From contig NZ_LT629799.1 of NCBI RefSeq assembly GCF_900105785.1, positions 868,001 to 932,000 of the forward strand: 64,000 bases of DNA, in the 5' to 3' direction. The notes below the pieces were generated by a model that had not been told where the DNA came from, did no database searches, and saw nothing but the letters and a program-made list of their open reading frames with translations. The stretch comes from Microlunatus sagamiharensis. GTDB taxonomy: Bacteria; Actinomycetota; Actinomycetes; Propionibacteriales; Propionibacteriaceae. Of this stretch, positions 1 to 64,000 are shown in pieces (within the stretch, counting starts at the first letter, position 1; every line of letters starts with the position of its first letter). The position numbers were made by a program, and so were the translations under genes.

Positions 1-392
1 GCGGCGATTGGTCCTCCGGCGACGGCCGGACCGCCCAGGACGCCGGGTGCTCGGCCGCCATCGGCTTCTACGGGGACTTCGACCCCAACCGGAACATCTC
101 GATCGAGCGCAACTACCTGGTCAGCTCCTTCAGCAAGGGCAACAAGATCAGCACGGACCGCAACCGGCAGTCGGGCTACTGCCTCAACCCGGGCTACTAC
201 CCGGGCAAGCCCTTCCCACGCGCGACCGACGTCAAGGTCGTCGACAACGTCTTCGGGCGGGGCGACTCGGGGAGGTGCGGGGTGTTCGGCCCGACCAACA
301 GCCTGAACAAGAAGGGTGACACCACGACCGGGAACACCTGGTCCGGCAACCGCTACGAGGACGGCACGCCGATCGCACGCCCGGAGGAGTGA
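1..392 (+). CDS. Secreted beta-helix-like protein, C-terminal part (5' end outside window)
   Basis: Reading from base 3 gives 129 residues ending in TGA at 390-392. The fragment aligns along its length with the C-terminal third of the protein at 23472-24734: shared blocks include GCSA-IGFYGD, SGYCLNPGYYPGKP and DNVFGRG-SGRCGVFGP, with roughly 55-60 percent identity by eye. The paralogue has a signal peptide and a right-handed beta-helix-like repeat pattern, so this copy is probably also exported. Conserved cysteines (GCSA, GYCL, GRCGVF) suggest disulfides. The function is unknown; polysaccharide binding or lyase activity is possible from the neighbouring polysaccharide genes but is inference. 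The gene is convergent with the deacetylase gene that ends at 399. Confidence 0.8.
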   Translation, partial: GDWSSGDGRTAQDAGCSAAIGFYGDFDPNRNISIERNYLVSSFSKGNKISTDRNRQSGYCLNPGYYPGKPFPRATDVKVVDNVFGRGDSGRCGVFGPTNSLNKKGDTTTGNTWSGNRYEDGTPIARPEE

Positions 393-398
393 GACCTC

Positions 399-1052
399 TC
401 ACCGGACCCGCTTCGCGAACCCCTTCAGCTCCAGGAGCGCTCGGCGGCGCGGAGCCGGTCCCGTCAGGATCTGGGCGCGGACGGAGGCGAGGTCGTCCGA
501 CGCGGTCACGCTGTACCGCGGGACCAGCCAGCTCCCCGGCAGCGCCGGTCGTCGGTCGCTGCTGTGGACCCGGGCGTACCCCAGCCGGCGCAGGCCCGCC
601 AGGGTGCGCCGGTCGTACCGTCCCAGCGGTAGCGCGGCTTCCACAACCGGGTGGCGGGCGGCCTCCTCGATCACCGTCCGCGCGGTGACCCACTCGCGCT
701 CCTGCCGCTCTGGACCCAGCCCGCGCCAGGGCACGTGGTCCATCCCGTGGCTGCCGACGGCCATGCCCTCCCGGCGCAGCAGGCGGAGGTCCTCGCGCCC
801 GAGGCTGCCGGGCTCGTCGAGCCGGCCGGCGAGCGCGAAGAAGGTCGCGCGCAGACCGCGTCGACGGAGGGCCGGCAGGGCGATCTCGACGTCCGAGGCG
901 TTGCCGTCGTCGAAGCTGATCGACACGTCGCGACGGTCACGGACCTCGTCGAGGACCTCGGCGAACAGGCCCTCCTCGATCCAGTAGCCCGCCTCGTCCG
1001 TCTCGAGCGGCCGGGCGGGAGCACCGACGCCGTGGAAGCAGAGGTTGATCAT
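399..1052 (-). CDS. Polysaccharide deacetylase family protein (NodB-like)
   Basis: A 217-residue protein starting MINLCFHGVG. It carries the NodB-fold metal motifs: SFDDGN near residue 45 (catalytic Asp and metal Asp) and GSHGMDH near residue 95 (metal-binding His pair of the SHxxxH type). There is no signal peptide, so it may be cytoplasmic or act at the inner membrane face. The family removes N- or O-acetyl groups from sugars. Its ATG overlaps the stop of the upstream glycosyltransferase gene by 4 bp (ATGA, 1049-1052), implying translational coupling in a two-gene operon. A role in trimming an acetylated amino sugar of the polysaccharide made here is inference. Confidence 0.8.
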   Translation of the reverse strand: MINLCFHGVGAPARPLETDEAGYWIEEGLFAEVLDEVRDRRDVSISFDDGNASDVEIALPALRRRGLRATFFALAGRLDEPGSLGREDLRLLRREGMAVGSHGMDHVPWRGLGPERQEREWVTARTVIEEAARHPVVEAALPLGRYDRRTLAGLRRLGYARVHSSDRRPALPGSWLVPRYSVTASDDLASVRAQILTGPAPRRRALLELKGFAKRVR

Positions 1053-1933
1053 GCGGTCGTCCCGCGTGCGCCGACGGCGGTGCGCGAGCTCTCGTCGCGG
1101 CCCCAGGCCTTCGAGGCCGACGCCCGGCGGGCCCGCTCGGCTGCGACGACGGTGAGGACGGCGTACACGAGGCCGGCCGGCAGCAGGCGCGGGTCGCGGA
1201 GGACGACCGAGCGCAACCAGGAGGCGCGAGCGGCGGGTCGCGTGCCCAGGGCGCGCGACCGGAGGTCGGCGTTCGCCCGGCGCACACGGACCAGCCGGTT
1301 GAGCAGGTCGCGCGTGCGGTAGGGGGTCTGCACCACGACCTCGACCGAGCCGATCACGGCGCGTCGGTCCCGCGCGACCACCGAGTCGAGGAACAGGTCG
1401 TCGGCCATCAGCCCGGGGAAGTCCTCGAACAGCGCGCGCCCCGACCTCGAGAGCATGATCGCCCCGCGCCCGAAGAGCGCGTCCTCGTAGACCGGCAGAC
1501 GGGCGTTGATCGCCGCCCAGCACCTCACGACCCAGGGCCGGCCCTCGGTCGCCATGCGGCGGGCGGGGACAGCGGCCTGCAGGTCGTCGTCCGCGGCGAG
1601 GGCGTCGGCCAGCCGCCGGACGCCGTCCGACGGCAGCACGATGTCGGCGTCGAGGTAGAGCCGGGGGAAGCCGACCGCGACCGCGTCGCCGTGGTTGAGG
1701 GCGTTCGCCTTGCCCGCCTCGGCCAGCTCGACCACCCGGACCCCGGGGCGCCGGGCCAGCCCTGCGGTGTCGTCGTGGCAGCCGTTGGCGACGACGACGA
1801 CCGCGGCGGCCTCGTCCTGCGCGGCGAGCGCGTCCAGGCACCGGGTGATCACGGCGCTCTCGTCGTGGGCCGCCACCACCACGCTCGGCGTCCGGCCTAC
1901 CGGACCACCGCTGCGTACGCCTGCAGGCACCAC
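1049..1933 (-). CDS. Family 2 glycosyltransferase
   Basis: A GT-A fold glycosyltransferase of about 294 residues. The N-terminus has VVVAAHDES (nucleotide-sugar binding loop), then a CHDD-containing segment and DADI, the DxD-type metal motif. A hydrophobic segment near the C-terminus (LLPAGLVYAVLTVVA) may anchor it to the membrane. The reading frame is open back to 2242, but homology begins near 1900. I chose GTG at 1931-1933 because a G-rich stretch (GGGACGGGGG) lies upstream; a GTG a few codons downstream is also possible. The stop overlaps the deacetylase start, and the gene is divergent from the gene at 2046. Confidence 0.78.
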   Translation of the reverse strand: MVPAGVRSGGPVGRTPSVVVAAHDESAVITRCLDALAAQDEAAAVVVVANGCHDDTAGLARRPGVRVVELAEAGKANALNHGDAVAVGFPRLYLDADIVLPSDGVRRLADALAADDDLQAAVPARRMATEGRPWVVRCWAAINARLPVYEDALFGRGAIMLSRSGRALFEDFPGLMADDLFLDSVVARDRRAVIGSVEVVVQTPYRTRDLLNRLVRVRRANADLRSRALGTRPAARASWLRSVVLRDPRLLPAGLVYAVLTVVAAERARRASASKAWGRDESSRTAVGARGTTA

Positions 1934-2032
1934 GTCGGACCCCCGTCCCGCGTCTGTGGGTCCAGCGTACGGACGGCGCCGACGCTCGGGGAGAGGTTCG
2001 GAGAACTCGGCCCGCCACCCCTGGCCACGCCG

Positions 2033-2038
2033 TAGCGT
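2033..2038 (+). promoter_or_regulatory. -10 box (TAGCGT) of a leaderless transcript
   Basis: TAGCGT fits the actinobacterial -10 consensus TANNNT and ends 7 nt before the GTG at 2046. That places the transcription start on or next to the start codon. No Shine-Dalgarno sequence precedes the GTG. The same arrangement recurs at argG, proS, ribF and others in this window. Confidence 0.55.
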
Positions 2039-2045
2039 GGCGCTC

Positions 2046-2915
2046 GTGGAGCGGGCGGGGACCTTGTCCGTCAGGCCGATCGAGCCTGCCGACGTCGAGC
2101 GCGTGGCCGCGTTCCTGGCGCGGACGATGCCCGCCGGACCACCGGCCCGGACGTGGGCGCGTGCGGCACGTGCGCCGTGGGGGACCGACCAGCCCAACCA
2201 CGGCTTCCTGCTCGAGCACGGCGGCGACGTGGTGGGGGCCAACCTCGCCTTCTACAGCGAGCGCGTGCTGTCGACCGGGGCTCAGCGCTTCTGCAACCTC
2301 GCCGCGCTGTCCGTCCTGCCCGAGCACCGCGCCAGCGCCGTCCGTCTGGCTCGTGCACTGCTGGCGCAGCCCGGCCACGCGTTCACCGACCTCTCGCCGA
2401 GCGGGCAGGTCGTGGACATCGACCGTCGGCTCGGCTTCCGCCCGCTCGACACCACCACGGCCTTCGGCGTCAACCGCCCGGGCGGCCGTGCGCCACGGGG
2501 CGTCCGGGTGGTGACCGGCGCCGACGCGATCGACGGCCTGCTCGAGGACCCGCGCGAGCGTCAGGTCCTCGCGGACCACCGCGACGCGCTCGCCGCCCGG
2601 CACCTGCTCGTGGTGCGGGGCGAGCGGCAGTGCTACGTGCTCTACCGGCGGGACACCAGGAAGCGGCTGCGGTGCTTCGCCACGCTGCTGCACGTCTCCG
2701 ACCCCGAGCTCTACACCGACTCCAGGTCGGCGGTCGACCGCGTGCTGCTGCGCGAGGGCGCGCTCGTGACGTTGGTCGAGCTCCGGGTCCTCGGGGGGCG
2801 GGTCCCGCCCGGCGCCCGCCTGTACGCGGGCCGTCCCAAGCTGGTGAAGGGCAAGGACCTCCCGCTGGACGAGGTCGACGACCTCTACAGCGAGCTCACC
2901 TGCGTGCCGTGGTGA
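2046..2915 (+). CDS. GNAT/FemAB-like acyltransferase-type protein
   Basis: A protein of 289 residues from GTG 2046; the start is set by the TAGCGT box 7 nt upstream. The N-terminal half reads like a GNAT fold (SVRPIEPADVERVAAFLAR, then NHGFLLEHGGDVVGANLAFYSERV and an AALSVLPEHRA segment resembling acetyl-CoA site motif A). The C-terminal half (VLYRRDTRKRLRCFATLLHVSD) resembles the second lobe seen in tandem GNAT or FemAB-like proteins. It probably acylates a sugar or amine of the surface polysaccharide. The substrate is unknown and the family assignment is moderate. It is convergent with the rhamnosyltransferase-type gene ending at 2934. Confidence 0.6.
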   Translation: MERAGTLSVRPIEPADVERVAAFLARTMPAGPPARTWARAARAPWGTDQPNHGFLLEHGGDVVGANLAFYSERVLSTGAQRFCNLAALSVLPEHRASAVRLARALLAQPGHAFTDLSPSGQVVDIDRRLGFRPLDTTTAFGVNRPGGRAPRGVRVVTGADAIDGLLEDPRERQVLADHRDALAARHLLVVRGERQCYVLYRRDTRKRLRCFATLLHVSDPELYTDSRSAVDRVLLREGALVTLVELRVLGGRVPPGARLYAGRPKLVKGKDLPLDEVDDLYSELTCVPW

Positions 2916-2933
2916 GCCGGGGCGGCCGTCGCG

Positions 2934-3803
2934 TCACGCACCCGTCCGGATGACCCGGAGCCGGTGCTTCATGGACTCGTAGCCCTCCCGGCCCAGCACG
3001 CGCAGGCCGGTCTCGCGCAGCGCGGTCCGAGCGCCGTCGCGCAGCAGCCGCCATGGCTGGCGGAGCACGGCGTCCGTCACCCTGAGCCCGGTGCTGGGCA
3101 CCGGCGCCTCGTCGAGGAGCGAGCCGAACTGCGCGCGGTAGGCGTCGGGCGCGACCAGCCGGCCGCGGACGCGGTTGCTCACGTTGCTCCCGTGCACGAC
3201 CTGGAGCCACGCCGGCGACCCGTGCAGGCGGACGACCGGCATGACCTGCGCGAACTCGTTGTGACGCTCGGACCACGAGGTCCGGGCCCCCGACCATGGT
3301 TCGAGCACGGAGCAGAAGGCGTTGTCGGGGTCGGTCCGCAGGTACAGCCCACCCGGGCCCAGGACGAGGCCCCGGGTGAGGTAGACCGCGCGTGCCGCGG
3401 GCAGCGGCGCCACGGTCCGGAGCCGCGCGAGGAAGTCCGTCGCCAGGCCGTCGTCGTTGTCCAGGTTCGTGGTGAGCAGGTGGCTGCCCGGCCGGGGGAC
3501 CGCCGCGGCGAGGTCCTCCGCCAGCTCGGCGGGCCCGACCTCGGTGCGCAGCACCGCTCGGAGCAGGCCGCGGTCGACGTAGGGCCGCAGACGGTCGAAG
3601 AGCCAGCCCGGGCTCTCGGGGTCGACGTAGACGATCCAGGTGAAGGGTGTGGTCTGCCGCGCCACGGACGAGGCGCAGTACCGCTCGAACAGGTCGGCGC
3701 GCTCGGTCAACCAGCCCTCCCGGGCGCGGATGAGCCCCTCGACGCCGGGCGTCGGCAGGTTGAAGCGGGTCAGCAGGACGTGGTCGACCCCCGTCGGGCT
3801 CAC
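2934..3803 (-). CDS. Putative rhamnosyltransferase-type glycosyltransferase
   Basis: A protein of 289 residues starting with GTG at 3801-3803. The opening DHVLLTRFNLP, then TTPFTWIVYVDPESP, LLTTNLDNDDGL and RHNEFAQVMPV, match the architecture of the rhamnosyltransferase family known as Rhamno_transf (PF11316). In these proteins the LDNDD stretch serves as the DxD-like metal site. No signal peptide or membrane segment is visible, so it is probably a cytoplasmic glycosyltransferase. Its GTG overlaps the stop of the Wzz-like gene by 4 bp, so the two are co-translated. The sugar donor is not established from sequence. Confidence 0.75.
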   Translation of the reverse strand: MSPTGVDHVLLTRFNLPTPGVEGLIRAREGWLTERADLFERYCASSVARQTTPFTWIVYVDPESPGWLFDRLRPYVDRGLLRAVLRTEVGPAELAEDLAAAVPRPGSHLLTTNLDNDDGLATDFLARLRTVAPLPAARAVYLTRGLVLGPGGLYLRTDPDNAFCSVLEPWSGARTSWSERHNEFAQVMPVVRLHGSPAWLQVVHGSNVSNRVRGRLVAPDAYRAQFGSLLDEAPVPSTGLRVTDAVLRQPWRLLRDGARTALRETGLRVLGREGYESMKHRLRVIRTGA

Positions 3804-4495
3804 TTCTCCTCCCCGTCCGGGGTCGGTCCGGTGGTCGTCGCGCGGGGTGCGGCGGAGGCGGACCGCCGGCGCCTCAGCAGGAGGCGGTCGATCCACCAGA
3901 TGCCCGTCAGCGACAGGCTGATGCCGAGCGCGCCCGTCGCCGCCGCGGCACGCATCGTGCTGCCGTTGTGGTAGGTGATGCCCGCGTCCGACGACGGCAG
4001 CGTCGTGATGCGCCAGCTCTGCTTGACGTCGGCCTGGTCCTGGTAGTCCTGGACGAGCTGCTCCAGCCGGGCGAGCGTCTCCGCCGAGCGGGCGGCCACG
4101 ACCTGCGGCGAGGGGTCGACCACCTGGACGTCGATCACGGGGACGGGGTAGAGCGGCTTCCACTGGCTCCCGTCGTTGACCATCCGGACCCTCACCGCCG
4201 AGCGCTCGCCCTCCCCGTAGAGGCGCGTGTCGGAGGAGACGGTGCGGAGCCCGGGATGGGCTCCGTTGTACTGGCGCACGAACACCCCGGCGATCTGAGG
4301 CATCTCGTAGGGCGCGTTCACGAGCGAGTTGTCGTAGTACTTCTGCGTGGGGGCCAGGACCACGACGCTGTACCCGGCCCAGTAGACCCCCGCACGGTGG
4401 GTCGCGGCGTACGTGCCGGCCACGGTCAGCACCGCTCCGAGCAGCAGCAGGTACCAACGGCGCACCAGCAGCGCGACCAATCCCCGTGACGTCAC
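3800..4495 (-). CDS. Wzz-like chain-length determinant without kinase domain
   Basis: A protein of about 231 residues with an N-terminal membrane helix (LLLLGAVLTVAGTYAA), a periplasm-facing alpha/beta middle and a C-terminal helix (LGISLSLTGIWWIDRLLL) followed by a short basic tail. This is the two-helix topology of Wzz/polysaccharide co-polymerase proteins. There is no Walker A tyrosine-kinase domain. I chose GTG at 4493-4495 because AGGGGG sits 6 nt upstream; an ATG at 4514-4516 is the alternative. It pairs divergently with a second Wzz-like gene at 4702. Control of polymer length is the family role and is inferred here. Confidence 0.7.
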   Translation of the reverse strand: MTSRGLVALLVRRWYLLLLGAVLTVAGTYAATHRAGVYWAGYSVVVLAPTQKYYDNSLVNAPYEMPQIAGVFVRQYNGAHPGLRTVSSDTRLYGEGERSAVRVRMVNDGSQWKPLYPVPVIDVQVVDPSPQVVAARSAETLARLEQLVQDYQDQADVKQSWRITTLPSSDAGITYHNGSTMRAAAATGALGISLSLTGIWWIDRLLLRRRRSASAAPRATTTGPTPDGEEK

Positions 4496-4587
4496 GTGCA
4501 ACCCCCTGCGCGTCATCCTGGCACCCCGTGAAGGCCGTCGTGCGGTGTTCTGGCGGGCTCCTCCCGGGTGCACGAGAACCACCTCCG

Positions 4588-4623
4588 GACCCCCTCGGAA
4601 GGTGAATTTCTGACCCCTTCGGA
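4588..4623. repeat. Two 12-bp direct repeats in the divergent Wzz-Wzz intergenic region
   Basis: GACCCCCTCGGA (4588-4599) and GACCCCTTCGGA (4612-4623) differ at one base and are 24 bp apart start to start, on the same face of the helix. The sequence between them is the most AT-rich part of this gap (GGTGAATTTCT). The position between two divergent operons makes a shared regulator site plausible; no known consensus is matched. Confidence 0.35.
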
Positions 4624-4701
4624 GTGCCAGCGGGGCTCTCGACCTTGTGCGACGATCGATCCGCACCGTGGACAGCGGGGGTTCGGCAAGGGGGAGCACG
4701 G

Positions 4702-5532
4702 GTGCAGATTCACGTTCTGTGGGGCGCTCTGCGCCGCCGCTGGTACGCGCTGGTCGTCACCGTCCTGCTCGCCGCCGCGGGCACCTACCTGGTGGTCCAC
4801 GCCGTGGGCCCGACCTACCGTGCGACGGGCGCCGTCCTCCTGCTGCCACCGGAGACGACCCTCGAGCAGGCCGACCCGAAGCAGTCGAACACCAACCCCT
4901 TCCTCGCGCTCGGCAGCCTCAGCCAGGTCCGGGACGTGACCGTCCGGTCGGTCACCTCGCAGGCGACCATGGCCGCGATGTGCCTGCCGCAGCCCGACCC
5001 GGCGTACGCCGCCATGCGGGCCAAGCTGTGCAACGACGACCCGGCGGTGAAGTTCCAGGTCGGGCCCGACGACACCAACAGCGCGCCGATCGTCCTGATC
5101 ACGGTCGACGCGGACACGGTCTCGGACGCCCAGGTCGCTCTCCGGGCGATGATGGACCAGGTCCCCGCCGCGCTGACCCAGCTGCAGGGGCCCATGGTGC
5201 TCAAGCCCGAGGCGATCATCACCTCGACGCCGCTCGTGACCGACGCCCGTCCCGAGGTCGTCCGCAAGAACCAGATCCGGACCGGCATCGTGGCCGGCGC
5301 AGGGATCCTCGGCCTCGGCCTGCTGCTGCTGGCGCTCCTCGACCACCTCCTGCTCACGCGCCAGGGCCGGCGGCCCGGCGAGCCGTCGGCGGGCGGGACG
5401 GCCGAGGACGGCTGGTGGGCGAGCGGGGACGACGCGGCGTCGATCGACCGCGAGGCCGAGGCGCTGGGTCAGGAGGTCTCCACCGGCTGGGACACCGACC
5501 AGAGGCAGGTCGAAGCCGTTGGCCGGGGCTGA
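4702..5532 (+). CDS. Wzz-like polysaccharide co-polymerase without kinase domain
   Basis: A protein of 276 residues. GTG 4702 is supported by AAGGGGGAG about 7 nt upstream. The N-terminus has a membrane helix (ALVVTVLLAAAGTYLVVHAV) after a short basic start (LRRRW). A periplasmic domain follows, then a second helix (GILGLGLLLLALLDHLLL), then a hydrophilic cytoplasmic tail of about 50 residues rich in Gly, Ala and acidic residues. There is no BY-kinase Walker motif. It starts an operon with the polymerase-like gene, whose TTG start lies inside this gene's last codons. It is divergent from the other Wzz-like gene. Confidence 0.75.
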   Translation: MQIHVLWGALRRRWYALVVTVLLAAAGTYLVVHAVGPTYRATGAVLLLPPETTLEQADPKQSNTNPFLALGSLSQVRDVTVRSVTSQATMAAMCLPQPDPAYAAMRAKLCNDDPAVKFQVGPDDTNSAPIVLITVDADTVSDAQVALRAMMDQVPAALTQLQGPMVLKPEAIITSTPLVTDARPEVVRKNQIRTGIVAGAGILGLGLLLLALLDHLLLTRQGRRPGEPSAGGTAEDGWWASGDDAASIDREAEALGQEVSTGWDTDQRQVEAVGRG

Positions 5533-6880
5533 CGGGACGTCCGGCTCGGCGACGACCCACCTGCCTGTCCGCGGCGCAGGTCTCGACGCCGCGTCGGTCC
5601 TGACCGTGTTCGTGGTGCTGCTGCTCGCCGTCCCGTCGCCGATGGTCGTCGCACCGCTCGGGACCGCCGGGGCGCCGTCGACGATCGCCGCCCTCGGCGG
5701 GTTCGCGCTGTGGGCCTGGTTCCACGTGCAGCGCACCGCACCCGGAGCCGTCGACCGGCAGCCGGTCCGGCTCGCCGCCCTCGGGTGGCTGCTCGCCATC
5801 CTCGCCGTGTACGCGTACGCCATGGGCTCGCCGCTCCCGGGCGACGAGATCAGCCCGGCCGACAGCGGGTTGTTGAAGGCCGTCGGCCTGGTCGGGCTCG
5901 TCGTGCTCGCCAACGACGGAACCCCGACCTTCGAGCGGCACCGGGCGCTGGTGCGGCGGCTGCTGATCGGGGTCGGGCTGGTCGCCGTGCTCGGGGTCGT
6001 GCAGTACTCGACGAAACAGCTCTTCGTCGACCGGCTGAGCATCCCGGGCCTGACCAACGGGACGGCCGACTGGGTGCTCTCCACCCGCAGCGGCCTGATC
6101 CGGCCGAGCGGCACCGCGACCCACCCCATCGAGTTCGGCGTGGTGCTGACCATGGTGCTGCCGCTGGCCATCACCTTCGCCCTCCGGTCGCCCACGCGCC
6201 GGTGGCTGTACCGGCTGCTGCTGGCGCCGATCGCGCTGGCGGTCTTCCTGTCGATCTCGCGGTCGGCCGTGCTCTGCGCGCTGGTCGCGCTCGTCGTTCT
6301 CGCTGTCCGCTGGTCGGCGCGGGTCCGCCTCGGAGCGCTCGTGGTGACGCTCGGCGCGACCGCGGTCGTCTACCTGCTGGTGCCGGGCGTCCTCGGCACG
6401 ATCGGACGGCTCTTCACCGGCGCCGGCAACGACCCGAGCATCACGTCGCGGACCGACAGCTACCAGATCGTCGAGACGTTCTTCGAGCGGAGCCCGGTCC
6501 TCGGCCGGGGCTTCGGAACCTTCCTCACGCGCTACTGGATCCTGGACAACGGCTACCTCGGGCTCCTGATCGAGGGCGGGGTCGTCGGCCTGGGCGGTCT
6601 GCTCCTGCTGATCGCCACCACGCTGGTCGCCGCGAGCACCGCCCGGCGGGCGGCAGCCGCGTCGTTCGACCAGGAGGTCGCGCACGCGCTGCTGGCCGCC
6701 GTCGCGGCGGGCGCCTGCAGCCTGGCCTTCTTCGACACCTTCGCCTTCCCCCAGTCGGCGGGGTGCTTCTTCCTGCTCATCGGGCTGGTCGGTGCCTCGC
6801 GCCGGCTCGCGCTGCAGGACGCGACGACGACGCGTGTCGCCGCGGTCGAGCGGCGCCGGACCGAGGAGGTCGTCGCGTGA
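5519..6880 (+). CDS. O-antigen ligase/Wzy-like polysaccharide polymerase
   Basis: A membrane protein of 453 residues with about 10-12 hydrophobic helices. Between later helices lies a hydrophilic loop (SIPGLTNGTADW...RSGLIRPSGTATHPIEFG) and then SRTDSYQIVETFFERSPVLGRGFGTF with NGYLGLLIEGG. That arrangement is typical of the Wzy_C/WaaL O-antigen ligase family (PF04932). The start is TTG at 5519, overlapping the preceding gene by 14 bp, which indicates co-translation. The likely role is to polymerise or ligate lipid-linked oligosaccharide units on the outer face of the membrane. Polymerase versus ligase cannot be settled from sequence. Confidence 0.82.
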   Translation: MAGADGTSGSATTHLPVRGAGLDAASVLTVFVVLLLAVPSPMVVAPLGTAGAPSTIAALGGFALWAWFHVQRTAPGAVDRQPVRLAALGWLLAILAVYAYAMGSPLPGDEISPADSGLLKAVGLVGLVVLANDGTPTFERHRALVRRLLIGVGLVAVLGVVQYSTKQLFVDRLSIPGLTNGTADWVLSTRSGLIRPSGTATHPIEFGVVLTMVLPLAITFALRSPTRRWLYRLLLAPIALAVFLSISRSAVLCALVALVVLAVRWSARVRLGALVVTLGATAVVYLLVPGVLGTIGRLFTGAGNDPSITSRTDSYQIVETFFERSPVLGRGFGTFLTRYWILDNGYLGLLIEGGVVGLGGLLLLIATTLVAASTARRAAAASFDQEVAHALLAAVAAGACSLAFFDTFAFPQSAGCFFLLIGLVGASRRLALQDATTTRVAAVERRRTEEVVA

Positions 6881-7815
6881 CGTCCGAAGAGCCGCGGCAG
6901 CGCCGCGACCGGGTGGCGGTCGTCGTCGTCCTCTACAACAGCGCGCCGCTCCTGCCGGACCTGGTCGAGTCGCTCCCCGCCGGGCTGACCGGCGTGGACT
7001 TCGAGCTGGTCGGGGTCGACAACGCCTCGCCCGACAGCAGCGTGGAGACGTTGCTGGAGCTGGCTCCCTGGGCGACCGTCGTCCGCACCGGCCGCAACGG
7101 CGGGTACGCGGCGGGCATCAACGCCGGGGTCGCCGCGGCCCGCCCGCACGACGCCGTCCTCGTGCTCAACTCCGACGTGCGGCTCCGTCCGGGGTGCGTC
7201 GCCGCCCTGCTCGAGGGGCTGCAGCGCACCGGGGCGGGCATCGCCGTGCCGCGGCTCCTGGACGCCGATGGGGCGCTGATCGACTCGCTCCGGCGCGAGC
7301 CCACCGTCCTGCGCGCCATCGGGGACGCCGTGCTCGGGGCGCAGCGGGCCGGACGATTCGCCACGCTCGGCGAGAACGTGACCGACCTCGACGCGTACGG
7401 GCGGGCTCAGCGCAGCGACTGGGCCGAGGGCTCGACCCAGCTGATCAGCCGGGAGTGCTGGGAGACGTGCGGCCCCTGGGACGAGTCGTTCTTCCTCTAC
7501 TGCGAGGAGACCGAGTTCGACCTGCGCGCGCGCGACCTCGGCTTCTCCACCTGGCTCGTGCCGGAGGCGCAGGCGGTCCACCTCGAGGGCGGCTCCGGCC
7601 TCTCCGACCGTCTGTGGGTCCTCCAGGTGACCAATCGCGTCCGGCTCTTCCGGCGGCGTCACGGCCGGGTCGCGGTCGACCTCTACTGGGCCGCCACCCT
7701 GCTCCGCGAGGCGACGAGGGCGATGCTCGGGCGCTCCAACAGCAGGGCCGCGACGAGGGCCCTGCTCCGCCGCGGCGACGTGGCACGCAGCGCTCCGACC
7801 CCGGCAGCCGTGTGA
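6877..7815 (+). CDS. Family 2 glycosyltransferase, WbbL/rhamnosyltransferase-like
   Basis: A protein of 312 residues. Motifs in order are VVVLYNSAPLL, VDNASPD, NGGYAAGINAGV, LNSDV (DxD-type metal site) and EGSTQLISRECWE followed by DESFFLYCEETEFDLRARD, the acceptor-side block typical of WbbL-like GT2 enzymes. The GTG start overlaps the stop of the polymerase gene (GTGA, 6877-6880), so it is the third gene of the 4702-7815 operon. WbbL relatives add rhamnose to lipid-linked acceptors, but the donor here is not proven. Confidence 0.85.
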   Translation: MTSEEPRQRRDRVAVVVVLYNSAPLLPDLVESLPAGLTGVDFELVGVDNASPDSSVETLLELAPWATVVRTGRNGGYAAGINAGVAAARPHDAVLVLNSDVRLRPGCVAALLEGLQRTGAGIAVPRLLDADGALIDSLRREPTVLRAIGDAVLGAQRAGRFATLGENVTDLDAYGRAQRSDWAEGSTQLISRECWETCGPWDESFFLYCEETEFDLRARDLGFSTWLVPEAQAVHLEGGSGLSDRLWVLQVTNRVRLFRRRHGRVAVDLYWAATLLREATRAMLGRSNSRAATRALLRRGDVARSAPTPAAV

Positions 7816-7819
7816 CGTC

Positions 7820-7853
7820 GAGGCGACCCGCCCTCCCCAGAGCCGGTCGCCTC
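7820..7853. terminator. Bidirectional hairpin terminator
   Basis: GAGGCGACC (7820-7828) pairs with GGTCGCCTC (7845-7853) around a 16-nt loop. It lies between two convergent genes and overlaps the stop codon of the leftward one. Confidence 0.6.
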
Positions 7854-9477
7854 AGCGGGCGCGACGGGGGCGGGTGACCGCACGTGCGCGGGCCAGGGCC
7901 GGACGCAGGTGGTCCGGCACCAGGTCACGTGCCGCGGGCCTGGCGCCGCGACGGACGAGCCCGGCCGCCAGCCCCACCCGTACCGGTGTCGGGAAGGCCG
8001 AGAGGTGGGAGCGGACGGACCCCTCGGGCCCACGGCTCCAGCTCGTCCGCTCCATGACCGCCAGCACGAGGACGTCCACCTCGTCCTCCCGTCGGTCCAC
8101 CGGTCGCGACCGTCCCGGCGCCGCGGCGCCGGCCGTGGACCGCACGAACTCGTCGAGCGCCGCCCGCCAGCCGGTCCCCGTGTGCGACGACGCGATGCTG
8201 GCCTCGACCGCAGCACCTGACGTGGTGCGCAGGGTGGGGTCGTCGAGCAGCGCGGCGAGCGTGGTCTCGAGCTCCGCCGGCGTCGTGGGCCGGTGCATGT
8301 GGTCCTCGACCTCCGGCGTGTCGGCCCCGAAGACGTCGCAGCCGGCCGGGTGGCCGGCGTAGGTGACGACCGGGGTGCCGAGGCTCCCGACCTCGAGGAG
8401 CGAGGTGAGCGAGCTGAAGGGGAACGAGTCGAGGTAGACGTCGGCGGCCTGCTGCACGAGCGACGGGTCGTCGAGGAGCCCGAGCGCCCGGACCCGGCCG
8501 GAGGTGGAGCGCTCGGCCTCCGCCCACTCCCCGTCCGGCTCCGGGCCCGCCGCGAGCAGCACGGCGTCGGGGTGCGCACGGATCGTCGGCAGCACGAGGT
8601 CGAGCAGGCTCGGGCCCGAGACCGGACAATACTTCGAGGCGTCGGCGGCGGTCACCACGAGCACCTGGCCCGCGGCCAGGCCGAGGCGCTGCTTGGCCTC
8701 GGTCCGGCTGCTGGTCCGACCCCGAGGGTCCAGGGGTCGCGCGAGGGTCGCGCACCGCGACGGGTCGACCCCACGTCGTCCGACCGCCAGCTCAGCCCCG
8801 CTGCGGCGCATGTTGAGCAGCACGGAGGTGTAGCTCGTCCCCAGCCAGAAGACGTGGTCGGCGTGGTTGACGTACGTGACCGGCGGCAGGTCCGGCACGC
8901 CGGTGAACGCCAGCCCGGGGACGACGTCGTAGGGGTGCGCGTGCACGAGGACGAGGTCGCTGGTCCGGGCCAGGGTGCGGAGCCGGGCTGCGCGGCGCAG
9001 CAGGCCGGCGACGGTGTCGACCCGCTCGAGGGTAAGCCTCGAGCCCTCTCGTGCGGTCAGCTTGGCGGGGACGGCGACCGGACCCTGCCGCGTCAGGCAG
9101 ACGTGGTGGTCCCGGGTGGTGTCCTGGTCGGCCCAGGACGCGACGAACTGCGTGGAGCCGCCCGTCTGGTACGCCTGCGTGACGACGTGCAGGACGCGGG
9201 GCCGGTCGCCCGGGGCGTGGGGCGCCCGTCCTGCCGCTCGCGGCACCGAGCCGGCGAGCTCCAGCACCATGTCCTCGAGCGCGGCGTCCGCGAAGTGGCC
9301 CCCCGGGTTGAACCAGGCCTGGTCCGCCGCGGTCTGCACCCAGGCGGCGGCACGGGCTGCCCTGCCCGACCCGAGATCGGCCTGCGCCCGGTCGCGCAGA
9401 CGCTCGAAGGCGGCGAAGTTGCGGCCCAGCCGCTCTCGGGCGGCGGTGCGGGTCGGGTCGAGGACGGCGGCGCTCAT
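7852..9477 (-). CDS. GT4-like glycosyltransferase with N-terminal extension
   Basis: A protein of 541 residues. The first 90 residues are charged and helical with no recognised domain. From RVLHVVTQAYQTGGSTQFV the protein resembles a GT-B fold enzyme. The C-terminal half has VLVVTAADASKYCP, then DVYLDSFPFSSLTSLLEVGSL and GTPVVTYAGHPAGCDVFG, resembling the donor-binding half of GT4/GT41-like enzymes. The final 100 residues are basic. It is the last gene of the leftward operon, and its ATG overlaps the stop of the upstream GT2 gene (ATGA). It probably adds one sugar of the repeat unit in the cytoplasm. Confidence 0.7.
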   Translation of the reverse strand: MSAAVLDPTRTAARERLGRNFAAFERLRDRAQADLGSGRAARAAAWVQTAADQAWFNPGGHFADAALEDMVLELAGSVPRAAGRAPHAPGDRPRVLHVVTQAYQTGGSTQFVASWADQDTTRDHHVCLTRQGPVAVPAKLTAREGSRLTLERVDTVAGLLRRAARLRTLARTSDLVLVHAHPYDVVPGLAFTGVPDLPPVTYVNHADHVFWLGTSYTSVLLNMRRSGAELAVGRRGVDPSRCATLARPLDPRGRTSSRTEAKQRLGLAAGQVLVVTAADASKYCPVSGPSLLDLVLPTIRAHPDAVLLAAGPEPDGEWAEAERSTSGRVRALGLLDDPSLVQQAADVYLDSFPFSSLTSLLEVGSLGTPVVTYAGHPAGCDVFGADTPEVEDHMHRPTTPAELETTLAALLDDPTLRTTSGAAVEASIASSHTGTGWRAALDEFVRSTAGAAAPGRSRPVDRREDEVDVLVLAVMERTSWSRGPEGSVRSHLSAFPTPVRVGLAAGLVRRGARPAARDLVPDHLRPALARARAVTRPRRAR

Positions 9478-10715
9478 GCGGACCGGCCGCTCGCACCCAC
9501 CAGCGTCGGCACCCGCAGCCGCAGGTCCACCGGGCGGTGGCGGGGCCCGGTGAAGGCCTGGGCGCCGCCTACCGCGAGCGGCCCCAGGACGCACCAGGCG
9601 CCGCTTCCCTGGCTGAACCCGGCGAACGCGGGTCCGGCGGAGTCGTCGCAGAGGGTCCGTGCGAGCTCGAGGTCGACGTTCGTCACGACGAAGGAGCGGT
9701 CCGGACGCGCGTCGACCCGGGCGAGGACCTCGGTGGCCCCGACCACACCCACCGTGATGGCGCGGTCCCGTCGACGGAGGGCGACCTCGCCCCCGTGCGT
9801 CCAGGTCGGGCGACGGTCCTGCTCGCCCGCCACGTTCAGCACCGCCACCGGGGTGTCGTCGGGGCTGCACGCGAGCAGGGCGTCCACGGTCTCCCGGACG
9901 TCTGCGAGCACGGCACCGCGACGGCCGTGGAGCCGGTGCCACGAGGAGGTGGTGAGCGAGTCCTTGATCCACCGGTAGCGCCAGCGCTGACCGTCGAGCG
10001 GTCCGGGCAGCGTCACCCGGCGGCCGCCGCCCACGACGCCGCAGGTCGTCCGGACCGGTACGCGTTCCGGGTACCTCGCCCCGACGCTGGCGTGGGCGAC
10101 GTCGAGCCTGGCGAGGTTGGTGGTCAGGCTGTTGTGGGTCAGAGCCACGTCGACCGCAGCGACACGGCCCCCGAGCCGGCCGATCCGGAGCCCGTACTCC
10201 ACGGCGTACGCGTGCCAGGCGAGGTCGGCGTCCTCCGCGAGCGGCTCCTCGAGCACCGTGCTGCGGGCCACGGCGAAGAGCACCTCGTCGAGGCTGTCGA
10301 CGTCGACGGGCTCCAGGGCGGGGTCACCGGCGAGGATCACGCGGTCCCGGATCCGCCCGGCGAGCCGACCCGTGCTCGTGATCCCGGCGGCACCCGCCAC
10401 GTCGACGTCCCCGCGCAGGAGCAGCCCCGCCGCGCGCTCCAGGTCGACCAGCGAGTGCAGGTAGACGTCCTGGTGGACGAAGACGACGACGTCGTGGCGT
10501 GCGCGGCGCGCCCCGTGGTTGAGGGCCGCGCCCGCGGACGCGAACTCCCCGCGGCGGTTGTCGACCGCGATCACCTCAGTCTCGGGTGCTTCGGCCTGCG
10601 CCGCCCGCACCGACGTCAGGAGGCAGTCCTCGAGGACGCGGCCGTCGTTGTAGACGCATACCAGGGTCACCGGACGGCGGAGCCCTGCTGCGCGGGTGGT
10701 GTCCGACGTGGTCAC
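9474..10715 (-). CDS. Family 2 glycosyltransferase with C-terminal extension
   Basis: A protein of 413 residues. GTG at 10713-10715 has AGGAGG 5 nt upstream. The N-terminal half is a GT2 fold: VTLVCVYNDGRVLEDCL, VIAVDNRRGEF, ALNHGARRARHDVVVFVHQDVY (HQD in place of a classical DxD) and EDADLAWHAYAVEYGLRIG. After about residue 230 comes a long segment ending in VGGAQAFTGPRHRPVDLRLRVP that I do not recognise; it may be a beta-sandwich accessory domain. The gene overlaps both neighbours by 4 bp. Confidence 0.72.
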   Translation of the reverse strand: MTTSDTTRAAGLRRPVTLVCVYNDGRVLEDCLLTSVRAAQAEAPETEVIAVDNRRGEFASAGAALNHGARRARHDVVVFVHQDVYLHSLVDLERAAGLLLRGDVDVAGAAGITSTGRLAGRIRDRVILAGDPALEPVDVDSLDEVLFAVARSTVLEEPLAEDADLAWHAYAVEYGLRIGRLGGRVAAVDVALTHNSLTTNLARLDVAHASVGARYPERVPVRTTCGVVGGGRRVTLPGPLDGQRWRYRWIKDSLTTSSWHRLHGRRGAVLADVRETVDALLACSPDDTPVAVLNVAGEQDRRPTWTHGGEVALRRRDRAITVGVVGATEVLARVDARPDRSFVVTNVDLELARTLCDDSAGPAFAGFSQGSGAWCVLGPLAVGGAQAFTGPRHRPVDLRLRVPTLVGASGRSA

Positions 10716-12157
10716 GCGGTCCTCCTGGTGTCGACGAGTCCGGTCAGCGAGGCCCGCTGCCGCCACAGCAGCGCGAGGGCGCCGATCGTGGCGACGCCTC
10801 CGCAGGCGAGGCAGGCGACGAGGGGGCTGGAGATCGCCGCCGAGAGGGCGGAGGTGGCGACCAGCAGCAGGAGCGCGACGGCGCCCGGCAGGGCCACGGG
10901 CAGGACGACGTCGCCGAGGGTGAGCCCGTGGCGTCGCAGCAGCCCGACGTAGATCGGCAGGACGACGGCCATGACCGCGAGCTGGGCTCCGGCGACGCCG
11001 CGCAGACCCTCGTGGCTGCCGATCAGCAGCGCCGGCACGAGCACGGCGAGCCAGACGGCCTGCACGACGAGCAGAGAGCGGGAGCGGCCGTTGATCACCA
11101 GGTAGTCGTAGGCGAGCTCACCGAAGATCCGCGCCGCGGCGCCGAGGCCGAGGAGCTGCAGGGCGAGCGCGGCCGGCAGCCAGGCCGAGCCGTACACCAG
11201 GCGCACGAGCGGCTCGGCGGCGCCGGCGATCAGCGCGCAGACCGGGAGGCTCGCGGAGGCGAGCAGCGCGAGCAGGCGCCGGAACTCGGTGCGGGTCGCC
11301 GGGACGTCGCCGCGGAGCCGGGCGAAGACGGCCGGCCCGACGGTGCGGAGCGGGAGGGAGAAGATGAAGACCGGCCAGCTCGACAGGTTGAAGGCCAGCA
11401 CGTAGAAGCCGAGCGTGGTCGCACCGAGCCTGCTCCCGGCCACCACCTGGTCGACGTAGCCCACCGCGAAGACGAGGATGCTCGTCCCCGCCAGCGGCAG
11501 CCCGAAGCCCAGGAGCCCGGGCAGGAGGTCGCGCCGCAGCCCGAGACGGAAGCCCTCGGGGCACAGACGCGCGAACCCCGCCGCGGTGGCTGCCGCGCCC
11601 ACGACGCGGCCGACCGCGAGGCTCATGGCGCCGAGCCCGGCCAGCGCGAGACCGAGGGAGCAGGCGGCCCCGAGCCAGATGCCCAGCTGGTCGACGACGA
11701 CGCGCTCACGCTGGCGGAACTCCCGCTGCATGAGGGCGGCCGGGGTGGCGACCAGGCCGCTGAGCAGCACAGACAGCGCCATCACCCGGACGACCGGCGT
11801 GGATCCCGGGGAGCCCATCACGGCGCAGAACCAGGGTGCGAGCAGCACCATGGCCCCCGTCATCAGGGCGCTCATCGCCAGGGACAGCGACGCGACCGTG
11901 GGTGCGATCCGGCCGGGCTCCTCGGACCAGCGGACGATCGCGAGGCTGACGCCGAGCTCGTTGAAGCTCAGGACCGCGGTGAGGGCGACCGTCGCCACCG
12001 CGAAGGTCCCGAACTCGGCGGGACCCAGCATCCGCGCCAGCGCGATCCCGACCGCCATCGTGCCGAGCTTTGACACGACCGTGTTGAGAAAGCTCCACCG
12101 CAGGGCACCCGTGGCCCGGGCGGTCAGCCCGCCGGGGGCCGGCGTCGTCGTCGTCAC
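10712..12157 (-). CDS. Wzx-type polysaccharide flippase (MOP superfamily)
   Basis: A protein of 481 residues with about 12-14 hydrophobic helices. The start has the family pattern ALRWSFLNTVVSKLG...ALARMLGPAEFGTFAVA, followed by TPAALMQREFRQRERV and later SRLGATTLGFYVLAFNLSSWP. These are typical of Wzx/RfbX/TuaB lipid-linked oligosaccharide flippases (Polysacc_synt, PF01943/PF13440). It moves undecaprenyl-linked repeat units outward before polymerisation by the Wzy-like protein. The start is GTG at 12155-12157, overlapping the aminotransferase stop. No priming phosphoglycosyltransferase is present in the window. Confidence 0.88.
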   Translation of the reverse strand: MTTTTPAPGGLTARATGALRWSFLNTVVSKLGTMAVGIALARMLGPAEFGTFAVATVALTAVLSFNELGVSLAIVRWSEEPGRIAPTVASLSLAMSALMTGAMVLLAPWFCAVMGSPGSTPVVRVMALSVLLSGLVATPAALMQREFRQRERVVVDQLGIWLGAACSLGLALAGLGAMSLAVGRVVGAAATAAGFARLCPEGFRLGLRRDLLPGLLGFGLPLAGTSILVFAVGYVDQVVAGSRLGATTLGFYVLAFNLSSWPVFIFSLPLRTVGPAVFARLRGDVPATRTEFRRLLALLASASLPVCALIAGAAEPLVRLVYGSAWLPAALALQLLGLGAAARIFGELAYDYLVINGRSRSLLVVQAVWLAVLVPALLIGSHEGLRGVAGAQLAVMAVVLPIYVGLLRRHGLTLGDVVLPVALPGAVALLLLVATSALSAAISSPLVACLACGGVATIGALALLWRQRASLTGLVDTRRTA

Positions 12158-13272
12158 CGCGCCGGCGCAGAACGGACCGCCTCGCGCAGGGCGAGCACCA
12201 CCCGGTCCTGCTGGTCGGTCGTCAGGTGCGGGTGCAGGGGGAGCGAGAGGATCTCGGCCGCCGCGCGCTCGGCGACCGGGAAGGCTCCGGCGCCGCGCCC
12301 GAGCCCGGCGTACGCCCTCGTCAGGTGGAGCGGCACCGGGTAGTGGATGCCGGCCCCGATGCCCGACTCGTTGAGCCGCCGCAGCACGAGGTCCCGGTCC
12401 TGCACGCGGACGACGTAGAGGTGCCAGACGTCGACGTTGCCCTCGGCCGACCGCGGCACGCGCACGCCGGGGACGTCGGCCAGCATCGACGTGTAGCGCG
12501 CGGCGGCCTCGCGGCGACGCTCGTTCCAGGCCGGCAGGCGGCGCAGCTTGGCGTTCAGGACGACGGCCTGCACGGTGTCCAGGCGGGAGTTCATGCCGAT
12601 GACCTCGTGGTCGTACTTGCGCGCGGACCCGTGGTTGGCGATCAGGCGCACCCGGGCGGCGACGGCGGCGTCCTGCGTCGTGACCGCCCCGGCGTCGCCG
12701 GCGGCACCCAGGTTCTTCCCGGGGTAGAAGCTCGTCCCCGCCGCGGCGGCGAGGCTGCCGGCGGAACGCCCGAAGCGGGTCGCTCCCTGGGACTGGGCGG
12801 CGTCCTCGACGACGGGGATGTCACCGGCCACCGCGAGGACCCGCTCCACCGGGGCGACCTGGCCGAACAGGTGCACCGGCACGATCGCCTGCGTGCGCGA
12901 GGTGATCGCGGCCGGCACCAGGTCGGGGTCCATGAGCAGGTGCTCGGGGTCGACGTCGACGAGCACCGGCGTCGCCCCGATGCGGGAGATGGCCTCCGCC
13001 GTCGCGATGAACGTGTTGGCCGGGACGATCACCTCGCCGCCCGCGCGCACCCCGACACCGCGCAGCGCGAGCTCGACGGCGTCGGTGCCGTTGGCCACCC
13101 CGACGCAGTGCGCGACGTCGGTCGTGTCGGCGTAGGCCAGCTCGAACTCCCCGACGGGCTTGCCGCCGATGAAGGCGGTCGTCGCGAAGACGTCGGCCAG
13201 CCCGGCCATCACCTCCTCGTGGATCTCCTGCTGCTGCGCGGCGAGGTCGACCAGCGGTACGGCGGTGCTCAC
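12154..13272 (-). CDS. DegT/DnrJ/EryC1 aminotransferase, WbpE-like
   Basis: A protein of 372 residues opening VPLVDLAAQQQEIHEEV, with a FIGGKPVGEFE segment as in WbpE/WlbC-type 3-keto-sugar aminotransferases. Other motifs are VANGTDAVELALRGVGV (PLP phosphate site), VPANTFIATAEAI, VEDAAQSQGA and SFYPGKNLGAAGDAG, where Lys186 is the expected PLP Schiff-base lysine. Working with the Gfo/Idh oxidoreductase, it would aminate a 3-keto nucleotide sugar; this is inference from family pairing. It sits between the flippase and the NeuD-like acetyltransferase genes with 4-bp overlaps. Confidence 0.85.
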   Translation of the reverse strand: MSTAVPLVDLAAQQQEIHEEVMAGLADVFATTAFIGGKPVGEFELAYADTTDVAHCVGVANGTDAVELALRGVGVRAGGEVIVPANTFIATAEAISRIGATPVLVDVDPEHLLMDPDLVPAAITSRTQAIVPVHLFGQVAPVERVLAVAGDIPVVEDAAQSQGATRFGRSAGSLAAAAGTSFYPGKNLGAAGDAGAVTTQDAAVAARVRLIANHGSARKYDHEVIGMNSRLDTVQAVVLNAKLRRLPAWNERRREAAARYTSMLADVPGVRVPRSAEGNVDVWHLYVVRVQDRDLVLRRLNESGIGAGIHYPVPLHLTRAYAGLGRGAGAFPVAERAAAEILSLPLHPHLTTDQQDRVVLALREAVRSAPAR

Positions 13273-13946
13273 GAGGTGCTCCCGATCGAGGTGGTGGTGC
13301 GGACGGAGGAGGTGGTGCGCGGTCGGGCGGGCACGCCGACCCAGGTCTGGTCGTCGGGGAGGTCGGTCAGCAGGACCGCGCCCATGCCCAGCACGGCACC
13401 CGCGCCCACGGTGGAGTCCTCTCGGACGCTGCTGTTCATCCCCAGGTACGCGGCGCGCCCGACGTGGACGTGGCCGCCGAGGACGACCCCGGAGCAGAGC
13501 GTGGCGAAGTCGGCCACGGAGTCGTCGTGGGTGAGCACGACGCGAGGCATGACGACCACGTGCCGGCCGAGGCGCACGTCGGTGGTCAGGACGGCTCCGG
13601 CCAGGACGACGCTGCCGGACCCGACCCGGCAGGTCGCGGGCACCGACGCGAGCGGGTGCACGTAGGTCGCGTAGCGCTCGTCGGTGACCCCGAGCCCGGC
13701 AAGCCGGTCGACCACCGTGGCCCGTCCCGCCCCACGGCCGACGCACACGAGGAGCTGCGCGTCCGGATGCGCGGCGGCGTCCTCGAGCGTGCCGAGCACG
13801 GGGACGCCGCCGACGAGGGTGCCCTGCAGGTTCGGGGCGTCGTCCAGCACGCCGCGGACCTCGTGGCCGGCCGGGTCCTCGGCCAGCGCGGCGAGGACCT
13901 CGCGGGCCAGCCCGCTCGCAGCGACGAGGACCAGCGGGACGCTCAT
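13269..13946 (-). CDS. NeuD/PglD-family sugar O- or N-acetyltransferase
   Basis: A protein of 225 residues. The N-terminal part (VPLVLVAASGLAREVLAAL) is the Rossmann-like nucleotide-sugar binding half of NeuD/PglD proteins. The C-terminal half is a left-handed beta-helix of hexapeptide repeats (VGSGSVVLAGAVLTTDVRLG, VVMPRVVLTHDDSVADFATL) followed by VGAGAVLGMGAVLLTDLPDDQTWVGVPA. The TH-D segment is where the catalytic His of PglD-type enzymes lies. It likely acetylates the amino group installed by a flanking aminotransferase, using acetyl-CoA. It overlaps both neighbours by 4 bp. Confidence 0.85.
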   Translation of the reverse strand: MSVPLVLVAASGLAREVLAALAEDPAGHEVRGVLDDAPNLQGTLVGGVPVLGTLEDAAAHPDAQLLVCVGRGAGRATVVDRLAGLGVTDERYATYVHPLASVPATCRVGSGSVVLAGAVLTTDVRLGRHVVVMPRVVLTHDDSVADFATLCSGVVLGGHVHVGRAAYLGMNSSVREDSTVGAGAVLGMGAVLLTDLPDDQTWVGVPARPRTTSSVRTTTSIGSTS

Positions 13947-15082
13947 GCGGACCGACCGGCGTCGACGAGCACGTCGACCACCCGCCCCTGCTGCGTCTCG
14001 TCCATCTGGTGGAAGAGCGGCAGGATCAGCGTGGAGTCGGTGAGGTGCTCGGTGTTCGGCAGCGAGCCGGGTGCGGCGAGGTCGGCGTACGGCGGCTGGC
14101 GGTGGGTCGACATGATGCCGCGACGCGCGGAGACGTCCGCGTGCGCGAGCCGCTCGAGCAGGCCCTCGCGGTCGAGCGGGTAGTCCTCGCCGACCTCGAC
14201 CCAGAAGGACTGGAAGTTGCTCTCGCCCCACGCCGGGTCGGCGACGGTACGCAGGCCGGGGACCTCGGCGAGGAACTTCGCGTACGTCGCCGCCAGCTCG
14301 CGGCGGCGGGCCACGACCTCGGGCAGCCGCCCGAGCTGCACGAGGCCGACGGCGGCCTGCAGGTCGGTCATGCGGAAGTTGAAGCCGACCTCGTCGTAGC
14401 TCTCCGGTGGCGCGAGGACGGAGGCGTGGCGGTCGACCGCGGAGACGCTCATCGCGTGCTCACGGAGCGTTCGGGCCCGGTCGGCCCAGTCTCCCCGCGA
14501 GGTCGTGATCATCCCGCCCTCACCGGTCGTGAGGATCTTGCGCGGATGGAAGGACCAGGCGGCGATCTCCGCACCGGCCCCTACGGGTCGGCCGCGGTAG
14601 GTCGAGCCGGCGCCGCACGCGGCGTCCTCGACGACCACGATCCCGCGCGGGTCGCAGACGGCGCGGATCGCGTCAAGGTCGACGGGGACACCGCCCTGGT
14701 CGACGACGACCACCGACCGGGTGCGAGCGGTGAGCGCGGCCTCGACCGTCTCGGCCGTCAGATTGCCGGTCGCGAGGTCGACGTCGGCGAAGACCGGGAC
14801 CGCGCCGACGTAGCGCACGGCGTTGCTCGTGGCGATGAAGGAGAACGACGGCACGACGACCTCGTCGCCGGCGCCCACGCCGACCACGACCATCGCGAGG
14901 TGGAGCCCGGTCGTGCAGGACGAGACCGCGACGGCGTGCCCGGCCTGCACCGCCGTGGCGAACGCGCGCTCGAACTCGGCCACCCGCGGTCCCTGGGCGA
15001 CCCAGCCCGACCGCAGGACCTCCGCGACCGCCTCGACCTCCTCCTCGCCGAGGTAGGGGAGCATCACGTTCACGCGGCTCAT
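13943..15082 (-). CDS. DegT/DnrJ/EryC1 aminotransferase, perosamine-synthase/PglE-like
   Basis: A protein of 379 residues starting MSRVNVMLPYLGEEEVEAV with SGWVAQGPRVAEFE, the usual opening of 4-keto-sugar aminotransferases. PLP motifs: SSCTTGLHLAM, VPSFSFIATSNAV, VVVEDAACGAGS and SFHPRKILTTGEGGM, with Lys182 as the Schiff-base lysine. It differs clearly from the other DegT enzyme in this operon, so the locus probably makes either two different amino sugars or one diamino sugar. It is directly followed by the NeuD-like gene (4-bp overlap), the order seen in PglE-PglD type pairs. Confidence 0.85.
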   Translation of the reverse strand: MSRVNVMLPYLGEEEVEAVAEVLRSGWVAQGPRVAEFERAFATAVQAGHAVAVSSCTTGLHLAMVVVGVGAGDEVVVPSFSFIATSNAVRYVGAVPVFADVDLATGNLTAETVEAALTARTRSVVVVDQGGVPVDLDAIRAVCDPRGIVVVEDAACGAGSTYRGRPVGAGAEIAAWSFHPRKILTTGEGGMITTSRGDWADRARTLREHAMSVSAVDRHASVLAPPESYDEVGFNFRMTDLQAAVGLVQLGRLPEVVARRRELAATYAKFLAEVPGLRTVADPAWGESNFQSFWVEVGEDYPLDREGLLERLAHADVSARRGIMSTHRQPPYADLAAPGSLPNTEHLTDSTLILPLFHQMDETQQGRVVDVLVDAGRSA

Positions 15083-16104
15083 GCCATCGCCCCGGCCGGC
15101 TCGCCCGCGCGCTCGTCCTGGCCCGGGTCGAACCCGAGGGCCTTCTCGCTGCGCCACCAGTCGACGAGCCGGCGCAGGCCCTCGTCGAGCCCGATCTCGG
15201 CGGTGAAGCCGAGGTCGCGGGCGGCGGCCTCCGTGCTGGCGAGACGACGGGTCACCCCGTTCACGGGCCGGTCCGGGCCGTGCTCGACCCCGAGGTCGGA
15301 GCCCATCACCGCGAGCAGGCGCTCGGCCAGGCCGAGCAGCGAGGTCTCCTCGCCGCGGGCGACGTTGTAGACGCCCTCGACGACCGGGCTCGTGGCCGCC
15401 AGCAGGTTGGCGCGCGCGATGTCGGTGGTGAAGACGAAGTCCATCGTCTGGGCCCCGCTGCCGAAGATCAGCGGCGGCTGCCCGGCGGCGATGCGCTCCA
15501 TCCACCGGATCAGCACCTCGGTGTAGAGGCCGTGGATGTCCATCCGCGGGCCGTACACGTTGAAGTAGCGCAGGGCGACGTGGTCGAGCCCGGACATCGC
15601 GCGGAAGCTGCGCAGCATGCCCTCGTTGAAGGTCTTCGCCGCGCCGTAGAACGTGTCGTTGTCGTACGGGTGCTGGTGCTCCGTGGTCGGGAACTCCTCG
15701 GCCAAGCCGTAGACCGACGCCGACGACGCCGCGACGAGCTTGCCGACCTGGTGCGCCGCGGCGGCCTCGATCACGTTGAAGGTCCCGTCGACGAGCACCT
15801 CCAGGGCGAGGCGGGGCTCCTCCGCGCACTGCGTGATGCGGATGGCCGCCTGGTGGAACACGACGTCGGCGCCCACGGTGAGGTCGTTGACCAGGTCGCG
15901 GTCGCGCAGGTCACCGACCACCAGGCGTACGCGCGGGTCCTCGAGCGGACCGCGCAGGTTGCCCCGGCGGCCGCGGACGAGGTTGTCGAGGATGCGGATC
16001 TCACCCGCACCCGCGTCGAGCAGCTGGTCGACGATGGTCGACCCGATGGTCCCGGCCCCGCCGGTGACGAGCGCCGTGGCCCCCCGCAGCTCGACGCCGC
16101 TCAT
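15079..16104 (-). CDS. NAD-dependent epimerase/dehydratase (extended SDR)
   Basis: A protein of 341 residues. GGAGTIGS near the N-terminus is the GxxGxxG NAD-binding loop. SSASVYG and YGAAK supply the Ser/Thr and YxxxK catalytic residues, and ALRYFNVYGPRMD is typical of UDP-sugar epimerases. A GalE-, WbpP- or WlbB-like UDP-sugar epimerase or dehydratase is likely; the exact substrate is open. It forms the sugar-supply part of the operon with the oxidoreductase upstream and the aminotransferase downstream, with 4-bp overlaps on both sides. Confidence 0.85.
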   Translation of the reverse strand: MSGVELRGATALVTGGAGTIGSTIVDQLLDAGAGEIRILDNLVRGRRGNLRGPLEDPRVRLVVGDLRDRDLVNDLTVGADVVFHQAAIRITQCAEEPRLALEVLVDGTFNVIEAAAAHQVGKLVAASSASVYGLAEEFPTTEHQHPYDNDTFYGAAKTFNEGMLRSFRAMSGLDHVALRYFNVYGPRMDIHGLYTEVLIRWMERIAAGQPPLIFGSGAQTMDFVFTTDIARANLLAATSPVVEGVYNVARGEETSLLGLAERLLAVMGSDLGVEHGPDRPVNGVTRRLASTEAAARDLGFTAEIGLDEGLRRLVDWWRSEKALGFDPGQDERAGEPAGAMA

Positions 16105-17159
16105 CGGACGAGCTCCGGCTCGACCCCGGGCAGGCCGACGACGGGCACCGTGCCACCGCTGGCCAGGCTGGCGCTCGCGGCCTCGAGGACCGACAGCACC
16201 CGCAGGCCCGAGCGTCCGTCGGTCAGGGGCGCGCGGCCCGCCTCGATCGCGGCGGCGAACTCGGTCGCGACACCGGCGAGCGCCTCGGCCTCCTTGAGCG
16301 CCGGGACGACGACGTCGCCCATCCGGTAGGAGACGGTGACGGCCTCGCGCTGCACGGCGGCGTCGACCGCCTGCGTCCGCAGGTCGACGCCCCGGTCGTG
16401 GACCGATATGCGCTGGGCGGGGTTCATGTCGTCCCACACCAGGGTCCGGCGGCTGCCGCCGACGACCATCTGCCTGATCTTGGTGGGGGAGAGCCAGTTG
16501 ACGTTGACGTGCGCGATCGCGCCGTTCGCGAGCGGCAGGTCGAGGTAGCCGACGCAGGCCTTGCCGGCGCCGAGCGGGTCGGCCCCGTGCGCGGTGACGT
16601 CGCTCGGCCGGAGCCCGCCGGGCAGGATGAAGTCGAGGATCGACAGGTCGTGCGGGGCGAGGTCCCAGAAGACGTCGACGTCGGGCTGGACGAGCCCGAG
16701 GTTGATGCGGGTCGAGTCGATGTAGAGCACGTCGCCCAGCTGGCCGGAGGCGATGGTGTCGCGGATGTACTGCACCGCCGGGGTGTAGCAGAAGGTGTGG
16801 TCGATCATCAGCACCTTGCCGGCCGCCTCGGCGGCGCTCACCATGACGGCCGCGGTCTCCGCGTTGTCGGCGAGCGGCTTCTCCACCAGGACGTGCTTGC
16901 CGGCCTCGAAGGCGGCCAGCGCGAGCGGCGCGTGCGTGCGCGCCGGGGTGGCGATGGCGACCGCGTCGACGTCGTCGCGGGCGAGCAGCCGTTCGACCGA
17001 GGTCTCGACCTCGACGGTGGACCGCGTGCCCACGACCTTGCGGGCGCGCTGCTCGTCCAGGTCGCACACGGCGACGAGGTCCCAGGCCGGGTTGGACCGG
17101 AAGTTGCGGACGAGGTTCGGACCCCAGTAACCAGCGCCGATGACGGCGATCGAGTACAT
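16101..17159 (-). CDS. Gfo/Idh/MocA family oxidoreductase, WlbA-like
   Basis: A protein of 352 residues. The N-terminal Rossmann motif is IAVIGAGYWGPNLVR. The family signature EKPLADN (Lys of the active site) lies near residue 95, and a DHTFCYTP segment follows. WlbA/WbpB-type members oxidise C3 of UDP-N-acetylglucuronic acid or related sugars, giving the 3-keto substrate for a WbpE-like aminotransferase, which is encoded three genes on. The ATG at 17157-17159 has GGGGGAG just upstream. The gene lies 44 nt downstream of the giant secreted-protein gene, so read-through from it is possible. Confidence 0.85.
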   Translation of the reverse strand: MYSIAVIGAGYWGPNLVRNFRSNPAWDLVAVCDLDEQRARKVVGTRSTVEVETSVERLLARDDVDAVAIATPARTHAPLALAAFEAGKHVLVEKPLADNAETAAVMVSAAEAAGKVLMIDHTFCYTPAVQYIRDTIASGQLGDVLYIDSTRINLGLVQPDVDVFWDLAPHDLSILDFILPGGLRPSDVTAHGADPLGAGKACVGYLDLPLANGAIAHVNVNWLSPTKIRQMVVGGSRRTLVWDDMNPAQRISVHDRGVDLRTQAVDAAVQREAVTVSYRMGDVVVPALKEAEALAGVATEFAAAIEAGRAPLTDGRSGLRVLSVLEAASASLASGGTVPVVGLPGVEPELVR

Positions 17160-17203
17160 CTCTCCCCCAAGAGGTGTCGGTGGTGCGGTGGACGCAGGTC
17201 GCG

Positions 17204-20200
17204 TCAGATCTGGACGAGGACGTCGACCCAGAAGTTGGTCGAGCTCGGGACGGTCGGTCGGACGTCGCCGGCGCTGCTGACGCCGCCGCTGACCGGCACG
17301 GTGAGCGGGCCGGACGTGTACGAGCCCACGTACGCGAAGGTGGTCGTCGACCACCGGCCGACGGGTGCGTAGGTCGACGCCGTGTAGGTCGTGCCGGCGC
17401 TGACCGCGACCGGCGTGGCGAAGGTGGCGGTGCGCCACCCCGTGGCGGTCTGGGTCGTGGTCGCGGTGCCCATCAGGGTGCCGTCCGGCGCCCAGAGCTT
17501 GACCGTCCGCGCGGTGTTGGTCGAGGCGGCGTAGTAGCGGACCGCGGTCACCTTGCCGGCGCGCGAGGAGCTGAAGCGCACGCCCACCGTCGTCGGCGTC
17601 GTGGACGTCGAGGTCGCCGACGGCGTGCGCGCCGTCGTGTACAGGCTGAAGGTCTGCGAGGCCGTCGTGAACGACCACGACGCGGGCGACGTCATCGGGA
17701 CCCCGCCCGAGCTCGTGGCGCTGACCGTCACCGTGTACGTCGTCGAGCTCGTGAGGTCGGCGCTCGGGTCGAAGGTCAGCGTGCGGGTGGTCGCGCTGTA
17801 GGTCCCCGAACCCGCGACGGTGGACCCGTTCGGAGCCTTCACCGTGATGCTCAGGCCGGTGGTCGTGACCGCTCGGGCGAAGGTCGCCGTGACGTTCGTG
17901 CCGAGCCCGACGTTGGTCGCCCCTGCCGCTGGTGCCCTGGACGAGAGGGTCGGCGGATCGGTGTCGGCGATCGTGAACGACCAGGTCCGAGGGCTGGTCA
18001 TCGCCAGGCCGGACGTGTTGCTGGCGGTGACCGCGGCGGTGTAAGTACCGGCGCTGGCCAGGGCCGCACCCGGGGCGAACGTCACCGTGCGCGTGGCCGG
18101 GTCGTAGGCCGTGGTGCCGGTGACGGCGACGCCCCCGCTGGTCCGGAGGGTGAGCTGGACGCTCGCCGGGTCCACGTCCCTCGCGAAGGTGGCGGTGACC
18201 TTCGTGCCGGCGGCGAGGTTGGTCGCGCCGGAGCCCGGCGTGGTCGACGTCACCGCGGGCGCGACGGTGTCGGCCGTGGTGAAGGTCCACGACGTCGGAG
18301 CCGCCATGGCGACGCCCGAGGTGTTCACCGCCGTGACCGACGCCGTGTGACCGGTGGACCCGGCCATGGGCGACGAGGGCGTGAAGGTGACCGTCCTCGA
18401 GGCTGCGTCGTAGGTGGTGGCGCCGCCGACCGAGGCCGAGGTGCTGGTGTTCTTCACGGTCAGCACCACGCTGGCCGGGTCGACGGCCCGGGCGAAGCTG
18501 GCCGTCACCTTGCTCGTCGCCGTCACGCCCACGGCGCCCGGCGAGGGGCTCGTGGTCGACACCGTCGGGGGCTGGGTGTCCGCCGTGGTGAACCCCCAGG
18601 TCCTGGGAGCGGCCATGCTGATGCCCGACGTGTTCCGCGCCGACACCGAGACCGTGTAAGCCGTGCTGTCGGCCAGGCCCGAGGTGGGGGTGAACGTCGC
18701 GGTGCGCATGGTCGCGTCGTAGGTCGTGGAGCCTGCGGCGACCGCGGAGGTGTCGGACCGCGCGACGGTGAAGAGCACCGAGGCGGGGTCCACGGGCGAG
18801 GCGAAGGTCGCCGTCACCGTGCTCGCCGTCGGCACGCCGGAGGCGCCGTCGGCCGGGCTGATGGTCGTCACGCTGGGCGGCTGGGTGTCCGCGGTCGTGA
18901 AGCTCCACGCCCTGGGTGCGGACATCGCGACCCCGGACGCGCTGGCCGCCGAGACCGTCGCGGTGTAGGTCGTCGCTCCCGAGAGCGGGGCCGCCAGCGT
19001 GAAGGTGGCCGTCCTGCTGGTCGCGTCGTAGCCGAGCTGGCCGCCGACCAGGCCGCCGCTCGCGTCGCGCAGGTCCAGCTGCAGCGATGCGGGGTCGATG
19101 GCGCGGCTGAAGGTCGCGGTCACGCTCGTGCCGAGCGGGACGCCGGTGGCGGCGCTCGCCGGGGTCGTCGAGGCGACCTGCAGAGGGGTGTCGTCGTTGG
19201 TGTCGAAGACGACGTCGACGTAGTAGTTCGAGCTCGCGTACGAGTGGTCGGGGAAGCCGTCGCCGTAGACGTAGACGCTGCCGGGGTCGACGCTGGCCAG
19301 CGGGGTGTTCACCACGGGGTTGGCGAAGTAGTTCAGGTCTGCGGCGTAGTGCCCCTTCGGGGCGTAGTAGGCGGCGACGTAGGTCGTGCCGGCGACCACG
19401 GGCACGTTGGCGCTGAAGTCGGCGGTCTGCCAGCCGGTGCCGGAGTCGTCGAACGTGAGGCTCGCGAGCTTCTGGCCGGACGCGGAGTAGAGCGTCCCCG
19501 TGTGGGTGCCGGTGTTGTTCGCGTCGCGCCAGTAGCGCAGGCCCTTGACGAAACCGGTGGTCGTCGGCGTGAACCTGAGCCCGAGCGTCACCGCGTCGCT
19601 GTCGCCGCCGTCGGACTGGACCGGCTGCGTGGTGGTCTCCATCAGGGAGCACGGGCAGGCGGCGGCGCCGGACGTCGTGAAGCTCACGCTGACCGACCCC
19701 GACATCTTGGGGCCGCCGGTGCTGACCGCGTCGCTCACGGTCATCGTGTACCTGGTCCCGGGCGCCAGGTCGGTCGCCGGCACGAACGTCGCCGTCGTGC
19801 CCTGGGACTCGGTGCCCGTCATCCCCTCGACGGCGGCGCCGTCGGAGGCGCGGACCACGCTGATCCGTGCCGAGCCCGGCTGCACCGCGGTGTTGAACCT
19901 CACCTGCAGGTGGTCGTTCACGGGCACCGACCGGGCGCCGTCACCGGGCGAGGTGGACGAGACCGTCGGCCTCGTGCCCGCGCTCGGCACGAAGACGGGG
20001 TCCACGAAGTAGTTCGCGTCGGAGGTGTTGCCGGGCGCGTCGCCCGGTGAGTAGGTGTAGCGACCGGCGCCGGCCGGCGTCGACAGCGGTCCCTTCACGA
20101 CCGGGTTGCTCAGCCCGCCGGAGGTGTAGCCGTACCGACCCGTCGACGACGTGTAGCTGACGACGTAGGTCGTGTCCTTCGTGACCTGCTGCGGGGAGGC

Positions 20201-23128
20201 GAAGCTCGCCTCCTGCCAGCCGGACGTCGACTCGGTGGTGGTGACCGCCTGGGCCACCTTGGTCGAGCCGGACCACAGGTTGACCGTGTGCGGGGCGGTC
20301 TCCTCGGGCCGCTTCCAGAACCGGACGCCCGTGACCTGACCGCTCTGGGCCGGCTTGAACGCGACCCCCAGCTTCACGCCCCCGGAGTCGTCGGCCGGGC
20401 CGGCGCTCGGCTGGTCGGAGTCGTCGAACAAGGTGCAGGGGCAGTCGTTCGGCGTCGCGTCCGGGTCGACGGTCGTGAAGCTCCACTGCACCGGGGCGGC
20501 GAGCGTCGCCGCGTTGACCGTCGCGGTGTAGACCGTGCTGCTCGCGAGGCCCTGTGCCGGGTTGAAGGTCGCCGTCCGGCTCGCGGCGTTCCACGTCGTC
20601 GTGCCGGTGATGACGTTCTGCGCGGCGTCGACGACCTGGAAGGAGATGCTCGCGGGGTCGACGACCTTCGAGAAGGTCGCGGTGGCCACGGCGGTCGTCG
20701 CCACCGAGCTCGACCCGGACCTCGGGCTGGTCGCGGTCACGGTGGCCGGGATCGTGTCGTCGGGGGAGAACACCGCGTCGACGTAGTAGTTCGACTGCTG
20801 GTAGCTGTTCGTCGGGAAGGTCGACCCCTGGGCGAAGACGCCGTTCGTCACCCCGGCCCCGCCCGACGCGACGAGCACGCCTGCGTCGTAGGGCCTGCCG
20901 AAGAAGTAGGAGTCGGCGGAGTAGTGCCCCTTCGGCGCGTAGTAGGCCGCCACGTACGTGGTGCCGGCCTCGATCGGCACGGCGGTGCTGAACTGCAGGG
21001 TCTGCCAGCCCGTCGCGCTCTCGTTGGTGAACGTCCCGCTGGCGAGCTGGGTGCCGGAGGCGGAGTACAGGGTCCCGGTGTGCGTGCCGGTGTTCGCGGT
21101 GGCCTTGTAGAACCGGATGCCGCTGACGTAGCCGTCGCGCGTCGAGGTGAACTTGGTGCCCACGGTCACGGGGATGGCGTCACCCGGGTCGGCGACCCTC
21201 GGGGTCGCGACGCCGAAGATCGAGCACGGGCAGCCGGAGCTGACCGCGACGTTCACCGGGACCGAGGTGCGGGCCGAGTCGTCGGTGGCACGCACCTGGA
21301 CGGCCGAGGCGCCGTTACCGGTCAGGATGCCCGAGTAGGTCCAGCTCGTCGTCCCCGTCGCCGGGTGGAAGCTGGCGCCGCCGTCGACCGACACCTCGAC
21401 GCCGGCGACCCGACCGCCCTGGTCGGTCGCCGTGCCGGTGACGGTCAGGAGCGACCCCTGGGTCAGGGACTGACCGGCAGCCGGAGTGGTCACGGTCACG
21501 GACGGCGCCACGGTGTCGGTCGAGGCCGTCACCGCGGTCAGGCCCGGGGCGAGCGTCGTGGCCGGCGCACCCATGTCGGTCAGCAGGTTGAGCGTCGCCT
21601 GCCGCACCCGTGGGTCGGCTGCGGGGCGGTCCGAGCCGTCACCCGACGAGTCCAGCCCCCACGACCACTGGATCGTGCCGGCGGAGAAGACCAGGGCGCC
21701 GCTCGCCGCACGGTAGAGCGTGATGTGGTGGGTCGTCGAGCCCGGGCTCACCGTCGTGCCGAAGTCGCGCAGGTACTCGGGGGTGTCACCCACCGCCGTC
21801 GACATGTCGATGAGGCCGGCAGGCCGGTACCCGTTGTCCAGGTCCTCGTTCGACTCGTAGCCGACCGTGTGGTCGGCGAGCGTGGCCTTCGTGCCGGCGG
21901 CCATCGACGCGAGCGACGTCCCCCGCCAGACGCGGAGCTTGCCCTCCTCCGCGCTCACCTGCATGGGGAAGTCGTCGGAGTTCGCCTGGTAGAGGGTGCC
22001 GATGAGCGCGTTCTCCGGGCCGAACCCGTAGCCCAGGTCGCCGAACCGCGGGTCACGCCAGGTCGCCGTCGGCTCGACGGGGTCGATCGGCGCGTTCGCC
22101 CAGGTGTCCTTGTAGTCGACGATGGTGCGGTTCGGGGTGTTCGAGCCGTCCTGCGAGGGCTCGAGACGGGTCTTCCAGTACACGTCGTTGCCGCCGAAGA
22201 ACGCGAGGTTGACACCCTGGTCACGGGCGTCGGTGACGTTCTTGCGCTGCTCCTTCGTCCAGTACTCGTCGTGCCCGACCGAGAGGAAGACCTTGTGCTT
22301 GGGCAGCAGCGCCGGGTCGGCCGCCACGTCGAGGCCGGAGACGTACGAGACGTCGATCCCGTTCTGCTCGAGGAAGCGGATCATCGGGTACTCGTTCGAG
22401 AACAGGAAGTCCCGCCCGTACGCGGCTCCGCGGGTCGAGTAGGGCCGGTTGTAGCTGATCTTGTAGGCCCGGCCGTTGGCCTTGCCCTCGTAGAAGTCGG
22501 AGCCGCCGTACTTGTTGTAGGCCTGCCAGGTGGAGTCGGAGGTCTGGAACAGCGCCTTGGAGGTGTTCCCGTCGTTGCGGACGACGAAGGGGATGTGCGA
22601 GTCGCCACCGTCGCTGCGGATCAGCCGGGCGATGTAGACGCCGGAGACCGAGGTGGACGGGACGTTCCAGGACGCGGAGACGCCCCACGTCCCGCAGTCG
22701 TACAGCTCGGTGCTGGCGTCGCTCGCGCACGGGGGCTGGACCTGGGGGAGCGGGACGGACGGGGCGATCGTCGTGATGTCCCGGGCGCCGGCGCCCTGGT
22801 ACCAGCCGAGGCGGTAGATCTTGATCGAGTACGCGCGGGCGTCGGTGTTGATCTTGAAGTCGATCCTGGACCCGGCGTTCACGCTGGTCGCCGTGGCGAA
22901 CCCCTGGATGCTGTCGTCGCCGGCGCCGAAGATGTCCCAGTCGTCGGTGCTCCCGGGCAGCTGGTTCTCGCAGGCGACCGCGTTGCCGGTGCACGCGGCC
23001 AGCGCGCGGTCGGCCGGCAGCACCAGCGTGAGCGCGACGGTGGACAGGGCCACCAGGACGGCGAGGGCGGCTGTCCTGGGCGACCTGCGCGTGCCGCCCG
23101 AGGCGGCTCCATGGTGCGTGCGCGTCAC
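17204..23128 (-). CDS. Giant secreted multidomain protein: dimethylformamidase-beta-like domain, DUF4082 modules and Ig-like repeats
   Basis: A protein of 1974 residues. GTG 23126-23128 has GGGGGGAC 4 nt upstream. Residues 1-45 form a signal peptide (arginine-rich start, ALAVLVALSTVALTLVL core, ALA-A cleavage site). Residues about 46-540 resemble the N,N-dimethylformamidase beta-subunit C-terminal fold (YRLGWYQGAGAR, VRNDGNTSKALF, SVGHDEYWTKEQR, FFGGNDVYWKTRLE). An Ig-like domain follows, then alternating DUF4082-like modules (four; three begin CPC) and Big_5/SbsA-type Ig-like domains (seven, the last five in tandem). There is no LPXTG or membrane anchor. Enzyme activity is unproven; the domain is common in large actinobacterial exoproteins. 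It heads the sugar operon, so an extracellular role with the polysaccharide is inferred. Confidence 0.82.
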   Translation of the reverse strand: MTRTHHGAASGGTRRSPRTAALAVLVALSTVALTLVLPADRALAACTGNAVACENQLPGSTDDWDIFGAGDDSIQGFATATSVNAGSRIDFKINTDARAYSIKIYRLGWYQGAGARDITTIAPSVPLPQVQPPCASDASTELYDCGTWGVSASWNVPSTSVSGVYIARLIRSDGGDSHIPFVVRNDGNTSKALFQTSDSTWQAYNKYGGSDFYEGKANGRAYKISYNRPYSTRGAAYGRDFLFSNEYPMIRFLEQNGIDVSYVSGLDVAADPALLPKHKVFLSVGHDEYWTKEQRKNVTDARDQGVNLAFFGGNDVYWKTRLEPSQDGSNTPNRTIVDYKDTWANAPIDPVEPTATWRDPRFGDLGYGFGPENALIGTLYQANSDDFPMQVSAEEGKLRVWRGTSLASMAAGTKATLADHTVGYESNEDLDNGYRPAGLIDMSTAVGDTPEYLRDFGTTVSPGSTTHHITLYRAASGALVFSAGTIQWSWGLDSSGDGSDRPAADPRVRQATLNLLTDMGAPATTLAPGLTAVTASTDTVAPSVTVTTPAAGQSLTQGSLLTVTGTATDQGGRVAGVEVSVDGGASFHPATGTTSWTYSGILTGNGASAVQVRATDDSARTSVPVNVAVSSGCPCSIFGVATPRVADPGDAIPVTVGTKFTSTRDGYVSGIRFYKATANTGTHTGTLYSASGTQLASGTFTNESATGWQTLQFSTAVPIEAGTTYVAAYYAPKGHYSADSYFFGRPYDAGVLVASGGAGVTNGVFAQGSTFPTNSYQQSNYYVDAVFSPDDTIPATVTATSPRSGSSSVATTAVATATFSKVVDPASISFQVVDAAQNVITGTTTWNAASRTATFNPAQGLASSTVYTATVNAATLAAPVQWSFTTVDPDATPNDCPCTLFDDSDQPSAGPADDSGGVKLGVAFKPAQSGQVTGVRFWKRPEETAPHTVNLWSGSTKVAQAVTTTESTSGWQEASFASPQQVTKDTTYVVSYTSSTGRYGYTSGGLSNPVVKGPLSTPAGAGRYTYSPGDAPGNTSDANYFVDPVFVPSAGTRPTVSSTSPGDGARSVPVNDHLQVRFNTAVQPGSARISVVRASDGAAVEGMTGTESQGTTATFVPATDLAPGTRYTMTVSDAVSTGGPKMSGSVSVSFTTSGAAACPCSLMETTTQPVQSDGGDSDAVTLGLRFTPTTTGFVKGLRYWRDANNTGTHTGTLYSASGQKLASLTFDDSGTGWQTADFSANVPVVAGTTYVAAYYAPKGHYAADLNYFANPVVNTPLASVDPGSVYVYGDGFPDHSYASSNYYVDVVFDTNDDTPLQVASTTPASAATGVPLGTSVTATFSRAIDPASLQLDLRDASGGLVGGQLGYDATSRTATFTLAAPLSGATTYTATVSAASASGVAMSAPRAWSFTTADTQPPSVTTISPADGASGVPTASTVTATFASPVDPASVLFTVARSDTSAVAAGSTTYDATMRTATFTPTSGLADSTAYTVSVSARNTSGISMAAPRTWGFTTADTQPPTVSTTSPSPGAVGVTATSKVTASFARAVDPASVVLTVKNTSTSASVGGATTYDAASRTVTFTPSSPMAGSTGHTASVTAVNTSGVAMAAPTSWTFTTADTVAPAVTSTTPGSGATNLAAGTKVTATFARDVDPASVQLTLRTSGGVAVTGTTAYDPATRTVTFAPGAALASAGTYTAAVTASNTSGLAMTSPRTWSFTIADTDPPTLSSRAPAAGATNVGLGTNVTATFARAVTTTGLSITVKAPNGSTVAGSGTYSATTRTLTFDPSADLTSSTTYTVTVSATSSGGVPMTSPASWSFTTASQTFSLYTTARTPSATSTSTTPTTVGVRFSSSRAGKVTAVRYYAASTNTARTVKLWAPDGTLMGTATTTQTATGWRTATFATPVAVSAGTTYTASTYAPVGRWSTTTFAYVGSYTSGPLTVPVSGGVSSAGDVRPTVPSSTNFWVDVLVQI
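17657..19192 (-). repeat. Five tandem Ig-like (Big_5/SbsA-type) coding repeats of about 307 bp
   Basis: Five units of about 102 codons lie end to end. Each begins with a D-T/D-PP boundary, contains TVTATFA-PVDPAS-like and Y(D/S)A-TRT-TF-P segments, and ends W-FTTAD. Units differ at many positions, so this is an old expansion rather than a recent slippage product. Two more units of the same family lie separately in the same gene near 19.7-20.0 kb and 20.45-20.75 kb. Confidence 0.75.
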
Positions 23129-23471
23129 GTCGTCCCCCCGGACCGTGCGGCCGCTCGCGCGGCTCGTCCCGCCACCCCCCGCGGCGGGACCCGCTCACGG
23201 ATGCCGACGGCGTCCGACGAGGCACGCCCTGGTCCAGCACCCGACTCGCAGGTGGTTGGACACTAGGTCGGTCGCGCTGCCGCGAACGAGAAAAGCAAGA
23301 ATCTCCTGAGAGACTCCTGCACGTGTGGGTCTTTGACACCGCTCGTCCGGTCGAGGGGCAGCGCCGGTAACGCTGAACGTGCCGTGGACGATGACCACGA
23401 GGAGGCACGCGGGGACCTCGTCGGCACGCACCACGAGCCGGGCACGGCTCGCCCACAGCCAGGAGCGCCCC
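23129..23471. promoter_or_regulatory. Divergent intergenic region between the giant exoprotein and beta-helix genes
   Basis: This 343-bp stretch has no credible gene. It is less GC-rich than its surroundings, especially 23289-23336. A TAGTGT box (minus strand, 23265-23260) could be a -10 for the giant-protein operon with a leader of about 125 nt. TTGACA at 23333-23338 faces the beta-helix gene, but no well-spaced -10 follows it. No riboswitch consensus was recognised. Confidence 0.35.
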
Positions 23472-24734
23472 ATGCGTCGACCACTGACCGCGCTCGTGTT
23501 CCTCGTCCTCGCGGCTCTGCTCGGCGGCAGCATCGCGGCCGGCGCGGCGACGCCGAACGACACCTCCTGCCGCAAGGCCACCGTCTCCGGCTCGCCGAGC
23601 ACCAAGGAGCTGCTGGCCTACGACGCGTGCCGGTTCGACAAGCTCGACGCCGCCGTCGCGGCGCTGAAGCCCACCCCGGCGCCGGGGTCGACCCCCGCTG
23701 CGTCGAGCACGCCGAGGCCTTCTGGCGGACCCACGTCGACCGTCCCCAGCCCGACGCCCAGCCCGACCCCCAGCCCGACGCAGCCGGACGTGCGCCCCGC
23801 TGCGTGCGTCGGTGCGGCGAACACGCCGGGAGGTGCGGACCCGTGGGGAGGTTGCTGGCCCGGCCCGCAGAACACGGGCTACCCGCGGGGCGTCGCCGGT
23901 GACACCCGCAAGGCCGTCACGCTCACCGACTACACGGGCCCGACCACGATCCGCACCTGCGGCGTCGTGATCGACTCGAAGACGATCAAGCAGGACCTGC
24001 TGGTCGAGGCCGGGAACGGCACCGACCTCACGAAGCCGTGCGTCACCATCACCAACAGCCTCGTCCAGGGTGTGATCTTCTCGGAGCGGACGACGTGGGG
24101 GCCGGTCGTCGTCCGTGACAGCACGGTGAGGCCGAACGGCCTCTCCTGGTGGGAGAACGTCGGACGTTCCAACACCCTCGTCGAGCGTGTCGACTCCACC
24201 GGCTCGCAGGGGGTGGTGAAGTGCGACATGAACTGCGTCGTCCGTGACTCCTGGGTCCACGGGATGCGGCTGGGTGGTGCGTACCACTACAACGCGGCCG
24301 GCGGGAACGGGACCGACCGCTTCACCGTCGAGCACAACTGGTTGACCTGCGGGGACTGGTCGTCGAAGGAGGACGACGTCGTCAGCGGGAGCAACGGCGA
24401 CGCCGGGTGCTCGGCCGTCATCGGCTTCTACGGCGACTACGCCCCCTTCACCAACAGCACGATCCGCCGCAACCACCTGCTGTCGACGTTCGACATGAGC
24501 ACCTCCGGCAAGAACCAGCAGTCGGCCTACTGCCTCAACCCCGGCTACTACCCGGGCAAGCCGTACGGCACGGTGTCGAAGGTGGCGATCACCGACAACG
24601 TCTTCGGGCGCGGCGGGTCCGGGCGGTGCGGGGTCTTCGGGCCGGTCAACAGCATCGGGAAGGACCTCGGCGACAACACCTGGTCTGGCAACCGCTACGA
24701 CGACGGGACGGCGATCCCGGTCGAGCTCGGCTGA
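23472..24734 (+). CDS. Secreted right-handed beta-helix-like protein
   Basis: A protein of 420 residues. ATG 23472 follows AGGAG by 6 nt. It has a signal peptide (ALVFLVLAALLGGSIAAGAA, cleavage near residue 26), a Pro/Ser/Thr linker with PSPTPSPTPSP, then a C-terminal domain of about 300 residues. That domain contains repeated short beta-strand units (CGVVIDSKTI, CVTITNSLVQGVIF, VVRDSTVRPNG, NTLVERVDST, CVVRDSWVHG, FTVEHNWLTC), the pattern of parallel beta-helix proteins such as pectate-lyase-like folds. Paired cysteines are frequent. No catalytic motif is recognisable. The C-terminal third is paralogous to the fragment at 1-392. Only 29 bp separate it from dxr. Confidence 0.72.
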   Translation: MRRPLTALVFLVLAALLGGSIAAGAATPNDTSCRKATVSGSPSTKELLAYDACRFDKLDAAVAALKPTPAPGSTPAASSTPRPSGGPTSTVPSPTPSPTPSPTQPDVRPAACVGAANTPGGADPWGGCWPGPQNTGYPRGVAGDTRKAVTLTDYTGPTTIRTCGVVIDSKTIKQDLLVEAGNGTDLTKPCVTITNSLVQGVIFSERTTWGPVVVRDSTVRPNGLSWWENVGRSNTLVERVDSTGSQGVVKCDMNCVVRDSWVHGMRLGGAYHYNAAGGNGTDRFTVEHNWLTCGDWSSKEDDVVSGSNGDAGCSAVIGFYGDYAPFTNSTIRRNHLLSTFDMSTSGKNQQSAYCLNPGYYPGKPYGTVSKVAITDNVFGRGGSGRCGVFGPVNSIGKDLGDNTWSGNRYDDGTAIPVELG

Positions 24735-24751
24735 GCCAGGGTCCCACCTGA

Positions 24752-24757
24752 CACACT
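24752..24757 (+). promoter_or_regulatory. Candidate -10 box (CACACT) for leaderless dxr
   Basis: CACACT ends 6 nt before the dxr GTG. It lacks the leading TA of the consensus but has the spacing seen at proS and ribF, and no Shine-Dalgarno sequence is present. Confidence 0.3.
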
Positions 24758-24763
24758 GAGGCG

Positions 24764-26023
24764 GTGCGGAGCGTCGTTGTCCTGGGCAGCACCGGTTCGA
24801 TCGGCAAGCAGGCCTTGGAGGTCGTGGGACGGCGTCCGGAGGAGTTCCGCGTGGTCGGCCTGGCGGCCGGGGGAGCGTCGGTCGAGCTGCTGGCGCGCCA
24901 GGCGCTGGAGACCGGGGCCCGGGTCGTCGCCGTCGCCCGGGCGAGCGCCGTGCAGGACCTCCAGCTCGCCTTCTACGCCGAGGCGAGCCGGCGTGGATGG
25001 TCGAGCGGCGAGGCGACGCTGCCTAGGATCCTCGGCGGTCCCGACGCCGCGACCGAGCTCGCCGGGATGGACTGCGACGTGGTCCTCAACGGCATCACCG
25101 GCTCCACCGCGCTGCGACCCACGCTGGCCGCGCTCGCGGCCGGGACGACGCTGGCGCTGGCCAACAAGGAGTCGCTGGTCGTCGGCGGGCCGATCGTGCT
25201 GGCCGCGGCCGCGCCCGGGCAGATCGTTGCCGTCGACTCGGAGCACTCGGCGATCGCCCAGTGCCTGCGGGGCGGGCGCGCCGAGGAGGTCGACCGGCTC
25301 GTCCTGACGGCGAGCGGGGGACCGTTCCGTGGACGTACGCGGGCGGAGATGGCCGACGTGACCCCGGCCGAGGCGCTGGCGCACCCGACCTGGGACATGG
25401 GCCGTGTGATCACCACGAACTCGGCCACCCTGATCAACAAGGGCCTCGAGCTGCTCGAGGCCCACCTCCTCTACGGTGTCGACCTCGACCGCATCGACGT
25501 CGTCGTGCACCCGCAGTCGCAGGTGCACTCGATGGTGCAGTTCGTCGACGGCTCGACGCTGGCGCAGTGCTCGCCGCCGGACATGCGGCTGCCGATCGCC
25601 CTCGCGCTGGGCTGGCCCGACCGGGTGCCCGGGGCGGCCGCGCCCAACGACTGGTCCCGCGCGCAGACGTGGACCTTCGAGCCGCTCGACGACGAGGCAT
25701 TCCCTGCGGTCGAGCTGGCCAGGACCGCCGGGCGCCACGGGGGCAGCGCGCCTGCGGTCTACAACGCCGCGAACGAGGTCTGCGTGGACGCCTTCCACGA
25801 GTGTCGCCTGCCGTTCCTCGGCATCGTCGACGTGGTCTCCCGGGTCCTCCGGGAGCACGTGGCGGCGCCTCCGGAGGGCCCTGCCGCGCAGCCCGGGGCC
25901 TCGTTGGTCGGCAGCGCCGACCTGACCCTGGAGTCGGTGCTCGCCGCCGACGCCTGGGCCCGCGCGAGGGCAGCCGCGCGGGTGGAGCAGGTGGGCGGCC
26001 GCCCAGCAACGGCGCGGGACTAG
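24764..26023 (+). CDS. dxr: 1-deoxy-D-xylulose 5-phosphate reductoisomerase
   Basis: A 419-residue enzyme of the MEP isoprenoid pathway. It converts DXP to 2-C-methyl-D-erythritol 4-phosphate with NADPH and a divalent metal. The N-terminus has GSTGSIG (residues 8-14, NADPH loop), then [21 protein letters not shown] (metal-binding Asp and Glu), SGGPF and AHPTWDMG. The length fits the family. The C-terminus ends [20 protein letters not shown]; a diverged second copy of this end lies at 27153-27262 just before rseP. The TAG stop interlocks with that of the antisense dioxygenase gene at CTAG (26020-26023). In most actinobacteria dxr runs directly into rseP, so the interruption here is unusual. 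Confidence 0.96.
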
Positions 26024-26895
26024 GCCGGCAGGCAGGCCAGCTGCTCCGGGGTCAGCCCGGCGCGGATCCGGGCGTCCTCGTCGGCCGTGAAGGGCTCGGC
26101 CGCCGGCATGGTCTTGATCGGGTTGCGTGACGTCCAGGTGAAGGTGACGGAGTACCGGTCCTTGTCCTCCGCCGGGCTCGCCCGGTGAAGGATCCTCGCC
26201 GGGTCGGCGAGCACCGCCGTCCACCGGGGCCCGACCGCCTTCACCCACTCCGCGGGCGGCACGACCTTCTCCATCTCGACGTCCGGCACGAAACCGGCCA
26301 CGTACCTGAGCTCCTTGACGGCGGGGTCGGACACGGGACGCGGCACGTACTGCAGCGCTCCGCCCTGCGGTGTCACGTCGTCGATCCAGACCAGGATCTT
26401 GAAGACCTTGTGGTCCTCGATGTCGCGGTGCCACTGACGCGTGCCCTCGACCCGGCCGTCCGCCACTTCGCGGTAGACCGCGGCGCCGTAGTAGGTGACC
26501 GGCAGCCCGACGTAGTTCTCCACGAGGTCGAGCAGCTCCTGCTGCAGGCCCCAGCGCCACAGCGCGGCGTCGGCCATCAGCTCGTCGTGCGCCGGCTTCA
26601 GCGCGCTGGCTCCCTCGGGGTCGCGGCCGGCGAGGGAGGCCTTCAGGTCGTCGAGGATGACCTTCAGCCGCTCGGTGCCCGGGATGCCGAGCGCGTCGAG
26701 CGACGTGACGGCGACGCCGGTGGTCTCGACCTCCTCGATCAGCGCCGCGGTGGACGGGCTGATCGTCGGCAGGTGGGGGCGGTGCTCCCGCACCCGGGCC
26801 TCGTACGCGTTCTGCACCAGCCGGTTGACCGGCGCGAACCGCGCGATCACCTGACGCTTGGCACGGTTGGTCACCCGGTTGAGCGTGCTCGTCAT
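26020..26895 (-). CDS. PhyH-like Fe(II)/2-oxoglutarate-dependent dioxygenase
   Basis: A protein of 291 residues with a jelly-roll oxygenase signature. [10 protein letters not shown] places His156 and Asp158 as the first two iron ligands. [19 protein letters not shown] supplies the distal His237, with Arg248 as the likely 2-oxoglutarate anchor. [10 protein letters not shown] between them is typical of phytanoyl-CoA dioxygenase (PF05721) relatives. The N-terminal 40 residues are basic and helical. The substrate is unknown. It lies antisense between dxr and a duplicate dxr 3' end, and its stop codon interlocks with the dxr stop. It could be cargo of a recombination event. No RBS of note; the ATG at 26893-26895 is the first good start. 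Confidence 0.78.
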
Positions 26896-27152
26896 CGTCC
26901 CGCCTCTCTGATGGCCCCGTGCGTCGGGGACCCGGGCGCCCTGAGACCTGGGTCCGTCCGTCGGACCGGACGTGGCGGGCGGCCTGCTCGAAAATTAGCG
27001 TCGAGGCCGTTGCGCGACCGGATGTGTGAAGAACCTTCCCGGACTCCTCCCGTCGCGAAGACCAGAACCACGAGGGAGCCGTCGGGGGGGCCGCCACGGT
27101 CGGAGGACCGGCCGGAGATCGCCACGCACGACCGGCACCGACGTACGCTCGT
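26896..27152. promoter_or_regulatory. Junction region between dioxygenase gene and dxr remnant
   Basis: This 257-bp stretch has no recognised gene. AAAATTAGCGT at 26991-27001 is a local AT-rich island. On the minus strand it contains TAATTT, a possible -10 for the dioxygenase gene; on the plus strand it contains TAGCGT. A second plus-strand TANNNT box, TACGCT, lies at 27144-27149 and could drive rseP across the remnant. GGTCCG/CGGACC (26950-26966) form a short inverted repeat. Confidence 0.4.
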
Positions 27153-27262
27153 CGTCGGTCAGCAGCGCCGACCTCACCCTCGAGGCGGTGCTGGCGGCCG
27201 ACGCCTGGGCGCGCTCGCGCGCCGCGGCCCTGGTGGACCAGCCGGTGGAGCAGCAGACGTAG
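27153..27262 (+). pseudogene. dxr': Remnant of a second dxr 3' end
   Basis: In the frame ending with TAG at 27260-27262 the sequence reads [24 protein letters not shown] and then AALVDQPVEQQT. This matches the C-terminus of the intact dxr ([24 protein letters not shown]) at nearly every position, with roughly 80 percent nucleotide identity by eye. No further dxr homology is visible upstream. The stop codon is followed immediately by AGGAGG, the RBS of rseP, so this fragment keeps the native dxr-rseP junction. It is therefore probably the tail of the original dxr, left after the rest was replaced or displaced. Confidence 0.8.
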
Positions 27263-27275
27263 GAGGAGCGCAGCG

Positions 27276-28574
27276 GTGGACCTGGTGATCTACGTCCTGG
27301 GGGCCGTCGTCTTCTTCGCCCTCGTGATGGCCTCGATCGGCCTGCACGAGATCGGGCACCTGGTGCCGGGCAAGCTCTTCGGGGTCAAGACGACGCAGTA
27401 CTTCGTCGGCTTCGGCAGGACGCTGTGGTCGACGCGTCGCGGCGAGACCGAGTACGGCGTCAAGGCCGTCCCGCTCGGCGGCTACGTGCGGTTCGTCGGG
27501 ATGTACCCGCCGGACAAGGCGCACCCGGACCAGGTCCGCAGGACGCGGACGGGGCTCTTCCAGACGATGACCGACCAGGCCCGTGCCGCGGAGTGGGAGG
27601 ACATCCGGCCCGAGGACGACGGCCGGCTGTTCTACCAGAAGCGCGGCTGGCAGAAGGTGATCATCATGGCCGGGGGGCCGATGATGAACATCCTGCTCGC
27701 CTTCGGCCTGCTGCTCGGCGTGACCGCGACCTACGGGGTCAACCGGCCGCAGCTGACCGTGGCCGAGGTGCAGGAGTGCATCGTCCCCGGCGACGCCACC
27801 GACACGTCCTGCGCGGGCAAGGCGCCGACGCCCGCGGCGCAGATGGGGCTGCAGCCGGGGGACCGCGTGGTGGCCTTCAACGGCCGTCCCGTCGACTCCT
27901 GGGCCGACGTCTCCACGCTCATCCGCGGCAACCTCGACCGACCCGCGCAGCTGACCGTCGAGCGTGGCGGGCAGCGCGTGGTCCTGCCCAGCGTGAACAC
28001 CGTGGTGCAGGGCGTCCCGGACGCGCTCGACCCCTCCAAGCGGGTGGCCGCCGGGTTCCTCGGCGTCGTCCCCACGGTCGAGCGCGTGCGTGGCGGGCCG
28101 GTGGCGGTCGTCCAGGACATGTGGACCATGACCGAGCAGACCGCCGTCGCGCTCGTGCACTTCCCGGCCAAGGTCTTCTACACCGGCTACAACCTGGTCA
28201 CCGGCAAGCCGCGCGACCTGTACGGGCCGATGAGCATCCTCGGCGCCAGCCGGGCGGCGGGGGAGATCGCCTCGACCAACCAGATCGGCACCGCCGACAA
28301 GGCCGCGGCCCTGTTCTCGGTGCTCGGCTCGGTCAACCTGTTCGTGGCCCTGTTCAACTTCGTCCCGCTGCTGCCGCTGGACGGCGGGCACATCGCCGGG
28401 GCCCTCTGGGAGGCCGTGCGCCGGCGCCTGGCCGCCCTGTTCAAGCGACCCGACCCGGGTTACGTCGACACGGCCAAGCTGCTGCCCGTCGCGTACGTCG
28501 TCGGCCTGCTGATCGCGGTCTCCGGCTTCGTGCTGATCCTCGCCGACGTGATCGACCCGATCCGGCTGTTCTGA
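27276..28574 (+). CDS. rseP: RIP-type site-2 metalloprotease (RseP/Rip1)
   Basis: A 432-residue membrane metalloprotease that cleaves anti-sigma factors within the membrane. The first helix contains HEIGH (His24, Glu25, His28; zinc ligands and catalytic Glu). A PDZ domain follows around residues 160-250 (AAQMGLQPGDRVVAFNGRPV). The third zinc-ligand motif is FNFVPLLPLDGGH near residue 370. A last helix closes the protein. The GTG start has AGGAGG upstream, overlapping the stop of the dxr remnant. Since the intact dxr is now 1.25 kb away behind an antisense gene, rseP probably needs its own promoter, perhaps TACGCT at 27144. Confidence 0.95.
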   Translation: MDLVIYVLGAVVFFALVMASIGLHEIGHLVPGKLFGVKTTQYFVGFGRTLWSTRRGETEYGVKAVPLGGYVRFVGMYPPDKAHPDQVRRTRTGLFQTMTDQARAAEWEDIRPEDDGRLFYQKRGWQKVIIMAGGPMMNILLAFGLLLGVTATYGVNRPQLTVAEVQECIVPGDATDTSCAGKAPTPAAQMGLQPGDRVVAFNGRPVDSWADVSTLIRGNLDRPAQLTVERGGQRVVLPSVNTVVQGVPDALDPSKRVAAGFLGVVPTVERVRGGPVAVVQDMWTMTEQTAVALVHFPAKVFYTGYNLVTGKPRDLYGPMSILGASRAAGEIASTNQIGTADKAAALFSVLGSVNLFVALFNFVPLLPLDGGHIAGALWEAVRRRLAALFKRPDPGYVDTAKLLPVAYVVGLLIAVSGFVLILADVIDPIRLF

Positions 28575-28609
28575 GCCGCGCCCGGGCGCCTGCCCGCCAC
28601 CCGCGCGAC

Positions 28610-28615
28610 TACGCT
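28610..28615 (+). promoter_or_regulatory. -10 box (TACGCT) for ispG
   Basis: TACGCT fits TANNNT and ends 10 nt before the ispG ATG. This predicts a leader of about 3 nt or none. Confidence 0.45.
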
Positions 28616-28625
28616 GGACCACGCC

Positions 28626-29798
28626 ATGACCACCGTGAACCTGGGCCTGCCCGCCCTCCCCCCGCCCGTGCTCGCCCCGCGCCGCAAGACGCGCAAGATC
28701 AAGGTGGGCAAGGTGGACGTGGGCGGCGACGCCCCGATCAGCGTGCAGTCGATGACCACCACGCTGACCTCGAACATCAACGCCACGCTCCAGCAGATCG
28801 CCGAGCTCACCGCGACCGGCTGCGACATCGTGCGCGTCGCCGTGCCGAGCCAGGACGACGCGGACGCGCTGCCGGCCATCGCGGCCAAGTCGCAGATCCC
28901 CGTGATCGCCGACATCCACTTCCAGCCCAAGTACGTCTACGCGGCCATCGACGCGGGCTGCGCGGCCGTCCGGGTCAACCCGGGCAACATCCGCGCCTTC
29001 GACGACCAGGTCAAGCAGATCGCGGCCGCTGCGAAGGACCGGGGCACCTCGATCCGCATCGGCGTGAACGCGGGCTCGCTCGACAAGCGGCTGATGGCCA
29101 AGTACGGCAAGGCCACGCCCGAGGCGCTCGTGGAGTCGGCGCTGTGGGAGGCGAGCCTGTTCGAGGAGCACGACTTCCGCGACTTCAAGATCAGCGTCAA
29201 GCACAACGACCCGGTCGTGATGGTGCGCGCGTACGAGCTGCTCAGCGAGGCGTGCGACTACCCGCTGCACCTCGGCGTGACCGAGGCGGGGCCGGCCTTC
29301 CAGGGCACGATCAAGTCCTCCGTCGCTTTCGGGGCGCTGCTGAGCAAGGGCATCGGCGACACGATCCGCGTCTCGCTCTCGGCCCCGCCGGTCGAGGAGG
29401 TCAAGGTCGGCCTGCAGATCCTGCAGTCGCTGAACCTGCGCCCCCGCAAGCTCGAGATCGTCTCCTGCCCCTCGTGCGGGCGCGCCCAGGTCGACGTCTA
29501 CACCCTCGCCGAGAAGGTCACCGCCGGGCTCGAGGGCATGACGGTCCCGCTGCGCGTCGCCGTCATGGGCTGCGTCGTCAACGGTCCGGGCGAGGCCCGC
29601 GAGGCCGACCTCGGCGTGGCGTCGGGCAACGGCAAGGGCCAGATCTTCGTGCGCGGCGAGGTGATCAAGACGGTGCCGGAGGCCGACATCGTCGAGACCC
29701 TCATCGAGGAGGCCATGCGCCTGGCCGGCGAGATGCCGGCCGGCGAGAGCGGGGCCCCCGAGGTCTCCGTCGCGGGCAGCGCCCCGGTCGGCGTCTGA
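28626..29798 (+). CDS. ispG: 4-hydroxy-3-methylbut-2-en-1-yl diphosphate synthase (flavodoxin/ferredoxin type)
   Basis: A 390-residue iron-sulfur enzyme of the MEP pathway that converts MEcPP to HMBPP. The N-terminal TIM-barrel part has [15 protein letters not shown] and RVNPGNI. The C-terminal part binds a 4Fe-4S cluster through Cys281 and Cys284 (SCPSCGR) and Cys316 ([10 protein letters not shown]), with the Glu of NGPGE as fourth ligand. The length is normal for the two-domain bacterial form. It acts in the same pathway as dxr, two genes upstream, and is followed 28 bp later by a GNAT gene, the usual actinobacterial order. Confidence 0.97.
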
Positions 29799-29826
29799 GC
29801 GTCCGGGTCCCGGGTAGGAGGACACG

Positions 29827-32210
<2,384 letters not shown>

Positions 32211-32243
32211 GCCGGGTCGCGGACGAAGCGATCGGAGACCGTT

Positions 32244-32257
32244 TGGGACCGTTCCCG
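32244..32257. promoter_or_regulatory. CebR/CelR-like LacI-family operator
   Basis: TGGGACCGTTCCCG matches the 14-bp cellulose-gene operator TGGGAGCGCTCCCA, known for CebR in Streptomyces and CelR in Thermobifida, at 11 of 14 positions and keeps the TGGGA/TCCC half-sites. It lies 102 bp upstream of the GH6 cellulase start. Cellobiose-responsive repression is inferred. Confidence 0.5.
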
Positions 32258-32358
32258 CAGGGCTGACGAGGGTTCAGACAGGCAGCGCCCCAGGCTCGGA
32301 GGAGCCCGGAGGCGCCGGACCGCACCGAGGCGGCCCAGCCTCGGAGGTCTGGAGCACC

Positions 32359-33699
32359 ATGAGCCATCGGATCCTGAGCCGGGGGGCCGCCGTGCTGGCG
32401 GGTGCCGCCCTGCTCGCCGTCGCGTCCGCGGGCGTGACGCCCGCCCTGGCGGTGACAGCGAGCCCGCTGCCCGGCCGCACGCACCTCTACGTCCCACCCG
32501 CGCCCGACGGCGCGAAGGACCAGATCCAGCGGCTGAGGGCGAACGGCCGCGACCGCGCCGCCGCGCTGATCAAGGCCGAGACCCGCACACCCCAGGCGGT
32601 CTGGTTCACCGACGGCACGCCCGCGGAGGTTCGCCGAGCGGTCCGGGCCGCCAGCACGCGGGCGCAGGAGAGCCGGACCGTGCCGACCTTCGTCGTCTAC
32701 AACGTCGCTGGCCGCGACTGCTCGCAGTACTCCTCGGGCGGGGCGGGCTCCGACGCTGCGTACCGCGCCTGGATCGACGGCTTCGCCCAGGGGTTGATCC
32801 CGCGGCAGAAGGTGGTCGTCGTCGTCGAGCCCGACGGCCTCACGAACCTGCCCGCCGACTGCCCCGCGGCCTACCCGGGCCAGGACGCCGGCGCCTTCCC
32901 GAACCCGGCGCCCGGCAGCCTGACCGCCGGGCGCATCGCCGACATCGCCTACGCGGGCCGGACGATCCAGCAGGCCGACCGCAAGGCGCTCGTCTACCTC
33001 GACTCGGGCCACAGCGCCTGGAAGAGCGTGGCCGACGCGACCGCCCGCCTCAGTGCGGCGGGGGTCCGGGACGTGCAGGGCTTCTCGCTCAACGTGTCGA
33101 ACTACCAGTTCACGCCGAACCTGTCGGCGTACGGCACCTGGATCTCCAGCTGCCTCGCGCTGCACCCCGACGCGGCCACGACGACCCCGACCGACTGCGG
33201 GGACCAGTACTACAGCGGGGGACCGGCCAACGGGGACGTCGGCGTCGCGCTCGACCCGCAGCAGGTATGGAGCGCGACCGCGACCGACCCGACGGCGAAC
33301 ACCGCGGGGATCGACTCGCGCTACGCCGCCGAGCTCGCCGCGGTGAAGGTGAAGCCGAAGGCGCACTTCGTCGTCGACACCAGCCGCAACGGTCGCGGCC
33401 CGTGGGTGCCGGCCGCCGGGACGAGCTATCCCGACCCGCAGGTCTGGTGCAACCCGCCCGGGCGCGGCCTCGGCGAGCGACCGAAGACGCACCCGGCCAA
33501 GGCCTACCCGCAGCTCGACGCCTACCTGTGGATCAAGACCCCGGGACAGTCCGACGGGCAGTGCAACCGTGGCGTCGCCGGCTCCACGACCGACCCGGAG
33601 TGGGGCGGGCGGACCGATCCGGCCGCCGGGGTGTGGTTCGGGCGGCAGGCCCTCCAGCTCGCACGGCTCGCCGAGCCGGAGCTGCTGCCCCGGCGGTAG
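32359..33699 (+). CDS. Secreted glycoside hydrolase family 6 (endoglucanase/cellobiohydrolase)
   Basis: A protein of 446 residues with a signal peptide of about 31 residues (SRGAAVLAGAALLAVASAG...ALA). GH6 blocks are clear: PTFVVYNVAGRDCSQYSSGG (with a catalytic-region Asp), VVVVEPDGL, VYLDSGHSAW, GFSLNVSNYQ, HFVVDTSRNGRGPW and YLWIKTPGQSDGQC. GH6 enzymes cleave beta-1,4-glucan with inversion. No cellulose-binding module is attached. ATG 32359 follows GGAGGTCTGGAG. A CebR-like operator lies upstream and a strong terminator downstream. The gene appears monocistronic. Confidence 0.9.
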   Translation: MSHRILSRGAAVLAGAALLAVASAGVTPALAVTASPLPGRTHLYVPPAPDGAKDQIQRLRANGRDRAAALIKAETRTPQAVWFTDGTPAEVRRAVRAASTRAQESRTVPTFVVYNVAGRDCSQYSSGGAGSDAAYRAWIDGFAQGLIPRQKVVVVVEPDGLTNLPADCPAAYPGQDAGAFPNPAPGSLTAGRIADIAYAGRTIQQADRKALVYLDSGHSAWKSVADATARLSAAGVRDVQGFSLNVSNYQFTPNLSAYGTWISSCLALHPDAATTTPTDCGDQYYSGGPANGDVGVALDPQQVWSATATDPTANTAGIDSRYAAELAAVKVKPKAHFVVDTSRNGRGPWVPAAGTSYPDPQVWCNPPGRGLGERPKTHPAKAYPQLDAYLWIKTPGQSDGQCNRGVAGSTTDPEWGGRTDPAAGVWFGRQALQLARLAEPELLPRR

Positions 33700-33722
33700 C
33701 GGCTGGTCCACGAACCGTCGAC

Positions 33723-33771
33723 CGGTAGGTTGCCGCGCTCCGCCTCGCGTGTCGGGCGCGGCAACCTACCG
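33723..33771. terminator. Strong bidirectional hairpin terminator
   Basis: CGGTAGGTTGCCGCGC (33723-33738) pairs perfectly over 16 bp with GCGCGGCAACCTACCG (33756-33771) around a 17-nt loop. It lies between convergent GH6 and hydrolase genes and overlaps the hydrolase stop codon. Confidence 0.8.
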
Positions 33772-34731
33772 CTCGTGGGGCTGGTCGGTCACGCGGGCGA
33801 CGAAGTCGGTGATCTCCCGCTCGGCCTCCGCCCGGGTCGTCGGCTCGTTGTGGACCTCGTGCCGTACGCCGGTGAAGACGCGGGTGCGCACGTCGGCATG
33901 GCCGGAGCGCACCAGGCGGTTGGCCACGTGGTAGGCGCCCTCGCCGTAGTTGGTGACCGGGTCCTGGTCGCCGGCCAGGACCAGCACGGGCAGGTCGGCG
34001 GGGACGTGGGCGTACCAGTCGTCGCCGTTGACCTGGTCGTAGAGGTCGACGAACCCCTGCAGGAACCGCGCGCTCAGCGGGGCGCCGAAGTTGTTGAAGG
34101 GGTCGCGGGCGTGGTCGGCGACCACGTCGGCGTCGAGCGCCACCCACGCCGTCGGGCCGGCGCCGGGCCCGTAGCGGTCGAGGAACCCGTCGAACAGCTG
34201 GCCCACGAGCTCCGCCGGCGCCGGGTCGGCGGCGTGGTCGCCCGTCGCCAGCGCGGCGAGCGCGGGTCGGTCGAGCACCTGCTCCATGCCGTGCATCTGC
34301 GCGGCGATGCCGCCGAGCACCAGGCCAGAGAGCCGCGCCTCGGGGTCCGTGGCCACGGCGCGGGCGATCATCGAGCCCCAGCTGTGGCCGTAGACGACCC
34401 ACGGCAGCAGCGAACCGTCACCCAGCAGCGCCCGGGCCTTGGCCTGGAGCGTGAGCTCGTCGGCCACCACGACCCGGGCCGCGTCGTCGCCCGCGTCGGC
34501 CCACACGCCCGACTCCATCGCCGTACGGCCGTGCCCGGCGTGGTCGCCCGCGACCACGACGACCCCGGCGTCGAGGAGCGTCGTCACCAGGTGCAGGTAG
34601 CGGCGCGAGTGCTCGCCGAGCCCGTGCACGACCTGCACGACCGCGGTCGCCGGGACGACGGGCTCGTAGACCCACGCCTGGACGGTGTCGCGGCCGTTGG
34701 CCGAGGTGAACGAGATCTCCTGCAGGGTCAC
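33766..34731 (-). CDS. Alpha/beta hydrolase, monoacylglycerol-lipase-like
   Basis: A 321-residue serine hydrolase. VVQVVHGLGEHSRRY holds the oxyanion-hole HG. VVYGHSWGSMIAR is the nucleophile elbow (Ser of GHSWG), LVLAGDQDPVTNYGEG carries the acid, and VRHEVHNE the catalytic His. GEHSxRY is typical of the Hydrolase_4/monoglyceride lipase group (PF12146), so lysophospholipid or monoacylglycerol hydrolysis is likely. There is no signal peptide. GTG 34729-34731 has GGGGAGAGG upstream. It is convergent with the GH6 gene. Confidence 0.85.
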   Translation of the reverse strand: MTLQEISFTSANGRDTVQAWVYEPVVPATAVVQVVHGLGEHSRRYLHLVTTLLDAGVVVVAGDHAGHGRTAMESGVWADAGDDAARVVVADELTLQAKARALLGDGSLLPWVVYGHSWGSMIARAVATDPEARLSGLVLGGIAAQMHGMEQVLDRPALAALATGDHAADPAPAELVGQLFDGFLDRYGPGAGPTAWVALDADVVADHARDPFNNFGAPLSARFLQGFVDLYDQVNGDDWYAHVPADLPVLVLAGDQDPVTNYGEGAYHVANRLVRSGHADVRTRVFTGVRHEVHNEPTTRAEAEREITDFVARVTDQPHER

Positions 34732-34849
34732 GCGGACCGCCTCTCCCCGGCGTCCTCGCCGGTGCCTGCTGCTGGTGCCTGCTGCTGGTGCGCGTGCTGA
34801 CGCTAGCGCCACCCCCTGACAGAGTGCCCAGGGTGAGCCGGGAGGCGTG

Positions 34850-36097
34850 GTGACCGCGGAGACCGACGGGCCCCTGGCGCCCGGCTTCCGGCGCTTCTGG
34901 TGGGGCGAGGCGGTCTCGGGCTTCGGCAGCGCCGTCACCGGCCTGGCCCTGCAGACCCTCGTCGTCGTCACACTCGGCGGCACGGCCGTGCGGGTCGGCT
35001 GGCTCAACGCCGCGACGTGGCTGCCCTACCTCGTGCTCGGCCTCGTCGTCGGCGCCCTCGTCGACCGGGTCCGTCGCCGCCCCGTCATGGTCGTCACCGA
35101 CGTGCTGCGCGCCGGCCTCCTGGCGGTGGTCCCGCTCGCGCACCTCGCCGGGGTCCTGACCCTCCCGCTCCTGCTCGGGGTCGTGCTCGCCTTCGGGACG
35201 GCGTCGTTGGTCAACGACGCCGCGTCGCAGTCCTTCGTCCCGCGGCTCGTGCCCCGCGCCGCCCTTCAGCGCGCCCACGCCCGCCTCGACGGGGCCGCGG
35301 CGCTGGCCCAGACCGCCGGCCCCGCGGTCGCCGGCCTGCTCGTCCGGCTCGTCGGCGCCCCGCTCGCGGTCCTCGTGGACGCGGCCTCGTACCTGTTCTC
35401 GGCCGTCGTCGTGGCGACCCTGCGTCACGTCGACGAGCCGCCCCGCTACTCAGGCGACCGGCTGACCGCCCGGGTGCTGGGGCGCGAGGTGGCCGACGGC
35501 GTGCGCTGGGTCTACGGCCACTCCGGCCTGGCCCGGCTGGCCGTGGCCACGCACGTCTGGTTCGCGGCGCAGTCCGTGCTGGTCGTCGTGGTCGCGCCGT
35601 ACGCCCTGCTGCGGCTCCGGCTCACCCCCCTCGAGCTGGGGCTGGCGTACGCGGTCGCCGGCGTCGGCGCACTCGTCGGGGCGGCGGTCAGCACGGCGGT
35701 CGGCCGGCGGCGCGGCACCGGGCAAGCGGTCGTCACGTCCTACCTGACCAGCGCCGTCGGGGCGCTGGTGATGACGGGCGCCCTCGCCGTGCCGGCCGGC
35801 TGGGCGGCGGCCGGCGTGCTGGCGGGCGGCCAGCTGCTGCACGGCTGGGCGATGGGCCTCAGCAACTCCCACTAGATGAGCTATCGCCAGGCGCTCACCC
35901 CCGACGCGCTGCAGGCCCGGACCAACACGACCATGCGCTCCCTCAACCGCGCCGTGGTCGTCGTCGTCTCCCCGGCGGCCGGGCTGCTCGCCGTCACAGC
36001 CGGGTACGGCTGGAGCCTGGCCCTGGCCGCCGCGGTGTTCGCGGTGTCGGGGCTGCTCCTGCTCGCGTCGCCCTTCCGGCACGCCCGCACCGGCTGA
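34850..36097 (+). pseudogene. MFS transporter interrupted by an in-frame TAG
   Basis: An EntS-like MFS exporter of the MFS_3 type (PF05977), opening FRRFWWGEAVSGFGSAVTGLALQ with about 12 expected helices. The frame reads 341 codons to TAG at 35873-35875, then continues in the same frame for 73 codons to TGA at 36095-36097. The halves join as GLSNSH-stop-MSYRQALTPDALQAR, a place where homologues carry an N-Q-x-S-x-R-Q stretch. A single change from CAG or GAG would create this TAG. The downstream ATG is codon 343, so a re-initiated C-terminal piece is possible but would be non-functional alone. Sequencing error, recent nonsense mutation or readthrough remain open. Start GTG 34850 (or 34847) follows GGGAGG. 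Confidence 0.85.
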
Positions 36098-36149
36098 GCC
36101 GCCCGGGCGGGCCGGTCGAAACGCGCTCGGGGGCGCGCACCGGCGTCGG

Positions 36150-36155
36150 TAGGGT
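36150..36155 (+). promoter_or_regulatory. -10 box (TAGGGT) of leaderless proS
   Basis: TAGGGT ends 6 nt before the GTG at 36162, and no Shine-Dalgarno sequence is present. The spacing predicts transcription starting at the start codon. Confidence 0.55.
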
Positions 36156-36161
36156 GACCCG

Positions 36162-37943
<1,782 letters not shown>

Positions 37944-37955
37944 GCGACGGGTCGC

Positions 37956-39950
<1,995 letters not shown>

Positions 39951-39974
39951 GCGACGCTCGCAATCTCGGCACTC

Positions 39975-39998
39975 GAGGGACCGCGGGCGCGGTCCCTC
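39975..39998 (-). promoter_or_regulatory. Perfect hairpin in the APC permease leader
   Basis: GAGGGACCGC and GCGGTCCCTC (39975-39984 and 39989-39998) flank a 4-base loop, 25 nt upstream of the GTG start. TCTACT at 40015-40010 on the minus strand may be the -10, which would put the hairpin inside a leader of about 50 nt. No U-tract follows, so it is not an ordinary terminator. Confidence 0.4.
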
Positions 39999-40038
39999 CA
40001 TCCGAGTAGAGCGCGACGAGGACCCCTCTTGGCGAGTC

Positions 40039-40057
40039 CTTCACGCGATTTCTACGC
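40039..40057. promoter_or_regulatory. CTTCACGC/TTCTACGC tandem motif upstream of the permease
   Basis: CTTCACGC (40039-40046) is followed about 10-11 bp later by a TTCTACGC half-site (40050-40057). It lies about 25 bp upstream of the possible -10 of the permease gene and resembles the CTTCACG repeats upstream of kdp, so one OmpR-type regulator such as KdpE may bind both. Confidence 0.35.
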
Positions 40058-40098
40058 CTCGACCACGCCGCGACGAGCCCGCCGCCGTGACCCCGCGC

Positions 40099-40815
40099 TC
40101 ACGGCTGGAAGCGGTAGCCCATCCCCGGCTCGGTGAGCAGGTGGCGCGGCCGGGCCGGGTCGGTCTCGAGCTTGCGGCGCAGCGCCTTGACGTACTGGCG
40201 CAGGTAGTGGGTCTGGTCGGTGTAGGTCGGGCCCCACACCTCGAGCAGGAGCTGGCGCTGACCGACCAGGCGGCCGGGCTGGCGCAGCAGGACCTCCAGC
40301 AGCTGCCACTCGGTGGGGGTCAGGTGCAGCTGCTCGGCCTCGGGACCCGCGAGGCGGGAGGCCTCGGCCTCGTCGTCCGCGGCCCGGCGCACCACGTGGT
40401 CGGCGAGGTCGACGGCCCAGTCGCCGATGCGGACCGGCTCGGGGGTGCTCGGCTCGCCGACCCGTCGGCTGACCGCGCGGACGCGCGCCAGCAGCTCGTC
40501 GACGTTGAAGGGCTTGGTGACGTAGTCGTCGGCGCCCGCGTCGAGGGCCTCGACCTTGGCCCGGCTGTCGAGCCGGCCGGAGAGGATGAGGATCGGCATC
40601 GGGGTCCAGGACCGCAGGCTGCGGACCACCTCGACGCCGTCGAGGTCGGGCAGGCCGAGGTCGAGCACGACGAGGTCGGGACGGCTGTCGTGCGCGACCT
40701 GCAGCGCCGCGCGACCCGAGCCGGCCGTGACGACGTCGTACGCGCGCGCCTGCAGGTTGATCCGCAGGGCGCGGAGGATCTGGGGCTCGTCGTCGACGAC
40801 GAGGACCTTGGTCAC
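40099..40815 (-). CDS. kdpE: Response regulator KdpE
   Basis: An OmpR/PhoB-family regulator of 238 residues. The receiver domain has VLVVDDEPQI, VVLDLGLPDLDG (phosphorylated Asp in VLDLG) and DYVTKPFNVDEL (conserved Lys). The C-terminal winged helix ends QTHYLRQYVKALRRKLE...PGMGYRFQP. It activates kdpFABC under potassium limitation in partnership with KdpD. The GTG at 40813-40815 overlaps the kdpD stop by 4 bp. A segment rich in Glu and Ala (DDEAEASRLAGPEAEQ) extends the DNA-binding domain N-terminus. Confidence 0.95.
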   Translation of the reverse strand: MTKVLVVDDEPQILRALRINLQARAYDVVTAGSGRAALQVAHDSRPDLVVLDLGLPDLDGVEVVRSLRSWTPMPILILSGRLDSRAKVEALDAGADDYVTKPFNVDELLARVRAVSRRVGEPSTPEPVRIGDWAVDLADHVVRRAADDEAEASRLAGPEAEQLHLTPTEWQLLEVLLRQPGRLVGQRQLLLEVWGPTYTDQTHYLRQYVKALRRKLETDPARPRHLLTEPGMGYRFQP

Positions 40816-43400
40816 GACGCCGTCCCGACCGGGGCCGCGTCGGCGGCCTCGTGCCGGACGGCGGCGGGCAGCGAGATGGTCATGGTCAGCCCCCCTCCCG
40901 GGGTGTCCTCGGGCTCGAGCGTGCCCGCCATCGACTCGACCAGCCCGCGCGACAGGGCCAGGCCGAGGCCGACGCCGGTGGTGTTGTCGTGGTCCCCGAG
41001 GCGCTGGAACGGCAGGAAGATCTGCTCCCGGTCGTCCTCCGGCACCCCGGGCCCGGTGTCGATGACCCGGATCTCGACCCGGGAGCCGTGGCTGCTCGCC
41101 CCGACCTGCGGCGGGCTCCCGGCGGGTGAGTAGCGCAGCGCGTTCTGCACGAGGTTGGCGACGGCACGCTCGAGCAGGGCGGGGTCCGCCTCGACCTCGG
41201 GCAGGTCGTCGGCGAAGCGCAGCACGACCGGCTCGCCGGCGGGGCCCAGGCTGGCGACCGCGGCGTAGACCACGTCGGGCACGTCCACCTCCTCGACGAC
41301 CAGGGCCAGCGCCCCGGCCTGCAGCCGGCTCATGTCCAGCAGGTTCTCGACCAGCCCGCTGAGCCGGTCCAGCGAACCCTCCGTCGCGTCGAGCAGCTCC
41401 TCGCGGTCGGACTCGCCGAGCCGCAGGCCGGGGGAGCGCAGGGTCCCCACGGCGGCCTTGGCCGACGCCAGCGGCGTACGCAGGTCGTGGCTGACGGCGC
41501 TCAGCAGGGCCGTGCGGACGCGGTCGACCTCGGCGAGCGAGCCGGCGGTCGCGGCCGTCGCCTCCAGGCGCTGGTGCTGCACCGCCGACGCGGCCTGGGC
41601 GGCGAAGGCCTCGAGCACCCGCCGGTCGTCGGCCTCCAGGGGGTGGCCGGCGAGGACGAGGCTGTACCGGTCGTCGACGTGCACCTCCGCGTCGCCGGCC
41701 CCCGGCGTCGCGCTGACCGGCGAGCCGACGGCGGCGACCACGTCCCAGGCGTCGTCGGCGTGCTCGACGGCGGGGCCGCCGCCGCTCTCCGCGCGCCGCT
41801 CCAGCAGCGTCACGGACTGCAGCGCGAACGTCTCGCGGACCTGCTCGAGCAGCGCGGGCAGCGGGCGGGACCCGCGCAGCACGCTGCCGGCGAGGGTGAA
41901 GAGCGTGGCTGCCTCGGTCTGGGCGCGCAGCGCCTCGCGCGTCCGCCGCGCGGAGGCGTCGACGACGCGGCTCAGCGACAGCGCGACGACGAGGAAGGCG
42001 AGCAGGGCGACGAGGTTCTCGCGCTCGGCGACGGTGAAGAGCCGCAGCGGCGGGGTGAAGAAGTAGTTCAGGAGCAGGAAGCCGCCGACGGCGGCGAGCA
42101 GGGCGGGCAGCATCCCGCCGACGAGCGCCACCGCGACGACGAGCAGCAGGAAGACCACGAGGTCGGTGGCCAGGGACACGTCGCCGTCGACGAGGAGCAG
42201 CCCGCCGGTGACGAGGGGCAGGCCGAGCAGCACGAGGGCCAGGCCGCCGAGGCGGCGCCGCAGGCTCAGCGCGCTGGCCCGCCCGGAGCGCACATGCCGC
42301 AGCCAGGGCCGGCTGCGGTGCGCCGTCCGCTCGTGGGTGACCAGGTGCACGTCGATCGCCCCGGACTCCGACGTGGTCGTCACCCCGACGCCGGGGCCGA
42401 CGAGCTGCGCGAGCCGGCCGCGACGGCTCGCCCCGAGCACGAGCTGGGTGGCGTTCACCCCGCGCGCGAAGGCCAGGAGGGCGTCGGGCACGTCGCTGCC
42501 GACGACCTGGTGGTAGGTCCCGCCGAGGTCCTCGACGAGCGCGCGCTGGCGCGCCAGGTGGGTCGGGTCGCCGCTGCGCAGGCCGTCGCTGCGGGCGACG
42601 TGCACGGCCAGGAGGTCCGAGGCCGTCGTCCGGGCGGCGACGCGGGCGGCCCGGCGGATCAGCGTGTCGCCCTCGGGGCCGCCGGTCAGCGCCACGACCA
42701 CCCGCTCCCGGGTCTCCCACGGCGCGCCGATGCCGTGGTCGGAGCGGTAGCGCTCCAGCTGCTCGTCGACCTTGCCCGCCACCCACAGCAGCGCGAGCTC
42801 GCGCAGCGCCGAGAGGTTGCCGACCCGGAAGTAGTTGCCGAGCGCCGCGTCGACCCGGTCGGAGGGGTAGACGTTGCCGTGGGCGAGCCGGCGCCGCAGG
42901 GCCTCGGGAGCCATGTCGATCAGCTCGATCTGGTCGGCCCGGCGCACCACGGAGTCGGGCACCGTCTCCTGCTGGCGCACGCCGGTGATGTCGGTGACCA
43001 CGTCGTTCAGCGACTCGAGGTGCTGGACGTTGAGCGTGGTGACGACCGTGATGCCGTGCTCGAGCAGCTCCTCGACGTCCTGCCACCGCTTCTCGTGGCG
43101 CGAGCCCGGGGCGTTGGTGTGGGCCAGCTCGTCGACCAGCGCCACCTCGGGGCGCCGCGCCAGCACCGCGTCGACGTCGAGCTCGCTGATCGTCGTCCCG
43201 CGGTAGGTGGTGCTCGTGCGGGGCAGGACCTCGAGGTCGCCGAGCAGGTCGGCGGTGTGGCGGCGCCCGTGCGTCTCGACGAGGGCGACCACCACGTCCG
43301 TGCCGCGCTCAGCGCGCCGGATGCCCTCCTCGAGCATCTTGTACGTCTTGCCCACCCCGGGGGCGGCGCCGAGGTAGACGCGCAGCTCGCCCCTCACCAT
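40812..43400 (-). CDS. kdpD: Sensor histidine kinase KdpD
   Basis: An 862-residue membrane kinase. The N-terminal KdpD domain (LRVYLGAAPGVGKTYKMLEE, Walker A around residues 11-19; VDELAHTN) spans about 210 residues. A universal-stress-like domain follows (LVLGASRRGRLAQL). Four helices lie around residues 375-480 and a GAF-like region after that. The HisKA motif AVSHDLRTPLASAKAA has the phospho-accepting His near residue 637. The HATPase domain has NLVQNALRYSP and DTGPGVPEDD, with GVGLGLALSRG. It senses potassium or turgor and phosphorylates KdpE. It lies between kdpC and kdpE in one operon. Confidence 0.96.
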   Translation of the reverse strand: MVRGELRVYLGAAPGVGKTYKMLEEGIRRAERGTDVVVALVETHGRRHTADLLGDLEVLPRTSTTYRGTTISELDVDAVLARRPEVALVDELAHTNAPGSRHEKRWQDVEELLEHGITVVTTLNVQHLESLNDVVTDITGVRQQETVPDSVVRRADQIELIDMAPEALRRRLAHGNVYPSDRVDAALGNYFRVGNLSALRELALLWVAGKVDEQLERYRSDHGIGAPWETRERVVVALTGGPEGDTLIRRAARVAARTTASDLLAVHVARSDGLRSGDPTHLARQRALVEDLGGTYHQVVGSDVPDALLAFARGVNATQLVLGASRRGRLAQLVGPGVGVTTTSESGAIDVHLVTHERTAHRSRPWLRHVRSGRASALSLRRRLGGLALVLLGLPLVTGGLLLVDGDVSLATDLVVFLLLVVAVALVGGMLPALLAAVGGFLLLNYFFTPPLRLFTVAERENLVALLAFLVVALSLSRVVDASARRTREALRAQTEAATLFTLAGSVLRGSRPLPALLEQVRETFALQSVTLLERRAESGGGPAVEHADDAWDVVAAVGSPVSATPGAGDAEVHVDDRYSLVLAGHPLEADDRRVLEAFAAQAASAVQHQRLEATAATAGSLAEVDRVRTALLSAVSHDLRTPLASAKAAVGTLRSPGLRLGESDREELLDATEGSLDRLSGLVENLLDMSRLQAGALALVVEEVDVPDVVYAAVASLGPAGEPVVLRFADDLPEVEADPALLERAVANLVQNALRYSPAGSPPQVGASSHGSRVEIRVIDTGPGVPEDDREQIFLPFQRLGDHDNTTGVGLGLALSRGLVESMAGTLEPEDTPGGGLTMTISLPAAVRHEAADAAPVGTAS

Positions 43401-43434
43401 GACCCGATCCTCTCTCGCCCGTCGCCCGGGGACG

Positions 43435-44334
43435 TCAGCCCTGCCGCGGGAAGCGCGTGTCGAGCGCGGCGTTCAGCGTCACGACGTTCACGACGGGCTC
43501 GCCGAGGAAGCCGAGGGCCCGCCCGGTCGTGCTCGCGGCGACCAGCTGCTCGACCTCCGCGGTGCTAGCCCCGCGTTCGCGGGCCACCCGGGCGACCTGC
43601 AGCCGCGCGTACGCCGGGCTGACGTCGGGGTCGAGGCCCGAGCCGCTGGCGGTCACCGCGTCGGCGGGCACGGCGGGCCGGGTCGGGGCCGTGCCGCGCA
43701 CCGGGGTGACCACCCCGTGGGAGTAGTCGTCGCCCGGGGTCGCGCACTCCACGCGGACGCCCTCGTACGACGCGACGAAGGGCTGGGCCGGGCAGGCCTG
43801 GTTGACGCTGACGACCTTGGTCGCCGGCCCGGTGAGCCCCTCGGTGCGGAAGACGACCAGCACGGCGCCGACGCCGTCCGCGGTGCAGAAGGGACGCGAG
43901 CCGTCGACGCCCTCGGTCTCGCCCACCGCGGCGCTGCGGGCGCAGACCTGGGTCAGCAGGCTCTCGCTGCCCTCCGCCGCGTCGGAGCCGGCGGGGGCGG
44001 CGGGGTCGGGCAGCGTGTCCACGACGTCCTCGGGACCGAGGTTCGACGCGCTGGTAGCGGTCGGGTCGTAGCCGTCGCCGGCCGCGGAGGGCCGGGTCTG
44101 GAAGTACTGCGGCAGCGCCGTGCCGTCCGCGTCGGTGAAGGACTGGCCGATCAGGCTGCTGCCGGCGACGGTGCCGTCGGCGCGCCGCAGCAGCGAGCCC
44201 TCGGCGTGGCCCCGCAGGCCGGGCAGCTGGCTCACGGCGAGCACCGCCAGCGGGTAGACCAGGCCGAGCAGGACCGTCAGCACGAACAGGGCCCGTACGG
44301 CGGCGAGGTGGGTGGACAACCAGGAGGAACGCAT
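43435..44334 (-). CDS. kdpC: Potassium-transporting ATPase subunit KdpC (long form)
   Basis: A 299-residue KdpC, longer than the usual 190-220. The single N-terminal helix ([23 protein letters not shown]), [17 protein letters not shown] and the C-terminal [20 protein letters not shown] are canonical. Between about residues 105 and 205 lies an extra segment with four cysteines (TQVCARS, PFCTADG, NQACPAQ, VECATPG), which would be extracellular and could form two disulfides. KdpC stabilises the KdpA-KdpB complex. The ATG is one base from the kdpB stop. Confidence 0.93.
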
Positions 44335-44335
44335 G

Positions 44336-46519
44336 TCAGGACAACCCCGGGAGGAGAGAGAGGAGCAGGTCGATGATCTTGATGCCGACGAAGGGCGCGA
44401 CCACGCCGCCCAGGCCGTAGACGAGCAGGTTGCGCCGCAGCATGGCGGCGGCGCCGCCGGGCACGTAGCGCACGCCGCGCAGGGCGAGCGGCACGAGGGC
44501 GACGATCACCAGGGCGTTGAAGATCACCGCGGCGAGGATGGCGGTCTCCGGGCTGTGCAGGCGCATGACGTTGAGCGCGCCCAGGCCGGGGTAGACCACG
44601 GCGAAGATCGCCGGGATGATCGCGAAGTACTTGGCGATGTCGTTGGCGATCGAGAAGGTCGTCAGCGCTCCCCGGGTGATCAGCAGCTGCTTGCCGATCT
44701 CGACGATCTCGATCAGCTTGGTCGGGTCCGAGTCGAGGTCGACCATGTTGCCGGCCTCCTTGGCGGCCGAGGTGCCCGAGTTCATGGCCACGCCGACGTC
44801 GGCCTGGGCGAGCGCCGGGGCGTCGTTGGTGCCGTCCCCGGTCATCGCCACGAGGCGGCCGCCGGCCTGCTCGGCCTTGATCAGCGCCATCTTGTCCTCG
44901 GGCGTCGCCTCGGCCAGGAAGTCGTCGACCCCGGCCTCCTCGGCGATCGCTGAGGCGGTCATGGGGTTGTCGCCGGTGATCATCACCGTCCGGATGCCCA
45001 TCCGGCGCATCTCGTCGAAGCGGGCGCGCATGCCGGGCTTGACGACGTCCTTGAGGTGGACGACCCCGAGGGCCTCGGCGGGGGCGTCCCCGCGCCGCTC
45101 GGCGACGACGAGCGGGGTCCCGCCGGCGGCGCTGATCGCGTCGACGGCCTCGGTGACCCGCGGGCCGGGGCGCCCGCCGTGCTGGCGGACCCAGGCCAGG
45201 ACTGCGGCCGTGGCGCCCTTGCGGACCTCCAGGGCCTCCTGGCCGGCACCCCCGGGCAGGTCGACGCCCGACATGCGCGTCTGCGCGGTGAACGGGACCC
45301 ACGTGGCCCCGGTCAGCTCCCCGGTGCCGCGGGACCGGAGCCCGTAGCCGTTCTTGGCCAGCACGACGATCGAGCGGCCCTCGGGCGTCTCGTCGGCCAG
45401 GCTGGACAGCTGTGCGGCCTCCGCGAGGCGGTGCGCGTCCACCCCCTCGGCGGTGACGAGGTCGACCGCCTGCCGGTTGCCCAGCGTGATGGTCCCGGTC
45501 TTGTCGAGCAGCAGCGTGCTCACGTCGCCGGCGGCCTCCACGGCGCGCCCGGACATGGCCAGCACGTTGCGCTGCACCAGGCGGTCCATGCCGGCGATGC
45601 CGATGGCCGACAGCAGGGCCCCGATCGTCGTGGGGATCAGGCAGACGAGCAGGGACACCAGCACGATGCCGGTCACGCCGTCCGCGTCGAGCACGGCGGA
45701 GTCGCCCGCCGCGGCCTGGACGGCGCGGGAGTAGATCGCGAGGGGCTGCAGGGTCGCCACGGCCAGCAGGAACACGATCGTCAGCGCGGCCAGGAGGATG
45801 TTCAGGGCGATCTCGTTCGGCGTCTTCTGCCGGCTGGCGCCCTCGACCAGGGAGATCATCCGGTCGAGGAAGCTGGCGCCCGGCTCCTGGGTGATGCGCA
45901 CGACGACGCGGTCCGACAGCACCCGGGTACCACCGGTGACCGCCGAGCGGTCACCGCCGGACTCGCGGATGACGGGGGCCGACTCACCGGTGATCGCGGA
46001 CTCGTCGACCGAGGCGATGCCCTCGACGACGTCGCCGTCGCCGGGCACGAGCTGGCCTGCCTCGACGACCACGACGTCGCCGCGGCGCAGCTCGGTGGCC
46101 GCGACGGCCTGCTCCTCGACGTCCGTGGCGCCGGGGGTCCAGCCGACGAGGCGCCGGGCGACGGTGTCCTCGCGCGCCTGGCGCAGCGCCTGGGCCTGGG
46201 CCTTGCCCCGGCCCTCGGCCACGGCCTCGGCCAGGTTGGCGAAGGCGACCGTGAGCCACAGCCAGACGACGATCGCCCACGCGAAGACGCTGGGTTGCAG
46301 CACGGCGAGGACCGTGGTGAGGACCGAGCCGATCTCCACCACGAACATCACGGGGTTGTGCCACAGCGTGCGGGGGTCGAGCTTGCGGACCGCGTCGGGC
46401 AGCGAGGTCAGCAGCATGCGCGGGTCGAGCAGGCCGCCGCCGACGCGGCGGGGAGGCCCGGCGTGCTCTGGCCCGGTCGGCTGCTCCGGGGAGCGGGTGG
46501 GGGTGTCCAGGACGGTCAC
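44336..46519 (-). CDS. kdpB: Potassium-transporting ATPase ATP-binding subunit KdpB
   Basis: A 727-residue P-type ATPase subunit that hydrolyses ATP to drive potassium uptake through KdpA. Signatures: [20 protein letters not shown] (actuator TGES), [13 protein letters not shown] with the phosphorylated Asp near residue 339, [14 protein letters not shown] and [18 protein letters not shown] (hinge). [13 protein letters not shown] and [20 protein letters not shown] are KdpB-specific membrane segments. The Pro-rich first 30 residues are variable. GTG at 46517-46519 overlaps the kdpA stop by 4 bp. Confidence 0.97.
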
Positions 46520-48189
46520 GACAGTGCCTCCGCGAGGGGCCCGAGCGCGAGCGCGGGCAGGTAGGTGAGGGCGACGAGCACGACGGTGACCGCGAGGAGC
46601 ATCCCCACGAACAGCGGCCCGCGGGTCGGCAGCGTGCCGGCGGTGGTCGCCGCCTTCGGCTGAGCGGCGAGCGAGCCGGCCAGCCCGAGCACGAGCACGA
46701 CCGGGACGAATCGTCCGAGCGCCATGGCCAGACCGAGCGTCGTGTTGTACCAGGTGGTGTTGGCGCTTAGCCCGGCGAAGGCCGAGCCGTTGTTGTTGGC
46801 CGCGGAGGTGTACGCGTACAGGACCTCCGACAGCCCGTGCGGGCCCGCGTTGAGCATCGACGCGCGGGCCGACGGCAGGGCCATCGCGGCGGCCGTGCCC
46901 ACCAGCACCAGCGCTGGGGTGACGAGGAAGTAGAGCGAGGCGAACTTGATCTCGCGCCCGCCGATCTTCTTGCCGACGTACTCCGGGGTCCGCCCGACCA
47001 TCAGCCCGGCCACGAAGACCGTGATGACCGCCAGCACCAGCAGCCCGTAGAGGCCGGTCCCGACGCCGCCGGGAGCGACCTCGCCGAGCATCATGTTGAG
47101 CATCACGACGCCGCCGCCGGCCGCGGGGAACGAGTCGTGGAACGAGTTGACCGCACCGGTCGAGGTCAGGGTCGTCACGGCGGCGAAGGTGGCCGACTGC
47201 GACACCCCGAACCGCGTCTCCAGGCCCTCGCCCGCCACCCCGACCGCGCCGGGCACGGTGCCGCCCGCGGCCGCGAGGGCGAGGTTCGTCAGCCCGACGC
47301 TGACGGTCGCCAGGACCGCCATGGTCAACGCGATCGCCCGGCCCTGGCCGGTGTCGCCGGTCATCAGGCCGAAGACCCGGGGCAGGCTGAAGGGGATCAG
47401 GAGGATGAGGAGCACCTCGAGGGCGTTGCTGAGGCCGTTCGGGTTCTCGAAGGGGTGGGCGCTGTTCACGTTGTAGAAGCCGCCGCCGTTCGTGCCGAGC
47501 TCCTTGATCGCCTCCTGGCTGGCGACCGGGCCGCCGGTCAGGTGCTGGGAGCCACCGGCGAGGGTGGTGACGTCGAGGCCGGAGGACAGGTTCTGCACCG
47601 CGCCCGCCGCGACCAGCAGGACCGCGCCGACGAACGCCATCGGCAGCAGCACCCGCAGGCTCACCCGGACGAGGTCGACCCAGAAGTTGCCGAGCGAGGC
47701 GCTGCTCGCCCGGGCCAGCCCGCGCATCAGCGCGAAGGCCACCGCGATGCCGACCGCGGCGGAGACGAAGTTCTGCACCGCCAGCCCGGACATCTGGGCG
47801 AGGTGGCCCATCGTCGACTCGCCCGAGTAGGACTGCCAGTTGGTGTTGGTCACGAAGCTGACGGCGGTGTTCCACGCCTGCGACGGCTCCACCCCGGGGA
47901 ACCCGAGGCTCAGCGGCAGGTGGGCCTGGACGCGCAGCAGGCCGTAGAGCACGAGCACCGACACCGCGGAGAAGGCCAGGACGCTCCGCGCGTACGCGGC
48001 CCAGGACTGCTCGGCCCGCGCGTCGACCCCGACGAGGCGGTAGACGACGCGCTCGACCCCGAGGTCGCGCTCGCCGGTGGCGACGCGGTGCAGGTGGGCG
48101 CCGAGCGGGCGGTGCACCAGCACGAGGACGAGCACCAGGGCGGCGACGAAGGTCACGCCGGCCCAGGTCTCGGCCGCGGGAGTGCCCAT
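46516..48189 (-). CDS. kdpA: Potassium-transporting ATPase potassium-binding subunit KdpA
   Basis: A 557-residue membrane protein of the SKT superfamily with four pore-loop repeats. Selectivity-filter segments include [48 protein letters not shown] and [15 protein letters not shown]. It captures external potassium and passes it to KdpB. Its ATG shares a base with the kdpF stop codon (TGATG), so the two are translationally coupled. Confidence 0.97.
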
Positions 48190-48302
48190 CAGAACCGCTC
48201 CGGGAAGAGCAGGGCGCACACGACGAAGGCCAGGAGCACGAGCGCCACGCCGAGCCCGACGGCGTTCTCGGCGCTGATCGCCAGGGGAGCCAGCGGGCTC
48301 AC
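48189..48302 (-). CDS. kdpF: KdpF small subunit
   Basis: A 37-residue single-helix peptide, [18 protein letters not shown] then a hydrophobic segment ending CALLFPERF. The ISAENAVGL start and LLFPERF end are the conserved marks of KdpF, which stabilises the KdpABC complex in the membrane. GTG at 48300-48302; the stop overlaps the kdpA start (TGATG). It is too short for most gene finders. Confidence 0.9.
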
Positions 48303-48382
48303 AGCCGCCCACCCCCTCGGACGACGGCGGCGAGCGCCGCGAACACCACCAGCGTGAGCAGGACGAAGACGGCGTCAGCCAT
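48299..48382 (-). CDS. Small single-helix membrane peptide upstream of kdpF
   Basis: A 27-residue [23 protein letters not shown] then VRGGGRL. It is one predicted membrane helix with a basic C-terminus. ATG at 48380-48382 is preceded by AAAGAGA. Its TGA overlaps the kdpF GTG by 4 bp, the same coupling as elsewhere in the operon, which argues for real translation. I believe similar short ORFs precede kdpF in other actinobacteria, but this is recollection, not a search. It may be an extra accessory peptide of the Kdp pump. Confidence 0.65.
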
Positions 48383-48438
48383 CGGATCTCTTTCGCACCT
48401 CGCCATGCCAGCAGCGGGAGGCCCCGTCCCGGCGCGGT

Positions 48439-48487
48439 CTTCACGCGTCCTTCACGCCGACGCCGTAATCTTCACGGCGCCTTCACG
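48439..48487. repeat. Four CTTCACG repeats in two 11-bp-spaced pairs (candidate KdpE- or PhoP-type operator)
   Basis: CTTCACG occurs at 48439, 48450, 48470 and 48481. The spacing within each pair is exactly 11 bp, and the pairs are 31 bp apart. Direct repeats at about 11 bp are typical of OmpR/PhoB-family sites. They lie between the divergent kdp operon and the TauE-like gene. TAATCT (48466-48471) is a plausible -10 for the rightward gene, so regulation of either side or both is possible. Confidence 0.55.
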
Positions 48488-48533
48488 CAGGAACCCCTGC
48501 AGGCGGACCGGGAGGAGCAGGGCCCTGGACGCC

Positions 48534-49337
48534 ATGACGGGCCTGCTGGGCGTCGACCTGCCGGTGTGGACGCTGGCCGCGCTCGTGCTCGCGGCGTTCG
48601 TCGCCGGCTGGGTCGACGCGGTCGTCGGCGGTGGCGGGCTCGTCCAGCTGCCGGCGCTGCTCATCGGCCTGCCGCCCGGGACGCCCCCGGCGGCCATCCT
48701 CGGCACCAACAAGGTGTCGTCGATGTGGGGCACGGCGACGAGCTCGATCACCTACGCCCGTCGCGTCCGGCCCGACTGGCGCACCGTGCTGCCCCTCGTG
48801 GTCTTCGCCGCGGCGGGCTCGGCGCTCGGTGCCCAGCTGGCCAAGCTCCTTCCCAAGGACGCCTTCACCCCGATCGTCCTGGTCGCGCTGGTCGCCGTGG
48901 GCGTCTACACCTGGCGGCGCCCGCAGCTCGGCCTGACCAACGCCGTGCGGCACTCCGGCGGGGCGCACTACGGGCGGACGGCGGTCATCGGGCTGGTGGT
49001 CGGCGCGTACGACGGCTTCCTCGGCCCGGGCACGGGCTCGTTCTTCGTCATCGCGCTGGTGGGGGTGCTCGGCTACGGCTTCCTCGAGGCCAGCGCCAAG
49101 GCCAAGATCGCCAACCTCGTCACCAACCTCGCGGCGCTGGCCGTCTTCGCGGCGCACGGGACGGTGCTCTGGGGGCTCGGCCTGGTGATGGGCGCGGCGA
49201 ACCTGCTCGGCGGCTACCTCGGAGCCCGGACCGCGATCGCGCGGGGCAGCGCCTTCGTCCGCCGCGTGTTCCTCGTCGTCGTCGGTGCGCTGGCCCTCAA
49301 GCTGGCGTACGACACGGCGCGGACCTATCTCGGGTGA
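48534..49337 (+). CDS. TauE/SafE family permease
   Basis: A 267-residue membrane protein with about eight helices. AALVLAAFVAGWVDAVVGGGGLVQLPALL and LGTNKVSSMWGT are the first family repeat, and VVGAYDGFLGPGTGSFFVIALV with KAKIANLVTNLAAL the second. The family exports or imports sulfite, sulfoacetate and related anions; the substrate here is unknown. ATG 48534 is 17 nt from GGAGGAG, an unusually long spacing, so a nearer non-ATG start cannot be excluded. It is divergent from kdp. Confidence 0.85.
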   Translation: MTGLLGVDLPVWTLAALVLAAFVAGWVDAVVGGGGLVQLPALLIGLPPGTPPAAILGTNKVSSMWGTATSSITYARRVRPDWRTVLPLVVFAAAGSALGAQLAKLLPKDAFTPIVLVALVAVGVYTWRRPQLGLTNAVRHSGGAHYGRTAVIGLVVGAYDGFLGPGTGSFFVIALVGVLGYGFLEASAKAKIANLVTNLAALAVFAAHGTVLWGLGLVMGAANLLGGYLGARTAIARGSAFVRRVFLVVVGALALKLAYDTARTYLG

Positions 49338-49389
49338 GCCCCCGGCAGGGCAGGATCAGCCTCTCCCGTCTCGTCGTCCAGGAGCGCCC

Positions 49390-49851
49390 GTGGTCACCGT
49401 CCCCGAACCGGCCCGCAGGGCCACGAGCCTGCCCGCCACCGTCCTCGTGGCCGCGGTGCTGGCCTTCGCCGAGGCGGTCGTGCTGCTCGCGGGCCTGGCG
49501 GGCGTGCTCCTCACGCTCGGTCGCCTGTCGCTCGGCCGACCGGGCTCGCTCGGGACGGCGACCCTCGTCCCCGTGCTGCTCACCGCGGTGCTGGTGCCCC
49601 TGGTCCTCGCGGTCGCGGCGGTGCTCGGCGGCGTCGGCGTCCTCGTCGACCGTCCGGGCGCGCGGGTGCTGCTGACGGTCACGGTCGCGGTCGCGGTCGT
49701 CGGCCTCGGCCTGGTGGGCCTCGTCGGCGCCCTGACCGGGCCGGGGGTCGTCACCCCGACGCTCGGGCTGTCGCTGGCGCTGTCGCTCGCCGTGCTGGTC
49801 CTGCTCTGGGTCCCGGCCTCGCGGGCGTGGTTCGTCCGGACGCCGCGCTGA
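49390..49851 (+). CDS. Small four-helix membrane protein of unknown function
   Basis: A 153-residue hydrophobic protein. GTG 49390 has AGGAG 5 nt upstream. Four helices are predicted: VLVAAVLAFAEAVVLLAGLAG, LVPVLLTAVLVPLVLAVAAV, VLLTVTVAVAVVGLGLVGLV and LGLSLALSLAVLVLLWVP. Composition is almost only Val, Leu, Ala and Gly. No family is recognised. It lies 52 bp after the TauE-like gene and could be co-transcribed with it. Confidence 0.65.
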   Translation: MVTVPEPARRATSLPATVLVAAVLAFAEAVVLLAGLAGVLLTLGRLSLGRPGSLGTATLVPVLLTAVLVPLVLAVAAVLGGVGVLVDRPGARVLLTVTVAVAVVGLGLVGLVGALTGPGVVTPTLGLSLALSLAVLVLLWVPASRAWFVRTPR

Positions 49852-49882
49852 CGCTCCCGACCGACGGCTCGACCGGCTCGCC

Positions 49883-50950
49883 TCAGTCGGGCCAGCCCGG
49901 CCAGACCTGCAGCCCGGCGCCCCAGGTGACCGAGGTCCGCACGGTGCTCCGCAGCTGGGTGAGGGCGACGGTGCGGGCGCCGGCCGACCCAGCGGCGGCC
50001 AGGGTGAGCCCGACGAAGGGCGCCAGGCGGTACTGCATGCCACGCACCAGGCGGGTCGCGTCGGCGGGGGAGCGCACCGCGGGCGAGGGGGCGTACGCGG
50101 GCTCGGCCGGCGGGACGTCGGCCTTGCGGCTCAGCAGGAAGGAGATCTGGGCGTCCAGCAGCGTGCGCGCCGACGCGAGCTCGCCGACCGCCCGCCGCCG
50201 GGCGGCGCTGGAGTACTTGAGGACCCCGATCGCCAGCTGGTAGCCGTACACGACCGCGTGCAGCTGGGCGACGAGCTCGGCGGACGCCTCCACGTCGCTG
50301 AGCAGCGGCGTCGCCCGGTGCTCGCGGGCGCGTCCGACGCCGGGCGTGCGCGACGCGCCCAGAGCGGCGGCGTAGGTCTCGGCCGCGACCGCCAGCGAAC
50401 CGGCCACGAGGGCCTCGAGGCCCGACGCGGCCGCGGCTGCCCGGCGCTGGGCGGCGGCCTGCGCCGACTCCGCCCGGGCGAGCGCCTTCATCGACGCCGC
50501 GAGGCTCTGGCCGGACACGTCCGGGGGCGCGGCCGAGGGCGAGGGGACCGCGGTCGTCGGGCGGGTCGTCGGGTCCGGCCCGGCGAGGGCGACGGCGTGG
50601 TCGGCGTGGGCGTCGCGGAGGAAGGTCAGCAGGGCCCTGCGGTCGGCACCGAGGTCCTTGCGGTGCGGCCCGTCCAGGACGGCGGCGGCGCGCACCGACA
50701 GCGCCTGCTCGCTCGCCGCACCGGCCGGGACGGTCGGCGCCGGGGCGGGGGAGGCGGACCCGGGCGTCGGGCCCGCGGGCCCGCTCGTGGCCCGGCCGGA
50801 GGTCCCCGGGCCCGGCAGCACGGTCGGTGAGGTCGTGCACGCCCCGAGGAGGGGAGCGCCCAGCCCGAGGCCGAGGCCGATCCGCAGCACGTCGCGCCGG
50901 GCCCAGCGGGAGCGGTCGTGCCCGAGGGCGGCGTGGGGTGCTTCGGGCAC
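49883..50950 (-). CDS. Ferritin-like (DUF4439-type) Tat lipoprotein
   Basis: A 355-residue protein. The N-terminus has [21 protein letters not shown], a twin-arginine-type signal ending in a lipobox with Cys as the lipidation site. A Pro/Ser/Thr linker follows. The helical C-terminal half (from about residue 200) contains the four-helix ferritin-like pattern ([50 protein letters not shown]), which I place in the DUF4439 group seen beside rimP in many actinobacteria. Function is unknown. GTG at 50948-50950 is supported by TACGTT 6 nt upstream. Divergent from rimP. Confidence 0.72.
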
Positions 50951-50956
50951 CGCACG

Positions 50957-50962
50957 AACGTA
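50957..50962 (-). promoter_or_regulatory. -10 box (TACGTT) of the leaderless lipoprotein gene
   Basis: On the minus strand TACGTT is followed by CGTGCG and then the GTG start. The 6-nt spacing matches proS and ribF, and no Shine-Dalgarno sequence is present. Confidence 0.5.
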
Positions 50963-50985
50963 CCCGAGGCCCTCGGCCACGTCGG

Positions 50986-51021
50986 TATGCTCGATCCTTC
51001 GACCGCTGCCGGGTGCAGCGG
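50986..51021 (+). promoter_or_regulatory. rimP-nusA promoter and leader hairpin
   Basis: TATGCT (50986-50991) is a good -10; transcription would start near 50998. The leader then has CCGCTGC (51003-51009) and GCAGCGG (51015-51021), a perfect 7-bp stem with loop CGGGT, right at the 5' end of the message. The same TATGCT box is found before rpsO. Confidence 0.5.
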
Positions 51022-51065
51022 CCACCACAACTGCTGGGCACAACAGGATCGAGGGGCAGCACGCC

Positions 51066-51686
51066 ATGAGGGACCAAGCGATCGAGGCCGTCGTGGGCCC
51101 CGTCCTGGAGGGCTTCGGCCTCGAGCTGGACGCGTTGGAGGTCGTGCCGGCGGGCAAGCGGCGTGTCGTCCGCCTGGTCGTGGACGGCGACGGGCCCAAG
51201 GGCCGCGGCCCGCTGCTCGACGACATCGCCTCCGCGAGCAGGGCGGTGTCCGACGCCCTCGACTCCTCGACCGCCATGGGCCAGGCCGCGTACACCCTCG
51301 AGGTGTCCTCGCGCGGCGTCGGCCGGCCGCTGACCGAGGAGAAGCACTGGCGCCGCAACCGCGGCCGGCTGGTCAAGGTCTCCCTCGCCGACGGCACGGA
51401 GGTGACCGGGCGGATCGTCGCGGCCGCCCCGGACGCCGTCCGGCTCGAGGTCGCGGGTGCCGAGCGCGAGGTCGCGTACGCCGAGGTGTCGAAGGCCCTC
51501 GTCCAGGTCGAGCTGAACCGCCGCCTGGACGACGACGAGGACGACGAGACGGAGGTCGACCTCGAGGACGACGACGCCGAGGACGACGACGCCGAGGACG
51601 ACGCCGAGGACGAGGACGTCACGGACGGCGAGCAGGACGGCGAGCAGGACAGCGAGCAGGACGAGGACGAGGAGGAGCGGCGCTGA
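51066..51686 (+). CDS. rimP: Ribosome maturation factor RimP with acidic tail
   Basis: A 206-residue protein needed for 30S subunit maturation. The N-terminal domain ([34 protein letters not shown]) and [30 protein letters not shown] block are typical; the C-terminal SH3-like domain ends near residue 155. The last 50 residues are almost only Asp, Glu, Ala, Gly and Gln ([18 protein letters not shown]), a low-complexity acidic tail. ATG 51066 follows GAGGGG. The stop overlaps the nusA ATG (TGATG). Confidence 0.93.
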
Positions 51687-52669
51687 TGGACATCGACATC
51701 TCCGTGCTGAAGGTGATGGAGCGCGAGAAGGACATCCCGTTCGACACGCTCGTCAGCGCGATCGAGGAGGCCCTGATCGCGGCCTACGAGAAGACCGACG
51801 ACGCCGTGCCCGGCGCGCGCGTCGACGTGAACCGCCGCAACGGCCACGTCGCCGTGATGGTGCCCGAGCGTGACGAGGACGGTCGGACCGTCGGGGAGTA
51901 CGACGGGACGCCCGAGGGCTTCGGCCGAGTGGCCGCCGCCACCGCCCGCCAGGTGATCTTCCAGCGCCTCCGCGACGCCGAGGACGAGCAGAAGTACGGG
52001 CACTTCTCGGCCAGCGAGGGCGACATCCTCACCGGCGTCGTCCAGCAGGGCCGCGACTCGCGGACCGTGCTGGTCGACCTCGGCAAGGTCGAGGCGATCA
52101 TGCCGCTGGCCGAGCAGGTGCCCGGCGAGCGGTACACCCACGGCACCCGGCTGCGGGTCTACGTCGTCGCCGTGCGCCGCGAGCTGCGCGGGCTGCAGGT
52201 CGTCGTGAGCCGGACGCACCCGGCCCTGGTCGAGCGGCTCTTCGCCCTCGAGGTCCCCGAGATCGCCGACGGCACCGTCGAGATCAAGGCCACGGCGCGC
52301 GAGGCCGGGCACCGCACCAAGATCGCCGTGACGAGCCACAACGGCGACGTGAGCGCCAAGGGCGCCTGCATCGGCCCGATGGGCTCCCGCGTCCGCGCGG
52401 TCATGCACGAGCTCGGCGACGAGAAGATCGACATCATCGACTGGGCGGAGGACCCGGTCGCCTTCGTCGGCCAGGCGCTCTCGCCGGCCAAGGTCACCTC
52501 GGTCACGGTCGTCGACGAGGCCCTCCGCTCCGCCCGCGTCGTGGTGCCCGACTACCAGCTGTCGCTGGCCATCGGCCGCGAGGGCCAGAACGCGCGGCTC
52601 GCCGCGCGCCTCACCGGCTGGCGCATCGACATCCGTCCGGACACCGAGCCGCAGCCGGCGGGTGACTGA
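51686..52669 (+). CDS. nusA: Transcription termination/antitermination factor NusA
   Basis: A 327-residue short actinobacterial NusA. It has the N-terminal RNA-polymerase-binding domain ([34 protein letters not shown]), an S1 domain ([29 protein letters not shown]) and two KH domains ([35 protein letters not shown]). It lacks the C-terminal acidic repeats of the E. coli protein. It is translationally coupled to rimP and overlaps ylxR by 8 bp. Confidence 0.96.
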
Positions 52670-52985
52670 ACCCGCACCGGTCGGCGGCCCGGGCGGCCCG
52701 GTCCGGACGTGCGTCGGCTGCCGCCGGCGCGACGCCCAGGACCGGCTGCTGCGGGTGGTCGCCGAGGGGACGGGCGTCCGGGTCGACCCCCGGCGCCGCG
52801 CGCCGGGGCGGGGGGCGTACGTCCACCCCGACCCCGCGTGCGTCGCGCTGGCCGTCCGCAAGCGGGCGTTCGGCCGGACGCTGCGGGCCCCGGTCGACGC
52901 CGCGGGCGCCGGCGAGAGCCTCCTCGCGCACCTCGGGACAAATCCGTCCGGTACCGCGTTGGGCCCAGGGGCCGGCAGCGGCTAG
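52662..52985 (+). CDS. ylxR: YlxR family RNA-binding protein (DUF448)
   Basis: A 107-residue basic protein. [19 protein letters not shown] and [24 protein letters not shown] are the DUF448/YlxR signatures, with the CxxC-like CVGC pair. Its usual place is between nusA and infB. The GTG at 52662 lies inside the end of nusA. The last 20 residues are Gly/Ser/Pro rich and non-conserved. Its TAG stop is also the first part of a TAGAGT promoter-like box. Confidence 0.9.
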
Positions 52986-53106
52986 AGTTGAGCGGCGTGA
53001 ACGGGTTCGTCCCGTTGCGCGCCCGGGTCTCGATCGAGGCCCGCTGACACCAGGAAGTGAGCGTTCGCTCATGAACTCGCGATGAAGATTGCTCGATGAG
53101 CATTTT
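52983..53106 (+). promoter_or_regulatory. infB leader: promoter box, short leader ORF and attenuator-like hairpins
   Basis: TAGAGT (52983-52988) is a TANNNT box. A 16-codon ORF from GTG 52997 to TGA 53047 (MNGFVPLRARVSIEAR) follows 8 nt later. TGAGCG/CGCTCA (53058-53071) and TGCTC/GAGCA (53090-53102) are short hairpins; the second runs directly into TTTT (53103-53106), like a weak intrinsic terminator. Together this could be an attenuation-type leader for infB; that is inference. Confidence 0.4.
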
Positions 53107-53159
53107 CGGCTGACTGGTCCGCGCCAACTCGGGTTGCGGGCCGACTACGTAGGAGATTC

Positions 53160-56100
53160 GTGCCCAAGACCCGTGTCTACGAGCTCGCCAAGGAGCTCGG
53201 AGTCGACAGCAAGGCCGTCCTGACGATGGCCAAGGACATGGGGGAGTTCGTCAAGTCCCCCTCGTCCACCCTGGAAGCGCCGGTGATCCGCCGCCTCCGC
53301 GAGAAGCTCGCCCCCTCGGACGCCCCGGCCCAGACCTCGTCGGCCCCGGGCGCGCGTCCGGCCGCCCGGCCGACCCCGGCCGCCACGCCCCTCGCCCCCG
53401 GTGCCCCGCGCCCGGGTGTCCCGGGTGCCCGGCCGACCTCGGCCCCGTCCACGCGGAACGCCCCGGCGCCGTCCGCACCCTCCACCCGTACGCCCGGCCC
53501 GTCGGCCCCGTCGACGCGCACCCCGGCGGCGCCGAGCACGCCGGCGACGCCGGCCCGCGACGTCGCAGCCGCACCGGCGGCGGAGACCACCGCGCCGGCC
53601 CCGGTCGCGCAGACCCCGCCGAGCCCCGCCGCGAGCACGGCTCCCTCGACCCGCAACGCGCCGACCCCGTCGTCGCCGACCCCGGCGCAACGGGGGGTCA
53701 CCCCCGGCTCGGCGCGCCCCGGTGCGCCCCGCCCGTCGTCCCCGGCCCCGGGCGGCCGCCAGGACGAGCGTCCCTCGACCTCGGCGCCCCGTCCGGGCGG
53801 CACGTCGACCGGCGCCGCGCCCGGCCGTCCCGGTGCTCCGGGCGCCCGCCCGGGTGCTCCCGGCGCCCGTCCCGGTGCCCCGGGTGCTCCCGGCGGTGCC
53901 GCCCCGCGTGACCGCCGGACCACCGGCACGCCGCGTCCGGGCAACAACCCGTTCGCGCCGTCGCAGGGCATGGGCACGGCTCGTCCGACCCGTCCCGGCG
54001 CCCCGGCTGCCCCGGGTGCCGACGCCGCCCGTCCGGGCGGTCCCCGCCCGCCGGCCGGCCGTACCGGTGCTCCCGGCGCCCCGGGCGCCCGTCCGGGCGT
54101 CCCCGGCATGCCCCGCCCCAACCCGGCGATGATGCCGCGCCAGGCCTCCGGCCAGCTCGGTGCTCCCGCCGGCCCCGGTGCGCGTGGTCGTGGCGCACCC
54201 GCCGGTCGCGGTCGCCCCGGCGGCGGCGCTCCCGGTCGTCCCGGCGGTGGCCCCGGCGGTCCTCCCGCGGGTCGCGGTGGTCGTGGTGGCCGCGGTGGCA
54301 CGCAGGGTGCCTTCGGCCGCGCGGGCGGTCCCGTCCGTCGTGGTCGCAAGTCGAAGCGTCAGCGTCGTCAAGAGTTCGACCAGATGCAGGCGCCGGAGAT
54401 CGGTGGCGTCCGCGTCCGTCAGGGCGACGGCTCGACGATCCGGCTCGCCCGCGGCGCCTCGCTGACGGACCTGTCGGAGAAGATCAACGTCGACGTGTCG
54501 AACCTGGTCCAGGTGCTGTTCAACCTGGGCGAGATGGTGACGGCGACGCAGACCGTCGCCGAGGACACGCTCCAGGTCCTGGCCGGCGAGCTCAACTACA
54601 AGATCGAGATCGTCTCCCCCGAGGACGAGGACCGCGAGCTCCTCGAGAGCTTCGACATCGAGTTCGGCGAGAACGAGGGTGGCGAGGAGGACCTCGCGGC
54701 CCGCCCGCCGGTCGTCACCGTCATGGGTCACGTCGACCACGGAAAGACCAAGCTCCTCGACGCGATCCGCAAGACCAACGTGGTCGCCGGCGAGGCCGGT
54801 GGCATCACGCAGGCCATCGGCGCGTACCAGGTCTCCACCGAGGTCGACGAGACGGAGCGCAAGCTCACCTTCATCGACACCCCGGGTCACGAGGCGTTCA
54901 CCGCCATGCGTGCCCGCGGTGCGAAGTCGACCGACATCGCGGTGCTGGTCGTGGCAGCGGACGACGGCGTGATGCCGCAGACGATCGAGGCGCTCAACCA
55001 CGCGCTCGCCGCCGACGTCCCGATCGTCGTCGCGGTCAACAAGATCGACCGCGAGGGCGCCGACCCGACGAAGGTGCGCGGCCAGCTGGCCGAGTACGGG
55101 CTCGTGCCCGAGGAGTACGGCGGCGACACGCTGTTCGTCGACGTCTCCGCGGTGACCGGCCAGGGCCTGGACGACCTCCTCGAGGCCGTCGTCCTGACCG
55201 CCGACGCGGCGCTCGACCTGCGCGCCAACCCGGACATGGACGGGCAGGGTGTGGCCATCGAGGCGCACCTCGACAAGGGCCGCGGCCCCGTCGCGACCGT
55301 CCTCGTCCAGCGCGGCACGCTGCACGTCGGCGACTCGATTGTGGCCGGCACCGGCTACGGCCGCGTCCGGGCGCTGCTCGACGACCACGGCCAGAACGTG
55401 GACGAGGCGCCGCCGTCGTTCCCGGTCCAGGTCCTCGGCCTCACGGCCGTGCCCGGCGCCGGCGACAGCTTCATCGTCGTCGACGACGACCGCATGGCCC
55501 GCCAGATCGCCGAGCGGCGTGCGTCGCGGCTCCGGATGGCGGCCCAGGCGGCCGGCACCAAGCGCAAGACGCTGGACCAGCTGTTCGACCAGCTCGAGAA
55601 GGGCGAGGAGCAGGAGCTGCGCCTCATCCTCAAGGGCGACGGTGCCGGTTCGGTCGAGGCGCTCGAGGACGCGCTGTCCAAGATCGATGTCGGCGACGAG
55701 GTCAGCCTGCGGGTCATCGACCGCGGTGTCGGTGCGATCACCGAGACCAACGTCAGCCTCGCGGCGGCCTCCGACGCGGTCATCGTCGGCTTCAACGTCC
55801 GCCCGCAGGGCAAGGCGACGGAGATGGCGGACCGCGAGGGCGTCGACATCCGCTACTACTCGGTCATCTACGCCGCGATCGACGAGATCGAGGCCGCGCT
55901 CAAGGGTCTGCTCAAGCCGATCTACGAGGAGGCCACCCTCGGGCACGCGGAGATCCGCGAGATCTTCCGCAGCTCGCGGGCCGGCATCATCGCGGGCTGC
56001 ATGGTGCAGGACGGGTCCATCCGCCGCAACGCCAAGGCGCGGCTGCTGCGCGAGGGTGTCGTCATCACCGACACGACGATCTCCTCGCTCCGCCGGGAGA

Positions 56101-56222
56101 AGGACGACGTCACCGAGGTCCGGGAGGGGTTCGAGTGCGGCATCACGCTGAACAACTACTCGGACATCCGCCAGGGCGACGTCATCGAGACGTACGAGAT
56201 GCGCGAGAAGGCGCGCTCGTAG
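53160..56222 (+). CDS. infB: Translation initiation factor IF-2
   Basis: A 1020-residue GTPase that delivers initiator tRNA to the 30S subunit. The N-terminal IF2N domain ([22 protein letters not shown]) is followed by about 360 residues of Pro/Ala/Gly/Arg low-complexity sequence, normal for actinobacterial IF-2 but very long. The G domain starts near residue 520: [14 protein letters not shown] (G1), DTPGHEAF (G3), NKID (G4). Domains II-IV follow, ending [27 protein letters not shown] 53160 has AGGAG 5 nt upstream. Confidence 0.97.
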
Positions 56223-56234
56223 GTCTGTGGTCCC

Positions 56235-56351
56235 GGGCGGAGGTCGGGCCTCCCGGCCTCCGCCCAGCAGAAGAGGGTCCCGTCTCGCAAGCTCGACGGG
56301 ACCCTCTTCCGCAACGCCCGCCACACCCGAGGCCGGGAGGCCCGACCTCCA
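56235..56351 (+). terminator. Nested terminator hairpins after infB
   Basis: AAGAGGGTCCCGTC (56271-56284) and GACGGGACCCTCTT (56295-56308) form a perfect 14-bp stem. Before it, GGGCGGAGG/CCTCCGCCC (56235-56243/56257-56265) form a second hairpin. In addition 56239-56260 is exactly the reverse complement of 56330-56351 (22 bp), so an alternative large stem could enclose the main hairpin. No gene lies between 56223 and 56493. Confidence 0.75.
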
Positions 56352-56420
56352 CCCTGGTCGCTGTGGTGGGTCCGCGGGCAGGTTTCTGCCGTGGCTTCGG
56401 TGCACCGGGCTCGGCTCCTC

Positions 56421-56483
56421 CACGAACCGCTGACGTACGACGCCGGATCTTCGCGACCCGGCGTCGGACGTCAGCGGTTCGTG
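56421..56483 (-). terminator. 26-bp inverted repeat, terminator of the RIO-like kinase gene
   Basis: The arms 56421-56446 and 56458-56483 match over 26 bp with one mismatch, around an 11-nt loop. It lies just past the stop of the leftward gene at 56494. Together with the infB hairpins it isolates the two convergent units. Confidence 0.7.
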
Positions 56484-56493
56484 CGTTCCCCGG

Positions 56494-57360
56494 TCAGTAC
56501 GTGGCGGCGACCAGCTCGGCGAAGAGCTCCTCGGCGTCGACGCCGAGGCCGCGCCGGACGAACCACGACGTGACGTTCACGCAGTCGCGGTGCAGGAGGT
56601 CGAAGCCCTGCGGGTTGGCGACCAGGTCGACCAGCTGGGGCACGTCGATGACCACGAGGCGCTCGCCGGCCAGCAGGAGGTTGTACGGCGACAGGTCGCC
56701 GTGGACCAGGCCGGCGCCGGCCATCAGCCGCATCGCGTGCCCGAGCTGGTCCCAGACGTCGCGCAGGAGGTCGGGGTCCGGACGCGTCGCGGCCAGGCGC
56801 GGGGCGACGTCGCCGTCCACCTGGACGTACTCCATGAGGATCTCCAGCCCGTCGACCTGCACGGGGTAGGGGACCGGGACGCCGAGGTGCCACAGCCGGA
56901 CCAGGGCGTCCCACTCCGCCTGGGCCCACTGACCGGCCGCGACCGCGCGGCCGTGCCGGGTGCCGCGGGCCGTGGCGCGCACGTCGCGGGTGTTGCGCGT
57001 ACGCCGCCCCTCGACGTAGGTCGAGCGGCGGTGGAAGAGGCGGTGCTCGGCGTCGCGGTAGGTCTTGGCGACCAGGAGGCTGTGCCGCCCGAGGTCGCCG
57101 GGCGACGACCCGGGCACGGCGCGCTCCAGGAGGCGGCAGTCGGCCTCCTTGCCGCTCTTGAGCGCACCGAGGTCGGTGTCCCAGGCGGCGCGGGTCGTCA
57201 CGACCCAGTCGGGTCGCGGTTCAGGGCCGCGGGAGAGGCCGGTGACCTCGAGCCAGGTCGACCAGCGCTGGCCGGGTCCGGGGTCGTCGAGGGCGGTGTA
57301 GGCGAGGTCGGGGAGGAGGCGGAAGGGGTCGAACGGGTCAGGCAGGTCCGGAGAGGACAC
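56494..57360 (-). CDS. RIO-like serine kinase
   Basis: A 288-residue protein with RIO1-type atypical kinase motifs. A basic middle part (YVEGRRTRNTRDVRATARGTRHG) precedes QAEWDALVRLWHLGVPVP. LVHGDLSPYNLLL is the catalytic loop (catalytic Asp, then Asn) and LVVIDVPQLVDL the metal-binding Asp motif. Substrate in bacteria is unknown. GTG 57358-57360 is weakly supported by GGAG 8 nt upstream. It sits on the opposite strand between infB and rbfA, splitting a gene order that is usually continuous. Confidence 0.82.
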   Translation of the reverse strand: MSSPDLPDPFDPFRLLPDLAYTALDDPGPGQRWSTWLEVTGLSRGPEPRPDWVVTTRAAWDTDLGALKSGKEADCRLLERAVPGSSPGDLGRHSLLVAKTYRDAEHRLFHRRSTYVEGRRTRNTRDVRATARGTRHGRAVAAGQWAQAEWDALVRLWHLGVPVPYPVQVDGLEILMEYVQVDGDVAPRLAATRPDPDLLRDVWDQLGHAMRLMAGAGLVHGDLSPYNLLLAGERLVVIDVPQLVDLVANPQGFDLLHRDCVNVTSWFVRRGLGVDAEELFAELVAATY

Positions 57361-57515
57361 AGGAGGGCTCCACGAGGTGCGAAGGGGTGGGGGCGCAGGC
57401 CAGGGCCAGCACGGTCATGACGGCCTCCCTCCTCGTGGTGCGGGCGCGCAGGGCGCGCCCGTCGCCGGCATCCTCGGCCGCGCCGTGCGCCCGGCGCAAC
57501 GGGTTTTCCGGCTGA

Positions 57516-57536
57516 GGCAGAATCGGGGGTTCTGCC
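57516..57536. promoter_or_regulatory. Inverted repeat upstream of rbfA
   Basis: GGCAGAA (57516-57522) and TTCTGCC (57530-57536) are a perfect 7-bp inverted repeat with a 7-base spacer, about 50 bp upstream of rbfA and between divergent genes. It could be an operator or a leader hairpin. Confidence 0.35.
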
Positions 57537-57588
57537 GCAGGACCACGCACCACCCCCGCGCACCACCCCGTTCGTTGAAGGAGGACGC

Positions 57589-58119
57589 ATGCCGTCGCCG
57601 AGAGTGCTCAAGCTGGCCGACCAGATCAAGGGGATCGTCGCCACGATGCTCGAGCGTCGCGTGAAGGACCCGCGCCTCGGCTTCGTCACCGTCACCGACG
57701 TCCGCCTGACCGGCGACAGCCGCGAGGCGAGCGTCTACTACACGGTGCTGGGCAGCGACGGCGACTACGCGGCGACGGCCGCGGCGCTCCAGTCCGCGAC
57801 CGGGCTCATCCGTTCGCAGATCGGCAAGCAGCTCGGGCTGCGCTTCGCCCCGACGATCGCCTTCTTCCCCGACGTCGTGCCGGAGAGCGCCCGCCAGCTC
57901 GACGAGGCGTTGGCTGCGGCGCGCGAGGGTGACGCGCGCGTGGCCGAGGCGGCCGTCGGGGCGACGTACGCGGGCGAGGCCGACCCCTACAAGCACGACG
58001 ACGAGGACGACGAGCTGGACGACGAGCTGGACGACGAGCTGGACGACGAGCTGGACGACGAGCTGGACGACGAGGAGCCGGACGAGGCGGCCGACCCGGC
58101 GGACCGTCCGGCCCGCTGA
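57589..58119 (+). CDS. rbfA: Ribosome-binding factor A with acidic repeat tail
   Basis: A 176-residue 30S maturation factor. The conserved KH-like core is residues 1-115 ([59 protein letters not shown]). The C-terminal tail holds five exact DDEL repeats encoded by a 12-bp unit, then [16 protein letters not shown] 57589 follows AAGGAGG by 5 nt. It is nearly contiguous with truB (2 bases apart). Confidence 0.94.
58009..58068 (+). repeat. Five exact 12-bp tandem repeats inside rbfA
   Basis: GACGAGCTGGAC is repeated five times without a mismatch, encoding DEL-D units in frame. Exact identity suggests recent slippage, so copy number may vary between strains while staying in frame. Confidence 0.9.
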
Positions 58120-58120
58120 G

Positions 58121-59017
58121 GTGGACGACGCCCCCTCGGGCGTGCTCGTCGTCGACAAGGCGGCGGGCCTGACGTCGCACGGCGTCGTCGGCCGCGTCCG
58201 GCGCCTGCTCGGCACCCGCAAGGTCGGCCACGCGGGCACGCTCGACCCCATGGCCACGGGCGTGCTCGTGGTCGGGGTGGGCCGGGCGACCCGGCTGCTC
58301 GGGCACCTGACGCTCACCGACAAGGCGTACGAGGCGACGGTCCGGCTGGGTGTCGGGACGCTCACCGACGACGCCGAGGGCGACGTCGTCTCGACCCCCG
58401 GTCTCACCGGGCTGGACGACGCGACGCTGGAGGCGGCCCTCGCACCGCTGCGCGGCCCGATCCTGCAGGTCCCCACGGCGGTGTCGGCGATCAAGGTCGA
58501 CGGCGTCCGCTCCTACGCCCGCGTGCGCGCCGGCGCCGAGGTGGACCTGCCCGCGCGGCCGGTCACGGTGCACCGCCTCGAGGTCCTCGCCCGCCGTGAC
58601 GCCCTGGTCGACGGCGTCGCGGTCGTCGACCTCGACGTCGTCGTGGAGTGCACCTCGGGGACCTACGTGCGGGCGCTGGCCCGGGACCTCGGCGCCGCGC
58701 TCGGCAGCGCCGGGCACCTGACCGCCCTCCGCCGCACCCGGGTCGGTCCCTTCGGCCTCGACGAGGCCGTGGTGCTCCCCGAACCCGGACCCGACGCGGT
58801 GCGGCCCGTGGTCGAGCCGATCGCGGAGGCGGCCGCGCGCTGCTTCCCCGTCGTCCGTGTGGACGCCCGCCAGGAGGCCGACGTGCGCGTGGGACGACGG
58901 CTCGCCGACGTCGAGCTGGACGCGCTCAGCGCGCTGCTCGCCCCCGACGGCACCTTCCTCGCGCTCTATCGGCCCGGGCCCGACGGCGCCCGTCCCGAGG
59001 CGGTGTTCGTCGGCTGA
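58121..59017 (+). CDS. truB: tRNA pseudouridine(55) synthase
   Basis: A 298-residue enzyme that makes pseudouridine-55 in the tRNA T-loop. VLVVDKAAGLTSH, GTRKVGHAGTLDPMATGVL (catalytic Asp42), YEATVRLGVGT, QVPTAVSAIKVDG and CTSGTYVRALARDLG are the family blocks. GTG 58121 starts 1 nt after the rbfA stop. It ends at a terminator. Confidence 0.95.
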   Translation: MDDAPSGVLVVDKAAGLTSHGVVGRVRRLLGTRKVGHAGTLDPMATGVLVVGVGRATRLLGHLTLTDKAYEATVRLGVGTLTDDAEGDVVSTPGLTGLDDATLEAALAPLRGPILQVPTAVSAIKVDGVRSYARVRAGAEVDLPARPVTVHRLEVLARRDALVDGVAVVDLDVVVECTSGTYVRALARDLGAALGSAGHLTALRRTRVGPFGLDEAVVLPEPGPDAVRPVVEPIAEAAARCFPVVRVDARQEADVRVGRRLADVELDALSALLAPDGTFLALYRPGPDGARPEAVFVG

Positions 59018-59020
59018 CCC

Positions 59021-59047
59021 GGTCCGGGAGGCCCGGGAGCCCGGACC
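59021..59047. terminator. Bidirectional hairpin terminator after truB
   Basis: GGTCCGGG (59021-59028) pairs with CCCGGACC (59040-59047) around an 11-nt loop that is itself partly palindromic (CCCGGG). It lies between convergent truB and the HhH gene that ends at 59048. Confidence 0.6.
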
Positions 59048-59500
59048 TCAGGGGTGCCACCCGTCGGGCGCGTCGCGCAGGAAGATCTCGGCGGCGACGG
59101 GGCCGATGCCCTTGAACTGCTGGAGCCGCTCCGCCACCTCCTCCTCGCTGCCCGCGCCCTCGGGCAGCCGCGACAGCCGGCCGTCGTAGCGGTCCTGCAC
59201 GTCGTGGGCGAGCTGCACCAGCTCGGCGGCCTTGGAGTCGTCGAAGCGGGTGTAGCGGGCGGCGTCGAGCAGCCCGACGAGGTGCGCGGTCGACGCGTCG
59301 GCGAGCTTGTCGGGGGTGAGGACCCCGTCACCGTCGAGCTCGGCGAAGGCGGCCGCCGCCCGCTCCTGGCTGATCCGGGCGCCGAAGAGCAGGCAGGCGA
59401 CCAGCCAGCGGAAGAGCACCCCGTCGTCACCGCGGCCGCGGCTCCCCAGGTGCAGCCCCAGGTCCCGGGCGTCCGTGCGGTCCTTCTTGTCCTTCGTCAC
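59048..59500 (-). CDS. Helix-hairpin-helix protein, endonuclease-III-like fold
   Basis: A 150-residue protein. FRWLVACLLFGARISQERAAAAFAEL resembles the start of the HhH-GPD fold. LQQFKGIGPVAAEIFLRD is a helix-hairpin-helix DNA-binding motif. The catalytic Lys/Asp region of Nth-type glycosylases and the 4Fe-4S cysteines are absent, so enzymatic activity is doubtful. GTG 59498-59500 is preceded by CAGACT and 6 nt, again a leaderless-like geometry. Divergent from ribF. Confidence 0.7.
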   Translation of the reverse strand: MTKDKKDRTDARDLGLHLGSRGRGDDGVLFRWLVACLLFGARISQERAAAAFAELDGDGVLTPDKLADASTAHLVGLLDAARYTRFDDSKAAELVQLAHDVQDRYDGRLSRLPEGAGSEEEVAERLQQFKGIGPVAAEIFLRDAPDGWHP

Positions 59501-59527
59501 GGCGTCAGTCTGCGCGCCGGCCCCGGG

Positions 59528-59533
59528 TACGCT
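59528..59533 (+). promoter_or_regulatory. -10 box (TACGCT) of leaderless ribF
   Basis: TACGCT ends 6 nt before the GTG at 59540; no Shine-Dalgarno sequence is present. It decides the start among several possible in-frame codons. No FMN-riboswitch-like structure is present. Confidence 0.6.
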
Positions 59534-59539
59534 CGCCGG

Positions 59540-60472
59540 GTGGTCGACGCGCCAGCCGGAGGGACGACTCGACGCCCCGTCGTCGTCATCGGCAACTTCG
59601 ACGGCGTGCACCGGGGCCACGCCGAGCTGCTGCGCGACGCCCAGGCCGAGGAGCCGGACGCGCCGCTCGTGGTCGTCACCTTCTGGCCGCACCCCATGTC
59701 GGTGATCCGCCCCGACCAGGCCCCCGCGCTGCTCTGCCCGCTCGAGCGGCGCATCGAGCTGCTGCGCGCGCACGGCGCCAGCGACGTCGTGGTCGTCGAC
59801 TTCACCCCCGAGGTCGCGTCCTGGAGCCCCGCCCGCTTCGTCGACGAGGTGCTCCGCCCGCTCCACCCGATCCGCGTCGTCGTGGGGGAGAACTTCCACT
59901 TCGGCTTCCGTGCGGCCGGCACCGTGGAGAAGCTGACCGAGCTGGGGCGGGGCTCCTTCGAGGTCACCGCCGTCCCCTTGCTGACCGACGGCAGCCAGCC
60001 GAGCTCCTCCACGCTCATCCGCCAGGCCGTGGCCGAGGGCGACCTCGGGCGGGTCCGCGAGCTGAGCGACCACGGCTACCGCTTCAGCGGCGTCGTGGTG
60101 CAGGGCGACCAGCGCGGCCGCGAGCTGGGCTACCCGACCGCGAACGTCGCCGTCCCGCCCGGCCTGGCCGTGCCCGCCGACGGGGTCTACGCAGGCTGGG
60201 TCACCCGTCTCGACCAGGCCGACGCCCCCCGCTGGCCCGCCGCGATCTCGGTCGGGACCAACCCGACCTTCGACGGCTGCGAGCGGCGCGTGGAGTCGTA
60301 CGTGCTCGACCGCACCGACCTCGAGCTCTACGGCGTGCCGATCGCCGTCGACTTCTACGCCCGCCTGCGCGGCCAGGTGAAGTACGCCGGCGTCGAGGCC
60401 CTCGTCGAGCAGATGCACGACGACGTCGAGCACGCCCGCCAGGCGCTGCGGACCTCCTCGCCCACGCGCTGA
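59540..60472 (+). CDS. ribF: Bifunctional riboflavin kinase/FAD synthetase
   Basis: A 310-residue enzyme that makes FMN and FAD. The N-terminal nucleotidyltransferase domain has VVVIGNFDGVHRGHAELL (HxGH motif) and GENFHFGFRAAG, then SSSTLIRQAVAEGDL. The C-terminal kinase domain has GVVVQGDQRGRELGYPTANV (GxPTAN ATP/Mg site) and VGTNPTFDG and ends with the usual LRGQVKY segment. Placed between truB and rpsO as is usual. Confidence 0.96.
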   Translation: MVDAPAGGTTRRPVVVIGNFDGVHRGHAELLRDAQAEEPDAPLVVVTFWPHPMSVIRPDQAPALLCPLERRIELLRAHGASDVVVVDFTPEVASWSPARFVDEVLRPLHPIRVVVGENFHFGFRAAGTVEKLTELGRGSFEVTAVPLLTDGSQPSSSTLIRQAVAEGDLGRVRELSDHGYRFSGVVVQGDQRGRELGYPTANVAVPPGLAVPADGVYAGWVTRLDQADAPRWPAAISVGTNPTFDGCERRVESYVLDRTDLELYGVPIAVDFYARLRGQVKYAGVEALVEQMHDDVEHARQALRTSSPTR

Positions 60473-60551
60473 CGCGGCCCGGGGGACGACCCCGGGATGA
60501 TGCGCGATCCGCCCTGGTCAGGACGGATTTCGGTTGGACGAGCGGCGCCGG

Positions 60552-60557
60552 TATGCT
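60552..60557 (+). promoter_or_regulatory. -10 box (TATGCT) of rpsO
   Basis: TATGCT fits TANNNT and matches the rimP promoter box. Transcription would start near 60564, giving a leader of about 114 nt. No clear -35 element at 16-19 bp spacing was found. Confidence 0.5.
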
Positions 60558-60593
60558 CGGGTTTGCCGTTCGATCGGCCGCGGACGCCCAAGA

Positions 60594-60647
60594 GCTCCCT
60601 CGCACACCGGGTGCAGACCCGCCTCCCTCGAGGCGGACCCAGGGAGC
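60594..60647 (+). ncRNA. Three-way-junction RNA in the rpsO leader, candidate S15 autoregulatory element
   Basis: P1 pairs GCTCCCT (60594-60600) with AGGGAGC (60641-60647). Inside it P2 pairs GCAC (60602-60605) with GTGC (60611-60614), and P3 pairs CCGCCTC (60619-60625) with GAGGCGG (60630-60636). P1 and P3 are perfect 7-bp stems. The result is a compact three-way junction 31 nt upstream of the rpsO ATG. S15 binds a three-way junction in 16S rRNA, and structured leaders mimic it in several bacteria, so feedback control is a reasonable inference. Confidence 0.5.
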
Positions 60648-60677
60648 GCCGCGCAACGAGATCCCTGGAGGGGAAGC

Positions 60678-60947
60678 ATGGCGCTCGACGCTGCCGAGAA
60701 GAAGCAGATCATGGAGAAGTACGCGACCCACCCGGGTGACACGGGTTCTCCCGAGGTGCAGGTGGCGCTCCTCAGCCGCCGCATCGCGATGCTGACGGAG
60801 CACCTCAAGGAGCACAAGCACGACCACCACACCCGTCGTGGTCTGATGCTCCTGGTCGGCCAGCGGCGCCGGCTCCTGAACTACGCCGCCAAGACCGACA
60901 TCAACCGGTACCGCTCGATCATCGAGCGCCTCGGTCTGCGTCGGTGA
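60678..60947 (+). CDS. rpsO: 30S ribosomal protein S15
   Basis: An 89-residue protein with the standard sequence: [35 protein letters not shown] and [20 protein letters not shown] are the rRNA-binding blocks. ATG 60678 follows GGAGGGGAAG. S15 nucleates the 30S platform. It precedes pnp as in most bacteria and is followed by a hairpin. Confidence 0.98.
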
Positions 60948-60953
60948 CGTGAC

Positions 60954-60989
60954 GAGCGGTCCTGCGGGGGAGACCCGGCGGGACCGCTC
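60954..60989 (+). terminator. Hairpin terminator after rpsO
   Basis: GAGCGGTCC (60954-60962) pairs with GGACCGCTC (60981-60989), followed by TTCT. It may end part of the rpsO message before pnp. Confidence 0.6.
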
Positions 60990-61326
60990 TTCTGGTTGAC
61001 CCACAACTCCACAACCGGCCCACCAGCCGAACCCACCCAGACCGCATCCCGCACCGCCCAGCCCCCCGAGCTCGGCACCCGAGACGCCCGGTCTCCGGTA
61101 GTGGCCTTCGGGAGCACGCGCGAGATCCTCGCCCGACGCCCCCGCGGACCTCGATCGAAGACCGGCTCCCGATGCGAACCCCGGAGGGCGCGGCGCACGA
61201 GGCCCCACCGCTGCACGGATCAGATCCCGAGCAGCGGCAGGGCGGCGCCGCACCACACCGGTGCGTGGATGTGGTCCCCATCCGGCACGACCCGTACGAC
61301 GGGCGTGCCTGCGAGAAAGGACCCCC
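60990..61326 (+). promoter_or_regulatory. rpsO-pnp intergenic region with a long hairpin before pnp
   Basis: No gene is seen in this stretch. At 61284-61309 GGCACG-A-CCCGT and ACGGG-CGTGCC form an 11-bp stem with one bulged A and a 3-base loop, ending 17 nt before the pnp ATG. In E. coli and Streptomyces a hairpin ahead of pnp is cut by RNase III as part of pnp control; the same role here is inferred. No confident TANNNT promoter was found. Confidence 0.5.
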
Positions 61327-63525
61327 ATGGAGGGACCCGACCTCAAGTTCACCGAGGCCGTCATCGACAACGGCGCCCACGGGCGCCACGTCGTGCGCTT
61401 CGAGACGGGCCTGCTGGCCCGTCAGGCCGCCGGCTCGGCGACCGTGTACCTCGACGAGGACACCATGCTGCTCTCGGCCACCACGGCCCAGAGCAAGCCC
61501 CGCGACGCCATCGACTTCTTCCCCCTGACGGTGGACGTCGAGGAGCGCATGTACGCCGCGGGCAAGATCCCCGGCTCGTTCTTCCGCCGCGAGGGCCGCC
61601 CGAGCGAGGGCGCGATCCTCACCTGCCGCCTGATCGACCGCCCGCTGCGTCCCTGCTTCGTCAAGGGCCTGCGCAACGAGGTCCAGGTCGTCGTGACGGT
61701 CATGGCGCTCAACCCGAACAAGTCCTACGACGTCGTCGCGATCAACGCGGCCTCGCTGTCCACCCAGCTCGCCGGCCTGCCGTTCACCGGCCCGGTCGGT
61801 GGCGTGCGCGTCGCCCTCATCGGCGACGACTGGGTCGGCTTCCCCGACGTCAGCCAGCTCGCCGAGTCGACCTTCGACATGGTCGTCGCCGGCCGCGTCA
61901 CCGCCAACGGTGACGTCGCCATCGCGATGGTCGAGGCCGAGTCCACCGAGCAGACCTGGGACCTGGTCCGCGCCGGCAAGACCGCGCCGACCGAGGAGGT
62001 CGTGGCCGCCGGCCTCGAGGCCTCCAAGCCGTTCATCAAGGCCCTGTGCGACGCGCAGGCCGAGCTCGCCGCGCAGTTCCCCAAGGACACCGCGGACTTC
62101 CCGATCTTCCTCGACTACAACGACGACGTGTACGCCGCCGTCGAGGAGCGGGCCTCCGCCGGCCTCTCCGAGGTCATGTCGATCGCCGACAAGCAGCAGC
62201 GCGAGCAGGCGACCGACGACCTGAAGGACGAGGTCCGGGGCCACCTGGTCGCCAACGGCTTCGAGGGCCGCGAGAAGGAGATCAGCGGCGCCTACCGCGC
62301 GCTGACCAAGAAGCTCGTCCGCCAGAAGATCCTGACCGACGGCTTCCGCATCGACGGCCGCGGCGTCCGCGACATCCGCACGCTGTCGGCCGAGGTCGCC
62401 GTCGTGCCGCGCGTGCACGGCTCGGCGCTGTTCCAGCGCGGCGAGACCCAGATCCTGGGCATCTCCACGCTGAACATGCTGGGCATGGAGCAGAAGCTCG
62501 ACACGCTCGCGCCGCAGACGACCAAGCGCTACATGCACAACTACAACTTCCCGCCGTACAGCACCGGTGAGACCGGTCGTGTGGGCTCGCCCAAGCGCCG
62601 CGAGATCGGCCACGGCGCGCTCGCCGAGCGTGCCCTGGTGCCGGTGCTGCCGACGCGCGAGGAGTTCCCGTACGCCATCCGTCAGGTCTCGGAGGCGCTC
62701 GGCTCCAACGGCTCCACCTCGATGGGCTCGGTCTGCGCCTCGACGCTGGCCCTGCTCAACGCCGGTGTGCCGCTGCGCGCGCCGGTCGCCGGCATCGCGA
62801 TGGGCCTGGTCAGCGACACCGTCGACGGCCAGACCCGCTACGTCGCGCTGACCGACATCCTGGGTGCCGAGGACGCGTTCGGCGACATGGACTTCAAGGT
62901 CGCCGGCACCTCGCAGTTCATCACCGCGCTGCAGCTGGACACCAAGCTCGACGGCGTCCCGTCCGACGTCCTGGCCGGCGCGCTGACGCAGGCCAAGGAG
63001 GCGCGCACCGCGATCCTGGAGGTCATGGCCGAGGCCATCGACACCCCGGACGAGATGAGCCTCTACGCGCCGCGGATCATCACGATCACGATCCCGGTCG
63101 ACAAGATCGGCGAGGTCATCGGCCCGAAGGGCAAGGTGATCAACCAGATCCAGGACGACACCGGTGCGCAGATCAGCATCGAGGACGACGGCACGATCTA
63201 CGTCGGTGCGGACTCCGGCGACAAGGCCGAGGCCGCGCGGGCGATGATCAACGCGATCGCCAACCCGACGATGCCGGAGAAGGGCGAGCGCTACCTGGGC
63301 ACGGTCGTCAAGCTGACCGCGTTCGGCGCCTTCGTCTCGCTGCTGCCGGGCAAGGACGGCCTGCTGCACATCTCGAAGCTCCGCCCGCTCGCGGGCGGCC
63401 AGCGCGTCGAGAGCGTGGAGGACGTCCTGAGCGTCGGCCAGAAGCTCCAGGTCGAGATCAGCGAGGTCGACGACCGCGGCAAGCTCTCGCTCGTCCCGGT
63501 GGTCGAGGAGCCGGTCGCCGTCTGA
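61327..63525 (+). CDS. pnp: Polyribonucleotide nucleotidyltransferase (PNPase)
   Basis: A 732-residue 3'-5' phosphorolytic exoribonuclease. It has two RNase PH-like domains ([56 protein letters not shown]), an alpha-helical linker, a KH domain ([20 protein letters not shown]) and a C-terminal S1 domain ([21 protein letters not shown]). ATG 61327 follows AAAGGA. It acts in mRNA decay; in actinobacteria it may also add 3' tails. The M16 protease gene starts 38 bp downstream. Confidence 0.98.
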
Positions 63526-63563
63526 GCACGCACTCCTCCCACGACGCACGGCGTCGTCCAGCG

Positions 63564-64000
63564 ATGGACGGCGCCGTGCTTCGTACGGTGCTGCCCCACG
63601 GGCTCACCGTCGTCACGGAGGCCATGACCTCCAGCCGCACCTTCAGCGTCGGCGTGTTCGCCGGTGTCGGGTCGCGGCACGAGAGCGCGGCGCGCCACGG
63701 GGCGTCGCACTTCCTCGAGCACGTGCTGTTCAAGGGCACGCGCCGGCGCACCGCCGAGCAGATCTCCGCGGCCGTGGAGTCGCGCGGCGGCGAGCTGAAC
63801 GCGTACACCACCAAGGAGTACACGTGCTTCTACGCCCGGGTGCTCGCCGACGACGGTGACGTCGCGGTCGACGTCCTGACCGACATGGTCACCGCGTCGC
63901 GAGTCCGCAGCGCCGACGTCGACGCCGAGCGCGCGGTCATCCTGGACGAGATCGCCATGCACGCCGACGACCCGTCCGAGGTCGTCGCCGAGCAGGTCGC
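63564..64000 (+). CDS. M16 family zinc peptidase, N-terminal part (continues past window)
   Basis: From ATG 63564 the frame is open to the window end (145 codons). It begins MDGAVLRTVLPHGLTVVTE, then GSRHESAARHGASHFLEHVLFKGT, where HFLEH is the inverted zinc motif HxxEH of M16 peptidases. GGELNAYTTKEYTCFYARV and AVILDEIAMHADDP follow, the latter with the downstream metal-binding Glu. The family includes PqqL/YmxG-type proteins that commonly follow pnp in Gram-positive bacteria. The substrate is unknown. Confidence 0.92.
   Translation, partial: MDGAVLRTVLPHGLTVVTEAMTSSRTFSVGVFAGVGSRHESAARHGASHFLEHVLFKGTRRRTAEQISAAVESRGGELNAYTTKEYTCFYARVLADDGDVAVDVLTDMVTASRVRSADVDAERAVILDEIAMHADDPSEVVAEQV

Follow-up and report, generated by a model that had tools for sequence, protein, structure and literature searches.

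The genes menE-menC-MW1733-ytkD-MW1731 of Staphylococcus aureus are described as a noncontiguous operon (PMC7154746). A different kind of rearrangement is reported at the Escherichia coli housekeeping gene icd, whose versions with and without the prophage e14 differ at 12 bases and for which the report infers excision at 11-bp direct repeats (PMC4759930). In Mycobacterium tuberculosis, dxr is described as essential and as sharing an operon with the downstream protease gene Rv2869c (PMC2409342). Our literature check was limited to one pair of whole words, 'Microlunatus' and 'dxr', and no paper was found that contains both.

We analysed a window of 64,000 nucleotides, positions 868001–932000 of a single-contig 4.405 Mb Microlunatus genome (Propionibacteriaceae), and compared it with a genus sample of 20 genomes that includes its own. 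Two relatives recur below: G005, an M. flavus-like genome, and G001, which carries an oxygenase gene next to dxr. The closest named dxr loci, among the best 80 of 498 confirmed, belong to Microlunatus flavus (89%), a Friedmanniella metagenome-assembled genome (80%) and then other Microlunatus. A concatenated tree of nine genes, dxr and the eight downstream of it (3933 columns; the window, G001, G002, G005 and G007; genes upstream of dxr left out), placed the window as sister of G005 with 100/100 support. The features of the locus are as follows.

24764–26023, plus strand: dxr, 419 codons, with matches to Pfam PF02670, PF08436 and PF13288 and to TIGR00243
25901–25990, plus strand: dxr-proximal copy of the repeated tail (residues 380–409), aligned with 27152–27241
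25991–26023, plus strand: new end of dxr, 10 residues and stop, beyond the repeat, which stops at 25990 and 27241
26020–26023: palindrome CTAG, contained in the stops of both dxr (plus) and the oxygenase gene (minus)
26020–26895, minus strand: gene for a PhyH-like 2-oxoglutarate/Fe(II) oxygenase, 291 codons, assigned by conserved residues and a profile–profile match
26896–27131: stretch between the oxygenase start and the second dxr end, aligning weakly with G001
27132–27262, plus strand: second dxr 3′ end, truncated at its 5′ side, 40 residues and stop, recognized by alignment to the intact tail and to G005
27262–27268, plus strand: Shine–Dalgarno-like GGAGGAG of rseP
27276–28574, plus strand: rseP (site-2 protease), GTG start, with PF02163 and PDZ matches; TIGR00054 is below its curated cut-off
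28626–29798, plus strand: ispG (gcpE), next in the dxr–rseP–ispG cluster, with PF04551 and TIGR00612 matches

We conclude that the insertion is real and probably old, that part of a gene end was duplicated with it, and that it is shared with a relative. We regard it as normal genome evolution that has left an unusual operon layout. As in the S. aureus men operon, a gene on the opposite strand (the oxygenase, minus) sits inside a conserved co-directional cluster (dxr, rseP and ispG, all plus) with no terminator-like site seen; unlike there, the intruder is lineage-specific and flanked by a partial gene duplication, and the arrangement is read from sequence. With icd, as its e14 junction is reported, the locus has in common a housekeeping gene that carries a replacement 3′ end while the old end is displaced. 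It differs from that account in that no integrase or prophage gene was recognized, the insert being about 1.2 kb with one recognizable gene, and in that excision at dxr can be deduced only from the uninterrupted junction of G005.

The second dxr end is real. A dxr query against the whole genome at E 0.001 returned exactly two places, the gene and the second tail; the two tails share 74 of 90 nucleotides (82.2%; BLAST E 5e-21), and their local alignment scores 100, where none of 200 base shuffles exceeded 41. The first-pass annotation had thus rightly seen a second dxr end at about 80 percent DNA identity, joined to the ribosome-binding site of rseP, but its description of the tail proteins as near-identical was too strong, as 7 of 30 residues differ. 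It had also placed the remnant at 27153–27262; the right edge stands (TAG at 27260–27262), whereas comparison with G005 moves the left edge to about 27132. Homology between remnant and G005 extends from 27132 through the stop and the ribosome-binding site into rseP (local score 153), where the equivalent G005 sequence runs TAG-GAGG-rseP start, and GGAGGAG overlaps the remnant stop in a similar arrangement. The remnant is therefore the positional equivalent of a normal dxr end. All 20 genomes of the genus sample contain a single full dxr; a second, partial place occurs in the genome of the window alone. Compared with the G005 tail, the remnant differs at 4, 4 and 7 sites in the three codon positions and the intact tail at 6, 4 and 12, counts too small to reveal a difference in selection between them. 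The predicted RNA fold of the remnant leader is not convincing (z −1.88; 6 of 200 shuffles fold equally well), no RNA family reached gathering score in 24600–28700, and 26896–27275 gave no DNA match in plasmids.

The intact dxr begins at a GTG that aligns in four relatives and is complete through its C-terminal domain (TIGR00243 350.8 bits against a cut-off of 315.7; DXPR_C at 270–401). The repeated codons 380–409 lie mostly within the DXPR_C match, so the enzyme would probably have been impaired had the insertion brought no substitute for this end. The new end at 25991–26023 is probably flanking DNA of the insert; dxr of G001 likewise has a long end of its own.

The antisense gene ends in the dxr stop, as first annotated, through the common CTAG. 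Its assignment as a PhyH-like dioxygenase holds as a relation, which the sequence comparisons support, and not as a direct Pfam match. H156-x-D158, H237 and R247 are invariant across 10 aligned oxygenase sequences, a HxD...H plus arginine pattern that we take to be the signature of PhyH 2-oxoglutarate/Fe(II) oxygenases. Profile–profile comparison with hhalign against seven PF05721 proteins gave 88.3% (E 2.8e-6), rising to 97.8% (E 7e-13) when a linking sequence from G006 was added; in the first of these comparisons the N-terminal 100 or so residues lie outside the match. The Pfam model, on the other hand, misses the window protein: nothing was found even at E 10, the PF05721 cut-off was not reached and the gene is absent from the three PF05721 places of its own genome. 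Nor did Pfam match the copies in G001 and G002 or three homologues from the other genus described below; the distant relative in G006 falls just below the PhyH cut-off (21.2 against 22 bits), and two plasmid-borne relatives drew only weak, unrelated matches. A PDB search with the sequence and its alignment gave no convincing relative, and a structure predicted from the single sequence was of unusable quality (mean pLDDT 36.5).

Homologues of the oxygenase occur in 3 of 198 family genomes at E 1e-10 (the window genome, G001 and G002) and, at E 1e-5, in 9 of an order sample of 391, namely those three, G006 (27%) and five genomes of one other genus (47–51%). Two genomes of a phylum sample of 396 match, the own genome included, and six Rhizobium and Methylobacterium plasmid records carry relatives at 26–31%. 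Phage records held no match, and none was confirmed in viral contigs. The G002 homologue sits elsewhere and ends in TGA, not in a stop of the CTAG type. Because no match to its neighbour gene turned up in the window genome, G001 or G005 (G007 has a 48-residue match only), the ancestral place of the oxygenase cannot be read from it. The polysaccharide-type genes upstream of dxr (Polysacc_synt, DegT aminotransferases) only suggest a role in surface sugars.

The layout of the window recurs in G001, where dxr stops at 13624, an antisense oxygenase (80% amino acid identity) occupies 13624–14496 and rseP starts at 14756 (coordinates of its stretch); the CTAG of the two stops is common to both genomes. 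Directly before rseP, G001 has CCGGCTCCGACGTACGCTCGATGCCGGTC, which agrees with the dxr tail of G005 at 26 of 29 nucleotides (a score reached by 1 of 1000 dinucleotide shuffles) and, over a slightly longer match, with the window remnant at 30 of 35 (0 of 1000), while against the window's intact tail it does no better than shuffles (965 of 1000 reach the score). Since it matches the G005 tail and the window remnant above shuffles, G001 holds a stub of the same remnant. The layout and stub disfavour a recent tandem duplication, which had already been judged unlikely. The first-pass reading was to fall if relatives carried the same two-copy layout with congruent trees, and G001 comes close to this.

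Elsewhere the junction is tight. Both genes are in view in 19 genus genomes, and in 17 of them the gap between dxr and rseP is −1 to 105 nt, the exceptions being the window and G001 (in G017, outside this count, rseP is not in view), and the G005 junction is uninterrupted and has no oxygenase insert. Among the best 80 of 498 confirmed named loci, 18 had no rseP match at E 1e-5; 61 of the other 62 have a gap of at most 150 nt. The exception is a Microbacterium locus (L100:11083–14346) with 3.3 kb between dxr and rseP; by eye its minus-strand ORFs comprise a Mur-ligase-like gene and another, with no convincing second dxr tail, and it is apparently a separate antisense intrusion at the same junction. 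The genes dxr, rseP and ispG are clustered in most genomes in view. Between rseP and ispG we noted a glycosyltransferase-like gene in G005 (L108:12875–13978) and a DUF222/HNH gene in G006 (L142:2913–4451), and the cluster looks like a recurrent insertion site in the genus.

The first-pass annotation proposed that a foreign dxr had replaced most of the native gene, perhaps arriving with the polysaccharide locus. The comparisons point the other way. Over the 355 codons of the dxr body, protein identity is 94.6% with G005 and 88.2% with G001, in parallel with rseP (95.1% and 89.8%); all nine tree genes are nearer G005 than G001, and a tree of the dxr body from 20 genomes joins the window to G005 with bootstrap 85. 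The polysaccharide locus lies in the same gene order upstream of dxr in both G001 and G005. On the other side of the balance, two diverged tails are present, the intact dxr resembles G005 less in codons 1–30 and in its final stretch than in its body, and over the surface-polysaccharide region at 10.7–23.1 kb (10712–23128) the window is at least as close to G001 as to G005 (identities to G001/G005 of 82/34, 76/75, 85/84, 74/74, 77/70 and 80/71), so that some regional exchange or replacement is possible there. With body and downstream genes congruent, we regard a foreign dxr as very improbable.

The surroundings differ between the genomes in further respects. A beta-helix-like plus-strand gene at 23379–24734 (by eye; no Pfam match) is the only piece upstream of dxr that is missing from both G001 and G005, which have at this site (23027–24747) a minus-strand lipoprotein-like gene whose best match in the window's own genome is 35% and lies elsewhere. 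Alignment with the relatives resumes at 24747, and a CACACTGA box 4–5 nt before the dxr GTG is identical in five genomes. A homologue of the beta-helix-like gene lies between rseP and ispG in G001 (L105:16170–17246; near-identical N-terminus, 33% overall), and this type of gene is thus found at two places around the cluster. Farther downstream, the genes at 37956–47875 have matches in G005, whereas the stretches of G001, G002 and G007 that were compared contain none.

Divergence bears on the age of the insertion. At third positions the window and G001 differ by 29.9% in the oxygenase, 30.3% in dxr and 33.8% in rseP (window and G005: 28.6% in dxr, 24.1% in rseP), and in protein by 19.9% in the oxygenase against 12.0% in dxr and 10.2% in rseP. 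A recent exchange between the window and G001 is therefore unlikely, the oxygenase being about as diverged as its neighbours at third positions and more so in protein. The tails themselves give two signals. By identity the remnant is nearest G005 (85% over 78 nt; its identity to the window's intact tail is 82%), and in a maximum likelihood tree of 93 columns the two window tails group together (79/80, not starred), with remnant plus G005 weakly disfavoured (p-AU 0.044). That tree holds 9 of the 16 rows of a larger one, comprising the remnant and 15 of the 20 intact tails (G003, G004, G011, G013 and G017 were dropped as their tails did not fit the cutting motif), in which the pairing has bootstrap 85. 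The pairing could reflect duplication after the split of the window from G005, or gene conversion between the copies. We also looked for an excision scar in G005, and none was established: matches of its dxr linker to the window's intergenic DNA outside the remnant and to that of G001 are near shuffle level (29 and 11 of 500 base shuffles, respectively, reach the score).

We favour, with confidence a little above even, the explanation that the antisense oxygenase was inserted at the native dxr 3′ end in a shared ancestor, with duplication of about 110 bp of the tail. The oxygenase gene would have entered before the window species and G001, and probably M. flavus too, went separate ways, and the event would have copied the tail such that the left copy, with a short new end, kept the C-terminal domain of dxr complete and the right copy retained the original stop, Shine–Dalgarno and spacing before rseP. 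G005 would then have lost the insert, a clean loss that the two direct repeats would facilitate, and G001 most of the tail. We infer both that this was a single event and how old it is: given the tree ((window,G005),G001) and the shared layout, insertion before the split followed by losses is the simplest history. The DNA may have been captured at a staggered break with fill-in, by a single crossover of a circle or by an integrase as at e14/icd. Against this explanation count the shortness of the G001 stub, the poor alignment of the intergenic region between the window and G001, the pairing of the two window tails in the tail trees, the closeness to G001 of genes upstream of dxr, and the uninterrupted G005 junction, for which loss or exchange must be assumed.

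A rival history is that the M. flavus lineage never carried the insert and that the window lineage received the oxygenase cassette from a relative of G001 outside the sample. Recombination would have taken place on the left in the dxr tail and on the right at a short shared stretch, GACGTACGCTCG, leaving the native tail behind. The absence of the insert from G005, the start of the remnant at a stretch common to G001 and G005, the closeness of the remnant, by identity, to the G005 tail and the several genes upstream of dxr that are nearer G001 all suit such a transfer. But the oxygenases of the window and G001 have diverged as deeply as vertical genes have, which would demand an old, unsampled branch as donor; most of the dxr body (about codons 30–355) is nearer G005; and the tail tree does not favour remnant plus G005. 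We consider it a tenable history, though rather an unlikely one. Alternatively, an element could have entered the dxr 3′ end through an integrase or a single crossover, supplying a gene end of its own, and the oxygenase gene would be all that is left of it. The anatomy is the same as at icd, with an intact gene that has a diverged replacement end and the original end displaced to the far side, and the reported e14 differences and repeats lend this a precedent. However, the 1.25 kb hold no recognizable mobility gene: PHROG gave no match for the oxygenase, dxr or two long overlapping ORFs, and these ORFs, 26185–27288 (plus) and 24695–27097 (minus), have no Pfam match, the searches being confined to the proteins named here. 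The lack of oxygenase matches in phages and of confirmed ones in viral contigs, together with the tight junction in all but one of the named loci with an rseP match, that one without a convincing tail copy, likewise makes an element relic decidedly improbable.

Returning to the insertion in a shared ancestor, we considered how the split cluster might be expressed. On the first-pass view the event would also have parted rseP from its operon promoter. A crude scan of 24600–27400 found no terminator-like site on the plus strand, and a scan limited to sigma-70-like promoters found none. The one weak minus-strand terminator-like site, within dxr (25463–25441), does not stand out from chance (1 found, 0.5 expected). 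With no terminator seen on the dxr strand, read-through from dxr could still reach rseP and ispG, and as the most economical working model dxr–rseP may form a noncontiguous operon; possibly rseP instead has a separate promoter, perhaps weak and local. Under read-through the leftover dxr tail would act as an untranslated leader. We think it quite unlikely, if conceivable, that the oxygenase mRNA, antisense to a dxr–rseP–ispG read-through transcript, ties an isoprenoid enzyme that is essential, and the membrane protease RseP, to a cell-surface-type oxygenase while the dxr tail leader sets rseP translation.

The locus indicates that two diverged gene ends need not imply foreign replacement of a native gene. 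It also illustrates how an insertion on the opposite strand can be tolerated in a conserved cluster whose dxr is probably essential: with the gene end duplicated, both neighbours retain what they require. The three states found, in the window, in G001 with the tail nearly gone and in G005 with an uninterrupted junction, can be used to test dxr–rseP co-transcription.
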